Below, piece by piece: positions 1 through 64,000 of a DNA stretch of 64,000 nucleotides. Below the pieces are notes generated by a model. That model was not told the origin of the DNA. It did not search any database and was given only the letters and a program-made list of their open reading frames with translations. How positions within the stretch are numbered: position 1 is the first letter of the stretch; every line of letters begins with the position of its first letter. The stretch spans positions 746,001 through 810,000 of the forward strand of contig NC_088296.1 in the NCBI RefSeq assembly GCF_032854445.1, read 5' to 3'. The stretch comes from Liolophura sinensis. Lineage: Eukaryota; Mollusca; Polyplacophora; Chitonida; Chitonidae. The position numbers and the translations under genes are program-made.

Positions 1-2317
1 ATACAAACATCGGCCAGATTTACGGACCAGGGGTCTCATGTTAAATTTTCACTTTATCCCAAACAAAGTTTTAACACGAAATTCTCCCATTCTCCCACAG
101 CTATGAACCAAGAAAGGGTGAATCCACGTTTTAGTATATGAAATAAATCCCGAGTATCGGGTGAAATACTCCAAACGAGGATGACAAAAAGCAATATGCG
201 TATTATCAGTTCATGACAACGGCGTTAAAAACCCATCAAATAAACAAAATAATTACTAAAATTGCTGCAGTCACAAATAAACGTACTTGTAGCTCACACG
301 ATGCCAGGAGAAGAAAACTTGCGTACATGTAGTTTGAGGTATGTTTTCCCATTTCTTTAACTCGAGAAAAAATATTGACCATAGACAAGAAGTGAGTAGT
401 CTTTAAAAACACATTACGTGAGACGGCACTATGGGAGTGCCAAACTCCACCGGAAGTAAATGTACAAATCCCACTGTAAGAAAAGTGATTTACTATGCAT
501 TTGTCGTGTATCTCACAATGATGATGAATCGATGAAAACATTCCTTGATCTGGGGACAAATTTAGATCACGACCAAAACGTAAAAGATCGGTGCTCGAGT
601 CAATACCACGATGGCAAAAGATTTCATCCAAATCCATCCATATCTTTCCTCTAATGCTACTTGCAGACAGGTAGACAGACAGACAGACCGACGGACCACA
701 CTCTTCATGGAGGTAAATGATTAACTTCAGCATTCTTTCCCATGCTTTATATCACTTGATACTCTTTACATGCTACCGGGAATTGTCAGATGACTTCATA
801 AATACAATGAAGGAAATAGCTCTCACGATAAGTGGATCTACTTGTCATGATATCTGTGTCCTGTACACCATCAATATCTCTCTTCCTCATCACAAAGATG
901 TACAATATATAGAGACGGGAAGATATAACAGCACAGGGTGAATAGGGCGTCAGGTAGACCACAATCACCTGTGTATAAATAACATTTGTCAGCGTCATCA
1001 GGAACTGCATAGAGTAATATAAAGGACTGACTGCATAGACAGTAAAGACAAAGTAGTGACGACAGTGTCACAAGTGGCAACGGTTACACGTAACCTGTGA
1101 AATAGTTTCTTGTCAGTTTCAAGGGTCTTACTCTAACTGTTAGTATAACTATAATAAATGACTTACTGGTTAAAGAGCAAAACCTGAGGAGGGACGAGAG
1201 TATGGTTACTGACAAATGACCTCACGTTACTGGTGAAATACAGCCTCTTGTCAATTTACCTCATTTACGGTTTTATTCTAGCTATTCTTGTAGATGCAAA
1301 TAGTAGTCCCTAGGAACATTGTTTAAGAAAGATAAAGTAAAAATGTAGTGATGTTACAATTTATTACACGTAACTGGTGTATAATTGTTCTGGATGATGT
1401 ATTATCATCACGTTTAATAAACAATAAGCTAAGAACAATGTGAATTAAAGCTTACAGTTCACGAAAGGATCACATGCTAATAAAAATAGCAATGTGTTTA
1501 AAAAAAGAGCCAGTGTGACAAAGGCAAGGGCGCTGTGAAGAAAGTGGTTAACATGTTATCACCAAAACAACAGCCAAGAGATTGTCAATGCACTTTATGT
1601 GTGTGTTTCTTTGCACAACCACAAAACAACATGGTTTTACTTATGCTACCTATGTTAAGGAGAGAATATTAGGTTTTCCATGTAACCATTTTACAACCTG
1701 ACTACTCGTAAATAACCTTTAATTGCCTTTTACTGTCAGTGGATAACAAATATTTCCATCCACTTGAGTTTGTGGAGGGCGAAATTCCGTATCTGACCAT
1801 TTCAAATCCCGGCCTGACTCTCGGAGGATTTCAGGTGTGACTGTTTAATACAATGGCAAACAGAACGTATATCTCTGTGTTTCTGAGATAACAAAAATCA
1901 CACCAAGCATAAGAGCTATGGATCTGTGAGTTTTTGTCGACATCTGTAGAAAGGTGTATTTTTGAGAAGATCAGTAAACATTTTTTATGCTTAAAACCCA
2001 TATAACTAGACCGGAATCCGAGGGAGGTTTAGAGGTTCATGGTCCTCTGTGAAAAACAATAATTTCAAGGTGTTCAGCAAAAACCCTCGGCGATGTCGTG
2101 GTTATTTTCAATATCATAAACACACACACAGTTATCCAGGCCGCATTCTGCTTGACAATAGTCAATGTCTCCCCTGTTTGATGATTGGATTTGGTGTATT
2201 CAATATGTCAACCTGAATATATCTTCATTTCGATACGAGCTTGGTCTAAAAAAAACACGTGAGAATAGACGTCCACAGATGTGCTAAAATCGCATTTGTT
2301 TGAGTATGCGTGTTGTA
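1..2317. other. Intergenic, no supported gene
   Basis: I see no exon with a recognisable domain or convincing splice pair here. Open frames such as the one at 236-733 (minus) match nothing I know. The only structure is a set of diverged copies of a dispersed motif at 1030-1400, listed separately. Confidence 0.5.
1030..1400 (-). repeat. Three diverged copies of a dispersed ~75-bp motif
   Basis: Read on the minus strand, blocks near 1040-1105, 1170-1245 and 1330-1385 each start with a TTCAC/ACACC...GTTACGTG-like stretch. The best copy continues into CACTGTCGTC and a T-rich end. The same motif recurs at 10785-10860, 12230-12645, 49000-49085 and 62480-63265. Spacing here is about 140 bp. The two weaker copies are assigned by eye. 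Confidence 0.45.
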
Positions 2318-2950
2318 CTATTAAAACTGTGCATGCACTGTTACAGGGAAGGTCAAACTGCCCATGCACTGTTACAGGGAAGGCCAAACTGTACATGCAC
2401 GGTTACAGGGAAGGTCAAACTGCGCATGCACTATTACAGGAAAGGCCAAACTGTGCATGCACTGTTACAGGGAAGGTCAAACTGTGCATGCACTGTTGCA
2501 GGGAAGGCCAAACTGTGCATACACTGTTACAGGAAAGGTCAAACTGTGCATGCACTGTTACAGGGAAGGTCAAACTGTGCATGCACTGTTGCAGGGAAGG
2601 CCAAACTGTGCATACACTGTTACAGGAAAGGTCAAACTGTGCATGCACTGTTACAGGGAAGGTCAAGCTGTGCATGCACTGTTACAGGGAAGGCCAAACT
2701 ACCCATGCACGGTTACAGGGAAGGTCAAACTGCTCATGCACGGTTACAGGGAAGGCCAAACTGTGCATGCACTGTTACAGGGAAGGCTAAACTGCGCATG
2801 CACCGTTACAGGGAAGGTGTAACTGTGCATGCACTGTTACAGGGAAGGTCAAACTGTGCATGCACTGTTACAGGGAAGGTCAAGCTGTACATGCACTGTT
2901 ACAGGGACAGTCAGACTGTACATGCACTGTTACAGGGAAGGTCAAACTAC
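2318..2950. repeat. 31-bp minisatellite, ~20 copies
   Basis: The unit contains GCATGCACTGTTACAGGGAA followed by GGTCAAACTGT. Because 31 is not a multiple of 3, overlapping open frames appear in all frames with a 31-residue period; these are not genes. Confidence 0.95.
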
Positions 2951-2969
2951 ATGAGCATTGTCTATGTAC

Positions 2970-3075
2970 TCTACTATTCCGATATAAGGATCTCGTGAGC
3001 CAACTCTACTATTCCGATATAAGAATCTCGTGAGGCAACTCTACTATTCCGATATAAGGATCTCGTGAGCCAACT
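2970..3075. repeat. 35-bp tandem repeat, 3 copies
   Basis: Three nearly identical 35-bp units containing CTACTATTCCGATATAAGGA lie directly after the 31-bp array. They differ at one or two positions. Confidence 0.9.
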
Positions 3076-4502
3076 CTCTCTTGAGTGTCCTTTACACCAC
3101 ACCAAGCGCGCCAAAGTGCTGATAGCGTCAGTGCTACACGTATGTATGTCCATCGGGTAATACTTCCATGTTATTAAAGGGTGTGTTCTGGCCTTGACTG
3201 TACATTTTGGGACTCCCTACAATGCCGTCTGGCTTCTTCGCATACTTCTCCCTATACTAGCACTGTCCATAACAGACGAATGACATCCTCCAAATATGTA
3301 GGCCTTAACACTGAGTTACTGAGCACTGAGCCGTAAAAATGGCTGATTCAGCAGCAGAAAAACTTACCAGCCGTGGATTAAACAAATTGTTGTTTACCTT
3401 CATGAAATGAAACGACAGTTAAGTATCGTCATGGTTTGTTAAAACTGAGAAAAAAACATCCTCTGAGAAAAAATACCCGCAAGCAAGGGGATTATTTAAA
3501 TTCATCGAGTCTGCCGATACGATCAACACTCCCCACTCTAATTATACACAGGTAGTTTTTTCTTCAACCCACACTGTTTAGAACAAAACGTTCATGGCAG
3601 TGTAGAGATGGGCGGATACAGAATGAAGAGTAGGTAAAACATGCTTGAGTTTCACTCATAACGCTTGTCACATGCATACGGGATATGGTTCGTGGCTGCT
3701 CAGATTCACGGTAAGCAACACAGGGAGAGTTACAGAACTGTGACAGAAACCTCATCAATATTGTAATCGTCACTTCTAATATAACACTTGCGAAAAACAC
3801 CATCTTGACGACTCTAAGTGGCGATTAGTAACTGAGGGACTGTCGCGAACGATTCACAAGGAGGGAGTTGGGAGATCGTGACAACTTCTAACTTAACAGT
3901 TACCACTGGAATGGGAAGATGATTCTTACTGACGGACAGTAACAGAGGGACAGTCGGAGAAATTTGTTAAAAGTTCTTTTTTTCTATTGGAAGTATAGCT
4001 TAGTATTGTGGGTACAAGGCTAAGCTTGGTATTGTTTGGACAGATACAAAACTAAGTCAGTGACTACTTTTCCGTTCCTAAGGGCAGATTTTGACGTGTA
4101 CTAATCATACTGAAGAGATCGCACTGCCGCAGTTTATGACTGTAAAACCGCCGACAGGGCGGTGTCACGTTTTTAAGAAATTGAATGAAAAATACGTAAA
4201 CTAAGTGTTTCATTGGCTGTTTGATTAAAAAGCTTGTGCTGGCAATATTCCAAGGGAGTTTACCATATCATTTCGGGTCGTATTTCCGTGCGAGGTTTAC
4301 CGACAATAAAAATTGTGCTGAAATTACAAAGAAATAAAAGCTTGTCAGTGGGCTGGGATTTCGTGGGGAAGGCAAAACAAAGAAAGAGAGAGGCAGAATT
4401 GTATATGAAATCGCGTGAGGCCGTGACAGCGATGAGGCGCTAAGGGCACGCTTGTCTGCTCACCACCGTGAATGTAAGCCGGTCAGGATTCTCCAGTCAG
4501 AG
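3076..4502. other. Upstream flank of the tyrosinase gene
   Basis: This is probably promoter and 5' UTR of the tyrosinase gene, because the first coding exon starts at 4503. I see no clear TATA box or other element that I can place with confidence, and no other gene. Confidence 0.35.
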
Positions 4503-4671
4503 ATGTACGGGAATTTACACCGGGTCGTCCTCCCTGTACCCGGGCTACTCATAGCGGCTCTTCTCTTGGCCGTCTTCGCTCCTCTGTTCCAGGAGGTGTC
4601 CGGTCAGTTTCCAGCCGTCTGTGCCCACAATGCCACCCGTCCGGAAGCTATCTGTTGTCCCATTCCTCCCG
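4503..4671 (+). CDS. Tyrosinase exon 1: signal peptide and N-terminal Cys motif
   Basis: The start at 4503 is chosen over the in-frame ATG at 4452 because it gives a compact secretory signal (basic start, then LLIAALLLAVFAPLF) with likely cleavage before QFPAVC. The end reads ...CCPIPPG, the conserved Cys pair at the mature N terminus of TYR/TYRP proteins. The donor is GTAAGAG, leaving one base of a split Gly codon (phase 1). Confidence 0.88.
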
Positions 4672-7600
4672 GTAAGAGTTATCGGCATTTTCTCTGTTTC
4701 TCTATCTGTACATAAATCACATGTGTTTAGTGCGCATTTCTTTGTTTGTTTCGATATTTGGATATTTGCATGACACATTTGTATGGAAACAGCGTTTAGC
4801 GCATATGTCTTTTGTCAACAGAAAATCACGATAGATCTATGCAGTCCGTAGCTGAGAAGGTGAACTGTGGGGGAGGGGGGGCCAGATATAAAGCGTGGGT
4901 AAAGGTCTCATAGATGTGTAACAGATGCTCACCTAAGTTTAAAAGAAACATTGAATATTTAGTTTCCTTACCAGCGCGATTGTCATTGTTTTCGTCTTTG
5001 AATGTAGTGTTATTCTAATTTTGAGCTAAGTGCGTTAGTATCCAGCTGCAGAATTTTCGTAGTTGTGTGTCAGTCACCACATTAATAAATGAAGTAGCAG
5101 ACTGGCTGCCTTTGAGTGTCAGCTATTAGAATGATAAATACCTTTATCAGAGACAGAGTGCCAGTTAGATTGCCCATGTCTATGGCTGTCAGTGATGTCA
5201 GCAGCAGACAGAGTACCAGCTAGATTGCCCACGTCTATGGCTGTTAGTGATGTCAGCAGCAGACAGAGTACCAGCTAGATTGCCCACCTTTATGGCTGTT
5301 AGTGATGTCAGCAGCAGACAGGGTACCAGCTAGATTGCCCACGTCTATGGCTGTTAGTGATGTCAGCAGCAGACAGAGTACCAGCTGTATGTAGATTGCA
5401 CATGTCCATTTCTGTCAGTGGTAGACAAACTGCCAGCTAGACAGCTGTCAGTTATGTCAATGGTAGACAGAGTATCACCTATATGTAGATTGTACATGTT
5501 TTTTTCTGTCAGTGGCAGATAGAATACCAGCTAGGTTACCCATGTCTGTGGGGGTCAATTATGTCAATGGTAGACGGAATACCACCTATATGTAGGTAGT
5601 CCATGTCCATTTCTGTCAGTGGTAGATAGAGTACCAGCTAGATTACCCATGCCTGTGGGCTGTCAGATACTATAGTTATTCCCCACGTCTGTGTCTGTCA
5701 GTTGCTATATTTCGATGCATAAACTATAAAACAGAAGATTCAACATGAGCTCTGTTTTTTCCTCTGTGTCTGTCAGCTCCTCACTTATTATTTTTTTTTA
5801 TTATAAATCTCAGATCCTTACCTGATACTAGTGACAAAAGGAAACACCATACCAGTGCATGCAGGATAACTCATGACTAAAACTAGAACTGTATTCGCAT
5901 ATTCTGCCCGGCTTCTCATAATACAAACATTTTGTTAAGTAAGACAGAAGTAGTAGTGTACTGGGAACTAAAGGGTATAAGTTGCTGATGTGGGCGATAC
6001 AGGAATAAAGACAGCAGGCCCTAAAAGCGAGTAATGCAGTGTGAGTGTGTCTTACTTTGGCGTTACCTCAGTGTCGTTATCTGGAACCTGGTAAGATGTG
6101 ACGGGTTCTTCAGAATCCAGCTTGATGTGTTAATAAGACAAAATATTCCCAAGCAATGACTAGTTTCTTATTCTCCACAGATGATTAGTACACATTTTAG
6201 ACATACAGGTCATGTCACGTGTATCATGATGAATTTGAGCTCGAAAAGACGGCCTTAACATAAGTCTAATGTTAGTAATTCTCATGGTTGGTGAAGTCCT
6301 TCTTGTTCATAATCGATTACGTTATTTATTTATTTATTTATTCCATTCGTACTTTAGGCTGCACTCAAGAATATTTCATATATATATATATATATATATT
6401 ACTTAGTGTACTTTTAATATGTATGTTTCGGCATGTGGGCCATGAACAAAAAAACAGGATTTGAAAAGATGTCAAGAAAACGATATCACTTCAAGCGACG
6501 CAATTTGGACTGCAGAATAAGATAAAAATGTCTAAATTGCATTTATTAAGAACTACAAAAAATCTTATGAACATAACTTTGCGGATGCACGATAAGGAAA
6601 AAATACATAAACACAATGGTTCATTTGAAATTGTAAAGCACATTGTACACGACGGACTGAGAAAAAAACATTAAAGGGGAAAGACCCTTGCAGGAAAACA
6701 ACCCCAACACTACAGATTAGATAAGATGAAAGAAACGTGATCATACATCGTTCATATCATTAACTTCCGGTAGAGAACAACTGGATGGAGTTTCATTATA
6801 GGGATGTAAAAGATAACAGTGCACCAAATGTCCGGTGATGTCAACTAAAACCCATTCAACGTTGTGATACGAAATCCCTGGTCACACGGTGCCTAGTTAC
6901 ACAATCCCTGGTCACACGATCCCTGGTCCCTTTGCATTATTTTATTTTGCTTCTTGTTATATGTGATGACAACAAAGCATTTTGAAGAATGCTGGGCAGT
7001 TGACGTCAAATAAGGTGTGATTATACCATCGCTGCATTGTCTGTTTAATTCAGCTTAAGTCATGGTTCTTGAGTCTTGTATTTAAGGAGCGTTACCATCC
7101 ACTGCTTTCTCGTTAACAGTTTTCTTCAGCTGCAGAAAACAACCTCAAAAACGCCAGATGTTGAAACTTGGCGTCCTTAAGAACAGGGTAGCAGACCTAC
7201 CGTCCTCCAGCTGTGGTCAGCTGCCCTCCCTTAAAGGGAACTGTTCAAGGGGATGCATCCTGACCGGCTAAAAGGAGTCGGTTTTGAAAGTAGTCCCGGC
7301 AAGTGTTCTGCTATTTATCAGAGTATCCACGGCACATTGCGTGCATATAAAAGTTCTTTCTTAAATAAACAGCTATTGTCTGAATATTACACGTTTGTAC
7401 TTAAGTAGATAAACCTGGAAATTTACCTGGGAAAAATATTTGAGTGTTGATCTGAGCAGCGCCTTGAAGCTTGAAACTTGCTACATGCAGTTTTTTTTTT
7501 TTGCTTCAATCCCAGTTCTTCTGTGCATCCAGTGGTGGAAGTTTTTCATAAATATATACTCCAGTGTTGAGGGAATAGAGAAATACTGACAGCGGCTTTC

Positions 7601-10600
7601 ACAACAAGGGGTGTGATACTGTACTTCATACTGCAATGTCGAGTATGTGAACTATAGAATCCAAAGGCCCTAGGATAGTGAGAGATTAGGGCGATACTGA
7701 CAGCGGCTTTCACAACAAGGTGTGTGATACTGTACTTCATACTGCAGTGTTGAGTATGTGAACTATAGAATCCAAAGACCCCAGGATAGTGAGAGATTAG
7801 GGCGATACTGACAGCGGCTTTCACAACAAGGGGTGTGATACTGTACTTCATACTGCAGTGTTGGGTATGTGAACTATAGAATCCAAAGACCCCAGGATAG
7901 TGAGAGATTAGGGCGATACTGACAGCGGCTTTCACAACAAGGCGTGTGATACTGTACTTCATACTGCAGTGTTGAGTATGTGAACTACATAATCCCAATA
8001 CCCCAGGATAGTGAGAGATTAGGGCGATACTGACAGCGGCTTTCACAACAAGGGGTGTGATACTGTACTTCATACTGCAGTGTTGAGTATGTGAACTATA
8101 GAACCCAAAGACCCCAGGATAGTGAGATATTAGGGCGATACTGACAGCGACTTTCACAACAAGGGGTGTGATACTGTACTTCATACTGCAGTGTTGAGTA
8201 TGTGAACTACATAATCCCAATACCCCAGGATAGTGAGAGATTAGGGCGATACTGACAGCGGCTTTCACAACAAGGGGTGTGATACTGCACTTCATACTGC
8301 AATGTCGAGTATGTGAACTATAGAATCCAAAGGCCCTAGGATAGTGAGAGATTAGGGCGATACTGACAGCGGCTTTCACAACAAGGTGTGTGATACTGTA
8401 CTTCATACTGCAATGTTGAGTATGTGAACTATAGAATCCAAAGACCCCAGGATAGTGAGAGCTTAGGGCGATACTGACAGCGGCTTTCACAACAAGGGGT
8501 GTGATACTGTACTTCATACTGCAATGTTGAGTATGTGAACTATAGAATCCAAAGACCCCAGGATAGTGAGATATTAGGGCGATACTGACAGCGACTTTCA
8601 CAACAAGGTGTGTGATACTGTACTTCATACTGCAATGTTGAGTATGTGAACTATAGAATCCAAAGACCCCAGGATAGTGAGAGATTAGGGCGATACTGAC
8701 AGCGGCTTTCACAACAAGGCGTGTGATACTGTACTTCATACTGCAGTGTTGAGTATGTGAACTATAGAACCCAAAGACCCCAGGATAGTGAGAGATTAGG
8801 GCGATACTGACAGCGGCTTTCACAACAAGGCGTGTGATACTGTACTTCATACTGCAATGTTGAGTATGTGAACTATAGAATCCAAAGACCCCAGGATAGT
8901 GAGAGATTAGGGCGATACTGACAGCGGCTTTCACAACAAGGGGTGTGATACTGTACTTCATACTGCAGTGTTGAGTATGTGAACTATAGAATCCAAAGAC
9001 CCCAGGATAGTGAGAGATTAGGGCGATACTGACAGCGGCTTTCACAACAAGGGGTGTGATACTGTAATTCATACTGCAATGTTGAGTATGTGAACTATAG
9101 AATCCAACGACCCCAGGATAGTGAGAGATTAGGGCGATACTGACAGCGGCTTTCACAACAAGGGGTGTGATACTGTACTTCATACTGCAATGTTGAGTAT
9201 GTGAACTATAGAATCCAAAGACCCCAGGATAGTGAGAGATTAGGGTGATACTGACAGCGGCTTTCACAATAAGGGGTGTGATACTGTACTTCATACTGCA
9301 ATGTTGAGTATGTGAACTATAGAATCCAAAGACCCCAGGATAGTGAGAGATTAGGGTGATACTGACAGCGGCTTTCACAATAAGGGGTGTGATACTGTAC
9401 TTCATACTGCAGTGTTGAGTATGTGAACTATAGAATCCAAAGACCCCAGGATAGTGAGAGATTAGGGTGATACTGACAGCGGCTTTCACAACAAGGGGTG
9501 TGATACTGTACTTCATACTGCAGTGTTGAGTATGTGAACTATAGAATCCAAAGACCCCAGGATAGTGAGAGATTAGGGTGATACTGACAGCGGCTTTCAC
9601 AACAAGGGGTGTGATACTGTACTTCATACTGCAGTGTTGAGTATGTGAACTATAGAATCCAAAGACCCCAGGATAGTGAGAGATTAGGGCGATACTGACA
9701 GCGGCTTTCACAACAAGGGGTGTGATACTGTACTTCATACTGCAGTGTTGAGTATGTGAACTACATAATCCCAATACCCCAGTATATCAAGACATTAACG
9801 GAATCCATAAAACAGCAGCATTTACAATAGAGAAATTGACACCTGCTGCTGTTTATACCTGCACAACAGCAACCATGATTATTAGATCTACTCTGGTCAA
9901 GGTTATATATCCGAGAGAAAGAATGTTTAATTTATTGACGTTCAGTTCTGATCATGATTTTACTGTTGATACATACATATACTTTTACAAGTATATTTTC
10001 TTGATCAGAGATATACATTGTATAATAAAACAGTTTTAAAGCATGGTGATGCATGCTCAGTTCTTGATTGTTATATTAAAAGAAGGACAGGAATTAACAA
10101 ATATTACACAAAGAATAAACATAAACAAAGATCAGCCATAACCTGGCATATACTGCAAAGTATTTATTATTCGCGGGAATCAATGTACGCAAATTTAATC
10201 AAAAGAATTTACTGAAACATGTGATTCGGTGGCTAGTTAGATGTGCAGAAGTCAGCTGTGCGTATCAATTCGCTGAGCGACACGCTCTGTTGATTTCACC
10301 GTCTCGTCGAAGACGGCGAACTCGACTGTGATGGCACTTGACCCGAGTGTCCAGGCGATTTGCCGAAAACGCTGGAAAACGGTGAAGAAAACTCCAAAAG
10401 AGAGAACGCTGGATTGGAACGCCCCTTTAAATTTATTTTGGTAATTAAGCTTTTTATGAACAGTTAAGATAAAACCATAACTGAGTGAAACTGATAAGAG
10501 GCTGGATGTCACCGAATATGTCAATAAATATAATCAAGCTAGCAGTGTCCATTATAACCCACCTATAAATTACTTAGACCTATAGGCCAATATCGGCTTA

Positions 10601-13600
10601 AGGAAATACACATTTATAACAGATGATTAATGAATGGCTGAAAATCTCATGCCGGAAGAACGCGGGCCGCAGTGTCATTGGCTGTTTAGAGGGTATGGTT
10701 CTGAACACTTTAGTATGTACGCTACATACGGTACAAGCAAGGCAGATAACGAGGTCTATAGCGCAGTATCAACCTTGCCGATAGAGAAATGCAGTTGCGT
10801 GTGACTATTTTCTAACTATAACACTGTCGTCGCTGCTGTGATTTTACTCTCCACGGTGTATTTTTTTAATTCAATGTTGTGAACAATTAATGTACCTCTG
10901 TTTTCTCTGTGAATGGCCAGAGGTGGGTAAAGGACCTGCTGGGTGCATTCCCCATTGACTTATACTGTATACTTGATGGGAAAAGTTCCTCACAACCTAG
11001 TGTGTTATTTCCTTGAATCGATGTTACCAGATGTGGGGTACTCCTGACCGTGTTAACGGATGCTCTTAAATAGCCACCCACGTGAAACAGACTACATTTG
11101 AACCTTGGTTTATAAATAAATTTACACTCTGAACTTCGTAGTCGAGTATCAGCCCATAAATGTAAGGCGTTTCAACCAGATTATACAGCTTATGGCGGTT
11201 GTATAGGACGAGAAATAAAACACGATAGTAATCGTATCATCAGGGAGTGGCAAAATGTTACATTTCCTGATTAAACCGACTACAAGATGCTCACTTTAAG
11301 CGAAAACAGTATTAGAAATGCGTGCTAGTTAATGTTCTCAGCTGATGTTCTTTTGATATTTGAAAAACTTTTTTCACGCTATTATTTAAGTTATTTGTTC
11401 ATAAGACTTTAAGGATAAGGCTACGACTAAATTTAGACAGTATAAGGCCTTACATGAAATATTAGTTATACTGGGTTGGATTATTTAACACACCCCTTCA
11501 AAAATTGCATATCGTAGCATAACTAAGAATGTGAGTTCTCATAAGAGGCGAATTTGCATTACGATTACGGTGATTTATGTCGGGGTTTGTCTCTTTGGAT
11601 GATTACTGGCACACAAATAGAAAGCTTTGTCGGCAGTTTACATCGCCAATGATGCAATCCATTATGTATCAGCAGAAAGCTTTGTCAGCAGTTTACATCG
11701 CCAATGATGCAATCCATTATGTATCAGCAGAAAGCTTTGTCAGCAGTTTCCATCCTCAATCAAGAAATGCAGCATGTGTGTATAGAAATCTTTGTCAGTT
11801 TACGTCCTCAGCTAAACAATGCCATATGTATCAGTAGAAACTTTGTCAGCAGTCTACGTCCTCAGCCAAGCAATCCAATATGCATCAGTAGAAAACTTTG
11901 TCAACAGTTTACGTCCTCGATGAAGCAATCCAGTATGTATCAGTAGAAAACTTTGTCAACAGTTTACGTCCTCAGCCAAGCAATCCAATATGTATCAGTA
12001 GAAAGATTTGTCAACAGTTTATGTCCTCAGTGAAGCAATCCAATATGTATCAATATCGGTGTATTCTAACTACCATCGAGTCAAGAATTGATTTACGCCT
12101 CATTACGCTTGAGAAGAAAATCTCTAAGAGCGATTATTACAAGAATTAAACAATTTTATCACAGCGCACAAATCAGAAAGATTGTAAAGTCGTGTATCTT
12201 ATACGTGTATATGTGCAGACGGAAAAAAAAAGTTCACCTGGTAAGTGTGACCATTTGCCATCCGTCGCTGCTTTGTTACGCGCTACCGTTTGCCCGTTGT
12301 CACACTGTAGTCGCTGCTCTGTTACATGTGACTATTTGCCAGTTGTCACACTGTCGTGGCTGCTCTGTTGCATGTGACCATTTGCCAGTTGTCACACTGT
12401 CGTGGCTGCTCTGTTACGTGTGACCATTTGTCAGCCATCACACTGTCGTGGCTGCTCTGTTACATGTGACCATTTGCCAGTTGTCACATTGTCGTCGCTG
12501 CTCTGTTACATGTGACCATTTGCCAGTTGTCACACTGTCGTGGCTGCTCTGTTACATGTGACCATTTGCCAGTTGTCACACTGTCGTAGCTGCTCTGTTA
12601 CATGTGACCATTTGCCAGTTGTCACACTGTCGTGGCTGCTCTGGATTACCCTCTATGTTTTGATTATATTTTATTAGTACAGCTGTATCAAACGTTTATA
12701 TAGCAACATATAGGAACACATTAAAGCAGAAGTTTCCCACATAAGTGAATGTTTGCAGTTGTGAAGAGAGTACATTTAAGAGTTACATTGTTTATGAATA
12801 CACGTAATAAGGCACATGTATAACCTGGGTGAAACATACCTATGATATGAGTACACATATGTAACAGTACACAAAATGATGAACTATGTGTACACATGTG
12901 TACCAGAACACAAAATGATGAACTATGTCTATATAGGAAGTGATAAGCTGCCAAAGATATTATCTCAGATGTAACTTACAATTGTTACGGTATTGAAAAC
13001 AGCAACAGAAAACAGATTCAGTGACTCAATATGTCAATGTAAACAATGCTTTATATATAAAATGAGACGTACAGTTTTACAGACAGTTCAACAACAACAA
13101 CAACATACACATCAGTATTACCGGTCTTTACAAGTTTCCAGTTCACGTTTGCATCCCAAGGAATGTATTCCAGGAAATCCAACGTAAAGACCATGGGATA
13201 AACACACAGTTCACACAAGTTACAAATTGTCCTAGACAGGTACTTCGCCAGGTTAGCGAACACGAACACAGTACACAGGTTACACAGAACTGGAACAGTC
13301 AAGCCTTTGAATGACGTCACACCCGCAGACCACAACACAGGGTAAATACAGGCATGGAGGTATAATCCACTTCAGATCAGTCACAGCTCCCGCAGAAGCT
13401 CACAAACGAGCCGTTCAGAGACGTAGAGTAATGTCACCTTGTGGCAGAACGAACGTCCTTTGCAAAACTGAAAACTTCAGTTTAGAGTCCTTGACGACCT
13501 TGTCGGTCAGGTGAGGTCAGCGTGTTAAACAAATTACACAGTCCACACTGTATAATCATAATCAAGATCCGAACACCAATAAACGTGACTTCCGCAGAAA

Positions 13601-16600
13601 TTCACATAAACCAGACATCAGTACTACTGTGGTACACAAACGGTGTCGGCATAAAAATCTGTCCTCCCAAATGAAACTGGCATCACCAGCTCATATCAAA
13701 ATAATGGACTCGATACGAGAGCGTCGCACACTCTCCTGGCTCCCAGTGGATGCAGACAAAATACCTCCACTCTGCACAGAAAACACGGCTTATATACGTG
13801 CCAGGTGGATTCAACTATTCTTAGACACAGAATTAACAGCCAATGAACATCCAGTTAAATAAACAGAGCATTGAACAAGGTGCTTTCGGCCAGGTCCGCA
13901 CTGTACATATATAACAGGGCCTGTTATGCTTATAACATATAACACAAAGGTCCGCAGACTAACAGTACATGAAGACGTTAAATAGTCATACATAACACCC
14001 CCACCCTTCAGGGAAAGAAAGTTTTGCATAAAACTTTCTTTAACATATTCATAATCATGAATAATAATAACGTTTACCACAGTCTTTAAAAACAAAGCTG
14101 CAGAAAACCAACTAGACACGTGACAAACAATCAGCAATCACATTATCTTTCCCTTTTATGTGTCTAATCTCTAGATTAAATTCTTGCAAAAGCAAACTCC
14201 ACCGTAACAATCTTCGGTTTTTACCTTTTAGTTTGTGCAAGAAGGTTAAGGGATTGTGATCTGTATACACAACAATGGGGTAACTTGAGGAAGTCACATA
14301 TACTTCAAAATGCTGGAATGCTAGAATCAAGGACAGACACTCCTTTTCTATTGTTGAATAATTTCTCTGGCACTTGTCAAATTTGCGAGAAAAAAAACAT
14401 ACAGGGTGATCAACGTGATCTGTTTCATTTTCTTGTAACAAAACTGCCCCAGCAGATATATCACTAGCATCAACAGCTAGCTTAAATGGTAAATTAAAAT
14501 CAGGTGCTACAAGTATGGGGCCGCTGCTTAGCATGGCCTTTAATCTATCAAAAGATCTCTGACACTCAATGGACCACAAGAATTTAGCACCTTTCTTTAA
14601 CAGCTGAGTTAGTGGCTCACTAACAAATGAAAAGTTCCTACAGAACTTACGATAATAACCTGCCATGCCCAAAAAACGCTTTAACTCTCTCTTACAACTT
14701 GGCACTGGAAAACAAGAGATAGCAACTCCACTAGGATGTACAACATTGAGATCAGTGCTATCTCTGTCTACATATGGCTTTAACATGTTAATGTGACAAA
14801 GTTGTCTAGATTTGCGCCGATCAGGAGTGAAAATAATATAATTAAGATCACTTAGCCTCTTGTCTACTACATAAGGTCCAAAATAACGTGCCTCTAGTGG
14901 CTTACCACTAACTGGAAGTAAGGCCAATGCCTTCTGACCAACTTCAAATCTGCGTTTTACTGTCTCTTTGTCATACTTAGTTTTCATCCTCTTCTGAGAA
15001 GCTGTAAGATTCTCTCTGGCTAACTCACATACTCTGTTGAGCTTAGTACGAAAACTTGACACATACTGTAATAGGTTAATATTGTCACTATCACCAGACA
15101 CAAACTTTTCCTTGAATAACTGTAGTGGACCACGCACAGTATGGCCAAACACAAGCTCAAATGGACTAAATCCAAGTGACTCTTGTACAGACTCTCTTAC
15201 AGCAAACATTAACAAAGGTACACCCTCGTCCCAATCTTTCCCTGTCTCAAAGCAGTAAGTTCTTATCATACTTTTCAGTGTCTGATGGAATCTCTCTAGT
15301 GCCCCTTGACTTTGTGGGTGATAAGCTGAGGATTTATACTGGCTAATACCTAGCTCATGCATAACTTGTTGGAACACACCAGACATGAAATTTGAACCCT
15401 GGTCTGACTGTACTGACTTAGGCAGACCAAACATGGTGAAGAACTTAACTAAAGTCTTAATTACAGTCTTGGCAGTAATATTCCTTAATGGAATTGCCTC
15501 AGGGAAACGAGTTGAAGTACACATTATGGTTAACATATACTGATTTCCAGACTTTGTCTTAGGTAGCGGACCAACACAATCTATTAAGATTCTACTGAAT
15601 GGCTCACCAATTGCAGGAATAGGCCTCAAGGCTGCCTTGGGGATTGTCTGGTTAGGTTTCCCCACTAACTGACATGCATGACAAGACCTGCAAAATTCAG
15701 TAACATCTTTCCTTATTCCTGGCCAATAAAAATGACTGAGAATCTTATGATAGGTCTTATTAACACCTAAATGACCTGCTAACGGCGTTTCATGCGCTAT
15801 AGTCAGTATGTCTTTACGATAAGACTTGGGCACAACTACCTGATGCTTAACTGCCCATTCATCCTCCAACGAAACATCGGGAGGCCTCCACTGCCGCATC
15901 AATATGCCAGACTTGACATAGTAGTAGCATGGGTCAGGTAAAGATTCACCATCTTTAGATGCATCATTAAACAAGCAAGAAATACTTGGATCACTGTGTT
16001 GTTCAGCAATCAACTCAGTCCTACAAAATGGCTGATCACCACTAACAAAATTAGTATCTACTTCCTGCTGGCTGTCTAATTTGGAAGAATCTCCATCCAA
16101 CATTTTGTTGAGAAAAGTCTCACTCAAATCAACAGTACTACCCTGGTCTGTACTGACTTTTCTAGACATAGCTCTTGTAACAACACAGGAAGGATATAAA
16201 CCCGCTATCTCGCTTTCGACTGGCTCTGTGACTGAATTCAGAGAAGGCTTATCAACCATTAAGGGATCAACAGTAACTTTATCATGTGCTAAGTCATTTC
16301 CCAACAACAAATGAATACCCTCAAAAGGTAATGAAGGCTTAATGCCTACCCTGACAGGTCCAGATATCAAATCTGATGACAAATAAATATCATGAAGGGG
16401 AACACTGACAAAGTCACTAGACTCTACACCTCTAATAAGAGCACGAACCCCAGAGTATGACTCTTCAGAAAAGGGCAGAGTAATCATCAACAACAGAGAC
16501 TGAGATGCCCCAGTATCCCTTAATATCTTTATAGGGGTAGCACAAGACATGTCGCTTCTAAGCGACACTGAACCAGAATTGATAAACGGAGCGAAGCTAT

Positions 16601-19600
16601 CCATTGAGCATTTGGGAATCTTATCCAATCCCGTATCAGCTAACTCAGATCTGCTTTTAACTGCTGATGTAACTTCCGGCAATGTTTTGTGCATTGCAAC
16701 ACAAAGACCTGTGGGCTTAGACTCATTCTCAGCTTCCCGTCTCCTTTTCAACTTGTAACATTCACTCATCACGTGACCTACCCGCTTGCAAAAATTACAA
16801 GTGACCCTATTTCGAGGACTACCATTCCAATCTGAACTACGTGAACCATGAGCTGTAGAACCATTGGAGCCTGGTGTAGAACTCTTCTGTGTAGAGATAC
16901 CTCTACCTGTTGCATGTGACTGGGTATTTCTACGTGTAAATGAATTAAATGGCTTACCCGTGTATGTAACCTTATGTGTCAAGGAATAATCATCAGCTAA
17001 ACTGGCTGCCTCTTCAAGTGTACTCGCCTTCTGCTCATCAACGAACACCTTTACATCATTATGAATACAACGCTTGAACTCTTCTACCAGCACAAGCTGA
17101 CGCAAACTTTCAAAATCCTTGCCTATTTTCTTGGCTATACACCAGCGATCAAACAACTGCTCCTTAGCTCGACCAAACTCAACGTATGTCTGATCTCTAC
17201 CTTTTTCACAGTTACGAAATTTCTGGCGGTAAGCTTCAGGCACCAGTTCATAACCCTTCAAAATTACCTCTTTCACATAGTCATAATTGGAAGCATTCTC
17301 TACACTTAACTGAGTGTAAATTTCCCTGGCCTTTCCAATTAGCACACTCTGTAATAACATAGTCCAGAACTCCTTAGGCCACTTCAAGCTATTTGCAATT
17401 TTCTCAAAATGCAGAAAATATTTATCCACCTCTTTTTCCTGAAAGGATGGAACTAACCGAATGTATTTGGTCACATCAAATCCGGAATCCTGTCTACCGG
17501 AAGGACCCGGTTTCTCATCTCTCTCTAACTCTAACTTTTTCATTTGGAACTCCAATTCTCTTTCCCTCTCTCTTTCTTGCATTTCTCTCTCCTCTCTCTG
17601 CACTTCCCTCTCTCTTTCTTTTTCTTCTCTCTGCATTTTCAACTTTTCTAACTCTATCTCATGTTCCCTCTCTTTCTCTCTTTCCTCTTTCTCCAATCTC
17701 AACTTTTCTAACTCAAACTGCTTAAACTTAAGCTCGGCATCAGACTGACCCTCGAACTCATAATCAGATAATGCAGAACTATCAAACTTCCCTATCTCCA
17801 CTAAATGTTTCAACAAAGTATGCTGCATATCTCTTTTCCTCCATGAAGACTTTATGGACAAACCTAAAAATGTCCCTAACTTAACCAAGTCTTCCTTCTT
17901 TAAACTCTCAAAAACATCCTGATCGGGCGCATTAACAAACTGTTTAGGATCAAAATCTCCCATTGTAAACATTTAGCCACTGAATCATTCACTGTTAAAA
18001 TTAAGCAATCGCTTCTCACATATGTTTAACTTCAAATATCCGGTGCAAAACAAAAGGGAAACAATCGGATCCCGGACAGGCCCCCAATTTCTGTTACGGT
18101 ATTGAAAACAGCAACAGAAAACAGATTCAGTGACTCAATATGTCAATGTAAACAATGCTTTATATATAAAATGAGACGTACAGTTTTACAGACAGTTCAA
18201 CAACAACAACAACATACACATCAGTATTACCGGTCTTTACAAGTTTCCAGTTCACGTTTGCATCCCAAGGAATGTATTCCAGGAAATCCAACGTAAAGAC
18301 CATGGGATAAACACACAGTTCACACAAGTTACAAATTGTCCTAGACAGGTACTTCGCCAGGTTAGCGAACACGAACACAGTACACAGGTTACACAGAACT
18401 GGAACAGTCAAGCCTTTGAATGACGTCACACCCGCAGACCACAACACAGGGTAAATACAGGCATGGAGGTATAATCCACTTCAGATCAGTCACAGCTCCC
18501 GCAGAAGCTCACAAACGAGCCGTTCAGAGACGTAGAGTAATGTCACCTTGTGGCAGAACGAACGTCCTTTGCAAAACTGAAAACTTCAGTTTAGAGTCCT
18601 TGACGACCTTGTCGGTCAGGTGAGGTCAGCGTGTTAAACAAATTACACAGTCCACACTGTATAATCATAATCAAGATCCGAACACCAATAAACGTGACTT
18701 CCGCAGAAATTCACATAAACCAGACATCAGTACTACTGTGGTACACAAACGGTGTCGGCATAAAAATCTGTCCTCCCAAATGAAACTGGCATCACCAGCT
18801 CATATCAAAATAATGGACTCGATACGAGAGCGTCGCACACTCTCCTGGCTCCCAGTGGATGCAGACAAAATACCTCCACTCTGCACAGAAAACACGGCTT
18901 ATATACGTGCCAGGTGGATTCAACTATTCTTAGACACAGAATTAACAGCCAATGAACATCCAGTTAAATAAACAGAGCATTGAACAAGGTGCTTTCGGCC
19001 AGGTCCGCACTGTACATATATAACAGGGCCTGTTATGCTTATAACATATAACACAAAGGTCCGCAGACTAACAGTACATGAAGACGTTAAATAGTCATAC
19101 ATAACACAATATATACCTGAGATAACAAAATGGAGATAATACAGGCTGGGTACTGAGATAGATGTTAAGACAAGCACAAGCACGGCAGATGGTCACGTTA
19201 ATTAGAAATTATCCGGCCAGTTGCCGCGGAAATCACTTACCAGAATAACATTACACTGTTAAGCACAAGTGTCATGTTGTCAACATTATTGTTGCTACAT
19301 TTTGTAAAATGTGCATGTCAACTTTAAGCTTTGCAGCTTTATTTTAGATTGCATGATTTTTCACATGGGAAAACCCACGACCGTCCGCATTGTTTTTTTG
19401 TTTTCAAACATGGACACAATTTCAAAAACAATTAATACTTGGACTTCTTCCTACACTTTTCTACGGTTTTCAATACAGTTTGTGATGATTTCATTGGTTG
19501 TACTACTGCAATGTTATGACTTTGAGGGCTCATTCTCACATTCTCACAAAAACGTTTTATTTACTAACGGTAAACACCCCTTGGAAACACGTAAGCTTAA

Positions 19601-22600
19601 CTGTTCCTCAAGGTTTTGTGATCCTGACATTGTTGTTGGCAGTGTTTGTCTCTATCTGTCCAAATGTGTTTCCTTGCCTCATATTTCTGTGCAGATTACA
19701 GAAAAGTGTTGACACAAACGCGAAACGCCCAAGTCTGTATAAGTCCCTGTAATACGGTTCCGCTGATGAGTACCATCATGAACTTCAAACTGTGTAGTAC
19801 TATATGATGCCAGTTTTTGATCAGTACACCCCGCAGTAATCGTAGAGAGTTGAGAAGTGACACTTTTACTGTGCAGCGAAGAGAGTCGTTTCTCCAGTGG
19901 TGTATGCTGTGATATTTTAAGACCCACAACTCGTCTGCCAGATTATGTGAATTGTCTACTGATTTTTATGTCTATGTACTGTACAGTACGTGGCTACACG
20001 CATACCCTGAAAGTAGTGGGCGAGTGTTGTGCAGTGGACGCTTTGCTATGTGACAGGAAGAATCTTTAATCACTGTAAATAAAAAAAACATGTAATTGGA
20101 TTTCCATAGCAACATTTACACACTAATCGAATATCAACATTTAAACACTAGTCGAATGTCAACATTTACTCACTAGTCGAATATCAACATTTACTCACTA
20201 GTCGAATATCAACATTTACACACTAGTCGAATATCAACATTTACACACTAGTCGAATAAAAGTTTGGGGGGTAATTTGGGCGTCCTTGTGAGTCCTATGA
20301 TTAGGGTTAACATCAATACACTATTAATTAGCATATCTAATATTAGGCTGAATATTCACGTTAATAGCAGAGGCGTTGTTTAATTAAGAAATAATCCTAA
20401 ATCACACCAAGGACCAAATAAATCAAAATCAACACATTTTCAACACTTTTATCTTATCTTAATTTTGCCCTTATTTGGCCTTTGGTTTAAATTGAGAATC
20501 CATTACGGATATGAAAAATTGCCCGTGGTGACTTTGTGCATATAGGTCTAATAAATACATAACAAGAATATTTGACATGGGCAGTCGTTTTAATTATAAG
20601 CACAGCTATCTATGACTGAAATGTATCATTTGTGAGATGTGTATTAATTTTTATATTTTTTTTGGAATGACAAAAGTTCGGGCGGTGCTTAAATGATAAC
20701 TGGCGGAAAGAAATATTATCATGTAGTTAAAAAATATGTTACTTTAAGAGGAACGAATGTCTTGTGACATATTTTAAATTTTTCAATTAAATTTCTTTTG
20801 TAAACTAAGGCCAGTCGACCGTAAAATCGAGACGGATATTTATACTGAGAATATTTTTTAAGTTTTAAGAGATTTAAAAAATTGAATGTTCTTATCGTGC
20901 TGATTCCCTGGTCTATTTGTTTAATGTCAGAGTCTATTTTTCATATTCATGAAAAGTTTGCCCTTTGTAATGAACATATGTAATAAATATCTCTCATAGA
21001 CGAAGCTCTTTTCTCTGTGGTTACATGATCACTGAAGCGTGTTGACCACTAGGATAGGTCGTGTTACCTCCATTTTTATCACTCTTCCCTTTGCGAAAAA
21101 TATATCTACCTGTGTTATACTTTATCCCTCTAAAATGAGTTTTAAGAGTATCAATGTGAACGTGAAAATTATTCTCTTCCTTCACATCAGAGAATTATCA
21201 ACATGGAACTTGTTATGTTTAGCTAACCTTTGGTTCATTAAACCATTCTCAGATAGAAGGAACGGGTCTGGAGACAGAAATTATATGATAAAACAGAAAC
21301 ACAAGATAACAGATGACAATTGGTGAAATTGGCAAGGAGATGAAGCTAGAAACAGCGAAAGGTTGATCGGCTCGTTTGGGTCGTAAATATGGCTTCAAAC
21401 AAGTTTTCGTAAGGCCCCATTGGTCATTCCAGAAACTAAGTAGCCTGCTGTGGTGACCGCAAAGTTGATAGCCGTTAAAGGTATTTATACATTAAGGAGG
21501 TGCTCAAACAGGACATTACAACACGATGACGTCTCTGGTATCTCCTATTGAACTAAATTACTCTGTACCCCATACTAATGTGAATCACTCTTCACCTCCC
21601 CCCTCCCCACCCCCTACTAAAGTATTGTTTCTGTAGGATTATTTCTGTTGTTATTATTATATTTCCTCTGCTCTGTGGATGACATAACATCTGAATTTTC
21701 CCTCATTTGAACTTATTTGGTAAGGGCATTTGTGGAATTACAAATTCAACCCATATTAGAGCAAATCGTTCTCATTAATGTTAGCGGTGGATAGAGCCCG
21801 GTTCCTCAACGCTGGCCGCCGCCGTGCAAGCGAAATATTCCTGAGTATGGCGTAAAAAGCCAATCAAATAAATAAATCAGAAATGATAAAAATATAAGTA
21901 AGATAAGTGTAAATATAATGCATGACTCTCCAGTTTTTGGATGACATAGGAGTTGCTATTGCCTACTTTCAAGAGTCTTCATTTCTAATGTACATCTGAA
22001 TCTAACCTATGGATCAAAATCATTTACTCCGCTCAGCTCATTTGCATATTAGGCCAAACGCGCCTCCGAATGAGTTGTATCATGTGGTAAGTGTGTTTAG
22101 ATATTTTACAGCGGAATACATGTTTAGATCAGTTTGGCGCAGAACAAGACGAGGGTAACTCCAAATAAAGCATGAGTTATGATTTTCAGCATTTCGCAGC
22201 TCTATCTTTGTAACGATTATCATTTCCTCTTACCCTGCTGTGCGGATATAATGCAGCATGTATGATGGCTAGCAAATTACTGCGCAGAACAAGTACCTAA
22301 CATAAATAATATTTATTTCATTACGGTTGTAATGTAAAGGTTGGATCAGTTGAATTCGATAAACATACTTTCATATATTTATTTCAAAAAAATCCAAGCG
22401 AATTAGATCAGTTTTGTTGGCGTTGTCCATATGCTAAATTATCTGACAAACTCAGTACTTTGTGGTCACATTTAAAACACTTTCGATCTTCAGTCATTTA
22501 TCATGATGTGGTCTGAATAGTTTATTCTGGGGCCTTCGCTGGCATAATGTATGGATGTATCGATCTGCAGAAATCGATCACCCTACACAAATGGGATCAA

Positions 22601-25600
22601 AGGCTAGATCACACCTCTCGATAGTGTGTCTACGAAGTACTTCAAAACGATTGTCGGCTACTGGGCGTACTGCATCGAGAGTTTAAGTTTTCATTTGTGT
22701 AAAGTGTTGCCTTGTGGAATTGACACCAGGCGAATGGCAGTTGTTTACTCAGGACGTGCTCACAATTTTCACTAGAGCGTCGTATTAATACAAAATTCGG
22801 AAATAACCATAGATCAGTCAAATAAACAAATATAAATTCATCCTGTATGAATGGAGAAATGCATGTGTTCAACTTTAGTTACATAATGTCAGTGTCTTGT
22901 TTGTTTGGGTGTATATCGGGAAAAGGATATCTTCACGTCTAGTTATATAGCTTTTGCGTGTTGTTCATCTGGGGACTGCTGAAAAAGTGAAGGACCCAAA
23001 CTTGTATAATGATTAATTTGTACAAAGAAAAGGGAGTTTTTCTGCACGGTTACAAGCTTTCAAACGCAAGCTCCTAAATGTCTGCACCCTTTGTATTAAC
23101 GAGATTTTACATGTTGGTTCTATTTTCTGCCTCGTAGGATCCGTGGAGATGTGCGGTGGTTACCCGCGTGGGCGATGCTCCGTAATACTGGATAACAACG
23201 AAGACTATTCGCGCGCAGCGCCAGAAACTTACGAAGACGACCGATTTCGCTGGCCACTGACTTTTTTCCGATACAGCTGCCAGTGTTTCGGCAACTTTGC
23301 CGGATACATGTGTCACCAGTGTCTTTATGGTTACACTGGCAAAAATTGTACTGAGCGCATTGTGCGCGTGCGCAAGGATTTCAAGACAGTAACCGCGAGA
23401 GAAAAACGCTATATCCTAAGCACGTTTGAGAAGGCAAGGACGACACAGAGTGATTACGTCATCCTTGACGTCACCAAAGGCGCGGACCCGGTGAAGAATG
23501 TCACGTTTCTGACGGCGTCAGTGTATGACTATCTGGCATACATCCATTACTACGCCTCGCGCAAAACTATCTTCGACAACAGCAGCTACCCCGGCAACCA
23601 AACAAGCTTCCGTTGCGACGAGCCTCACTTCCCCAGTCTAGACTTTGCGCATCGTGGGACGAACTTTCCACTGTGGCATCGTTACTACATGATCCTCTGG
23701 GAGACAGAGATGCAAAGGCTGACTGGAGACATCCACTTTACCTTCCCCTACTGGAACTGGACGGACGCTGGCGTGGAGTGCGAAGTCTGCACGGACGACT
23801 TCCTCGGTACGCATGATCGGCGAGGCGGGATATCTGCAGCCTCACCGGTCAGTAAGTGGTATGGGCTCTGTGTCAGGCAGGTAGGTGTCTGTGAGGCCTG
23901 TGATCCCACCGTCCGCTTTCAGCTCACCCGCACACCAGGGAGGGTGCAAAGCGCGCCCAGACTGCCGACCGCCGCCACGGTGAATTTCGCACTGGAGCAG
24001 AATGTTTACGACTTCCCAGACTACACCACGAACGTTCCTAACGCCAGCTTTCGGGGCTGTCTGGAGGGTTACGTAGGCGTACCAATGAAGGATGTCTACA
24101 GGTTGCATAACGAGGTTAGTGATCAATTAATTTAATTTATTTTATTGTAAATTTAATATAAGATATCAATATATGACGTTGCTGGGGCTTATAAATATAG
24201 TAGAGTCAGTGGAAACTTATGAAACCTTTCCATTATATGGGAGTTCCATAACGCAATAACCAGAAAGGCGAATTTGAATCTACGCGTCAAACAGACATTC
24301 GTATACCAGCCGTCAACCAAAACAGACATTCGTATTGCAGCCCTCAAACGAAACAGACATTCGCTTACCAGACGTCAACCAAAACAGATATTCGTATTTC
24401 AACCGTCAACCAAAATGGAAGCTCCAGGTCATTTATCACAAAGAATATAACGAATTCAAAATTTGTAGTGATTCTGAGTGGAAGATTTTAATGTTCTACA
24501 GGTGAACGAATGAAATCAGTATCTGAGTTGGTGTGCCATGTTGGTCGTCCATGATCAAAATATGCACCTCAGTGCGCCCTCTCCGCCCCCATGACCTGTG
24601 GCTAGACCCGGGTTAAGTGGAATTAGACTTTGCTATAAAGCAGAATGCCAAATAGTCTGGCCGTATTTACTTACTAAGTCAGTCGTTTTAACTTTTCTTA
24701 CAATTAGGAGAGGAGAGAGCTGTTTATACATGTCTTAATACGTACAGTTTCTGTATGACATACACATAGTTATAAGAGAGTAGACGGATCAAATAATTGC
24801 TTGCTTTTCGTCCAAAACAAAAGTCAAATTACATATTAAACGTAAAATATCCACACATGAACGGAAAGTAAGAAATCACCAAACACCGCCATACCTCAAT
24901 TTTATTTGCTATTCGGAGAAATGAAGAAAACCACATCAACGAAGAGTTGTATTAAGTTTACTTGACTGTGAAACACCATGTGTTGTCGTAAACGCCGTAC
25001 TGATCCAGGAATTGTAAAAACTTGACATCCCATCGATAATGTCTCTCAATGGCTTTGGATTTTATCACACCAACTAATAACGCGGGACAAGTCTTCCTGG
25101 GCGGATTTCTATCTTGTTTTTATATGAATCTTAGCTACGATACAGTTCTTTTGTTTTTTGTGTCTTTTTGGGGGGATGTGGAAAACTGAATACCTAACAT
25201 ACGGCTATGGCTTATTTCGATCATTTCTCCTTTTTTCATGTCATATAATCGACCTTGCATGTGGCGTTATGGCGCTGCAACAATCATAAAAATGAGCAAT
25301 CTGTCTTTTTCCCTATGTACTCTTATCTTCTAGCACTTGTTAAGCAATAAAACAATTGACAAAATGAATAGTTGTTTGAACACCCATCTTTCATATCTCT
25401 GTCCCCTAGCATTTTTCAGGGTTGCAAAAATGGCCACCAGAGCATTTTACACTCTCTGGACATTTGTCTTAATCCTTGTCTTTACAGGTTCACATGTTTT
25501 TCGGAGGTGTGTTGAACTCCGCCACGTCAGCGTCGTGGGATCCGCTCTTCTACTTTCACCATTCCTTCATGGACAAGCTTCTGGAGACGTGGTTGAGGCG

Positions 25601-28600
25601 GACTGGAGCGCTCCCTGCACATGTAAGCCTTTTTCGTCAATCTGTTCGTTCATTATGGTTATGCTACTCGTCAGCAACAACAAATACAGCAAACTAGAAG
25701 CGTCAACAATCCATGGTGACATGATTCGACTGGTCCTTACAAGAGGGAAAAATGTACATGTATATAACTGCATAAACATTAACGGCAACGGAATTCCAAA
25801 TGCCTTTATATCTGTTTGTCGACATGCGTATACCAGCTGTAAACCAAATTAACCGCCCCAGGTCAATAATCACATGGCAAATTCTCCAAGTTAAACGACG
25901 ATTAGCAAAAACCACCCAAAAAGTAAAAGGTATATGAAGTCCAAAATCAGGACGGAATCATGCAAAGAAAAAGAGCCGTCAGTGGTTAAATGATGTCGGA
26001 AAGACGCAAAAAATATTCTGGACGAAAGAGTTCTATGACTCTCCTCGTCCATAAACACTAATGCCCTGTGAATGTCCCGAAATGTCTATAGAACACAAAT
26101 TGGATGTTTAAACCGTACTGTCTACAGAATAGAGATTGTCTTCATCACCCATAATGTCTACAGAATAGCGATTGTCTGTATGACCCGGAATGTCTATAAA
26201 ATAGAAATTGCCTGTATAACCCGTAATGTGTATGGAACTGAGATTGTCTGTATTACCCGTAATGTGTATGGAACTGAGATTGCCTGTATAACCCGTAATG
26301 TGTATGGAACTGAAATTGTCTGTATTACCCGTAATGTACGTAGAACGAGGATTGTTTACATAATCCGAAATGTCTAATATAATCTGAATCATGCATAGGC
26401 CACGGATTTTCGATATACCCGGTATATTCCATAGAAATCATGACCTCTGAACAACTTTAGGGAGTGTCTAAATAACAAGACGGTCAACATATAATCCGAG
26501 TGAGTGAGTGAGTGCTTGGGGTTTAACGTCGTACTCAACAATTTTTCAGTCATATGACGACGAAGGAATCATTAGGGTGCATGCACGTGTAATGTGCCTC
26601 CTTGTTGCAGGACGGATTTCCACCGCTCTTTTATTTAGTGCTGCATCACTGAGACGACTTACCGAAGGCAAGTAAGCTGCCCCGCCCGAGCCATTATACT
26701 GATACGGGTCAACCAGTTGTTGCACTATCCCCTTCATGCTGAACGCCAAGCGAGGAAGTTACAACTTCCTCTTTTAAAGTCTTAGGTGTGACTCGACCAA
26801 GGATTCATCCTGGATCTACCGGTCCCGAAGCGGACGCTCTACCAACTGTGCTATCCGGGCCGGTCCATATAATCCGAAATGTCCATACTGTCTGGGTTGT
26901 CAATCCCGTCCAGGTTGTCAATACCCTCCGGGTTGTCCATACCGTCCGGAGTGTTCATACCGTCCGGGCTGTCCATACCGTCCGTGTTGTCTATACCGTC
27001 CGGGGTGTCCCTACCGTCCGGGGTGTCCATGCTGTCCCGGTTGTCCATACCGTCTGGAGTGTCCATACCGTCCGGGGTGTCCATACTGTCCCGGTGGTCC
27101 ATACCGTCTGGAGTGTCCATATCGTCCGGGTTGTCAATACCGGTTGTCCATTCTGTCTGGGTTGTCAGTACCTTCCGGGTTTTCAATACCGTCCGGGTTG
27201 TGCATACCGTCCGGGTTGTCCATACCGTCCGGGGTGCCCCTACCGTCCGGTGTGTCCATACCTTCCGGGGTGTCCATATAGTCTGGGCTGTCAAAACCGT
27301 CCGGGTTGTCCATACCGCCCGGGGTGCCCATACCGTCGAGGTTGTCAATACCGTCCGTGTTATCTATACCGTCCGGGTTGCCCATAACGCCCGGGTTGTC
27401 CATGAGCCTATAAGCTGGAATGTACACACAACAGCTGAAATGGACTGGTAGTTGTTAAACATACCAGTGACTTAGCTTAAGACGCGTTTAAAGTCTGCGA
27501 CAGCCACAAATAGAAAACGGCGTCCAAACGACTATATTCCGCAAGTTGTCTGTAGTTTTAAGTATTACCTGATGTTGTTGCTTGTTTAACGACAAAGCTG
27601 CATGAACTTCAAGCGATTTGGCAGGTACATGGCATGCTGCAGTTATTATTTCGGGTTCGTCTTTGTCTCTTTCGCCCATGATTCAAATGAATCGTACTTT
27701 GTGTTCTTTGGAGAAAACTAAATATAGACCGTAAAGCAAAAGTACTCTCCCTTTCTCGAAAAAACGGGTATTAGCCTCGAGATATTGCTAATGTGAGTTT
27801 TTGACTACTGAGTGGAGATGTTCCCACCTGAATACAAGATTTACAAACCTTCTACAATTTTGTTCTTCTCAGTGATACGTCACACTTTTATACCATAAGC
27901 ACTTGTGTCGACCGGGCTCTGTCTGGTCCTCTATATACATCGATAGCCGTCACATAACCGAAATATTCTTGAGTATGGCGTAAAGCAACAAATATAATAA
28001 TAAAAGGGTGAACCACCTACACCTCGACGTCCCTAACACTGCGCTTTTTCCAGCTTCATATAATCTTCAACATATAGTTCATGGTGCTGGAAAGGAAATT
28101 TTGTAGGTTCCCCGGCTCTCACTCTTCGTAGCGGCCTTGAAGACAATACGCAGTGCAAGCATTTGACCTGTGCAAAATTTAACGTTCGATGAAGACGACA
28201 CTAATGTGTCGCGCTTGTTCGTACATCACAAGTGGGAATGTTTGTAATATATTAACCACCTATAAGGTTAATAAAACTAAAACAATTCTGATTATTGTAC
28301 TAAAAAGTCATCAAATGAATCGTCAGCAAACACATGTACCAAGTTACTTTCTCCTTATTCTAGCTGCCGCTGACAGACAGCGTTCCTGGCCATCACCGGA
28401 ATTCATATCTGATGGCATTTTTCCCGACTCAGGTGAGCGCCGCCTACTTCCGAACTTCAGAGCAACTGGGGTACACTTATGACGACATGATTACCTCCCC
28501 ATCATATAAAAGTGAGTATGGTGCATGCATGGGGCTTTGTTACAGTAGTGGACATGGCTCAGCATATACGAGATCTTAAAATACAACTGAATTCAATCCA

Positions 28601-30043
28601 ACCCTTGGGATGGGTCATAAGCGATCACGATATCCCTTTAAAATCATCATGTAAAATTTCTCCGGTCGTAAGTGGGAAAGTCTGTCAGCAACCTTCGGAT
28701 GGCCGTGGGTTTCCCCCGGGCTCTGTAAGGATTCCTCCCACCATAATGCTGGCCGCCGTCGTATAAGTCAAATATTCTTGAATGCGGCGTAAAACACCAA
28801 CCAAATAAATAAATAAAATAAATCATGTAAAATTATGTTGGCTTATGATTTGTTTATTTATTTATTTGATTGGTGTTTTACGTCGTACTCAAGAATATTT
28901 CACTTATACGACGGCGACTAGCATTACTGTGGGAGGAAACCGGACTGAGCCCGAGGGCAACCCACGACCATCCGCATGTGTCTCGAGCTGTGGTTTCATG
29001 GCCGGCGCTAGACAGGCAGTTTTTACATTTATGCGCTGTCATTTTTCGCTGAGGCCTGGCTGACTGTAAACAGTAGAGGGCGTTGTGAGGCAATGTCTCC
29101 TCAGCGTTATCTAACGCTGAAGGCCACTTGTTTGTAAAGTAGGCGTAGTGAAAAACTTTCATAACAAAAGCAAAATACCGCACCTGTAATGGACGTTCCA
29201 CTGGCCACTTGCAGAAAGCTATCGCAGGCTGGCTCTATTGTAACTACCATATCGACATATGTTGCCATGGTAAATACGATCAACGGAAACTACAATCGGT
29301 TTCCGCTGTAGGTCACTGATCTGTAACTGGGATAATTTTCGTCAATAACTTGCGAAAGTTTGGTTGTTTACCACAGACTCTCCAATTTCGTTCATCGTTC
29401 GACTGCAACTTTATGTCAGGAAATTTGCCAGGTGTCCGACAAATAGCATGGATTTTACTATTAATTATGTATTTCTCTGAAGCAACAGGCATATTATGTT
29501 GTTTTGGGACTTCCGACTACCGACCTTAAACACGAAAGTGGTACACAAATGTTGGGCAAATTCTCTCCACCCATAAAACTGGGCGCCGCGTTTGACACCA
29601 GTGAAATAAATAAACAATTTTAAAAATATTTTCTGTGTTATTGCTTCTAGCTGATGTTAAGCCCGAGGCCCCAATGACATCGTCAGAAGTGAAGTTCGCG
29701 GCTGCAGTGGAGTCTTCACACTTAGGACACATCTGAGGACCACGAAACTCATCACGAACATTACCATAGCGACCACAATCATCACCACGATGACCACACC
29801 GCAGAGATATCTGACGTCACGATGTCCGCGCGCCTCATGCAGGCGGTGTCCATAGAGACGGCGTTGCTATTGGTTCTCCTTCTGGTTGTGATTTCGACTT
29901 GTGGTTTCGTGTTTTCCCGCAAATCTCGCGGTTATAGCCGTGTACCGTCACATGACTTGTATGATAATGGGCACTGCAACCAAGGACTGTCTGCGGCGGT
30001 AGAGCCATACTCGGATTCGGATATTGAGAACATCAAACGTTGA
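4503..30043 (+). CDS. Tyrosinase, membrane-anchored type-3 copper oxidase (5+ exons)
   Basis: Phase-consistent model: 4503-4671, 23138-24114, 25488-25622, 28364-28511, then a C-terminal exon (29805-30043, or a variant from 29651). The first four exons encode about 476 residues: signal peptide 1-34, Cys-rich region from 35, EGF-like segment about 104-127 (CQCFGNF...GKNC), CuA ligands His193, His228 and His237, and CuB ligands His380, His384 and His406/407 (LHNE|VH and FHHSF). The family oxidises monophenols and o-diphenols to quinones with a binuclear copper centre, in melanin synthesis or in hardening of extracellular matrix. The N-terminal CCP motif, the EGF-like block and a C-terminal TM helix with a short cytosolic tail match chordate-type TYR/TYRP architecture more than short secreted mollusc tyrosinases. 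Intron 1 (18.5 kb) carries an antisense LTR retrotransposon. The substrate cannot be told from sequence. Confidence 0.93.
5150..5660. repeat. ~55-bp minisatellite in tyrosinase intron 1
   Basis: About four well-conserved 55-bp units (AGACAGAGTACCAGCTAGAT, then TGCCCACGTCTATGGCTGTT) are followed by more diverged copies containing GTAGACAGAGTA and CTGTCAGTGG. Confidence 0.9.
5661..7556. other. Intron 1 sequence, no gene seen
   Basis: Unique AT-rich intron DNA. A TTTATTTATTTATT run with ACTCAAGAATATTTCA (about 6320-6380) resembles the 3' end of the tRNA-derived SINE found elsewhere, in minus orientation, and runs into a TA microsatellite (about 6379-6400). Nothing else is recognisable. Confidence 0.4.
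7557..9785. repeat. 111-bp satellite, ~20 copies
   Basis: Twenty highly similar 111-bp units contain GATACTGACAGCGGCTTTCA and ACTTCATACTGCAGTGTTGA. As 111 is a multiple of 3, the minus strand stays open for 742 codons (7546-9774) with a 37-residue period (SSHTQHCSMKYSITP...). No signal peptide, known domain or splice context supports a protein, so I read it as a satellite inside intron 1. Confidence 0.93.
9786..11589. other. Intron 1 sequence, no gene seen
   Basis: AT-rich unique sequence. It contains short open frames with no recognisable domain and one copy of the dispersed motif at 10785-10860. Confidence 0.4.
10785..10860 (+). repeat. Single copy of the dispersed CACTGTCGTCGCTGCT motif
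   Basis: Reads GTGTGACTATTTTCTAAC, then ATAACACTGTCGTCGCTGCT, then GATTTTACTCTCCACGG. The same order of blocks is seen at 12230-12645, 49000-49085 and 62480-63265. Confidence 0.6.
11590..12055. repeat. ~55-bp minisatellite, ~8 copies
   Basis: Units contain AAAGCTTTGTCAGCAGTTTA or AACTTTGTCAACAGTTTACG, followed by GCAATCCA and TATGTATCAG. Divergence rises toward the right-hand end. Confidence 0.9.
12230..12645 (+). repeat. 46-bp minisatellite built from the dispersed motif
   Basis: About nine units of CATGTGACCATTTGCCAGTT plus GTCACACTGTCGTGGCTGCT and CTGTTA. The first and last units continue into flanks that resemble the single-copy motif elsewhere, so the array looks like a local expansion of a dispersed element. 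Confidence 0.9.
12646..12978. other. Left flank of the LTR element
   Basis: AT-rich intron DNA with a two-copy ~45-bp repeat containing ACACAAAATGATGAACTATG (about 12850-12935). The final bases include TTATCTCAG, which is inverted on the far side of the LTR element (CTGAGATAA near 19120). Confidence 0.5.
12979..12982. repeat. Target-site duplication, left copy (CAAT)
   Basis: CAAT abuts the TGTTA end of the left LTR and is repeated at 19107-19110 after the TAACA end of the right LTR. A 4-bp duplication is normal for Ty3/gypsy integration. Confidence 0.8.
12983..13997 (-). repeat. LTR (3' LTR of the minus-strand element)
   Basis: 1015 bp, offset 5109 bp from the other LTR, with the same internal open frames and no difference noticed. 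It starts TGTTACGG and ends CATAACA (+ strand), a perfect 5-bp terminal inverted repeat. Confidence 0.95.
13998..14010 (-). other. Polypurine tract
   Basis: On the minus strand, TGAAGGGTGGGGG lies immediately upstream of the 3' LTR. This is the expected place for the plus-strand primer of reverse transcription. Confidence 0.7.
14112..17972 (-). CDS. Retrotransposon gag-protease-integrase-RNase H polyprotein
   Basis: One 1286-residue frame. About residues 80-155 are a charged Glu/Arg/Lys coiled coil. A gag capsid-like region follows, then a CCHC zinc knuckle near 391-404 (CNFCKRVGHVMSEC). An aspartic protease motif DTGAS lies near 485. The integrase has its HHCC zinc domain near 725-765 (HETPLAGH...CRSCHAC) and a DDE core near 800-891 (IDCVGPLP, SDQGSNF, ALERFHQ). 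After the integrase C-terminal HINMLKPY block (about 1060) the frame passes within some 25 residues into the RT connection (FPVPSCKRELKRFLGMAGYY) and RNase H (AVDASDISAGAVLLQ, TDHNPLTFLH). The RT palm with its YxDD site is missing at a junction near 14720. Encoded replication alone would not work; trans-mobilisation is possible. There is no stop or frameshift. Confidence 0.93.
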   Translation of the reverse strand: MFTMGDFDPKQFVNAPDQDVFESLKKEDLVKLGTFLGLSIKSSWRKRDMQHTLLKHLVEIGKFDSSALSDYEFEGQSDAELKFKQFELEKLRLEKEEREKEREHEIELEKLKMQREEKEREREVQREEREMQERERERELEFQMKKLELERDEKPGPSGRQDSGFDVTKYIRLVPSFQEKEVDKYFLHFEKIANSLKWPKEFWTMLLQSVLIGKAREIYTQLSVENASNYDYVKEVILKGYELVPEAYRQKFRNCEKGRDQTYVEFGRAKEQLFDRWCIAKKIGKDFESLRQLVLVEEFKRCIHNDVKVFVDEQKASTLEEAASLADDYSLTHKVTYTGKPFNSFTRRNTQSHATGRGISTQKSSTPGSNGSTAHGSRSSDWNGSPRNRVTCNFCKRVGHVMSECYKLKRRREAENESKPTGLCVAMHKTLPEVTSAVKSRSELADTGLDKIPKCSMDSFAPFINSGSVSLRSDMSCATPIKILRDTGASQSLLLMITLPFSEESYSGVRALIRGVESSDFVSVPLHDIYLSSDLISGPVRVGIKPSLPFEGIHLLLGNDLAHDKVTVDPLMVDKPSLNSVTEPVESEIAGLYPSCVVTRAMSRKVSTDQGSTVDLSETFLNKMLDGDSSKLDSQQEVDTNFVSGDQPFCRTELIAEQHSDPSISCLFNDASKDGESLPDPCYYYVKSGILMRQWRPPDVSLEDEWAVKHQVVVPKSYRKDILTIAHETPLAGHLGVNKTYHKILSHFYWPGIRKDVTEFCRSCHACQLVGKPNQTIPKAALRPIPAIGEPFSRILIDCVGPLPKTKSGNQYMLTIMCTSTRFPEAIPLRNITAKTVIKTLVKFFTMFGLPKSVQSDQGSNFMSGVFQQVMHELGISQYKSSAYHPQSQGALERFHQTLKSMIRTYCFETGKDWDEGVPLLMFAVRESVQESLGFSPFELVFGHTVRGPLQLFKEKFVSGDSDNINLLQYVSSFRTKLNRVCELARENLTASQKRMKTKYDKETVKRRFEVGQKALALLPVSGKPLEARYFGPYVVDKRLSDLNYIIFTPDRRKSRQLCHINMLKPYVDRDSTDLNVVHPSGVAISCFPVPSCKRELKRFLGMAGYYRKFCRNFSFVSEPLTQLLKKGAKFLWSIECQRSFDRLKAMLSSGPILVAPDFNLPFKLAVDASDISAGAVLLQENETDHVDHPVCFFSRKFDKCQRNYSTIEKECLSLILAFQHFEVYVTSSSYPIVVYTDHNPLTFLHKLKGKNRRLLRWSLLLQEFNLEIRHIKGKDNVIADCLSRV
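18069..18086 (-). other. Primer-binding site, tRNA-Pro-like
   Basis: On the minus strand, 5 bases after the 5' LTR, the sequence TGGGGGCCTGTCCGGGAT resembles the well-known tRNA-Pro primer-binding sequence, with 2 of 18 positions differing by my comparison. It starts with TGG, as expected for pairing to a CCA end. Confidence 0.75.
18092..19106 (-). repeat. LTR (5' LTR of the minus-strand element)
   Basis: 1015 bp, bounded TGTTACGG...CATAACA (+ strand). It is upstream of gag on the minus strand, so it should carry the active promoter; a TATA-like box is listed separately. Confidence 0.95.
18898..18905 (-). promoter_or_regulatory. Candidate TATA box of the 5' LTR
   Basis: TATATAAG on the minus strand, inside the 5' LTR and about 810 bp upstream of its inner edge. 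The same box exists in the other LTR. No start site can be confirmed from sequence. Confidence 0.5.
19107..19110. repeat. Target-site duplication, right copy (CAAT)
   Basis: Second copy of the CAAT found at 12979-12982. Confidence 0.8.
19111..20097. other. Intron 1 sequence, no gene seen
   Basis: Unique intron sequence. The open frame at 19311-19712 (+) has no recognisable domain and overlaps two minus-strand frames of similar size, so none is supported. Confidence 0.4.
20098..20262. repeat. ~25-bp tandem repeat, 6-7 copies
   Basis: Repeated AATATCAACATTTACACACT plus AGTCG; the copies differ mainly at one or two bases. Confidence 0.92.
20263..23137. other. End of tyrosinase intron 1, no gene seen
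   Basis: AT-rich intron sequence. A SINE 3'-end fragment lies at 21787-21880. The last bases form the acceptor CTGCCTCGTAG before exon 2. Confidence 0.45.
21787..21880 (+). mobile_element. tRNA-derived SINE, 3' fragment
   Basis: Contains the conserved tail block GCTGGCCGCCGCCGTGCAAG (CGTCGTATAAG in other copies), GAAATATTCCTGAGTATGGC and AATCAAATAAATAAAT. It is 5' truncated. Confidence 0.75.
23138..24114 (+). CDS. Tyrosinase exon 2: EGF-like region and CuA site
   Basis: 977 bp; phase 1 in, phase 0 out. The acceptor TCGTAG completes the split Gly codon and gives CCPIPPG-SVEMCGG, the expected family sequence. It encodes the Cys-rich EGF-like block (residues 104-127), then CuA: His193 in IHYYAS, His228 in DFAHRGTNF and His237 in LWHRYY, followed by FPYWNW. 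Several NxT/NxS sites are present, and the exon ends at RLHNE with the first CuB histidine. The donor GTTAGT is acceptable though not the strict consensus. The reading frame is intact throughout. Confidence 0.95.
24115..25487. other. Tyrosinase intron 2
   Basis: 1373-bp intron with a short tandem repeat at 24286-24420 and otherwise unique AT-rich sequence. The acceptor is TGTCTTTACAG. Confidence 0.7.
24286..24420. repeat. ~31-bp tandem repeat, 4 copies
   Basis: Units contain AAACAGACATTCGTATACCA or variants, plus GCCGTCAACC. Confidence 0.8.
25488..25622 (+). CDS. Tyrosinase exon 3: CuB site
   Basis: 135 bp, 45 codons, phase 0 at both ends. It starts VHMFFGG, so exons 2 and 3 join as LHNE-VH, the two-histidine CuB motif. 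The third ligand lies in DPLFYFHHSFMDKL. It ends WLRRTGALPAH at the donor GTAAGC. Confidence 0.95.
26072..26392. repeat. 36-bp minisatellite in tyrosinase intron 3
   Basis: About eight units built on CCCGTAATGTGTATGGAACT and GAGATTGTCTGTATTA. Divisible by 3, so both strands show spurious open frames. Confidence 0.92.
26500..26865 (-). mobile_element. tRNA-derived SINE (family B), full length with 12-bp TSD
   Basis: Reading the minus strand, it begins with a tRNA-like head (GATAGCACAGTTGGTAGAGC as A box, GGTCGAGTCAC as B box), continues through a conserved body (CCTTCGTCGTCATATGACTG, AGTACGACGTTAAACCCCAA), and ends in a CACTCACTCACTC tail. It is flanked by a perfect 12-bp duplication CATATAATCCGA at 26488-26499 and 26866-26877. 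Related fragments lie at 37000-37215 and 39243-39300. Confidence 0.9.
26878..27410. repeat. ~18-bp minisatellite (CCGTCCGGGTTGTCCATA)
   Basis: About 29 units, with variants such as GGGGTGTCC and GGTTGTCAA, starting right after the SINE duplication. Because the period is a multiple of 3, long open frames occur on both strands; none has a domain. Confidence 0.93.
27411..28363. other. End of tyrosinase intron 3
   Basis: Unique sequence with a degenerate SINE fragment at about 27910-28010 (GAAATATTCTTGAGTATGGC). It ends at the acceptor CTCCTTATTCTAG. Confidence 0.5.
28364..28511 (+). CDS. Tyrosinase exon 4: C-terminal core
   Basis: 148 bp; phase 0 in, phase 1 out. It encodes GHHRNSYLMAFFP followed by TSEQLGYTYDDM, matching the conserved C-terminal end of the tyrosinase core (a GHN/GHHR-S-Y-M motif, then the LGY-Y motif). 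The donor AAAA|GTGAGT is strong. Confidence 0.93.
28660..28824 (+). mobile_element. tRNA-derived SINE (family A), 5'-truncated
   Basis: Body block GCAACCTTCGGATGGCCGTG, then CCACCATAATGCTGGCCGCC, GTCGTATAAG and GGCGTAAAACACCAACCAAA with a TAAATAAA tail. It sits in tyrosinase intron 4, a few tens of bases from an oppositely oriented copy. Confidence 0.88.
28853..28985 (-). mobile_element. tRNA-derived SINE (family A), inverted partner
   Basis: TTTATTTATTTGATTGGTGT, ACTCAAGAATATTTCACTTA and GGGAGGAAACCGG read as the reverse complement of the copy at 28660-28824. The two could pair as a hairpin in the pre-mRNA. Confidence 0.88.
29651..29736 (+). CDS. Tyrosinase alternative or frame-disrupted C-terminal exon
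   Basis: The best-looking acceptor after exon 4 is TATTGCTTCTAG at 29650. In the phase set by exon 4 it reads TDVKPEAPMTSSEVKF... for about 27 codons and stops at TGA 29734-29736, before the membrane helix. The +1 frame just downstream (from 29726) reads a His-rich stretch (EDHETHHEHYHSDH) and then the helix without a stop. So there is either a one-base indel, a micro-intron (about 37-49 bp), or a true secreted isoform ending here. Confidence 0.5.
29805..30043 (+). CDS. Tyrosinase terminal exon: transmembrane anchor and tail
   Basis: An acceptor ACACCGCAG at 29804 joins exon 4 in phase and gives K-ISDVTMSARLMQAVS, then a hydrophobic helix (ETALLLVLLLVVISTCGFVF), a basic stop-transfer (SRKSRG) and a 40-odd-residue acidic cytosolic tail ending DIENIKR, with stop at 30041-30043. 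This is the type I topology of chordate tyrosinases. The exon may begin further upstream (from about 29726) if the preceding frame problem is an indel; the helix itself is secure. Confidence 0.75.
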
Positions 30044-30957
30044 AGTCTTAAGAAAAAGACCGTGCTTGTTAAGCAAGATTCCATAAATAGAATGGTTTGA
30101 TTTAGGATTTCTCTACTGAATAAGATGGACAATACTACAACCAGTAGAGCTGCATATGACTCGCTTAGAAAGAAAACACGCCAATTACTGTTCCACGTTA
30201 TATAGCGATTGTCGCATTCAGGTGAAAGGTACTATGCCCTTCTTACTGTTGTGAGACCTTTATCCGTGGAGCAAAATTCCATTCGCTAGATACCAAACAT
30301 GTGATGTTCTTTGCTTGGATTTCAATACACGACGACGTTTGAAATACAATACGCCACAAATGAGATTTATTAGAAATTTAAGGCTTTCCCCGCAACTTTC
30401 TTCACGAATAGTTACGAATGAAGTTGTGCTGAAGGGAGGCAGCCCTGCAATGATTACTGGTGGAGTTATCTTCCTTTCTCCATATTGCGAATCAGGTTCG
30501 TCTGCTTCAGCAACCCGTCATTGCACTGCTATGAATGCTGGATAAGATAGTAATATGACTAGTAAACTTTAAACCATGGAATGTTACTGGACAGATTAAT
30601 CACAACAGCGGTGTACTCCAAGACCTGCTAATCCAATATGCATATGTTTGGTAGATTGTTTTATTTTTATGAAATGCATGTGCTATAGTGTCTTTACACG
30701 AAGAGTAATATATTTTTGTGATTTTTAGAAATATATTTTTGTTTGTGGTAATACCGAAACTGGTGGTGGCTTGTGGCAAAGATAGCATTACACCCGTGAC
30801 GTTAAACACCTGATTGGAACGCCTACTGTGACGGTTGCCAAAGATATCCAGATCGCTTAATTGTTCATATTATATCCAATAAACGTAGGTAGAACTGTGG
30901 TTCAAATGTAACGTAATGAAAACATTACATAAGTTCATTATCACATGACCATATAAT
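30044..30957. other. 3' UTR and flank of the tyrosinase gene
   Basis: No further coding is recognisable. Probably 3' UTR, as no other in-frame exon is needed. A candidate AATAAA lies at 30878-30883. Confidence 0.45.
30878..30883 (+). promoter_or_regulatory. Candidate polyadenylation signal (AATAAA)
   Basis: AATAAA about 835 bp after the tyrosinase stop codon and before the satellite begins. I noticed no earlier perfect AATAAA after the stop. Confidence 0.35.
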
Positions 30958-33098
30958 GACGTCGTAAATGTTACGTGTGCACATGCAGATAACTGGGTAA
31001 GGCAATGATGACGTAAATGTTGCGTGTGCACATGTAGATAACTGGGTACGGTAATGATGACGTAAATGTTGCCTGTGCACATGTAGATAACTGGGTACGG
31101 TAATGATGACGTAAATGTTGCCTGTGCACATGTAGATAACTTGGTACGGTAATGATGACGTAAATGTTGCGTGTGCACATGTAGATAACTGGGTACAGTA
31201 ATGATGACGTAAATGTTGCGTGTGCACATGTAGATAACTGAGTACGGTAATGATGACGTAAATGTTGCGTGTGCACATGTAGATAACTGAGTAAGGTAAT
31301 GATGACGTAAATGCTGCGTGTGCACATGTAGATAACTGGGTAAGGTAATGGTGACGTAAGTGCTGGATGTGCACATGTAGATAATTGGGTACGGTAATGA
31401 TGACGTAAATGTTGCGTGTGCACATGTAGATAACTGCGTACGGTAATGATGACGTAAATGTTGCGTGTGCACATGTAGATAACTGGGTACGGCAATGATG
31501 ACGTAAATGTTGCGTGTGCACATGTAGATAACTGGGTACGGTAATGATGACGTAAATGTTGCGTGTGCACATGTGGGTAACTGGGTACGGTAATGATGAC
31601 GTAAATGTTGCGTGTGCACATGTAGATAACTGGGTACGGTAATGATGACGTAAATGTTGCGTGTGCACATGTAGATAACTGGGTACGGTAATGATGACGT
31701 AAATGTTGCGTGTGCACATGTGGGTAACTGGGTACGGTAATGATGACGTAAATGTTGCATGTGCACATGTAGATAACTGAGTAAGGTAAAGGTGATGTAA
31801 ATGTTGCATGTGTACATGTAGATAACTGAGTAAGGTAATGGTGACGTAACTGTTGGATGTGCACATGTAGATAGCTGAGTAAGGTAATGCTGGCGTAAAT
31901 GTTGCGTGTGCATATGTGGGTAACTGGGTACGGCAATGATGACGTAAATGTTGCGTGTGCACATGTAGATAACTGCGTACGGTAATGATGACGTAAATGT
32001 TGCGTGTGCACATGTAGATAACTGGGTACGGTAATGATGACGTAAATGTTGCGTGTGCACATGTGGGTAACTGGGTACGGTAATGATGACGTAAATGTTG
32101 CGTGTGCACATGTAGATAACTGGGTACGGTAATGATGACGTAAATGTTGCGTGTGCACATGTAGATAACTGGGTACGGTAATGATGACGTAAATGTTGCG
32201 TGTGCACATGTGGGTAACTGGGTACGGTAATGATGACGTAAATGTTGCGTGTGCACATGTAGATAACTGAGTAAGGTAAAGGTGATGTAAATGTTGCATG
32301 TGTACATGTAGATAACTGAGTAAGGTAATTGTTGGATGTGCACATGTAGATAGCTGAGTAAGGTAATGCTGGCGTAAATGTTGCGTGTGCACATGTGGGT
32401 AACTGGGTACGGTAATGATGACGTAAATGTTGCGTGTGCACATGTAGATAACTGGGTACGGTAATGATGACGTAAATGTTGCATGTGTACATGTAGATAA
32501 CTGAGTAAGGTAATGGTGAGGTAACTGTTGGATGTGCACATGTAGATAGCTGAGTAAGGTAATGCTGGCGCAAATGTTGCTTGTGCTCATGTGGGTAACT
32601 GGGTACGGTAATGATGACGTAAATGTTGCGTGTGCACATGTAGATAACTGGGTACGGTAATGATGACGTAAATGTTGCATGTGTACATGTAGATAACTGA
32701 GTAAGGTAATGGTGAGGTAACTGTTGGATGTGCACATGTAGATAGCTGAGTAAGGTAATGCTGGCGTAAATGTTGCTTGTGCACATGTGGGTAACTGGGT
32801 ACGGTAATGATGACGTAAATGTTGCGTGTGCACATGTAGATAACTGGGTACGGTAATGGTGAGGTAACTGTTGGATGTGCACATGTAGATAACTGGGTAA
32901 GGTAATGGTGACGAAAGTGCTGGATGTGCACATGTAGATAACTGGATAAGGTAATGATGACGTAGCCTAAATGTTGCATGTGTACATGTAGATAACTGAG
33001 GAAAGTAATGGTGACGTAAATGTTGTATGTACACATGTAGATAGCTGAGTAAGGTAATGCTGGCGTAAATGTTGCTTGTGCACATGTGGGTAACTGAG
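30958..33098. repeat. 49-bp satellite, ~43 copies
   Basis: The unit is GCGTGTGCACATGTAGATAA, CTGGGTACGGTAATGATGAC, GTAAATGTT. A minority variant (TGGATGTGCACATGTAGATAGC...GGTAATGCTGGCG) recurs in clusters. Because 49 is not a multiple of 3, three long minus-strand open frames (up to 704 codons) share a 49-residue period; they are artefacts. Each common unit carries TGACGTAA, AGATAA and CACATG. Confidence 0.96.
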
Positions 33099-33380
33099 AG
33101 GGGCCTGCTTGGCTCAATTGGTTAGCGCGCTAGCGTAGCGTAATGACACAGAAGTCTCTCACCAATGCGGTCGCTGTGAGTTAAAGTCCAGTTCAGGCTG
33201 GCTTTCTCTCCAGCCATAAGTGGGAAGGTTTGTCAGCAACCTGTGGATGGCTGTGGGTTTTCCCCAGGCTCTGCCCGGTTTCCTCCCACCATAATGCTGG
33301 CCGCCGTCGTATAAGTGAAACATTCTTCAGTACGGCGTAAACACCAACAAAATAAATAAATAAATAAATAAAATAAATAA
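33099..33380 (+). mobile_element. tRNA-derived SINE (family A), full length, inside the 49-bp satellite
   Basis: Head: GGCTCAATTGGTTAGCGCGC (A box) and GTGAGTTAAAGTCC (B box, slightly decayed). Body: GCAACCTGTGGATGGCTGTG, CCACCATAATGCTGGCCGCC. Tail: AATAAATAAATAAATAAA. The flanks TAACTGAG and TAATTGAG look like an 8-bp target duplication with one mismatch, and satellite-like sequence resumes after the tail. Confidence 0.9.
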
Positions 33381-33827
33381 TTGAGTAAGGTAATGCTGAC
33401 GTTAATGTAAAGTTGACTTAAATGTTTGCATGTGCAAATGTAGATAACTAAGTTAATGATGCGCTCAACAAGGCACACGGAACATCCTAGATGTTACCAG
33501 ACCCGTAATTTACAAACATTATTATTACTTACGTGTTTGTACAACTATATCCCGGACAAGCGTTACGACAGCTGTGACTGACAAACATCATTACACTCCA
33601 CGCGTTTGTACAACCCTATCCGAGGAAAACGTTCCTTACATAATACACATTGAACGTTTCTAGAGCTGTCACTGACACGCCTCATTACACTGCACTCGTC
33701 TGTACAACTCTAACCTGGGCAAACGTTTCTGACATAATACACAATGCACGTTACGGCAGCCGCAACTGACACACTTCATTACACTCCATGTGTTTGTACA
33801 AATCTATTCTGGACAAACGTAATCAAT
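33381..33827. other. Satellite remnant and diverged repeats
   Basis: The first ~75 bp are decayed 49-bp units. Then about three diverged ~85-bp repeats follow, each with ATTACACTCC or a variant, a CGTTTGTACAACTCTA-like block and AAACGTT. No gene is seen. Confidence 0.6.
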
Positions 33828-34075
33828 GTACACCAACTGCGTTGGTGTACATTGACAATGATAGTACTTTGTACCTGGCAGTTTGTGTACATTGACCATG
33901 ATAGTACTTTGTACCTAGCAATCAGTGTACATTGACCATAATAGTATTTTCTAACTGGCAATCGGTATACACTGTCCACGATATTACTTTGTATCAGGCA
34001 GTCGGTGTACATTGACCATGATAGTGCTTTGTACCTAGCAGCTGGTGTACATTGACTATGATAGTACATTTTCGA
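33828..34075. repeat. 40-bp tandem repeat, ~6 copies
   Basis: Units of GTGTACATTGACCATGATAG plus TACTTTGTACCTAGCAATCA. Confidence 0.93.
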
Positions 34076-34499
34076 GAGGGTCAAATAATCACACAGACAG
34101 CAGCTTTGCTTACTTTGTCGTCGACAACATTATATCACCACGAAGTCTCATTATATCACGACGATGTCTCAGTTACAAAAGGTTGGTCTATCGGCAACAA
34201 TAGAGTAAAGCTGCTGTAACGTGGAGATAACATGTCAATGACCCTTGTCTTCTGATGGCTATGAATGAATTAAAACTGTATTCAAATAGTACGCCGTACT
34301 TGTTGAGAAGGTCTCGTTAATAAAGATATGTATCTCAGTTGCGCTTTCATTGTAACTGTTTATGTAACCAAAACTTTGATCTGTAAATGCATTTAACAAC
34401 ACAGACACGATTAGAAACATAGGTAAGATGCTGTGAAAGTACAACATCGTCTCCTATTTGCTTGAAACCAAAGTGTTTTAGAGGTCCATATGTTAACCA
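34076..34499. other. Unique spacer, nothing recognised
   Basis: No domain, RNA gene or clear repeat is visible. Confidence 0.4.
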
Positions 34500-35430
34500 A
34501 GTATACAGTAACGTGGAATAAGTTTACAGTTAAATGACTGTACGCAACATGGAATAAGGCTAGCGCTGAAAGACTGTACGCAACATGGAAGGTTACACCT
34601 TAATGGCTCTATGTAATATGGAATAAAGTCACAGCTAAAAAGCTTTTAGGCAACATGTAATAAAGTCACAGCTAATGATTGTATGCAGCGTGGGATAAGG
34701 TCACAGCTAAATGGCTGTACGTCACATGGAATAAGGTTACAGATAAATGGCTGTAGGCAACATGGGATAAGTCACAGCTAAATGGCTGTACGTCACATGG
34801 AATAAGGTTACAGATAAATGGCTGTAGGCAACATGGGATAAGTCACAGCTAAATGACTGTAGGTAACATACAATAAGGTAACAGCTAAATCGCTGTACGC
34901 AACGTGGAATTAGATCCAAGCTAAATGGCTGTGCGCATCATGGAGTAAGGTTACAGCTAGATGGTTGTACGCAATATAAAATAAAGTCAAAGCTAAATGG
35001 CTGTCTGCGACGTGGCATGGGGTCACAGATAAATGGTGTATGCAGCATGGAATATTTATTTATTTTATTCGATTGGTGTTTTACGCCGTACTCAAGAATA
35101 TTTCACTTATACGACGGCGGCCAGCATTATGGTGGGAGGAAACCGGCCCGGAAACCCACGACCATCCGCAGGTTGCTGGAAGACCTTCCCATTTACGGCC
35201 GGAGAGGAAGCCAGCATGAGCTGGATTTGAACTCACAGGTCATTACGCTGCGCTAGCGTGCTAACCGACTGAGCAGCATGGAATAAGGTTACAGCTAAAT
35301 GACTGTAGGCAACGTGGAATAAAGTCACAGTTAAATGGCTCTACGCGACGTGGAATAAGGTTTCAGGTAAATGGCTGTATGCAATATGGAATAAGGTTAC
35401 AGCTAAATAGCTGTACGCAAATCGGTTATA
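34500..35430. repeat. ~36-bp minisatellite, ~20 copies, split by a SINE
   Basis: Units of GGCTGTACGCAACATGGAAT plus AAGGTTACAGCTAAAT. The array is interrupted at 35055-35272 by a SINE and resumes at once after it. Confidence 0.93.
35055..35272 (-). mobile_element. tRNA-derived SINE (family A) with perfect 13-bp TSD
   Basis: Reverse-oriented copy (tail TTTATTTATTTTATTCGATT on the left). It is flanked by GCAGCATGGAATA at 35042-35054 and 35273-35285, a duplicated piece of the host minisatellite. The tRNA-like head is shortened and a block between head and body is missing relative to the copy at 33099. Confidence 0.92.
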
Positions 35431-35439
35431 TTTTTTATC

Positions 35440-35600
35440 CATTTGTTCAGTCATCTTATTTGAGTTTTACGCCATGTTTCACTTATACGAATGTGGGAGA
35501 TTAAAGTTTTACGCCGGACTCAAGAGTATTTCATTTATACGTCGGCAACCAGCATTATGGTGGGAAAAAACCGCTTAATGACCTACGGTTGCTTGCAGAT
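35440..35600 (-). mobile_element. SINE family A fragments, possibly nested
   Basis: Two partial tail blocks in a row (GAGTTTTACGCCATGTTTCA and AGTTTTACGCCGGACTCAAG...), then CCAGCATTATGGTGGG. It looks like a truncated copy next to, or inside, another. Confidence 0.65.
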
Positions 35601-35639
35601 CCTTTATATGACTAACTAATTTCATTTATTTGTTTTCGG

Positions 35640-36985
35640 GTCACATGACTAACTTCATGGGACTCTGACCGATTAGACTACATTTGTTATGGGTGCCCAA
35701 CCCTAACTTCATGGGACTCTAACCCATTATACTACATGTGTTATCGGGTCACAACCCTAACTTTATGGGACTTTAAAGCTTTAGACTACATTTGTTATCG
35801 AGTCACAACCCTAACTTCATGAGACTCAAACCCATTAGATTTCATCTGCTAACGGACTCTAACCCATTAGACATCATTTGTTATCGGCTAACAACCCTAA
35901 CTTCATGGGACTCTAACCCATTATACTACATGTGTAATCGGGTCATAACCCTAACTATATGGGACTCTAAAACCCTAGACTACATTTGTTTTCGGGTCAC
36001 ATTACTAACTTCATGGGACTCTGACCGATTAGACTACATTTGTTATGGGTGCCCAACCCTAACTTCATGGGACTCTGACCGATTAGACTACATTTGTTAT
36101 GGGTGCCCAACCCTAACTGCATGGGACTCTAACCCATTATACTACATGTGTTATCGGGTCACAACCCTAACTTTATGGGACTCTAAACCTTTAGACTACA
36201 TTTGTTATCGAGTCACAACCCTAACTTCATGAGACTCAAACCCATTAGGTTTCATCTGCTAACGGACTCTAACCCATTAGACATCATTTGTTATCGGCTA
36301 ACAACCCTAACTTCATGGGACTCTAACCCATTATACTACATGTGTAATCGGGTCATAACCCTAACTATATGGGACTCTAAAACCCTAGACTACATTTGTT
36401 ATCGGGTCACAACCCTAACTTTATGGGACTCTAACACATTAGACTACATATGTTATCGGACCACAACCCTAACTTCATGAGATCAGTAGAGTACATTTGT
36501 TATTGGGGCCCAACCTTAACTTCATGGGACAATAACCCTTTATGCTACATTTGTTATCGAGTCACAACCCTAACTTTATGAGACTCAAACCCATTAGATT
36601 TCATCTGCTAACGGACTCTAATCCATTAGACTACATTTGTTATCGGCTAACAACCCTAACTTCATGGGACTCTAACCCATTTTGCTACATTTGTTATCCT
36701 GGTCCAACCCTAACTTCATAGGACTCAAACCTATTATGCTACAATTGTTATCCTGGCCCAACCCCAACATCATGGGACCCTATCCCAATATGCTGCATTT
36801 GTTCTCGGGTCACAACCGTAACTTCATGGGACTCTAACCCATTAGATTTTATTTGCTAACGGACTTTAACCCATTAGTCTATATTTGTGATCTAAGTCCA
36901 ACCCTAACACCGTGAGACTCTAACCCATTACACTTCATCTGCTAACGAGGTCTAACCCTAATTTCATCGGGCTCTAATCAAATAG
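35640..36985. repeat. 54-bp minisatellite, ~23 copies, with a ~410-bp higher-order repeat
   Basis: Units of GGGACTCTAACCCATTAGAC, TACATTTGTTATCGGGTCAC, AACCCTAACTTCAT. The block from 35792 recurs almost identically from 36202, including its irregular short unit (TTTCATCTGCTAACGGACTC), so a multi-unit block was duplicated as a whole. A third, partial relative of that block follows at about 36560. Confidence 0.93.
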
Positions 36986-36999
36986 TTTTCTTTTGCCAA

Positions 37000-37215
37000 C
37001 CACACCTGGTTGACCCTTATCAGTATAATGGCTCGCGCGTGGAATCAGACTTGCCTTCGGTGAGGCGTCTCAGTGAAGCAGCACTAGATAAAAGAGCGGT
37101 GGAAATCCATTCTGCAACAAGGAGGCACATTACATGCACTCCAGGGATTCCTTCGTCGGCATATGACTGAAAAATTGTTAAGTACGACGTTAAACCCCAA
37201 GGACTCACTCACCCA
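37000..37215 (+). mobile_element. tRNA-derived SINE (family B), 5'-truncated
   Basis: Shares GGTTGACCCTTATCAGTATA, AAAGAGCGGTGGAAATCCAT, AACAAGGAGGCACATTACAT and AGTACGACGTTAAACCCCAA with the full copy at 26500-26865. It ends in ACTCACTCACCC. Confidence 0.88.
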
Positions 37216-37857
37216 TTTGCTCAAGAGCCATCCCCTTCGTGGGACACTTACCCATTAGACTTCATTTGCTAACGCCTCCAAATCCTGACTTTATGGAACT
37301 CTTGTTAAACAATCACACGGAAACAATGTTAAAAACGGGCCTTGAGAATGCTTAGTCCACCAGCAGAATCCTGCTTTCACAAGAATACAGTACGAAAGAC
37401 TGGAACGAAGAGAGTAAAACCGGTGACGAGTCCTGCAACTCTCTTTACAAACATTTTATCCAAACACGCCAGAAGACGAAAGGAAAGTAGGGAAAACAAA
37501 ATATGACGGGCAGAAAGGAAGACAAAGTGAATCACTAGTTAAAATAGATTGAACAAAAGACCGTATAGGTTATTGAACCGGTGGCCATTTTGAATAAATG
37601 TAGGCACAACCTTGAAAATATGTGCACTATTTTCGGTAATAGAAACGTAATAAAAGTTCTGTAATAGTGTGCGATCGAATTTCTTGTGTAATGATAGCTC
37701 GTCATTGTGCGTGAAAGAGGCTATGGAGTAAATAATGAGAAGAATCTTGGACAGAGTGGTCAAGTTGATTACTTGCATCCGTAGACGTCAGTATTCAGAT
37801 AACTGCACTTATAACTTAACATGGTATGGAAAATGTTTATTCTCCTTGGGCTTGTCA
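37216..37857. other. Unique spacer, nothing recognised
   Basis: A single decayed 54-bp-type unit lies at the left edge. The remainder has no gene, RNA or repeat that I can name. Confidence 0.4.
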
Positions 37858-38008
37858 TGCAATCTGGCGGCAGCCTGCGGATGGTCGTGGGTTTCCTCCC
37901 TGCTGCCCGGTTTCCGTTTCCACCCACCATAATGCTGACCGCCGTCGTATAAGTGAAATATTCTTGAGTACGGCGTAAAACACTAATCAAATAAATAAAT
38001 AAATAAAC
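37858..38008 (+). mobile_element. tRNA-derived SINE (family A), 5'-truncated
   Basis: Has GCAGCCTGCGGATGGTCGTG, CCACCATAATGCTGACCGCC, GAAATATTCTTGAGTACGGC and a TAAATAAATAAATAAA tail. Confidence 0.85.
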
Positions 38009-39062
38009 TTGTCATGCAGTAAGTAATGGCGATAGATCGTAACTTTACTTTAAAACTGCCCAGAGCTGGACTATTTCTAGTCTCAAGACTAGATTAATCC
38101 AGAGCTAAATTGCGGATTGGAAAGTGAATCACAAGAGATTACGAGACGAAATCTCATAACCCTGTAATTCTAATAGTGTGTGAGATTATCTTTTAGAAAA
38201 TCGTCCACTAACGATTAACGAGGTCGTTGACAGACCTGCACTAATGAGTAACGAGGTCGTTGATACACCGATAGACCTGCACGCATTCACACTAACAGAT
38301 AGACCTGTGCCAATTCGTATTAACTGATAAATCTGTACCCATTCACATTACCCGATAGACCTGCCCCCATTCAGTTTAACTAGTACACCCGCATCCATTT
38401 GTATTAACCAACAGACCTGCACCCATTCATGTTAACTAATACAACTGCATCCAATCATGTTAACTGATAAACCTGTGCCCATTAATATTAATCAATAGAC
38501 CTGTGGCCATTCATATTAATCAACAAACCTGTGGCCATTCATATTGACCGATACACCTGTGGCCATTCATATTAATCAACAAACCTGTGGCCATTCATAT
38601 TGACCGATACACCTGTGGCCATTCATCTTGACCGATACACGTGTGGCCATTCATATTGACCGATACACGTGTGGCCATTCATATTGACCGATACACGTGT
38701 GGCCATTCATATTGACCGATACACGTGTGGCCATTCATATTAACTAGTAGACCTGTGCCCATTTATATCTACCGATAGGCCTGCACGCATACATATTAAC
38801 CAAGGAACCTGTGACCACTCATATTAATGAATAGACCTGTGCCCATTCATATTAACCAATAGACCTGTGCCCATTCATATTTACAGATACACCTGTACCT
38901 ATTCATATTAACTGATACATCTGCACCCATTGGTATTAACCGAAAGACCTGCACCCATTTATATTCACTGATAGACTATAAATTTTTTCGCTTCAAGTGA
39001 TAGACAATTACCCGTGATAGACTCGTACCTTTAATAAACTCAAACTGTTGTGCATCAACTGA

Positions 39063-39130
39063 TTTATTTGGTTATTCATTTGATTGGAGTTTCACGTCGT
39101 ATTCGGGAATATTTCACTTATACGACGGCA
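39063..39130 (-). mobile_element. SINE family A tail fragment
   Basis: ATTTGATTGGAGTTTCACGT, GAATATTTCACTTATACGAC. It breaks off after CGGC. Confidence 0.75.
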
Positions 39131-39242
39131 CCTATGGTTAAGTTGATATTTTCTCATAGACCTGTGCCCATTCGTACTGACTGATAAACTGGTATGTTTT
39201 CGTATTAAGTGATAGATATGTACTACTGATAAACTACACAAT

Positions 39243-39300
39243 CCTCTTCGTCATATGACTGAGAAATTGTTACGTACGACGGTAAACTTCAAGAATGCAG
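39243..39300 (+). mobile_element. SINE family B tail fragment
   Basis: CTTCGTCATATGACTGAGAA and GTACGACGGTAAACTTCAAG match the 3' block of the copy at 26500-26865. Confidence 0.65.
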
Positions 39301-39497
39301 GCACACCACCGATAGACTCAAACCTTTAATACTCGAGCCCATTTGTATTAACTGATAAATTCTTGCCCATTCATATCAACTGATAGACTCTTACTCATTT
39401 GTATTAAGTGATAGACTTCTACTTATTCGTATTAGGTGATTTACTATTACCCATTCGTATTGACTGACAGACTCTTATTCATTTGCATTAAGTGATA

Positions 39498-39657
39498 GAT
39501 CCACGACCATCCGCAAGTTGCTTGCAGACCTTCCCACGTACGGCCGGAGAGGAAGCCAGCATGAGCTGGACCTGAACTCACAGCGACCGTATTGGTGAGA
39601 GACTACTGCGTCATTACGCTGTGCTAGCGCGCTAACCAACTGAGCCACGGAGCCCCC
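39498..39657 (-). mobile_element. SINE family A head and body fragment
   Basis: CCACGACCATCCGCAAGTTG through GGAGAGGAAGCCAGCATGAG to a full tRNA-like head (reverse of GGCTCAGTTGGTTAGCGCGC). With 39063-39130 it could be one SINE split by later rearrangement. Confidence 0.85.
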
Positions 39658-40199
39658 ACATTCGTATAAACGTATAGCCTCTTATCCATTCTTGAACACT
39701 GATAGACCCATTCGTGTTAACTGATGCACGTCTGCCCGTTCATATTAACTAACAGACTTACCCATTCGTATTAACTCATAGACCTTTACCCATTCGTGTT
39801 AACTGATAGACCCATTCCTGTTAACTGATAGACTTATGCATTCGTATTAACTGATAGACATTTACGCATTCATATTAACTGATAGACATTTGTCCGTTCG
39901 TATTAATTGATAGATACTTAATCATTTGTATTAACTGATAGACATTCACCCATTGATCTTAACGGATAGACATTTACCTATTCCTATCAAATGACAGACT
40001 CGTAGTTATTCATATTGGCCCACACAGACCGGTTGGCTCATTTAACCAGGGTATTGTACTCGACCAAGCCAACAGAACCCAAACCCAAATGATGTCTTTC
40101 TCGCTGATTATTCATATCAGTGTATAATGTTTTATACCCACTTCCGTATCTAACTGGCTTTCTGTCTGAATTGCCATCGTGCATTTGTCGTTATGCAAA

Positions 40200-40772
40200 T
40201 AATGACGAGTATGTTCATAGAGCATGACTATAACACTGATAGCCATAGGGCGTGACTATAACACTGATAGCCCATACGACGTGACTATGACACTGATAGA
40301 TATAGGGCGTGACTACAACAGTGATGGCCATAGGCCGTAACTATAACACTGATAGATATAGGGCGTGACTGCAACATTGATGGCCATAGGCCGTAACTAT
40401 AACACTGATAGCCATTGGGCGTGGCTATAACAGTGATGGCCATACGGCGTGACTATAACACTGATAGCCATACAGCGTGACTATAACACTGATAGCCATA
40501 GGGTGCGGCCATAACACTGATTGCCATAGGGCGTGACTATAACACTGATAGCCATACGGCGTGACTAGAACACTGATAGACATAGGGCGTGACTATAACA
40601 CTGATAGCCATACGGCGTGACTATAACACTGATAGCCATTGGGCGTGGCTATAACACTGATTGCCATAGGGCGTGACTATAACACTGATTGCCATAGGGC
40701 GTGACTATAACACTGATAACCATAGGGCGTGACTATAACACTGATAGCCATACGGCGTGACTATAACACTGA
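40200..40772. repeat. 28-bp minisatellite, ~20 copies
   Basis: Units of GACTATAACACTGATAGCCA plus TAGGGCGT, with ACGGCGT and TTGGGCGT variants. Confidence 0.95.
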
Positions 40773-42005
40773 TGGGAACGCGTGGTAAAAAAGTAAAAAT
40801 AATCAAACAAATAAATGTAAGCTTGAGACGTCCTCTGACAACGTCAGTATTTAAACTCAACTGGGCCACACCGTAAGATATAGGTCCTTTTAGATTATTA
40901 AAAAATACAAGGTATTCTTGAAAAGAACTTTAAAAGGGGTTTTCTTGTTTTATCTGAAGTTAGGTGTGTTGGTGGTTTCTAACAGGGCTGTCTGTCTGAT
41001 TTTGAAATGTTGCAAATATAGCGTTAAGCTAAAATCACATACAACTGTGAGAAAATAGACTTGAGGCAAAAACATTCGTGCATAAAATATGAACTATGTT
41101 AGCCATATTAAACAAATGATTATCGCAAGTTTGATAAAGTCTATCAAATTCCATTGAGTCGGAAGTTATAACAGCAGCCATTATGTTAACGGTTATCACC
41201 GATGTGTTCATACTCATTGCAGCGCATACCCCGCACTTCAAGGTTTGCTTTACATCACGGTAACCATTACATCAAGTTTTCTACAGAAAATTTGAACAAG
41301 GGGGCCACTGGGGTCACACTGAGGCTGGAAGTGATGTTAAGAAACAACAAACAATCTGTCTCAACATTTGTTTCTAATAATACTTTGTTTCTAATAATAT
41401 CAAATTAGTGTACAACATAATTATAATCAACACATGAAACAATTTTATAGATAAATGCTGATTAAGTAGTTCGGTGCACGGACACCAGTGGTGAGGCTAA
41501 ACCTAAACAAGCCTATGTTCATCGAACAGAATCCGAACGTCAGGCTTGTATAGGTGTGGCAATGATGTAAATCGAGCGTCGTGAGAGACGCATTAGCAGG
41601 CGATGGGCCTGAGCTGTCTAGTAATCAAAGTAGGCCAAAGGGGTAAGGCCGAACTACTCAAAACAGGAAACATTATACAGGACTCGAATCATAGTTATGA
41701 AGATTGGAAATTGGGGCTATACGATTGGCCAAATATAAAACATTTGACATGGCAGTCTACACATAACTGTGGTGTATATGAAGGCGTATTATCTCAAAAG
41801 CTGATTTTGCGTATTTTCCTTGTCATGTAAAGGCCCTAGTTTCAAGAAATATTTGAAAAGTCTGTTCTGTTTTAATTATTCATAGACGAAACCTTCATTT
41901 ATCTTCTCTCTTTTCTCTGCATTATTTACTGCTTTGACTTTGGAGTTAAACACCGCTTTCAAAAAATTTAACATTTGAAAGGTTTATGGGTGGAGACCCT
42001 TTAAA
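40773..42005. other. Spacer holding the first of two diverged duplicate blocks
   Basis: No gene recognised. The segment 41222-41583 has a diverged direct copy at 43561-43935. Confidence 0.45.
41222..41583 (+). repeat. Diverged direct repeat, copy 1
   Basis: Shares, in order, AGCGCAT, CATCAAG...TACAGAAAATTTGA, GGAAGTGATGTTAAGAAAC, AAATGCTGATTAAGTAG, CAGTGGTGAGGCTAAACCTA and ACGTCAGGCTTGTATAG with 43561-43935. Alignment by eye only. Confidence 0.65.
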
Positions 42006-42009
42006 AATT

Positions 42010-42665
42010 GATTCGTTATTGGTTGGTTATAGCCACAATCTCTTAAACACGAACTGAATGGTTATAGCCACAGCCTCTCATACACGTAAAGATTGGTTAT
42101 AGCCACAACTTCTTATACAAGTATTGATTGGTTATAGCCACAACCGCATATACATGTACTGATTGGTTATAACCACAACCTCTTGTACACGTACTGATTG
42201 GTTATAGCCACAACCTCATATACATGTATTGATTGTTATAGCCACAACCTCATATACATGTATTGATTGTTATAGCCACAACCTCATATACATGTATTGA
42301 ATGGTTATAGCCACAACCTCATATACATGTAATGATTGGTTATAGCCACAACCTCATATACATGTAATGATTGGTTATAGCCACAACCTCATATACATGT
42401 ATTGATTGGTTATACGCACAACCTCTTATACAAGTATTGACTGGTTATAGCCACAGCCTCATATACATGTATTGATTGGTTATACCCACAACATCTTATA
42501 CATTTACTGATTGGTTATAGCCACCACCTCATTTACATGTATTGATTGGTTATAGCCACAACTTCTTATACAAGTATTGATTGGTTATACCCACAGCCTC
42601 TTATACAGGCATTGATTGGTTATAGCCACAACTTCTTATACAAGTATAGCACACAACTTCTTATT
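42010..42665. repeat. 35-bp minisatellite, ~18 copies
   Basis: Units of ATTGGTTATAGCCACAACCT plus CATATACATGTATTG, with TCTTATACAAG variants at both ends. Confidence 0.95.
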
Positions 42666-43560
42666 TAAGTATGGTGGTACTGACAGGTAGGCCTGATAGG
42701 TTATACAGGTATGGCGATACTGGTAATGAGGTCTGGTATGTCTTCCCTAGTGTTGATATATGGTACTATCTCAATGAAAACACATGTCCTACTCAGTCAT
42801 AGTAATTTAACTCAGGGCAAGACAAGTTATGATGACGGACAGCTACAGCAGTACCAAGGGCATTTGGGACCACTTCAGTAGCATAATGGTTAGCGGGTGC
42901 GCCGCCGAGTCGAGAGATGGTAGAGTTTTTACTATTCTGTTAGCGGAGCAGATTATTCTGTTAGCAGAGCAAATTATTCTTTTAAATATAGCACAAATAT
43001 TCTATTAGTTCACATAGAGATTGTATTCGACTAACCGGATATTATGTTGAATATAAAAAGCTATTATCTTGTAATAAGAGAATGTATTTCTGTTCAAAGA
43101 AACATTTTTTTTAGTTCAAGATACATAACTATAACATCTGTAATCAAAGTTTTAATAATTAAATTTTAAACAATATCAATCTCATACGTTCACGTGCAGA
43201 TCAAAATCGTTAATAGAGTTCCTAAAATTTATAAAACGGGTTGCATTATAACTTTTTCAAACTTTAGACACTATAGATCGTTTATGTACGAGTCTCATGT
43301 TTACTGAAAGACAAAAATTTAAGCTATTCTTCTATAATGAAAACTGTATTTCATTAGCGAGTATGAATGTTTTGCCAAAAGAAATCCGGAAGAGCCTATT
43401 TAAAGTAACAGGACCTGCATCTGGTCCTGCCACAACCTGGTGCAGCATACCTTTTGATACGAGCAAATCCTGGTTGTGACTTTGTACACCGCAACACTCG
43501 CCCATAACCGGTACTGTTGTCAGCCATGGACCAGTAGTAAAACCATGTCTCACTCCCTAA
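42666..43560. other. AT-rich spacer, no gene supported
   Basis: A short tRNA-like stretch at about 42880-42925 (AGCATAATGGTTAGCGGGTG) may be a decayed SINE head. Overlapping open frames at 43297-43596 have no known domain. Confidence 0.35.
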
Positions 43561-43935
43561 AGCGCATGCACCGTTCTCTCCATTCGCTCTCTGCATTCGC
43601 GTTACGCCACTCCCATCAAAAACAGATTTTGTACAGAAATGTTGATCAATGCCAATGTCTTTGGAGTTACGGTAATGAGACAGGAAGTGATATCAGAAAC
43701 CACAAAAAATCTCAGCCTCAACCCTTCTGTTACTTCTTGATTCACACTTATTCCTTTCATCTTGTGCATGCGCAACACGATTCTAAATGACATCTAAAAC
43801 AATGTTTTCATGAATGCTGATTCTAGGTCGGCGAGAGGAAAACAGTGGTGAGGCTTAACCTAAAACTTTCCACATGCGCCTCAAAAGATCCAAAACGTCA
43901 AACTTGTCTAGTGGTGGCAGTGCTGTGAAGCGAGA
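43561..43935 (+). repeat. Diverged direct repeat, copy 2 (just upstream of gene 2)
   Basis: Diverged copy of 41222-41583, ending about 215 bp before the start codon of gene 2. It could therefore overlap the promoter or 5' UTR of that gene. Confidence 0.65.
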
Positions 43936-44149
43936 GAACAGTACATGCGCTGTAAAGAGTATATATCCAGATATATTGACGCGAATGGCCCACCACACCT
44001 GAGGCATTGAGGTGAGCGCTTTCAACTCGGTGAAGCATGACCTGTTGAGGTATTTCCAAGTCACAGCAAGCCAGTCAGACTTGAAATCAACACGTAATCT
44101 TTCTAGCTCACTCTCAGCGCTCGTCTTGGCAGTAATCTTGAAGTCAGTC

Positions 44150-44309
44150 ATGGGAACTTTTCACGTCTTCCTGACCGGTGTTCTGTCCATTTGTGTCTGT
44201 ATCGGGCCAGGCTTGGCTCATGTGGCCCTAACCTACCCGCCTGCCCGGAAGTTCGCCCTGGACTTTCTAGACAATGTGCGTACAATTGGACCATGTGGTA
44301 TGCCCAAAA
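44150..44309 (+). CDS. Gene 2 exon 1: signal peptide and mature N-terminal His
   Basis: The start at 44150 gives a hydrophobic leader ending GPGLA, with cleavage expected directly before HVALTYPPAR. The frame is open upstream to 44012, but the leader argues for this ATG. It ends TIGPCGMPK, phase 1, donor GTGAGT. Confidence 0.85.
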
Positions 44310-47300
44310 GTGAGTAGATTTTGCATGTTGTAAACAGATTATATTGACAGTTCGAATCAAGAAAGCTATATTCATCTCGCCACTCTGGGCATAGCAGTAA
44401 TGGATTACTAGTCAGATTTCAGGGCAGTTAATACGAGAATAGAACGATGTATAACTATTTGGTCTGCAGCCAAAATATAAAAATTCGACTACTTTCCCTT
44501 TCATTCTGAAACACTTCGGCGTTTCAGATGAACACATATTACTTTTTCTTTAACTGTATAATGTACTTTTTTGTTCAGCTATACCACTTTTTAACAAATA
44601 CACGCTAAGTGAGCACTTGTCTGACAATAATGCTAGCCTATACAAAATCAGCGCTGATTTGGGATATTCTTAGAATGCCGCTCCTGAGTATTGCCTAGAC
44701 TAAAGCTCAGTTTGAGCTTTTCCATTTAACCTTGCATAGCACTTTCCACATGGTTGCAGCTTTGTGGAAATAAATGGCAAATTCGACATCGGCACACCCG
44801 AAATACAAAATGTAAACATATAATATGTGACTATTCACCCGTCACAGATGTTGTAGACAGACAGTCAAGTGTTTGGTGCTGGTGGTAGTGTCTGAATATG
44901 GGATAAGTTAAAATATCGGCTCTCTTTTTTTCCTTTTCATGTATGTGGAAATGCAGAAAACACGTGTGTTTAGGACAGAAATCAAACACTTAAATAACTC
45001 ATCACTCATATTCACTAACCCTGTTCAAACCAAAATCCTGTTTTTATATAAACTCTATAATTGTATATTCTTATCTCTTTCCCCATCTGTGTTATCCAAG
45101 CGAGAATCCAGGCTAGAAGCTGGCGGATTGTTTAATCTACCTCAATCTAGTGCATCGCAGCGCCCAGATTACCCCTAAAGCCATGGCTTTTAATTGTCTT
45201 TATTAATAATTACAATTGACTGTTTTTATGTCTCAGTCCTAATTTCTCTATTATTGTGTTCTACCGCATATTTCGTTGTTTAATTCCCACACAATGTCCC
45301 GTTATCTGATACAATTGTTGGGCATGAAGGCCATTTTACACGCTTTAACACCCTGTAACTGGATCCCGTCTCCCTCGGGCTGTTTGGTGTGGGTATTGTC
45401 CACATACAGAGCACATCAACACAGATAATCTTTGTTTGTAGCCAAGCTCAGATGATATTTTACATTTGTCATATATAGCTATACCTTAATTTCTGCATTA
45501 CACGTATTTGTGTTTAATTTATCATCACAGTCTATTACAAAATATAGTTATGAGTGTCAGTAGTCTAAAAGAAGAATGTAGACTAAACTTAATGTTCTCT
45601 CAGATTTCCCACATCCATTCATGTGGTGTAACATCCATTCATGTGATGTAACATCCACTCCTGTAATGTAACATCCACATCACACTCCTGTGAGGTGGAT
45701 GTAACATCACACTCCTGTGATGCTACAAAACATACGTGGTTGTTACATCACACTCCTGTGATGTGGAGGTAACATCCACTCCTGTGATGTAACATCCACA
45801 TCACACTCCTGTGCTGTGGATGTAACATCCACTCTTGTGATGTAATATCCACATCACACTCCTGTGGTGTAACAACCACGTATGTTTTGTAGCATCCACT
45901 CATGTAATATAACATCCACGTATGTGATGTAACATCCAAGTATGTGATGTAGCATCCACTCATGTGATATAACATCCACTCCTGTGATGTAACATCCACG
46001 TATGCTATGTAACATCCACTCATGTGATATAACATCCACGTATGTGATGTAACATCCACGTATGTGATGTAACATCCACTCATGTGATATAACACCCACT
46101 CATGTGATGTAACATCCACGTATGTTATGTAGCATCCACGTATGTGATGTAACATCCACTCATGTGATGTACCATCCACACATGTGATGTAACATCCACT
46201 CATGTGATGTAACATCCACTCATGTGATATAACATCCACTCATGTGATATAAAATCCACGTATGTTATGTAGCATCCACGTATGTTATGTACCATCCACT
46301 CATGTGATATAACATCCACTCATGTGATGTAACATCCACGTATGTTATGTAGCATCCACGTATGTGATGTAACATCCACGTATGTTATGTACCATCCACT
46401 CATGTGATATAACATCCACTCATGTGATGTAACATCCACGTATGTTATGTAGCATCCACTCATGTGATGTGACATCCACGTATGTTATGTAACATTCACT
46501 CATGTGATATAACATCCACGTATATCTTGTAACATCCACCCATGTGATGTAACATCCACGTATGTCATGTAACATCCACCCATGTGATGTAACATCCACC
46601 CATGTGATGTAACATTCACGTATGTTATGTAACATGCATGGAGCCTTCTATATTACCTTTTCTGTTCGCCCTTTTTTTACTACAGTCGATACTTTATGTG
46701 AATTTGTTCGTATTATTTCTATAGCACACTAATTACCTACTCATTACCCACTCATTACTCAAAGCCTTTCACTTCGTAATATAGCCTTCTTCCTGTCTAT
46801 CACGTAAGCTTTACCACGCTCCACTCCAAAGCCTATTGCTTGTCCCAGTCCCCAATTCCATGACGTAGTGCTTTTTACAATCCATTACGTAGTGCTTTTT
46901 GTCAATCCCTTACCAAGTATTTTTCACAGTCCATATTGTGAATCTTTCGTGACTTTTTCCGCATCTCATTGCAGAACTCACTGTACGTGTACATTTTTTC
47001 TACGGTCCATTACGCGTGTTTTTCCGCATAGTCATTGCATTTTCCCTTCCACAGTCAAGTGTTTTTATTTCTTTTTCATTCTCAAAGTTCATGTATTAAG
47101 TAGCTCATTACGTGGCCCTTTAAAGGTTCATTACACTGGGTTGCGATTTCCGTTCCACATTCTGGTCTGTGTTTTTGTAATTCTCAAGGTGCATACAATA
47201 TATAGCTCATCACCAAGTTCTTTCACCCTCCGCTCTGTGTGAGGTTTTTTTGCGTAGTCATTGTGTTTTCCCCTCCACAGTCTAGTATGTCAATCTCACT

Positions 47301-50300
47301 GTAATTCATTAGTTCATTACATATCCTTTTCCAGAGTTCATTTCGTAGTCCTTTCTTAATTTTTTTTTTGCTGTCGATTACGCAGGGTTTCAATAGTTTA
47401 AGTCCTTTACACAGTCCGCTGTGTAGTCGTCCAGAGTTCTTTACGTTAAACATTTCCTCAGTGAATGCATTTCGAGGAGTAATAAATGTTGAAACTAACT
47501 AATCTTGTTTAATAGTGTAAATCACTCTGAAAATAATACTAAAGCTTAATAAATCTTCCAATCCGTAATTAATTGCCTGCATCATTATTTTGTTTCAATT
47601 TCGCATTGTAACCGGGGCCCGAACACCGCTGATGACCTCCGGCAGTTTACAGAGATTAACACATCATTAGTAGTTGTTTCATTAGGCGATCAATTGCCCA
47701 TCGACCACTGCAGTCCCGTCCTCGATCAGCCAAGGGTCAGTGCGGTTCGTCCTCGGTCGGTCATTGACCAGTGCTGTTCCGTCATCGATCAACCAAGGGT
47801 CAGTGCGGTTCGTCTTCGGTCGGTCATTGACCACTGAGGCTCCATGCTCGATCGGTCGTGAACAAGTGCTGTTCAGTGCTCGATATGCCATTGGTCAGTG
47901 CGGTTCCGTCCTTCGTTGGTCATTGCCAGTGCTGTTCCGTCCTTGATCGGTGATTGACCAGTGCTGTTCTGTCTTCAATCGGTCATTGACCAGTGCTGTT
48001 TCGTCCTTGATCGGTGATTGATCAGTGCTGTTCCGTCCTCGATCGTTCATTCAACAGTGCTATACTGTCCTCGATCGGTCATTGACCAGTGATATTCCCT
48101 CGTCGATTGGTCATTGACCAATGCTATTCCGTCCTCGATCGGTCATTGACCAATGCTATTCCGTCGCCGATCGGTCATTGACCAATGCAGTTTCGTTCCT
48201 GTGACGTTAAACACAAGCAAATAAAAAACAAATACACTTCTGACATTATTATATTCAATAAATCTGACATGTAAAGCAGTGAATACGGACAAAAGTATGC
48301 AGTACATTTGATTATGATGGGTACATGTGTGTTTAAATCACCTGGGTAAGTGGATAATAACTTAATATATCCCAAATATATAAAATATTAATTTGAAGCT
48401 ATAGCAGCTGTTCATGCTTACAATAATAAATGTGATAACACCAGGTACAGTTGGCAAATCGCCAATCGATGAGGCTGCCTTTTCTATTATATAGCGCGCT
48501 CACAATGGTGCGTTATGGGTTTTCCGTGGCCGAGGTGAATAGTGCGGCAGCGCGGCGCTATGAGTCTCTGACTAATGCGGTTGCTGTGAGTTCAAGTCCA
48601 GTTCATGCTGATTTCTTCTCCGGTTGTACGTGGGAACATCTGTCAACAACTTGCTGATGGCCATGAGGTTAAAAATTCCTACCTATTTGCCATTTGCATT
48701 AAAGCCTTCACACTATGAACGGGTGTGTCACGCGCACGCAATTGTTAGAGCTACTGTTGTATTTACGACGAACTAAAGTTCTCCCTTAAGAGCCAGTGAC
48801 AACGGACCTGCGACCAGGTTACGACATAGCTGAAAACATTTTAAAAACTTTTGCTCGCCGGCAAATCGTGGACAGAGCGCGGGACTGGTCGCAGAATCAC
48901 CATGGCAGAATCAGTCGCAGCAACGCCATGTTCGAAACCATGGTGCGAGAGGGCGTAAATTGCTACGATTTATGCATTTACACGAACAGATCAAATATAA
49001 CCCTGACTGAGATAATATTTCACCTGTTAGGTCTGACCATTTGACAGCTATCACACTGTCGTCGCTGTTATGGTGTTACTTTCTATGGTACACATCTATA
49101 TTTATTTATTATATGGTCTACCTGATTCAAATATTCATGACTGTGGGGTAAAATACTGAGCAAGAAGCAATTCAATATCCGGTCCTTTTTACAAAAATAC
49201 CCCTCAAAATATAAATATCTTCTCACCATCTCCATTAGCGTTCTTCGCTCTGCATTCATTATCTTTACATTTGATTCGTGACGCTTCTGTTGTTCACCAC
49301 CTCCCCCTCCCCCACTCCCTTTACCGTGAGAGCATTTCTATCGCCTTTTTTTTTGCCTTGAGGCACCTGTTTATACAATGACACAGCAAAATGTCGAATT
49401 TTGTTTAAAAAACCGCCCTATATACCTACATCACCATTGTCTCACAACTTATTACGTTCGCATCCTTCTTTCCCTTAGGAGAACGGAGCTGTTTATTAAA
49501 CACTCTAGTCATTTGCTGTCTCCAGCCATCGTTAGGAGACAAGAGTGACATTCTGCTCTTTGAGCTGTAGTCTTTTATGTTTAAGCCTTGTCATATAATA
49601 AGCCCAGTCTTCCAAGCAGCTTTGGCCTACATACAAAATACCACAATGTAACATATACTATCCAAATCGCTTTCGCCTACATACAAAATACCACAACGTA
49701 ACATATACTATCCAAATCGCTTTCGCCTACATACCAAATACCACAACGTAACATATACTATCCAAACCGCTTTGGCCTACATACAAAACACCATAACGTT
49801 ACATATACTATGCAAACCAATTTGGCCTACATACAAAATATCACAATGTAACATATACTATCCTAGCAGCTTTGGCCTACATACAAAACACCATAACGTA
49901 ATACATACTGTCCACGTAACTTTGGCCTACAGACAAAATACCCAAACATAACATATACCATGCAAACCGCTTTGGCCTACATGCAAAATACCATAACATA
50001 ACATATACTATCCTAGCAGCTTTGGCCTACATACAAAACACCATAACGTAATATATACTGTCCACGCAGCTTTGGCCTACATACAAAATACCCAAACGTA
50101 ACATATACCATGCAAACCGCTTTGACTTACATGCAAAATACCATAACATAACATATACTATCCATGCAGCTTTGGCCTACATACAAAATACCACAAGATA
50201 ACATATACATATCCAAGTTACAATCGCGCTGAATTACATGGTTTATCGCCAAACCAGAGATCATTCGTTTATTTACTTACCTATTTATTTATTTATTTGC

Positions 50301-53300
50301 TTAAATCACTAACCAAGTCACTTTTCCATATACGACGTCCAGATATGGTCACCACAATGGTGGAAGACAGCTGAGACTCAACAACAAATATTTGAGTGCA
50401 CAACGGGTCCTAAGCGCCTGCCGGGCGTTGTCACTACGACCCCTAGAAATAAGAACGTATTTTCTTGAATAATGGCCAGATTTTTAGTAGGTTATGTTTC
50501 TTTATGAACATGACTCAAACATTTTAACAAGGCAAAACTCTTTTAATATCAGCGTGTAACATGTTCTCTGAAATCAGCCTTAAGTAGACAAAATTCTTCT
50601 GATATCACCGTGTTATTTGTTCTCTGATATCTGCTTAAGAAGACAAGACTCCCCTCGTGAGTCTTTCATTTATTCTGGGGATTCCACGTGATAACACCAT
50701 ACTCTCCTCATATCAGCGTGTTATTTGTTCTCGGGATTCCGCGTGATAACACCATACTCGTGTCACTGTATCAGCGTGTTATTTCTTCTCGGGATTCCGC
50801 GTTGTAACACCATACTTGTGTCACTGTATCAGCATGTTATTTGTTCTCGGGATTCCGCGTGATAACACCATACTCGTGTCACTGTATCAGCATGTTATTT
50901 GTTCTCGGAATTCCGCGTGATAACACCATACTCGTGTCACTGTATCAGCATGTTATTTGTTCTCGGGATTCCGCGTGATAACACCTTACTCGTCTCACTG
51001 TATCAGCGTGTTAATTGTTCTCGGAATTCCGCGTGATAACACCATACTCGTCTCACTGTATCAGCGTGTTATTTGTTCTCGGGATTCCGCGTGATAACAC
51101 CATACTCGTGTCACTGTATCAGCATGTTATTTGTTCTCGGGATTCCGCGTGATAACACCTTACTCGTCTCACTGTATCAGCGTGTTATTTGTTCTCGGGA
51201 TTCCGCGTGATAACACCATACTCGTCTCACTGTATCAGCGTGTTATTTGTTCTCGGGATTCCGCGTGATAACACCATACTTGTCTCACTGTATCAGCGTG
51301 TTATTTGTTCTCGGGATTCCGCGTGATAACACCATACTCGTCTCACTGTATCAGCGTGTTATTTGTTCTCGGGATTCCGCGTGATAACACAATACTCATG
51401 TCACTGTATCAGCGTGTTATTTGTTCTCGGGATTCCGCGTGATAACACCATACTCGTCTAACTGTATTAACATCTAATAAACTAACATCTAATAAATCAG
51501 TTAGTTCATCAATCACTATGTTCATCTCTGTATTACAGGGAATGGCCCTCGGACCACCTGGTTTGCTGGGCGGAGTTATAACGTCACGTGGCACCTTGGA
51601 TATCCACATCAGGTAAGCTTGGATGTGAACCTGTGATCTAATTTTGGCTTAAATGTGGAGAAACATGAAAACTGCATAAAGTTCAGGTGAAAGAGTGTGC
51701 AAAGGTAATTGTAAATGTGCTGTCCATATCGTTTTCGAATTTTCTTTACACAGAAAAAGCACTTGAAAGTAACTTTTGTACGATGTGTATTTGGGACCAC
51801 CTTTTCGTGTAAATAGCCTTTTCCGTAATAATGCTATTAATGAGGATGTACCACATGTTTAATTAATATATTTCCACTAGAATTTGGTCTTTTCGGCCAA
51901 TCAATGAGTTCATTCTGGATTTTGATATATTTACGTTTTTAATATACACATAAATATTATCATAATTCTAATTAAATACATATGTTTGGATATAAACAAC
52001 AAACTTACAATTTAATATATTTACTAGACATGCATCACATCCTTATTACAACATTATTATCCAACGACGATAAATATCAATGGTGGTCCCAAATACCCAC
52101 CATAAAAATATTTTCATATATACCTCTTTATTTAAAAAATAAAGACCATATTAGCAAGCTTTTCATCTAATTTTGAAATGATTTTTATGTTTTCTTCAGC
52201 TTTAATTAGGTAATTTTCGTATTACAACAAGACGATTATGAGTCAAGTATGCAGCCTATTGTGCTGTGCCCGTGTATTGATGAAAAGATCTTGGAGCAGG
52301 AATAGGAATTCACTACAAGTATTCCCTAAAAAACTCACGTGCATCAGATCCATACGGAACTGGGTCCCAGCTCATGAATGCAATTGCTTGTGACTTCATA
52401 ATTGAACAACTAAAGCATACTGAAATTGATATGCGAGGTGCTCTGTAGCTTCACTAACCGATTACATAAAGTGACTTAATTATAATTAGTCTGCTGAGGC
52501 AACAGATACGGTTCTGCCATGGTAATTAAACGAACACGTGTAAAGACGCTGAGCTCTTGTGTTGCCTGAGGCAATGTCTGGTCTTTGTAATCTCTGTATA
52601 TTACGGCACATATGTTCAAACATACTCAAATGTTTTCTCCAAGTTATTATTTTTACCACTGAAGAGGGTAATTTTCATTTCATTTATGGGTAAAACTGTA
52701 CAAAGGCGTTAAATTTGGTTCGTTAAGAGGTGATGAGCTCTACGAATTAGTGCAATGTGTGAGATAACAGCAATGTGTGAGATGACAGCAATGTGTGAGA
52801 TGACAGCAACGTGTTGTGTGACAGCAATGTGTATGTGACAGCAGTGTGTGAAATGTCTGCAGTGCGTGAGATGACAGCAATGTGTCATTTGACAGCAATA
52901 TGTGAAATGACAGAAATGTGTGAGATGACAGCAATGTGGCAGATAACAGCAATGTATGAGGTGACAGCAATGTGTCAGATGACAGCAATGTGTGAGATGA
53001 TAGCAATGTGTGAGATAAGAGCAATGTGTGAGATGACAGCAGGGTGTGAGTTGACAGCAGTGTGTAAGGTGACAGCAATGTGTGTGTTGACAGCAATGTG
53101 TGGGATGACAGCGATGTGTGAGATGACAGCAATGAGTGTGATAACACCATTGTGTTAGATGACAGCAATGTTTGAGATGACAGCAATGTGTGAGGTGACA
53201 ACAATTTTTGAGAGGACAGCAATGTGTGAGATGACAGCAATGTGTGAGATGACAGCAATGTGTGAGATGACAGCAATGTGTGAGATAACAGCAATGTGTG

Positions 53301-56300
53301 AGATGAGTGTAGGATGTGAGGTAAGTGGATTGAGTCAAGTGTGTGAGCGTGGAGGAGGAGATATAACAAGGAATTTGAAGCTGACGTTATGTCTTCGTGA
53401 TGACACCTCAGATCATCATTTCCTACTCATAATTCAGTTAAACGTCAGATGGCTCAGTTACACCATCATGTGGCAATATTTTACACATTATCGAACTTTA
53501 TTATATAACCAGGAGGCAATATGTTACATCACCTAACTCAGTTACATACCTAAGTGGAATTATTTCACACCTCATCTAACTCGGTCACATAACCAAATTG
53601 AAATATTTTACTCCTCATTCGTCTCAGTTAAATAAACAAGTAGAAATATCTCACACATCATCTAACTCAGCTACTTAAGCGAGTAGAAATATTTTACATA
53701 TTATTTAACTCAGTTGCATAACCAAGTGGCAATATTTCACACATCGCATTTCACACATTATGTAACTTAGTCAAATAGCAAAGTGCAGCCACATCCAGCT
53801 ACATAAACAGGAGGTAATATTTTACATGATGTAACGCCGTTGCTGTACATAACTAGTAGCAGTACACGTATTTCACACGTCAACTAATTCAGTTACATAA
53901 ACATGTGGAAATATTTTGCACATCATCTAACTCAGTTACCCAACAAAGTGGCAATACATGTATTTCACAAATCGACTAATTCAGTTAAATAACCAAGAGG
54001 CAATATTTCACACATCATCGAACTCAATCACATTACAAAGTGGAAATATTTTATACATCATCGAACTCAGTAATATATCCAGGTGGATATATACTGACGT
54101 CCAAAAGAAACTTGGACGTATGTGTGTCCAAGGCATGACACCCGTGACACAGTCAGACAAATAAATGTAAATAAATAAATAAATAGAATGTACTTCCTTC
54201 ATAGTTTTTTTTAGATATAAGTTGTCGGACAGCGCCCTATCTTGGAATATTCGTTTTTTATAATAATAATAAACATGCTCTGAAATATTCTTTATTTCTG
54301 CTTAAACCACCAATCGAATAAACGATAAGTATCTAATACAGGAGTAAACATGGACCAAGAATACTACAGCTAATGCGAGAGTAAAAAATTGTGAACTTAG
54401 AAAGTACTTGATATTAGCTCAGTGAACAACGTCACGGATCAATGCATTTATATAAGGAAATCATGGAAAAGCATTATACACGAAATGTGATTTTCTTAAA
54501 GGTGTCCATATTGAACTTCAACCATTTTGTAATCGACCTTGTATTTCAGACTGTCGTACATAGCTACAGTCCAGATTAATATCGATTTCGGCAAACATTT
54601 TGGGGGAAAATAGATTTTAATTTGAACAAGTCACGTTTAGGCGTCCCCTCGAGAATTTCACAACATAATTTGTATTTGTTTATTATGACTTAAAACAAAA
54701 ACATTCATACTTATATCTAAAAAAACTATGAACGAAGTACATTCTATTTATTTATTTATTTATTTATTTATTTTTTTATTTATTGATTTATTTATTTATT
54801 TACATTTATTTGTCTGACTGTGTCACGGGTGTCATGCCTTGGACACACATACGTCTTTACCAACTGTTAACGCTTGGTAGCAATATACGTATGTCACGCT
54901 GACAAAAGTCTTCATCATACATGCCATACGAAAGTTTAAATAGACAGCTCCATTAACAAAAGTCATCCAGTTGATATGTGCCTCACTTCTTGCACTCTGG
55001 TTTCTTCCACCCTCGAAATAAAAAGTGGATCCAACATTTATACCGATATCTGATACATTCTCATATTGCCTCTCTTCTATGAAATAGCGTGCAGAAACTT
55101 GCACTCGTACAGTGCACTCGTACCGTGCACTCGTACAGTAATGTCCGTATGTATTAAATATAAATATGCACATACAAGAAACCATATCACGTGAATACTA
55201 TTTCAGTGTATCACAATGGGGTATACGCGTTTCAATTCAATGGCGAAGTAAACCTACTTGTAGCAAAACTAGGCTACTGTGCGTGTACGGCAGGGCGTTT
55301 GTATCATTTTGAACGTTGCCTGTGGCGAGCTTTTTGTGTTTATTTATTTATTTGTTTGGTGTTCTATTTTCACTAACTCGACGGCGGTCAGCATTATGAT
55401 CGGAGGAAACCGAGCAGAGTCCGGGGAAACCTATAACCATCCGCAGGTTTATGGAAGGCTTTGACATGTACGGCCGGAGAGGAAGCCAACATGAGTTGGA
55501 CTTGAACTCACGGCGAACGAATTGGTGGGAGACTCCTGGTTCATTGTGTGTGTGTGTGTGTATGTGGGTGGGTGGGTGTGTATGTGTGTGCCTCGCCACT
55601 GCCCTTTGCCCTTTACGTTTTAGGGAGGATTTAACCTAGAACTACTTGACGAATCGGAAGTGGGTCAATTCTACATGTTACGTCAGCTCACGGCATCTAC
55701 ATGGATCTCGGGGGATGCCACGTGAGTATCATTTAAGCATCTCCAACATTCCAACGTTTTTTTATGGACATTGTCTTATTTAATTGAATTTGCTTTGGGT
55801 TGTCGAGCTCAAATATATTTAGTTACTGATTCACTCGTCAAAAAACCCTCGTTTTGCCGCGTTATCTGAGTTCTAGCTTACAGTGTTTCGACGGATGAAC
55901 AATCAGGATGCAACAACAACATAAACATTAAGCCATTCACATCTGATTGGCTGCCTGCCGCCTGACTTGGGCAGAGCCTTCTTTCTCCACGGATTTGTGT
56001 AAGTAACCAGTTACTCGGGAAGAAAGTTATTGTGGTAGAAGTATGACCCTGTGCTCAAGTCAACCTGAGGAGAGCGATTTAAAATTCATTGTTGTGTATA
56101 TTATTGTATTTGGGAGATTTTAACAGTTCCACTGCAAGGAAGTCTAAGCCACTGTCGCGAGGCAGGCGAGATTGTAAGATACTAGTAAACTACATTTAAC
56201 CTAAACGCAGCCCTTTTCAAATGAGGTTGTTGTCATCGATCGCCTCTGCCGCTTTAAGTCAGGAATATAAAGCCTGGCCGCTTTTATTTCAGTAAAAAAT

Positions 56301-59300
56301 ATCCAGTGAAACAAATAAATAAGTAAATAAATATCTAATATAGATTGTTTCCTCTAAATAAGTTTCTGTTGTCTGGAATTTGTTCGTGACTTTTGTCCGT
56401 TACCTGACTTTCTACTGGGAGTAGAAAGAACCCATTCACCTTGGTAACGTTTGTAACTGTACACCCTAAGCTGTACATTTTCCAGTTACAGTCAGAGACA
56501 GAATAAAAGTTGTCTTGCCGACATGTGTACGTATTAGCTGTACAATCAGTGAGTAAGTGGAGTGGGTAACTCTCAGTTGCGAGAGTTTCTTACAGAAAAC
56601 GTCACAAATGTCTCTGATTTACTGTAAGGAATACTTACCACTGTCCACACGCGTATTTTGACTTTCCTGGCTTAAGTCAACGTGAACAAAGCAGTCTCTG
56701 TATTGAAGTAAACAGTTTTGAGACTCACAACAACAGTTTGTGGAGTCGCCATCATGCTGCTTGAACGAGGCTTACCTTGAGGTCATGACCTTATACATCC
56801 CCTGCCAAATATAAATGCAGGAGCGTGTATGACAGAGAGCATAGGGATTATCTCACTTGAATGAAGTTTGATGCTGTCACATCGATGGTTGAAGATCGAA
56901 ATTGGGCTACAGTTGTGTAGAATTTGATAATGTCTTTTCTGTGATTCTGTGTGATAGCCACGGATCGTCTTGAGTTATGTCGGCCTAAAAAGAGGTAACT
57001 TAATTTGTGGGAAAATTCATCTGAACACCGTCGATGCGAACAAAGTGTGAACAGCAGTACATGTTCGTTTCATTATACCGTAAATCGGACAGACTTCCGG
57101 CCGTTTCTGTGGCTCTTCGGTAAGAGTAATCTCACGGCACAACTACATACTCCAGAAATACTGTTCACACGGCAGCAGTCCACGGTGGACTTGCAGTCAG
57201 ACTTCGCCTATAATAACTGAGCTCTGGGGATTATATATTCCCCGATTACAGACGGCAGCAGTCCACGGTGGACTTGCAGTCAGACTTCGCCTATAATAAA
57301 TGTACTCTCGGGGTTACATATTCCCTGATTACAGACGGCAGCAGTCCACGGTGGACTTGCCATCAGCCTTCGGCTGTAATAAGTGTACACTCAGAGTTAT
57401 ATATTCCCTAATTACAGATGGCAACAGTCCACGGTGAACTTGCAGTCAGACTTCGCCTATAATAACTGTACTCTCGGGGTTACATATTCCCTGATTACGG
57501 ACGGCAGTAGTCCACGGTGGACTTGCCATCAGCCTTCGGCTGTAATAAGTGTACACTCAGAGTTATATATTCCCTGATTACAGACGGCAGCAGTACACGG
57601 TGGACTTGCAGTCAGACTTCGCCTATAATAACTGTACTCTCGGGGTTACATATTCCCTGATTACAGACGGCAGTAGTCAACGGTGGACTTGCCATCAGCC
57701 TTCGGCTGTAATAAGTGTACACTCAGAGTTATATATTCCCTGATTACAGACGGCAGCAGTACACGGTGGACTTGCCGTCAGACTTCACCTGTAATAACTG
57801 TACACTCCGGCTCAGACGACAAGCTTCAGAATGGGGAGGACAGTACATGTTTTGGTCATGCGCAGACATTGATATACTCCCAGGTAATTGATGTTCACAA
57901 ATTCATGTCTGTTCCTAATGGGTTTTAAGAGCTCTTATTAATCAATTTTGACGAGTCTACTACAATTTCATTTTGAGTTTAGGTTAAAAATTATTTTTGA
58001 TTGTTATGTTTTTCGAAGGCTGAATCTGACAGTCTTTTTATGGTTATTGATCTTTGGTCGAAGTTTGATATAAACTTGTCTTTATTGCCATCATAGCTGA
58101 CGAAACAAGGCTAACCGCGACTAAATGTGATTGAAATGCGCGTCAGACAAAGACATTTTGCCTCAATTACGTATCTTCCGTGGCTTCACTTGTTTGTGGT
58201 TCGAATCTCTGTTCTGTTTTAAGTGTTTTCAGACAAGCTAGATGTCTGTTTCAGCCTCTTCCTTTGCCCCAGATTGCTCCGGCCACGGTACTTATGATTA
58301 CCAGGCCGGGCAGTGTCAGTGTAACAAACTCTTTTCCGGTGACAGATGTCAGAATAAAGGTAAGTAACCAATCATATTCTCCACTGTTACAGCAAACAAA
58401 GCTATGCTACGTTATTGTCCACTGTCACCTCGAACAAAGGAAAGCAACTCTACCTTTCTGTCTACATCCGCATCAAAGAAGTAAAGAAAAACCCTCTAAT
58501 TATCTGTGTACACGGGGAAAAGCAAGCAATCCCCATCTTCTAGTCTGCATCCACTGGAAAAAAAACAGTCAAACTTCATCTGACTGTCTACATCCACTGG
58601 AAAAAAAAAGCAAGCAAATCTCATCTTTGTGTGTACATTCACAGGAAAAAGCAAGCACACCTTATTTTAATGTGTACATCCACACGACATCCACTGGAAA
58701 AAGCAAGCAAATCTCATCTTTGTGTGTACATTCACAAGAAAAAGCAGACAACCTGATCTCACTGTGTACATCAACAGGGAAATAACAAAGCATACCTTAC
58801 TTATTGCTCACATCTACAAGAAAAAGCAAACAAACGTTATGTTATTGTGGACATCCACAGGAAAAAATCAAGCTACCCGATCTTATAGTGTACATCCACA
58901 GAAAAAAATCAAGCAAATGTCATCGTGTTGTGTACATCCACAAGAAAAAAACAAGCAACCTGATCTTATTGTGTACATCCACAGAAAAAAATCAAGCAAA
59001 CGCCATCTTGTTGTACACATTCAAAGGAAAAAAGTAAGCAACCTGATCTTATTGTGTACATCCACAAGAAAATATTTGCCTGTGTTTTTTTGATACTTTC
59101 TCCAATACATCAGGAAGGCGAAAAAAGTTGGTAGTCACCTATCCCCATTTACTTCGCTTTCCTCCACCCATGGAACTGACTGTTTTTGTATAAGTGAACT
59201 ATTCCTGAGTACGGTGTTATGTAACAATCAGTCGATCAATGGAACAATAAATCGTCTTTCCGCTGCCACTTCAGACATCTGCTGGACAGATACTGACTGT

Positions 59301-62300
59301 CTGGGCGGTGGTCGATGTGTGGACATAGAGGCCACTACCTCTCCCAGGCGAGTGTGCTACTGCTCTATCGACCGCTTTGGGGAAACGTGTGAATTTGGTA
59401 AGTGTGTGCTGGGGTATGTGAATTTGATAATTGTTTGTAGGGGAGGGATGAACTTGGTCATTTTTGTGGGGGAGAATGTGAATATGTGAAGGGTGAGTTG
59501 GGGTATATGAATTTGGTAAGTGTGAGTTCGGGTGTGGGAATTTGGTAAGTGTGTGTGTTTGGCGGGGGGGGGGGGGGTCTAGTAAGTGTCCGGGGGAAGG
59601 GGTGAATTTGGTAAGTGTGGGCTGTGGTGTATGGATTTTGTAAGGGTAACTGCGTTGGGGCATGTCAATTACGTAAATGTATATTGATGAGGTAAGTGTA
59701 AATATGGCAAGTGATTACGGATGCGTGTGAATTTTGTAAGGATTTGTGGCGGTGTGTGAGGTGTTGGGGGTGTGAATTAGTATTTGCGCGTTGGGATCTT
59801 TGAACTTGGTAAGTGTGAGTTGTGGTCTGTGATTTTGGTAAGTGTGAGTTGGGGTGTGTGAATTTGGTAAGTGTGAGTTAGAGTCTGTGGACCTGGTAAT
59901 TGTGAGTTGGGGTGTGTGAATTTAGTAAGTGTGAGTTGTGGTGTGTGAATTTGGTAAGTGTGAGTTGTGGCGTGTGGATTTGGTAAGTGTTAGGTGTAGT
60001 GTGTGAAGCTAGTAAATGTGAACTGTGGTGTGTGTAGGTTTGTTCACGGCTAGTATAAGAATGTCTGTTTTAACTTTCAGATTCACGATCACATTCGGTT
60101 TTTATCCTTATGGAAAGCGGTGGGACTGACCCTAATGTGGGAATGCTTATTATCGAATTCACGATACAGTACACTTTCCCTCCGATTCTCAAGGAAATGG
60201 GACATGTTTTCCCTCTTACATGACTCGTGTGTTAACATCTCTTACTCCCGAGAAAATTGAGTAAAGAGAACTTGTTTAGCCCAGTTGTCACAATGAAGAA
60301 TTTTATTACTTTGTACTCTCCTGTTTTTTTTTATTCTGTAATCATAAACATGTTCTAACTACCGTCCTTTGTCACGTGTTCTCCAGAATCCAGTGTGACA
60401 AGTCGTTTTCCCAATCTGACGTCTTACACAAGGACGGAGTTTAGCTCGTCGTTCACCATGTATCACAAGCTACTGCTGGTAAGTTGTTGTGTTCACCATG
60501 TACCACCAACTAATGCTTGTAAGTTGTTGTGTTCACCATGTACCACCAACTAATGCTTGTAAGTTGTTGTGTTCACCATGTACCACCAACTAATGCTTGT
60601 AAGTTGTTGTGTTCACCATGTACCACCAACTAATGCTTGTAAGTTGTTGTGTTTGCCATGCATCACAAGCTAATGCTGCTAAGCTCTTCTGTTCACCATG
60701 TGGCACAAGCTACTGCTGGTAAGTTGTTGTGTTCGCCATGAACCACAAACTAATGCTGGTAAGTCGTTGTGTTCACCATAAACCACAAGCTGATGTTAGA
60801 AAGTGGTTGTGTTTGCCATGAACCACAAACTAATGCTGGTAAGTCGTTGTGTTCACCATAAACCACAAGCTGATGTTAGAAAGTGGTTGTGTTTGCCATG
60901 AACCACAAACTAATGCTGGTAAGTCGTTGTGTTCGCCATAAACCACAAGCTCATGTTAGAAAGTGGTTGTGTTTGCCATGAACCACAAACTAATGCTGGT
61001 AAGTCGTTGTTCTCGCCATAAACCACAAGCTGATGTTAGAAAGTGGTTGTGTTCGCCACGAACCACAAGTCAATGTTGGTAAGTTGTTGTGTTCACAGTG
61101 AACCATAAGCTAACGCTGGTAAACTGTTGTGTTCGTTATGTACCTCAAACTAATACTAGTAAATCGTTGTGTTCGCCATGCACCACAACTTAATGTTGGT
61201 AAGTTGCTGTGTTCACAGTGAACCATAAGCTAACGCTGGTAAGCTGTTGTGTTCGTTATGTACATCAAGTTAATATTAGTATATCGTTGTGTTCGCCACG
61301 AACTACAAGTTAATATTGGTAAGTTGTTGTTTCGGGCTGTACCACTAGCTAATGCTGCTAAATAGTTCTGTTATCCATGTACAACAAGATAATGCTGGTA
61401 AGTGGCTCTATGTACCACTATCCAGTGCTGGTAAGTGGTTCTATGTACAACAATCTACTGCTGGTAAGTGTTTCTATGTACCACTGTCTATTGCTGGTAA
61501 GTGGTTGTATGTACAACAATCTACTATAGGCAAGTGGTTCTATGTACCATTATCAACTGCTCTTAAGTGGCTATATTTTCCACTATCTACTGCTGGTAGG
61601 TGGTTCTATGTACCACTATCTACTGCTGGCAAGTGGTTCTATGTACCACAATCTACTGCTGGTAAGTGGTTCTATGTACCACTATGTACTGCTTATGAAT
61701 CTTCCCCATGTCTCGTCTACAACACGTTTCGTGGAGGTATGAATAATTCGGATTCCATTCCAGGGAGTCTCTGTTGTTCATTTTTGCTTTACCGCTAATA
61801 TGTCTCTATTTTCTTTGTATCTCTGAAACTCTTAGATGTAGATGCTAGTCATAGATGTAATTCATAAATCTGTTCCACTGGTCTTTCTTTCCCCTGTCTC
61901 TCATACTCTGTGCCCCCCTCATTGTTAATCTTTCTGTACACTTTGCCCCTGTCAGGACCGCCTCCCTGTGGAAATAGAGTTTGTTCTCATGGCACGAACG
62001 GACTCCTGGGTCGGGCTTGGCCTCAGAGAAACCGGTAAGTTCTGACCAATGTTCCTGAATTCTGATCTACTGGATAAATGCGCGATATTGTGAGGGGATA
62101 GTTTTTCTCAGAACTGTTACATTGCCATAAACTCAATAAATAAATAGATGAATGATCAAAACAACTTTTGTAAAACTGCAACTGGCTGACCTGAACTGCC
62201 ACTCAGGAACGTCATTCTGTCATTCTGATGGGCTTTACCCACTCGTACAGCTTTCTAGCCTGTTAAGGGATGACATTAATGCTATTGTAAGTTTTAGGTA

Positions 62301-64000
62301 ATTCTGGACTAGTGACGTCTAATAAACTGCAGCCAACATTACTGCAATTCGGTACGTAATTCTGCTTAACTCACAAAGCTAAAAGGGACGCACGTTGGCA
62401 TATTTCAGGTACATAATGAACAGTGGGAATGAAACTCTGAATGAATAAATGGAATGAATGAAACAACTGACAAGAGGCTCCACTTCACCGGTTACATGTG
62501 GCCTTTTGCCAACTATCACAATGTCGTCGCTATTCTGGTCTTACTCTCTGTGCTGTACGTCTGTCACACTGTCACCGCTGCTCTGGTTCTATTCTCAGGG
62601 TTATACATCTATCACACTGTTTTCGCTGCTCTGGTTTGCTCTCTGGTTTGTACGTCTATCACTCTGTCGTCGTTTATCTGGTATTATTCTCTGTGCTGTT
62701 CATCTATGACTCTGTCGTCGCTGATCTCGTTTTATTCTCTGTGCCGTACGTCCGTCACATTGTCGTCGCTGCTCTGGTTTTATTCTCTGTGCTGTACGTC
62801 TGTCACACTGTCGTCGCTACTTTGGTTGACTTCCTGTGCTGTACGTCTCTAACACTATTGTCGCTGCTACGTTTTTCCTCTCTTTGCTGTACGTCTATCA
62901 CATTGTCGTCGCTGCTCTGATTTTATTCTCTGTGCTGTACGTCCACCACACTGTCGTCGTTGCTCTGGTTTACTTCCTGTGCTGTACGTCTATCACACTG
63001 CCCTTGTTGCCCTGGTTTTCTTCGTGTGCTGTACGTCTATTACACTGTCATCACTGCTCTGGTGTACTTCAGGTGCTGTATGTCTATCACACTGTTGTCG
63101 CTGCTCTGGTTTTATTCTCTGTGCTGTATATCTATCACACTGTCGTCGCTGCTCTGGTTTACTTCCTGTGCTGTACGTCTATCACACTCGTCGGTGCTCT
63201 GGTTTTATTCTCTGTACTGTACGTTTGTCACACTATCCTCGCTACTCTGGTTTTACCATATGTGCTGTAGTGTTTTACTTCCTACTTTTTCTTTCAAAGG
63301 GAAAACAGCCGATTGTCGAAGATTCCCAGAACCTCGCTCCGTCCCTGGACTGCAAACCCAAGGTAAACCGGAACCAACAGGGGAACCCCATGGTGAAGTG
63401 GAGCCAACAGCAGAACCCCATGACGATCCAACAGGAGAACCTAACAGTTTTCCTGAACCAACGGGAAAACCCCACAGTTATCCTGAACCAACGGGAGAGC
63501 CCCTCAGCTATCCGGAACCAACGGAAGAACCCCACAGCTATCCGGAACCAACGGCAGAACCCCACAGTTATCCAGAACCAACGGAAGAACCCCACAGCTA
63601 TCCGGAACCAACGGGAGAGCCCCACAATTATCCGGAACCAACGGGAGAGCCCCACAGTTATCCGGAACCAACGGGAGAACCCCACAATTATCCGGAACCA
63701 ACGGGAGAACCCCACAGTTATCCGGAACCAACGGAAGAACCCCACAGCTATCCGGAACCAACGGGAGAACCCCACAGTTATCCGGAACCAACGGGAGAGC
63801 CCCACAATTATCCGGAACCAACGGGAGAACCCCACAGTTATCCGGAACCAACGGGAGGACCCCACAGTTATCCGGAACCAACGGGAGAACCCCACAGTTA
63901 TCCGGAACCAACGGGAGAACCCCACAGCGAACCGGAGGGTGAGCCAGAAGGAGAACCGGAGGGTGAGCCAGAAGGTGAACCGGAGGGTGAGCCAGAGGGA
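44150..64000 (+). CDS. Secreted histidine-brace-like / EGF / DOMON mosaic protein (3' end cut)
   Basis: Nine exons join in phase: 44150-44309, 51539-51612, 55624-55721, 57750-57883, 58273-58359, 59275-59397, 60387-60478, 61956-62034, 63300-64000 (open at the window end). Signal peptide 1-23, then mature His24 (HVALTYPPARKF). Residues 24-155 form one compact domain with a Cys pair set, TWHLGYPH (His72, His77), GGFNLELLDES and FWSCADIDI. An EGF-like module spans about 156-184 and a second Cys-rich EGF-like module 185-225. A DOMON-like segment spans about 226-283 (SSFTMYHKLLLD...WVGLGLR), then Pro/Glu repeats from about 300. An N-terminal His freed by signal cleavage plus a second internal His is the copper histidine brace seen in LPMOs and X325/BIM1 proteins; assignment here is inference. 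DOMON domains bind haem or sugar. I do not know a named protein with this exact order. Confidence 0.85.
45605..46640. repeat. ~20-bp minisatellite with alternating variants, ~50 copies
   Basis: Units of CATCCACTCATGTGATGTAA alternate irregularly with CATCCACGTATGTTATGTAG. The left end has CACATCACACTCCTGTG variants. Located in gene 2 intron 1. Confidence 0.94.
46641..47694. other. Gene 2 intron 1, T-rich, nothing recognised
   Basis: Pyrimidine-rich sequence with loosely repeated TCATTACGTAG/TTTTTCACAGTCCAT motifs (about 46850-47430), perhaps a very old tandem array. Confidence 0.4.
47695..48190. repeat. ~32-bp minisatellite, ~15 copies
   Basis: Units of GATCGGTCATTGACCAGTGC plus TGTTCCGTCCTC. 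Confidence 0.94.
48525..48672 (+). mobile_element. tRNA-derived SINE (family A), 3'-truncated and decayed
   Basis: Contains GAGTCTCTGACTAATGCGGT, TGCTGTGAGTTCAAGTCCAG (B box) and CTCCGGTTGTACGTGGGAAC. It is cut off after ATGGCCATGAGG. Confidence 0.8.
49000..49085 (+). repeat. Single copy of the dispersed CACTGTCGTCGCTG motif
   Basis: ATTTCACCTGTTAGGTCTGA, CCATTTGACAGCTATCACAC, TGTCGTCGCTGTTATGGTGT, TACTTTCTATGG: same block order as at 10785, 12230 and 62480. Confidence 0.65.
49610..50215. repeat. 50-bp minisatellite, ~12 copies
   Basis: Units of AGCTTTGGCCTACATACAAA, ATACCACAACGTAACATATA, CTATCCAAAC. Confidence 0.94.
50540..51475. repeat. 58-bp minisatellite ending 64 bp before gene 2 exon 2
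   Basis: Units of GTGATAACACCATACTCGTC, TCACTGTATCAGCGTGTTAT, TTGTTCTCGGGATTCCGC; about 13 good copies plus decayed ones at the left. I see no clear copy of exon 2 in the unit. Confidence 0.94.
51539..51612 (+). CDS. Gene 2 exon 2: internal histidines of the N-terminal domain
   Basis: 74 bp; phase 1 in, phase 0 out; acceptor TGTATTACAG, donor GTAAGC. Encodes RNGPRTTWFAG and NVTWHLGYPHQ. His72 or His77 is the candidate second metal ligand. Confidence 0.85.
51613..52744. other. Gene 2 intron 2, unique part
   Basis: AT-rich, with no gene or array visible before the 18-bp repeat. Confidence 0.4.
52745..53335. repeat. 18-bp minisatellite (GCAATGTGTGAGATGACA), ~32 copies
   Basis: A multiple-of-3 period gives long open frames on both strands (for example HTLLSS repeats on the minus strand). 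There is no evidence of a protein. Confidence 0.95.
53430..54085. repeat. ~43-bp diverged minisatellite
   Basis: Loosely conserved units containing TAACTCAGTTACATAACCAA, GTGG(A/C)AATATTTCACACATC. About 14 copies; the right edge abuts the fold-back element. Confidence 0.85.
54115..54855. mobile_element. Fold-back element with long inverted arms
   Basis: The left arm 54115-54221 and right arm 54710-54855 are reverse complements: GACGTATGTGTGTCCAAGGC at the outer left pairs with CCTTGGACACACATACGTC at the outer right. The arms continue through a (TAAA)n stretch to TTTAGATATAAG / CTTATATCTAAA. The loop is about 490 bp without coding. It resembles a MITE or fold-back transposon; no clear target duplication was identified. 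Confidence 0.75.
55335..55543 (-). mobile_element. tRNA-derived SINE (family A)
   Basis: Tail TGTTTATTTATTTATTTGTT, then GTCAGCATTATGATCGGAGG, CATCCGCAGGTTTATGGAAG, GGAGAGGAAGCCAACATGAG and part of the head. A GT-rich microsatellite follows directly (55543-55590), about 35 bp before exon 3. Confidence 0.85.
55624..55721 (+). CDS. Gene 2 exon 3
   Basis: 98 bp; phase 0 in, phase 2 out; acceptor TTACGTTTTAG, donor GTGAGT. Encodes GGFNLELLDESEVGQF through TASTWISGDA. Directly after exon 2 it gives YPHQ-GGFNLELLD, which reads as a continuous beta-sandwich-like domain. Confidence 0.85.
55722..57168. other. Gene 2 intron 3, unique part
   Basis: No gene or array recognised before the 83-bp repeat. 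Confidence 0.4.
57169..57749 (+). repeat. 83-bp array of exon 4 acceptor copies (7 units)
   Basis: Units begin at 57169, 57252, 57335, 57418, 57501, 57584 and 57667, and the true exon 4 begins at 57750, exactly the next 83-bp step. Each unit carries the CTGATTACAG|ACGGCAGCAG boundary and about 60 bp resembling the start of exon 4. Five of the seven keep TTACAG; 57169 has TTCAC and 57501 has TTACGG. Two unit types alternate after 57252, giving a 166-bp higher-order period. Confidence 0.95.
57750..57883 (+). CDS. Gene 2 exon 4: end of the N-terminal domain
   Basis: 134 bp; phase 2 in, phase 1 out. Encodes RQQYTVDLPSDF, TCNNCTLRLRRQ and YMFWSCADIDILP. The Cys-x-x-Cys and FWSCAD motifs close the N-terminal domain. 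The acceptor is the last of eight near-identical boundaries; the choice rests on phase and on the only full-length downstream coding sequence with a donor (GTAATT). Confidence 0.88.
58273..58359 (+). CDS. Gene 2 exon 5: EGF-like module
   Basis: 87 bp; phase 1 at both ends, the usual phase for shuffled EGF exons. Encodes CSGHGTYDYQAGQCQCNKLF and GDRCQNK. Donor GTAAGT. Confidence 0.88.
58360..59090 (+). repeat. ~40-bp array after exon 5, probably seeded at its donor site
   Basis: Late units read GTAAGCAACCTGATCTTATT plus GTGTACATCCACA and an A-run. The first units, starting AATAAAGGTAAGTAACCAAT at the exon 5 boundary and AACAAAGGAAAGCAACTCTA at about 58431, form a graded series from the splice junction into the array. 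Divergence is high. Confidence 0.8.
59275..59397 (+). CDS. Gene 2 exon 6: second Cys-rich EGF-like module
   Basis: 123 bp; phase 1 at both ends. Encodes DICWTDTDCLGGGRCVDIEA and RVCYCSIDRFGETCEF, six cysteines in EGF-like spacing. Donor TTTG|GTAAGT. Confidence 0.88.
59391..60035 (+). repeat. ~27-bp array of the exon 6 donor boundary
   Basis: The unit GTGTGAATTTGGTAAGTGTG plus AGTTGGG includes the last bases of exon 6 and its GTAAGT donor. At least eight copies keep TTGGTAAGTG. A 14-G run sits at 59564-59577. Confidence 0.92.
60387..60478 (+). CDS. Gene 2 exon 7: start of the DOMON-like domain
   Basis: 92 bp; phase 1 in, phase 0 out; acceptor GTTCTCCAG. Encodes ESSVTSRFPNLTSYTRTEFS, then SSFTMYHKLLL. 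The donor GTAAGT at 60479 is the first of a row of 40-bp copies. Confidence 0.85.
60459..61350 (+). repeat. 40-bp array of the exon 7 donor boundary, ~22 copies
   Basis: The unit holds TTCACCATGTATCACAAGCT, ACTGCTG|GTAAGTTGTTGTG, that is the last 27 bp of exon 7 plus the donor. GT dinucleotides lie at 60479 (the real site), 60519, 60559, 60599, 60639, 60719 and 60759, in exact 40-bp register; the 60679 unit has CT in place of GT. Confidence 0.95.
61375..61700 (+). repeat. 33-bp array, offshoot of the exon 7 donor array
   Basis: Units of GGTAAGTGGTTCTATGTACC plus ACTATCTACTGCT keep CTGCTGGTAAGT and a shortened exon-like part. A multiple-of-3 length leaves an 11-residue repeating frame (GKWFYVPLSTA) that is not likely coding. 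Confidence 0.92.
61956..62034 (+). CDS. Gene 2 exon 8: DOMON-like core
   Basis: 79 bp; phase 0 in, phase 1 out; acceptor TGCCCCTGTCAG, donor GTAAGT. Encodes DRLPVEIEFVLMARTDSWVG, LGLRET. The (E/F)-hydrophobic-(A)-x-WVGLG motif is the DOMON signature strand. Confidence 0.87.
62480..63265 (+). repeat. ~48-bp array built from the dispersed CACTGTCGTCGCTGCT motif
   Basis: Begins as a good single copy (TTCACCGGTTACATGTGGCC, TTTTGCCAACTATCACAATG), then repeats TGCTGTACGTCTATCACACT, GTCGTCGCTGCTCTGGTTTT, ATTCTCTG about 15 times, ending about 35 bp before exon 9. This is a second, independent expansion of the motif also amplified at 12230. Confidence 0.93.
63300..64000 (+). CDS. Gene 2 exon 9 (truncated): Pro/Glu-rich repeat region
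   Basis: Acceptor CTTTCAAAG, phase 1 in. It first completes the DOMON-side sequence GKTADCRRFPEPRS, then encodes tandem PEPTGEPHSY (30 bp, about 63425-63930, some 17 copies with E/A/N/L variants), then GEPE 12-bp repeats running off the window. The frame is intact over 233 codons, and most changes between units keep Pro, Glu and the aromatic residue. It is probably an extended, acidic linker. The minus-strand open frames here are shadows. Confidence 0.88.

Follow-up and report, generated by a model that had tools for sequence, protein, structure and literature searches.

The closest described systems, each cited here from excerpts of the original reports, are the lancelet "mirages", which are tandem repeats over exon-intron boundaries (PMC3087553, PMC3902484). 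Examples have been found in Adh3 and the globin genes BflGb6 and BflGb9 (PMC3087553), as well as in TnC and PGBD5 (PMC3902484), with Adh3 and TnC known to us through these two papers only, and RT-PCR suggested that the splicing of mirages is undisturbed (PMC3087553). In the potato RdRp gene, a new intron arose when a segment spanning a 3' intron-exon boundary was duplicated (PMC4974935), and in human genes, internal tandem repeats at boundaries alter gene structure in primate paralogs (PMC2812944). The excerpted account of intronic minisatellites in an earthworm metallothionein gene reports no boundary copies (PMC12783039). No report of a molluscan mirage was present among the literature matches listed, the scope of which left out most subscription papers, and the terms "tandem repeat" and "minisatellite" were absent from the main text of a chiton genome comparison (PMC12005716).

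Here we analyse a 64,000-nucleotide stretch of chiton DNA (the window), from an assembly of PacBio HiFi reads with a mean length of 8,347 bp and 14x coverage (PMC11068029, also cited from excerpts), which was published as Liolophura japonica, the species later being corrected by the authors to L. sinensis (PMC12441733). The array at exon 4 of a gene in this window is a genuine mirage, in a phylum new for such structures, and is one of many in the chiton genome. As in lancelets, the chiton units span 5' or 3' exon-intron boundaries and carry AG or GT. The exon 4 array shares with BflGb6 its composition, combining the 3' end of an intron with the 5' part of the next exon, and also the pattern of concerted evolution within the cluster from which the edges are excluded. 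It differs from BflGb6 in having a unit of 83 bp, rather than 150-160 bp, in belonging to a mollusc, and hence to another phylum, and in being known from DNA alone; furthermore, the chiton genome made a sample count possible (12 of 407 boundaries), which sets it apart from the lancelet mirages. Like the potato duplication, the repeated segment runs over the 3' boundary and includes copies of a putative branch site, a pyrimidine tract and the 3' splice site, although a single duplication sufficed for a new intron in potato, whereas approximately eight units have produced none in the chiton. Like the human cases, it represents minisatellite expansion at an exon-intron boundary, but exons were altered or introns created in those genes, whereas the chiton mRNA should be unchanged.

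The host gene

The exons of the host gene, including the array at exon 4, are as follows.

44150-44309, forward strand: probable exon 1, a signal-peptide-like stretch followed by HVALTYPP (start, cleavage site and donor judged by eye)
51539-51612, forward strand: exon 2
55624-55721, forward strand: exon 3, with a phase-2 end
57169-57749, forward strand: seven upstream 83-bp units, intronic, with a 166-bp higher-order step (from Tandem Repeats Finder, TRF, and unit comparison)
57750-57883, forward strand: exon 4, the last array unit (phases 2/1 at its splice sites, an open frame and a match in the paralog)
58255-58359, forward strand: exon 5, EGF-like
59275-59397, forward strand: exon 6, EGF-like, alone below Pfam cut-offs
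60387-60478, forward strand: exon 7, DOMON-like by eye, without a Pfam hit
61956-62034, forward strand: exon 8
63300-64000, forward strand: exon 9, with an in-frame proline-rich repeat, continuing past the window end

The phases of exons 2 to 9 are consistent throughout, and exon 4 is supported by its phase-consistent neighbours, exons 3 and 5. The Pfam search recovered EGF-like sequence in the host protein (EGF_Teneurin, 24.4 bits against a cut-off of 24.3). In sequence, its N-terminal part is similar to the copper-binding BIM1-like and LPMO_10 modules, with scores just below the cut-offs: LPMO_10 (PF03067) scored 22.4 bits, not reaching the gathering score of 23, and BIM1-like 24.4 bits against 27, both with exon 1 joined by hand, such that the exon 1/2 junction is slightly wrong and a few residues are missing. 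The Pfam search of the protein without exon 1 returned no LPMO or BIM1-like hit. Exon 9 itself holds a 30-bp in-frame coding tandem repeat with a 10-residue proline-rich unit (63428-63927, forward strand), and arrays therefore occur inside coding sequence too, when in frame.

A tandem array across the intron 3-exon 4 boundary

In the 64-kb window, TRF called the array at 57169-57807 with a period of 83, 7.7 copies and 85% matches, and alternatively as a 166-bp dimer with 93% matches. The original prediction, that units step by exactly 83 bp from 57169 to 57667 and then to the exon start, was borne out by both TRF and the unit starts (57169, 57252, 57335, 57418, 57501, 57584, 57667 and 57750), of which the eighth is that of exon 4, leaving seven units upstream. 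Each unit combines approximately 25 nt of acceptor-bearing intronic sequence with approximately 58 nt of exon-4-like sequence, meaning the repeat spans the boundary, as in mirages; the similarity covers the first 58 nt of exon 4 (57750-57807), with the rest of the exon, to 57883, outside it. Hence the predicted tandem duplication across this boundary is evident in the units themselves.

The inner units fall into two alternating types, with 1-5 differences over 83 positions within a type and 11-16 between types, and recent growth was therefore probably in dimers. The first unit (57169) differs by seven from its closest relative, compared with the 1-5 of inner units of the same type, such that the array has the homogenised interior and diverged edge characteristic of mirages. 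In one type, the CNNC stretch is missing its first cysteine; in the other, neighbouring residues are changed.

We consider the exon 4 array to be a mirage-type minisatellite spanning the exon boundary, in which the last copy codes, and the upstream copies are drifting intronic sequence without a shown function, with a probability of roughly 0.86. As the units show, about 25 nt of the end of intron 3 underwent tandem duplication together with about 58 nt of exon 4. Subsequent growth, latterly in 166-bp dimers to judge from unit similarity, would probably have occurred through slippage or unequal exchange. The 3'-most copy would have stayed joined to the remainder of exon 4, and continued to code, while the upstream copies turned intronic and drifted. 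A point against this reading is that the 5'-most unit, preceded by TTCAC, has no recognisable acceptor and thus does not show the founding breakpoint directly.

Arrays are hard to assemble, and coverage was 14x, yet the mean HiFi read of 8,347 bp compares with an array of ~640 bp, making a collapsed or invented array unlikely, and the differences between units are patterned; we regard an assembly artefact as scarcely credible. When the 166-bp dimer at 57584-57749 was used to query the assembly, skipping very common words, it had five matches, all within its own array (C2:803166-803810), and no second copy of the locus was found within the same limit. A dispersed mobile element or satellite, of the introner-like kind, was rejected, as all matches of the dimer found in this search, with very common words skipped, lay in the exon 4 array.

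Choice among near-identical acceptors

The acceptors of the array were scored with a PWM built from 133 sampled acceptors.

57246-57251, forward strand: decoy acceptor TTACAG, PWM score 5.9
57329-57334, forward strand: decoy acceptor TTACAG, PWM score 4.9
57412-57417, forward strand: decoy acceptor TTACAG, PWM score 9.4, exceeding the inferred true site
57495-57500, forward strand: decayed acceptor TTACGG
57578-57583, forward strand: decoy acceptor TTACAG, PWM score 9.0, equal to the inferred true site
57661-57666, forward strand: decoy acceptor TTACAG, the nearest to exon 4, PWM score 4.9; its use leads to TAG in the fourth codon (TRQ stop)
57744-57749, forward strand: inferred true acceptor TTACAG, PWM score 9.0, at the 30th percentile of the 133 sampled acceptors

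TTACAG is kept by the units starting at 57252, 57335, 57418, 57584 and 57667, which are the five with an intact AG that had been predicted. The expectation that every unit would carry an acceptor and about 60 bp of exon-like sequence needs qualifying: the exonic part, of about 58 nt, agrees, but unit 57501 reads TTACGG and unit 57169 has no recognisable acceptor. AG is thus present at five of the six aligned upstream acceptors, and as in lancelet mirages, many but not all units have the splice dinucleotide.

The last acceptor does not stand out by its strength, with intact decoys scoring 4.9-9.4 against 9.0 for the true site, and site strength was rejected as the selector given that the decoys of units 57584 (9.0) and 57418 (9.4) equal or exceed this value. 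Scanning from the branch point is commonly taken to prefer the first AG, and on that view some leakage to the decoys is to be expected. Only from 57750 does the frame stay open as far as the donor, with premature stops encountered from all five intact decoys. The neighbouring acceptor does shift the frame, 83 not being a multiple of three, and a TAG is met at once; the acceptor of unit 57252 keeps the frame, with 498 extra nt, and a stop is met all the same. Splicing most probably selects the last acceptor, at 57750, presumably through exon definition, in which this acceptor is paired with the donor at 57884 over the 134-nt exon. Use of any of the five intact decoys instead leads to a premature stop, and would probably result in message decay. 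The array makes intron 3 longer, and the mRNA should stay unchanged.

The original prediction also saw in this array a proposed route to new introns and exons. Such a step, with the upstream units being or becoming alternative exons, has precedents in the potato RdRp intron made by 3' boundary duplication (PMC4974935), and in the model proposed for lancelet globins, as far as the excerpts of these sources go. However, every intact decoy frame in the chiton gene is stopped, and the first CNNC cysteine has been lost from one unit type and neighbouring residues changed in the other. We consider this outcome highly improbable, and the prediction overstated: no new intron or exon was seen, intron 3 was lengthened, and the five decoys lead to premature stops.

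Further arrays in the host gene and its paralog

The exon 4 array is not singular, given the lancelet mirages in the excerpted reports and the further boundary arrays in the same genome, where such arrays recur at both donors and acceptors. Two lie elsewhere in the host gene, at the donors of exons 6 and 7, and a third array, after exon 5, is a possible case.

58511-59072, forward strand: degenerate array with a 41-bp unit, following exon 5 and perhaps derived from its donor (by eye; outside all tests)
59388-60034, forward strand: donor-side array after exon 6, with a 29-bp unit, of which 10 nt are exonic (TRF blocks 59388-59556 and 59801-60034)
60451-61403, forward strand: donor-side array after exon 7, with a 40-bp unit, of which 28 nt are exonic, in 23.9 copies (TRF)

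Boundary-spanning arrays are present at three of the 15 tested boundaries of this gene: the exon 4 acceptor, and the exon 6 and exon 7 donors. The gene has a diverged paralog, located at about 1.0 Mb on contig C7, whose counterpart of exon 4 has 59% amino-acid identity over 43 residues. This paralog has a 62-bp, 2.1-copy array at its exon 3 acceptor and a 52-bp, 15-copy array at its exon 6 donor, with none at exon 4. Hence the exon 6 donor bears different units in the two paralogs (29 bp in the host gene and 52 bp in the paralog). As an array-free intron occupies the same phase-2 position in the paralog (by eye), intron 3 is probably older than the exon 4 array.

Copy number ranges from 2-3 (paralog exon 3, and loci L016, L026 and L018 of the sample described below), through approximately eight in the exon 4 array, to more than 40 (L013, L027 and L028). 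This range may represent stages, ordered in time. At one kinesin locus (L034:2087-4159), a donor-side array of ~22 units ends in a second exon copy, which is longer and has a good donor of its own, a candidate nascent duplicate exon.

Prevalence of arrays at splice sites

Boundaries were sampled from myosin, kinesin and dynein exon hits, which were picked regardless of arrays but in exon-dense regions, a choice that favours short introns. Of the hits listed, the regions used contained 49/81 for myosin, 94/132 for kinesin and 67/86 for dynein, and PX family hits were left out. The curated set retained 48 of the 49 myosin and 91 of the 94 kinesin hits, some with one edge only, and its boundaries were partly chosen with arrays in view (e.g. 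at L026, L027 and L028).

One account of these arrays is that their position is due to chance: intronic minisatellites are so dense that a splice site will by accident fall within some of the founding segments, without any special link. The share of sequence in TRF arrays is 33% for the window and 14.7% for the loci of the myosin and kinesin families. In a looser first count, allowing any overlap up to 150 nt, arrays were found at 12 of 264 curated myosin and kinesin boundaries (4.5%), compared with 3.8-4.0% of 16,033 random intronic positions, meaning there was no excess. After this count was seen, a criterion was adopted by which the end unit of the array spans the site, as deeper arrays would alter the protein. 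Expectations were calculated by placing boundaries uniformly within the same non-exonic sequence. With this criterion, the curated set (38 loci, 195.5 kb) had spanning end units at 8/131 donors (1.16 expected, P 3e-5) and 4/133 acceptors (1.33 expected, P 0.05), and the ratio of seen to expected was 4.5-5.4 over eight settings. No array in these loci extended more than one unit into an exon, compared with 7.3 expected, which fits the survival of arrays that leave the mRNA unchanged. The dynein sample (14 loci, 57.6 kb), for which the criterion was fixed in advance, had no excess (1/132, with 1.2 expected); adding it to the curated set gave 13/396, with 3.7 expected.

An automatic rerun of the myosin and kinesin boundaries gave 11/275, compared with 12/264 after curation, with L026 being lost. 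By family, the automatic counts were 6/95 for myosin (1.07 expected), 5/180 for kinesin (1.46 expected) and 1/132 for dynein (1.17 expected), and overall 12/407, or 2.9% (95% interval 1.5-5.1%), compared with 3.7 expected (~3.2x, P 0.0005). The density of array edges at donors was highest in the last 60 exonic nt, at 0.89 per kb against 0.26-0.76 in intron bins, but acceptors had no such peak, their first 60 exonic nt having 0.50 per kb and the intron bins 0.26-0.75. When exon-end 30-mers of the host gene and myosin loci were aligned with the adjacent 400 nt, scores of at least 16 occurred at 5/51 donors and 2/56 acceptors, compared with 0.085% and 0.035%, respectively, in cross-locus controls; this check missed the short-overlap arrays L013 and L009, and included a donor (L017:6373) absent from the TRF calls.

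Hence the prevalence of arrays at boundaries is firm for these loci. The excess over uniform placement, carried by two of the three families, is tentative, as neither the looser first count nor the pre-set dynein sample had one. Chance placement agrees with both of these, and with array edges lacking a peak at acceptors; the end-unit counts in myosin, kinesin and the three families together, and the maximal edge density in the final exonic stretch at donors, are set against it. We regard chance as possible, although not the account we would favour. That chiton splice sites are preferred birthplaces of minisatellites, with introns lengthening from the exon edge outward as the boundary itself is copied, and a few per cent of boundaries bearing rows of decoys for the spliceosome to ignore, is doubtful. 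Were it true, the result would be a genome-wide natural experiment on the choice of the right splice site; were the tentative excess to hold, it would point to a mutational route to longer introns with the protein untouched. Mirages, described gene by gene in lancelets, are at ~3% of sampled chiton boundaries, which suggests they are no cephalochordate oddity. Each is a natural test of the choice among near-identical sites in a row, with the first donor or the last acceptor to be selected.

Decoy conservation

Decoys were compared across 15 arrays, three from the host gene and 12 from the curated sample, comprising 240 decoy units, with the L028 donor taken at 1674. GT or AG was kept in 203 of the 240, and mutates like any other dinucleotide in the unit (mean rank 0.49), with neither purging nor retention relative to the rest of the unit seen over the 15 arrays, which fits neutral copies. 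This bears on whether the exon 4 array is functional, with the row of acceptors tuning splicing through regulated alternative 3' splice sites, or through poison splicing via nonsense-mediated decay. Five intact decoys that all lead to premature stops, two of them scoring at least as highly as the true site, would suit poison splicing, but decoy cores that are neither kept nor purged, and a paralog without an exon 4 array, make a functional row improbable.

Genomic context

Tandem arrays of many different units cover 21,349 bases of the window (~33%) by TRF, a large example being that at 7583-9786, with 19.9 copies of a 111-bp unit and 96% matches. A tyrosinase central domain (PF00264, 1.5e-18) lies at 23353-24096 on the forward strand, and together with 4503-4671 and 25488-25622 (edges by eye) probably constitutes the first gene of the original prediction; the TRF list had no arrays across the edges of these three segments. 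A Gag-like open frame at 13237-18862 on the reverse strand, with a SCAN domain at 16989-17762 and matching flanks ~5.1 kb apart, is probably a Ty3-like retrotransposon. Elsewhere in the assembly, contig C99 has COX1 seven times, every ~15.5 kb, representing head-to-tail mitochondrial copies that are either a real concatemer or an assembly effect.
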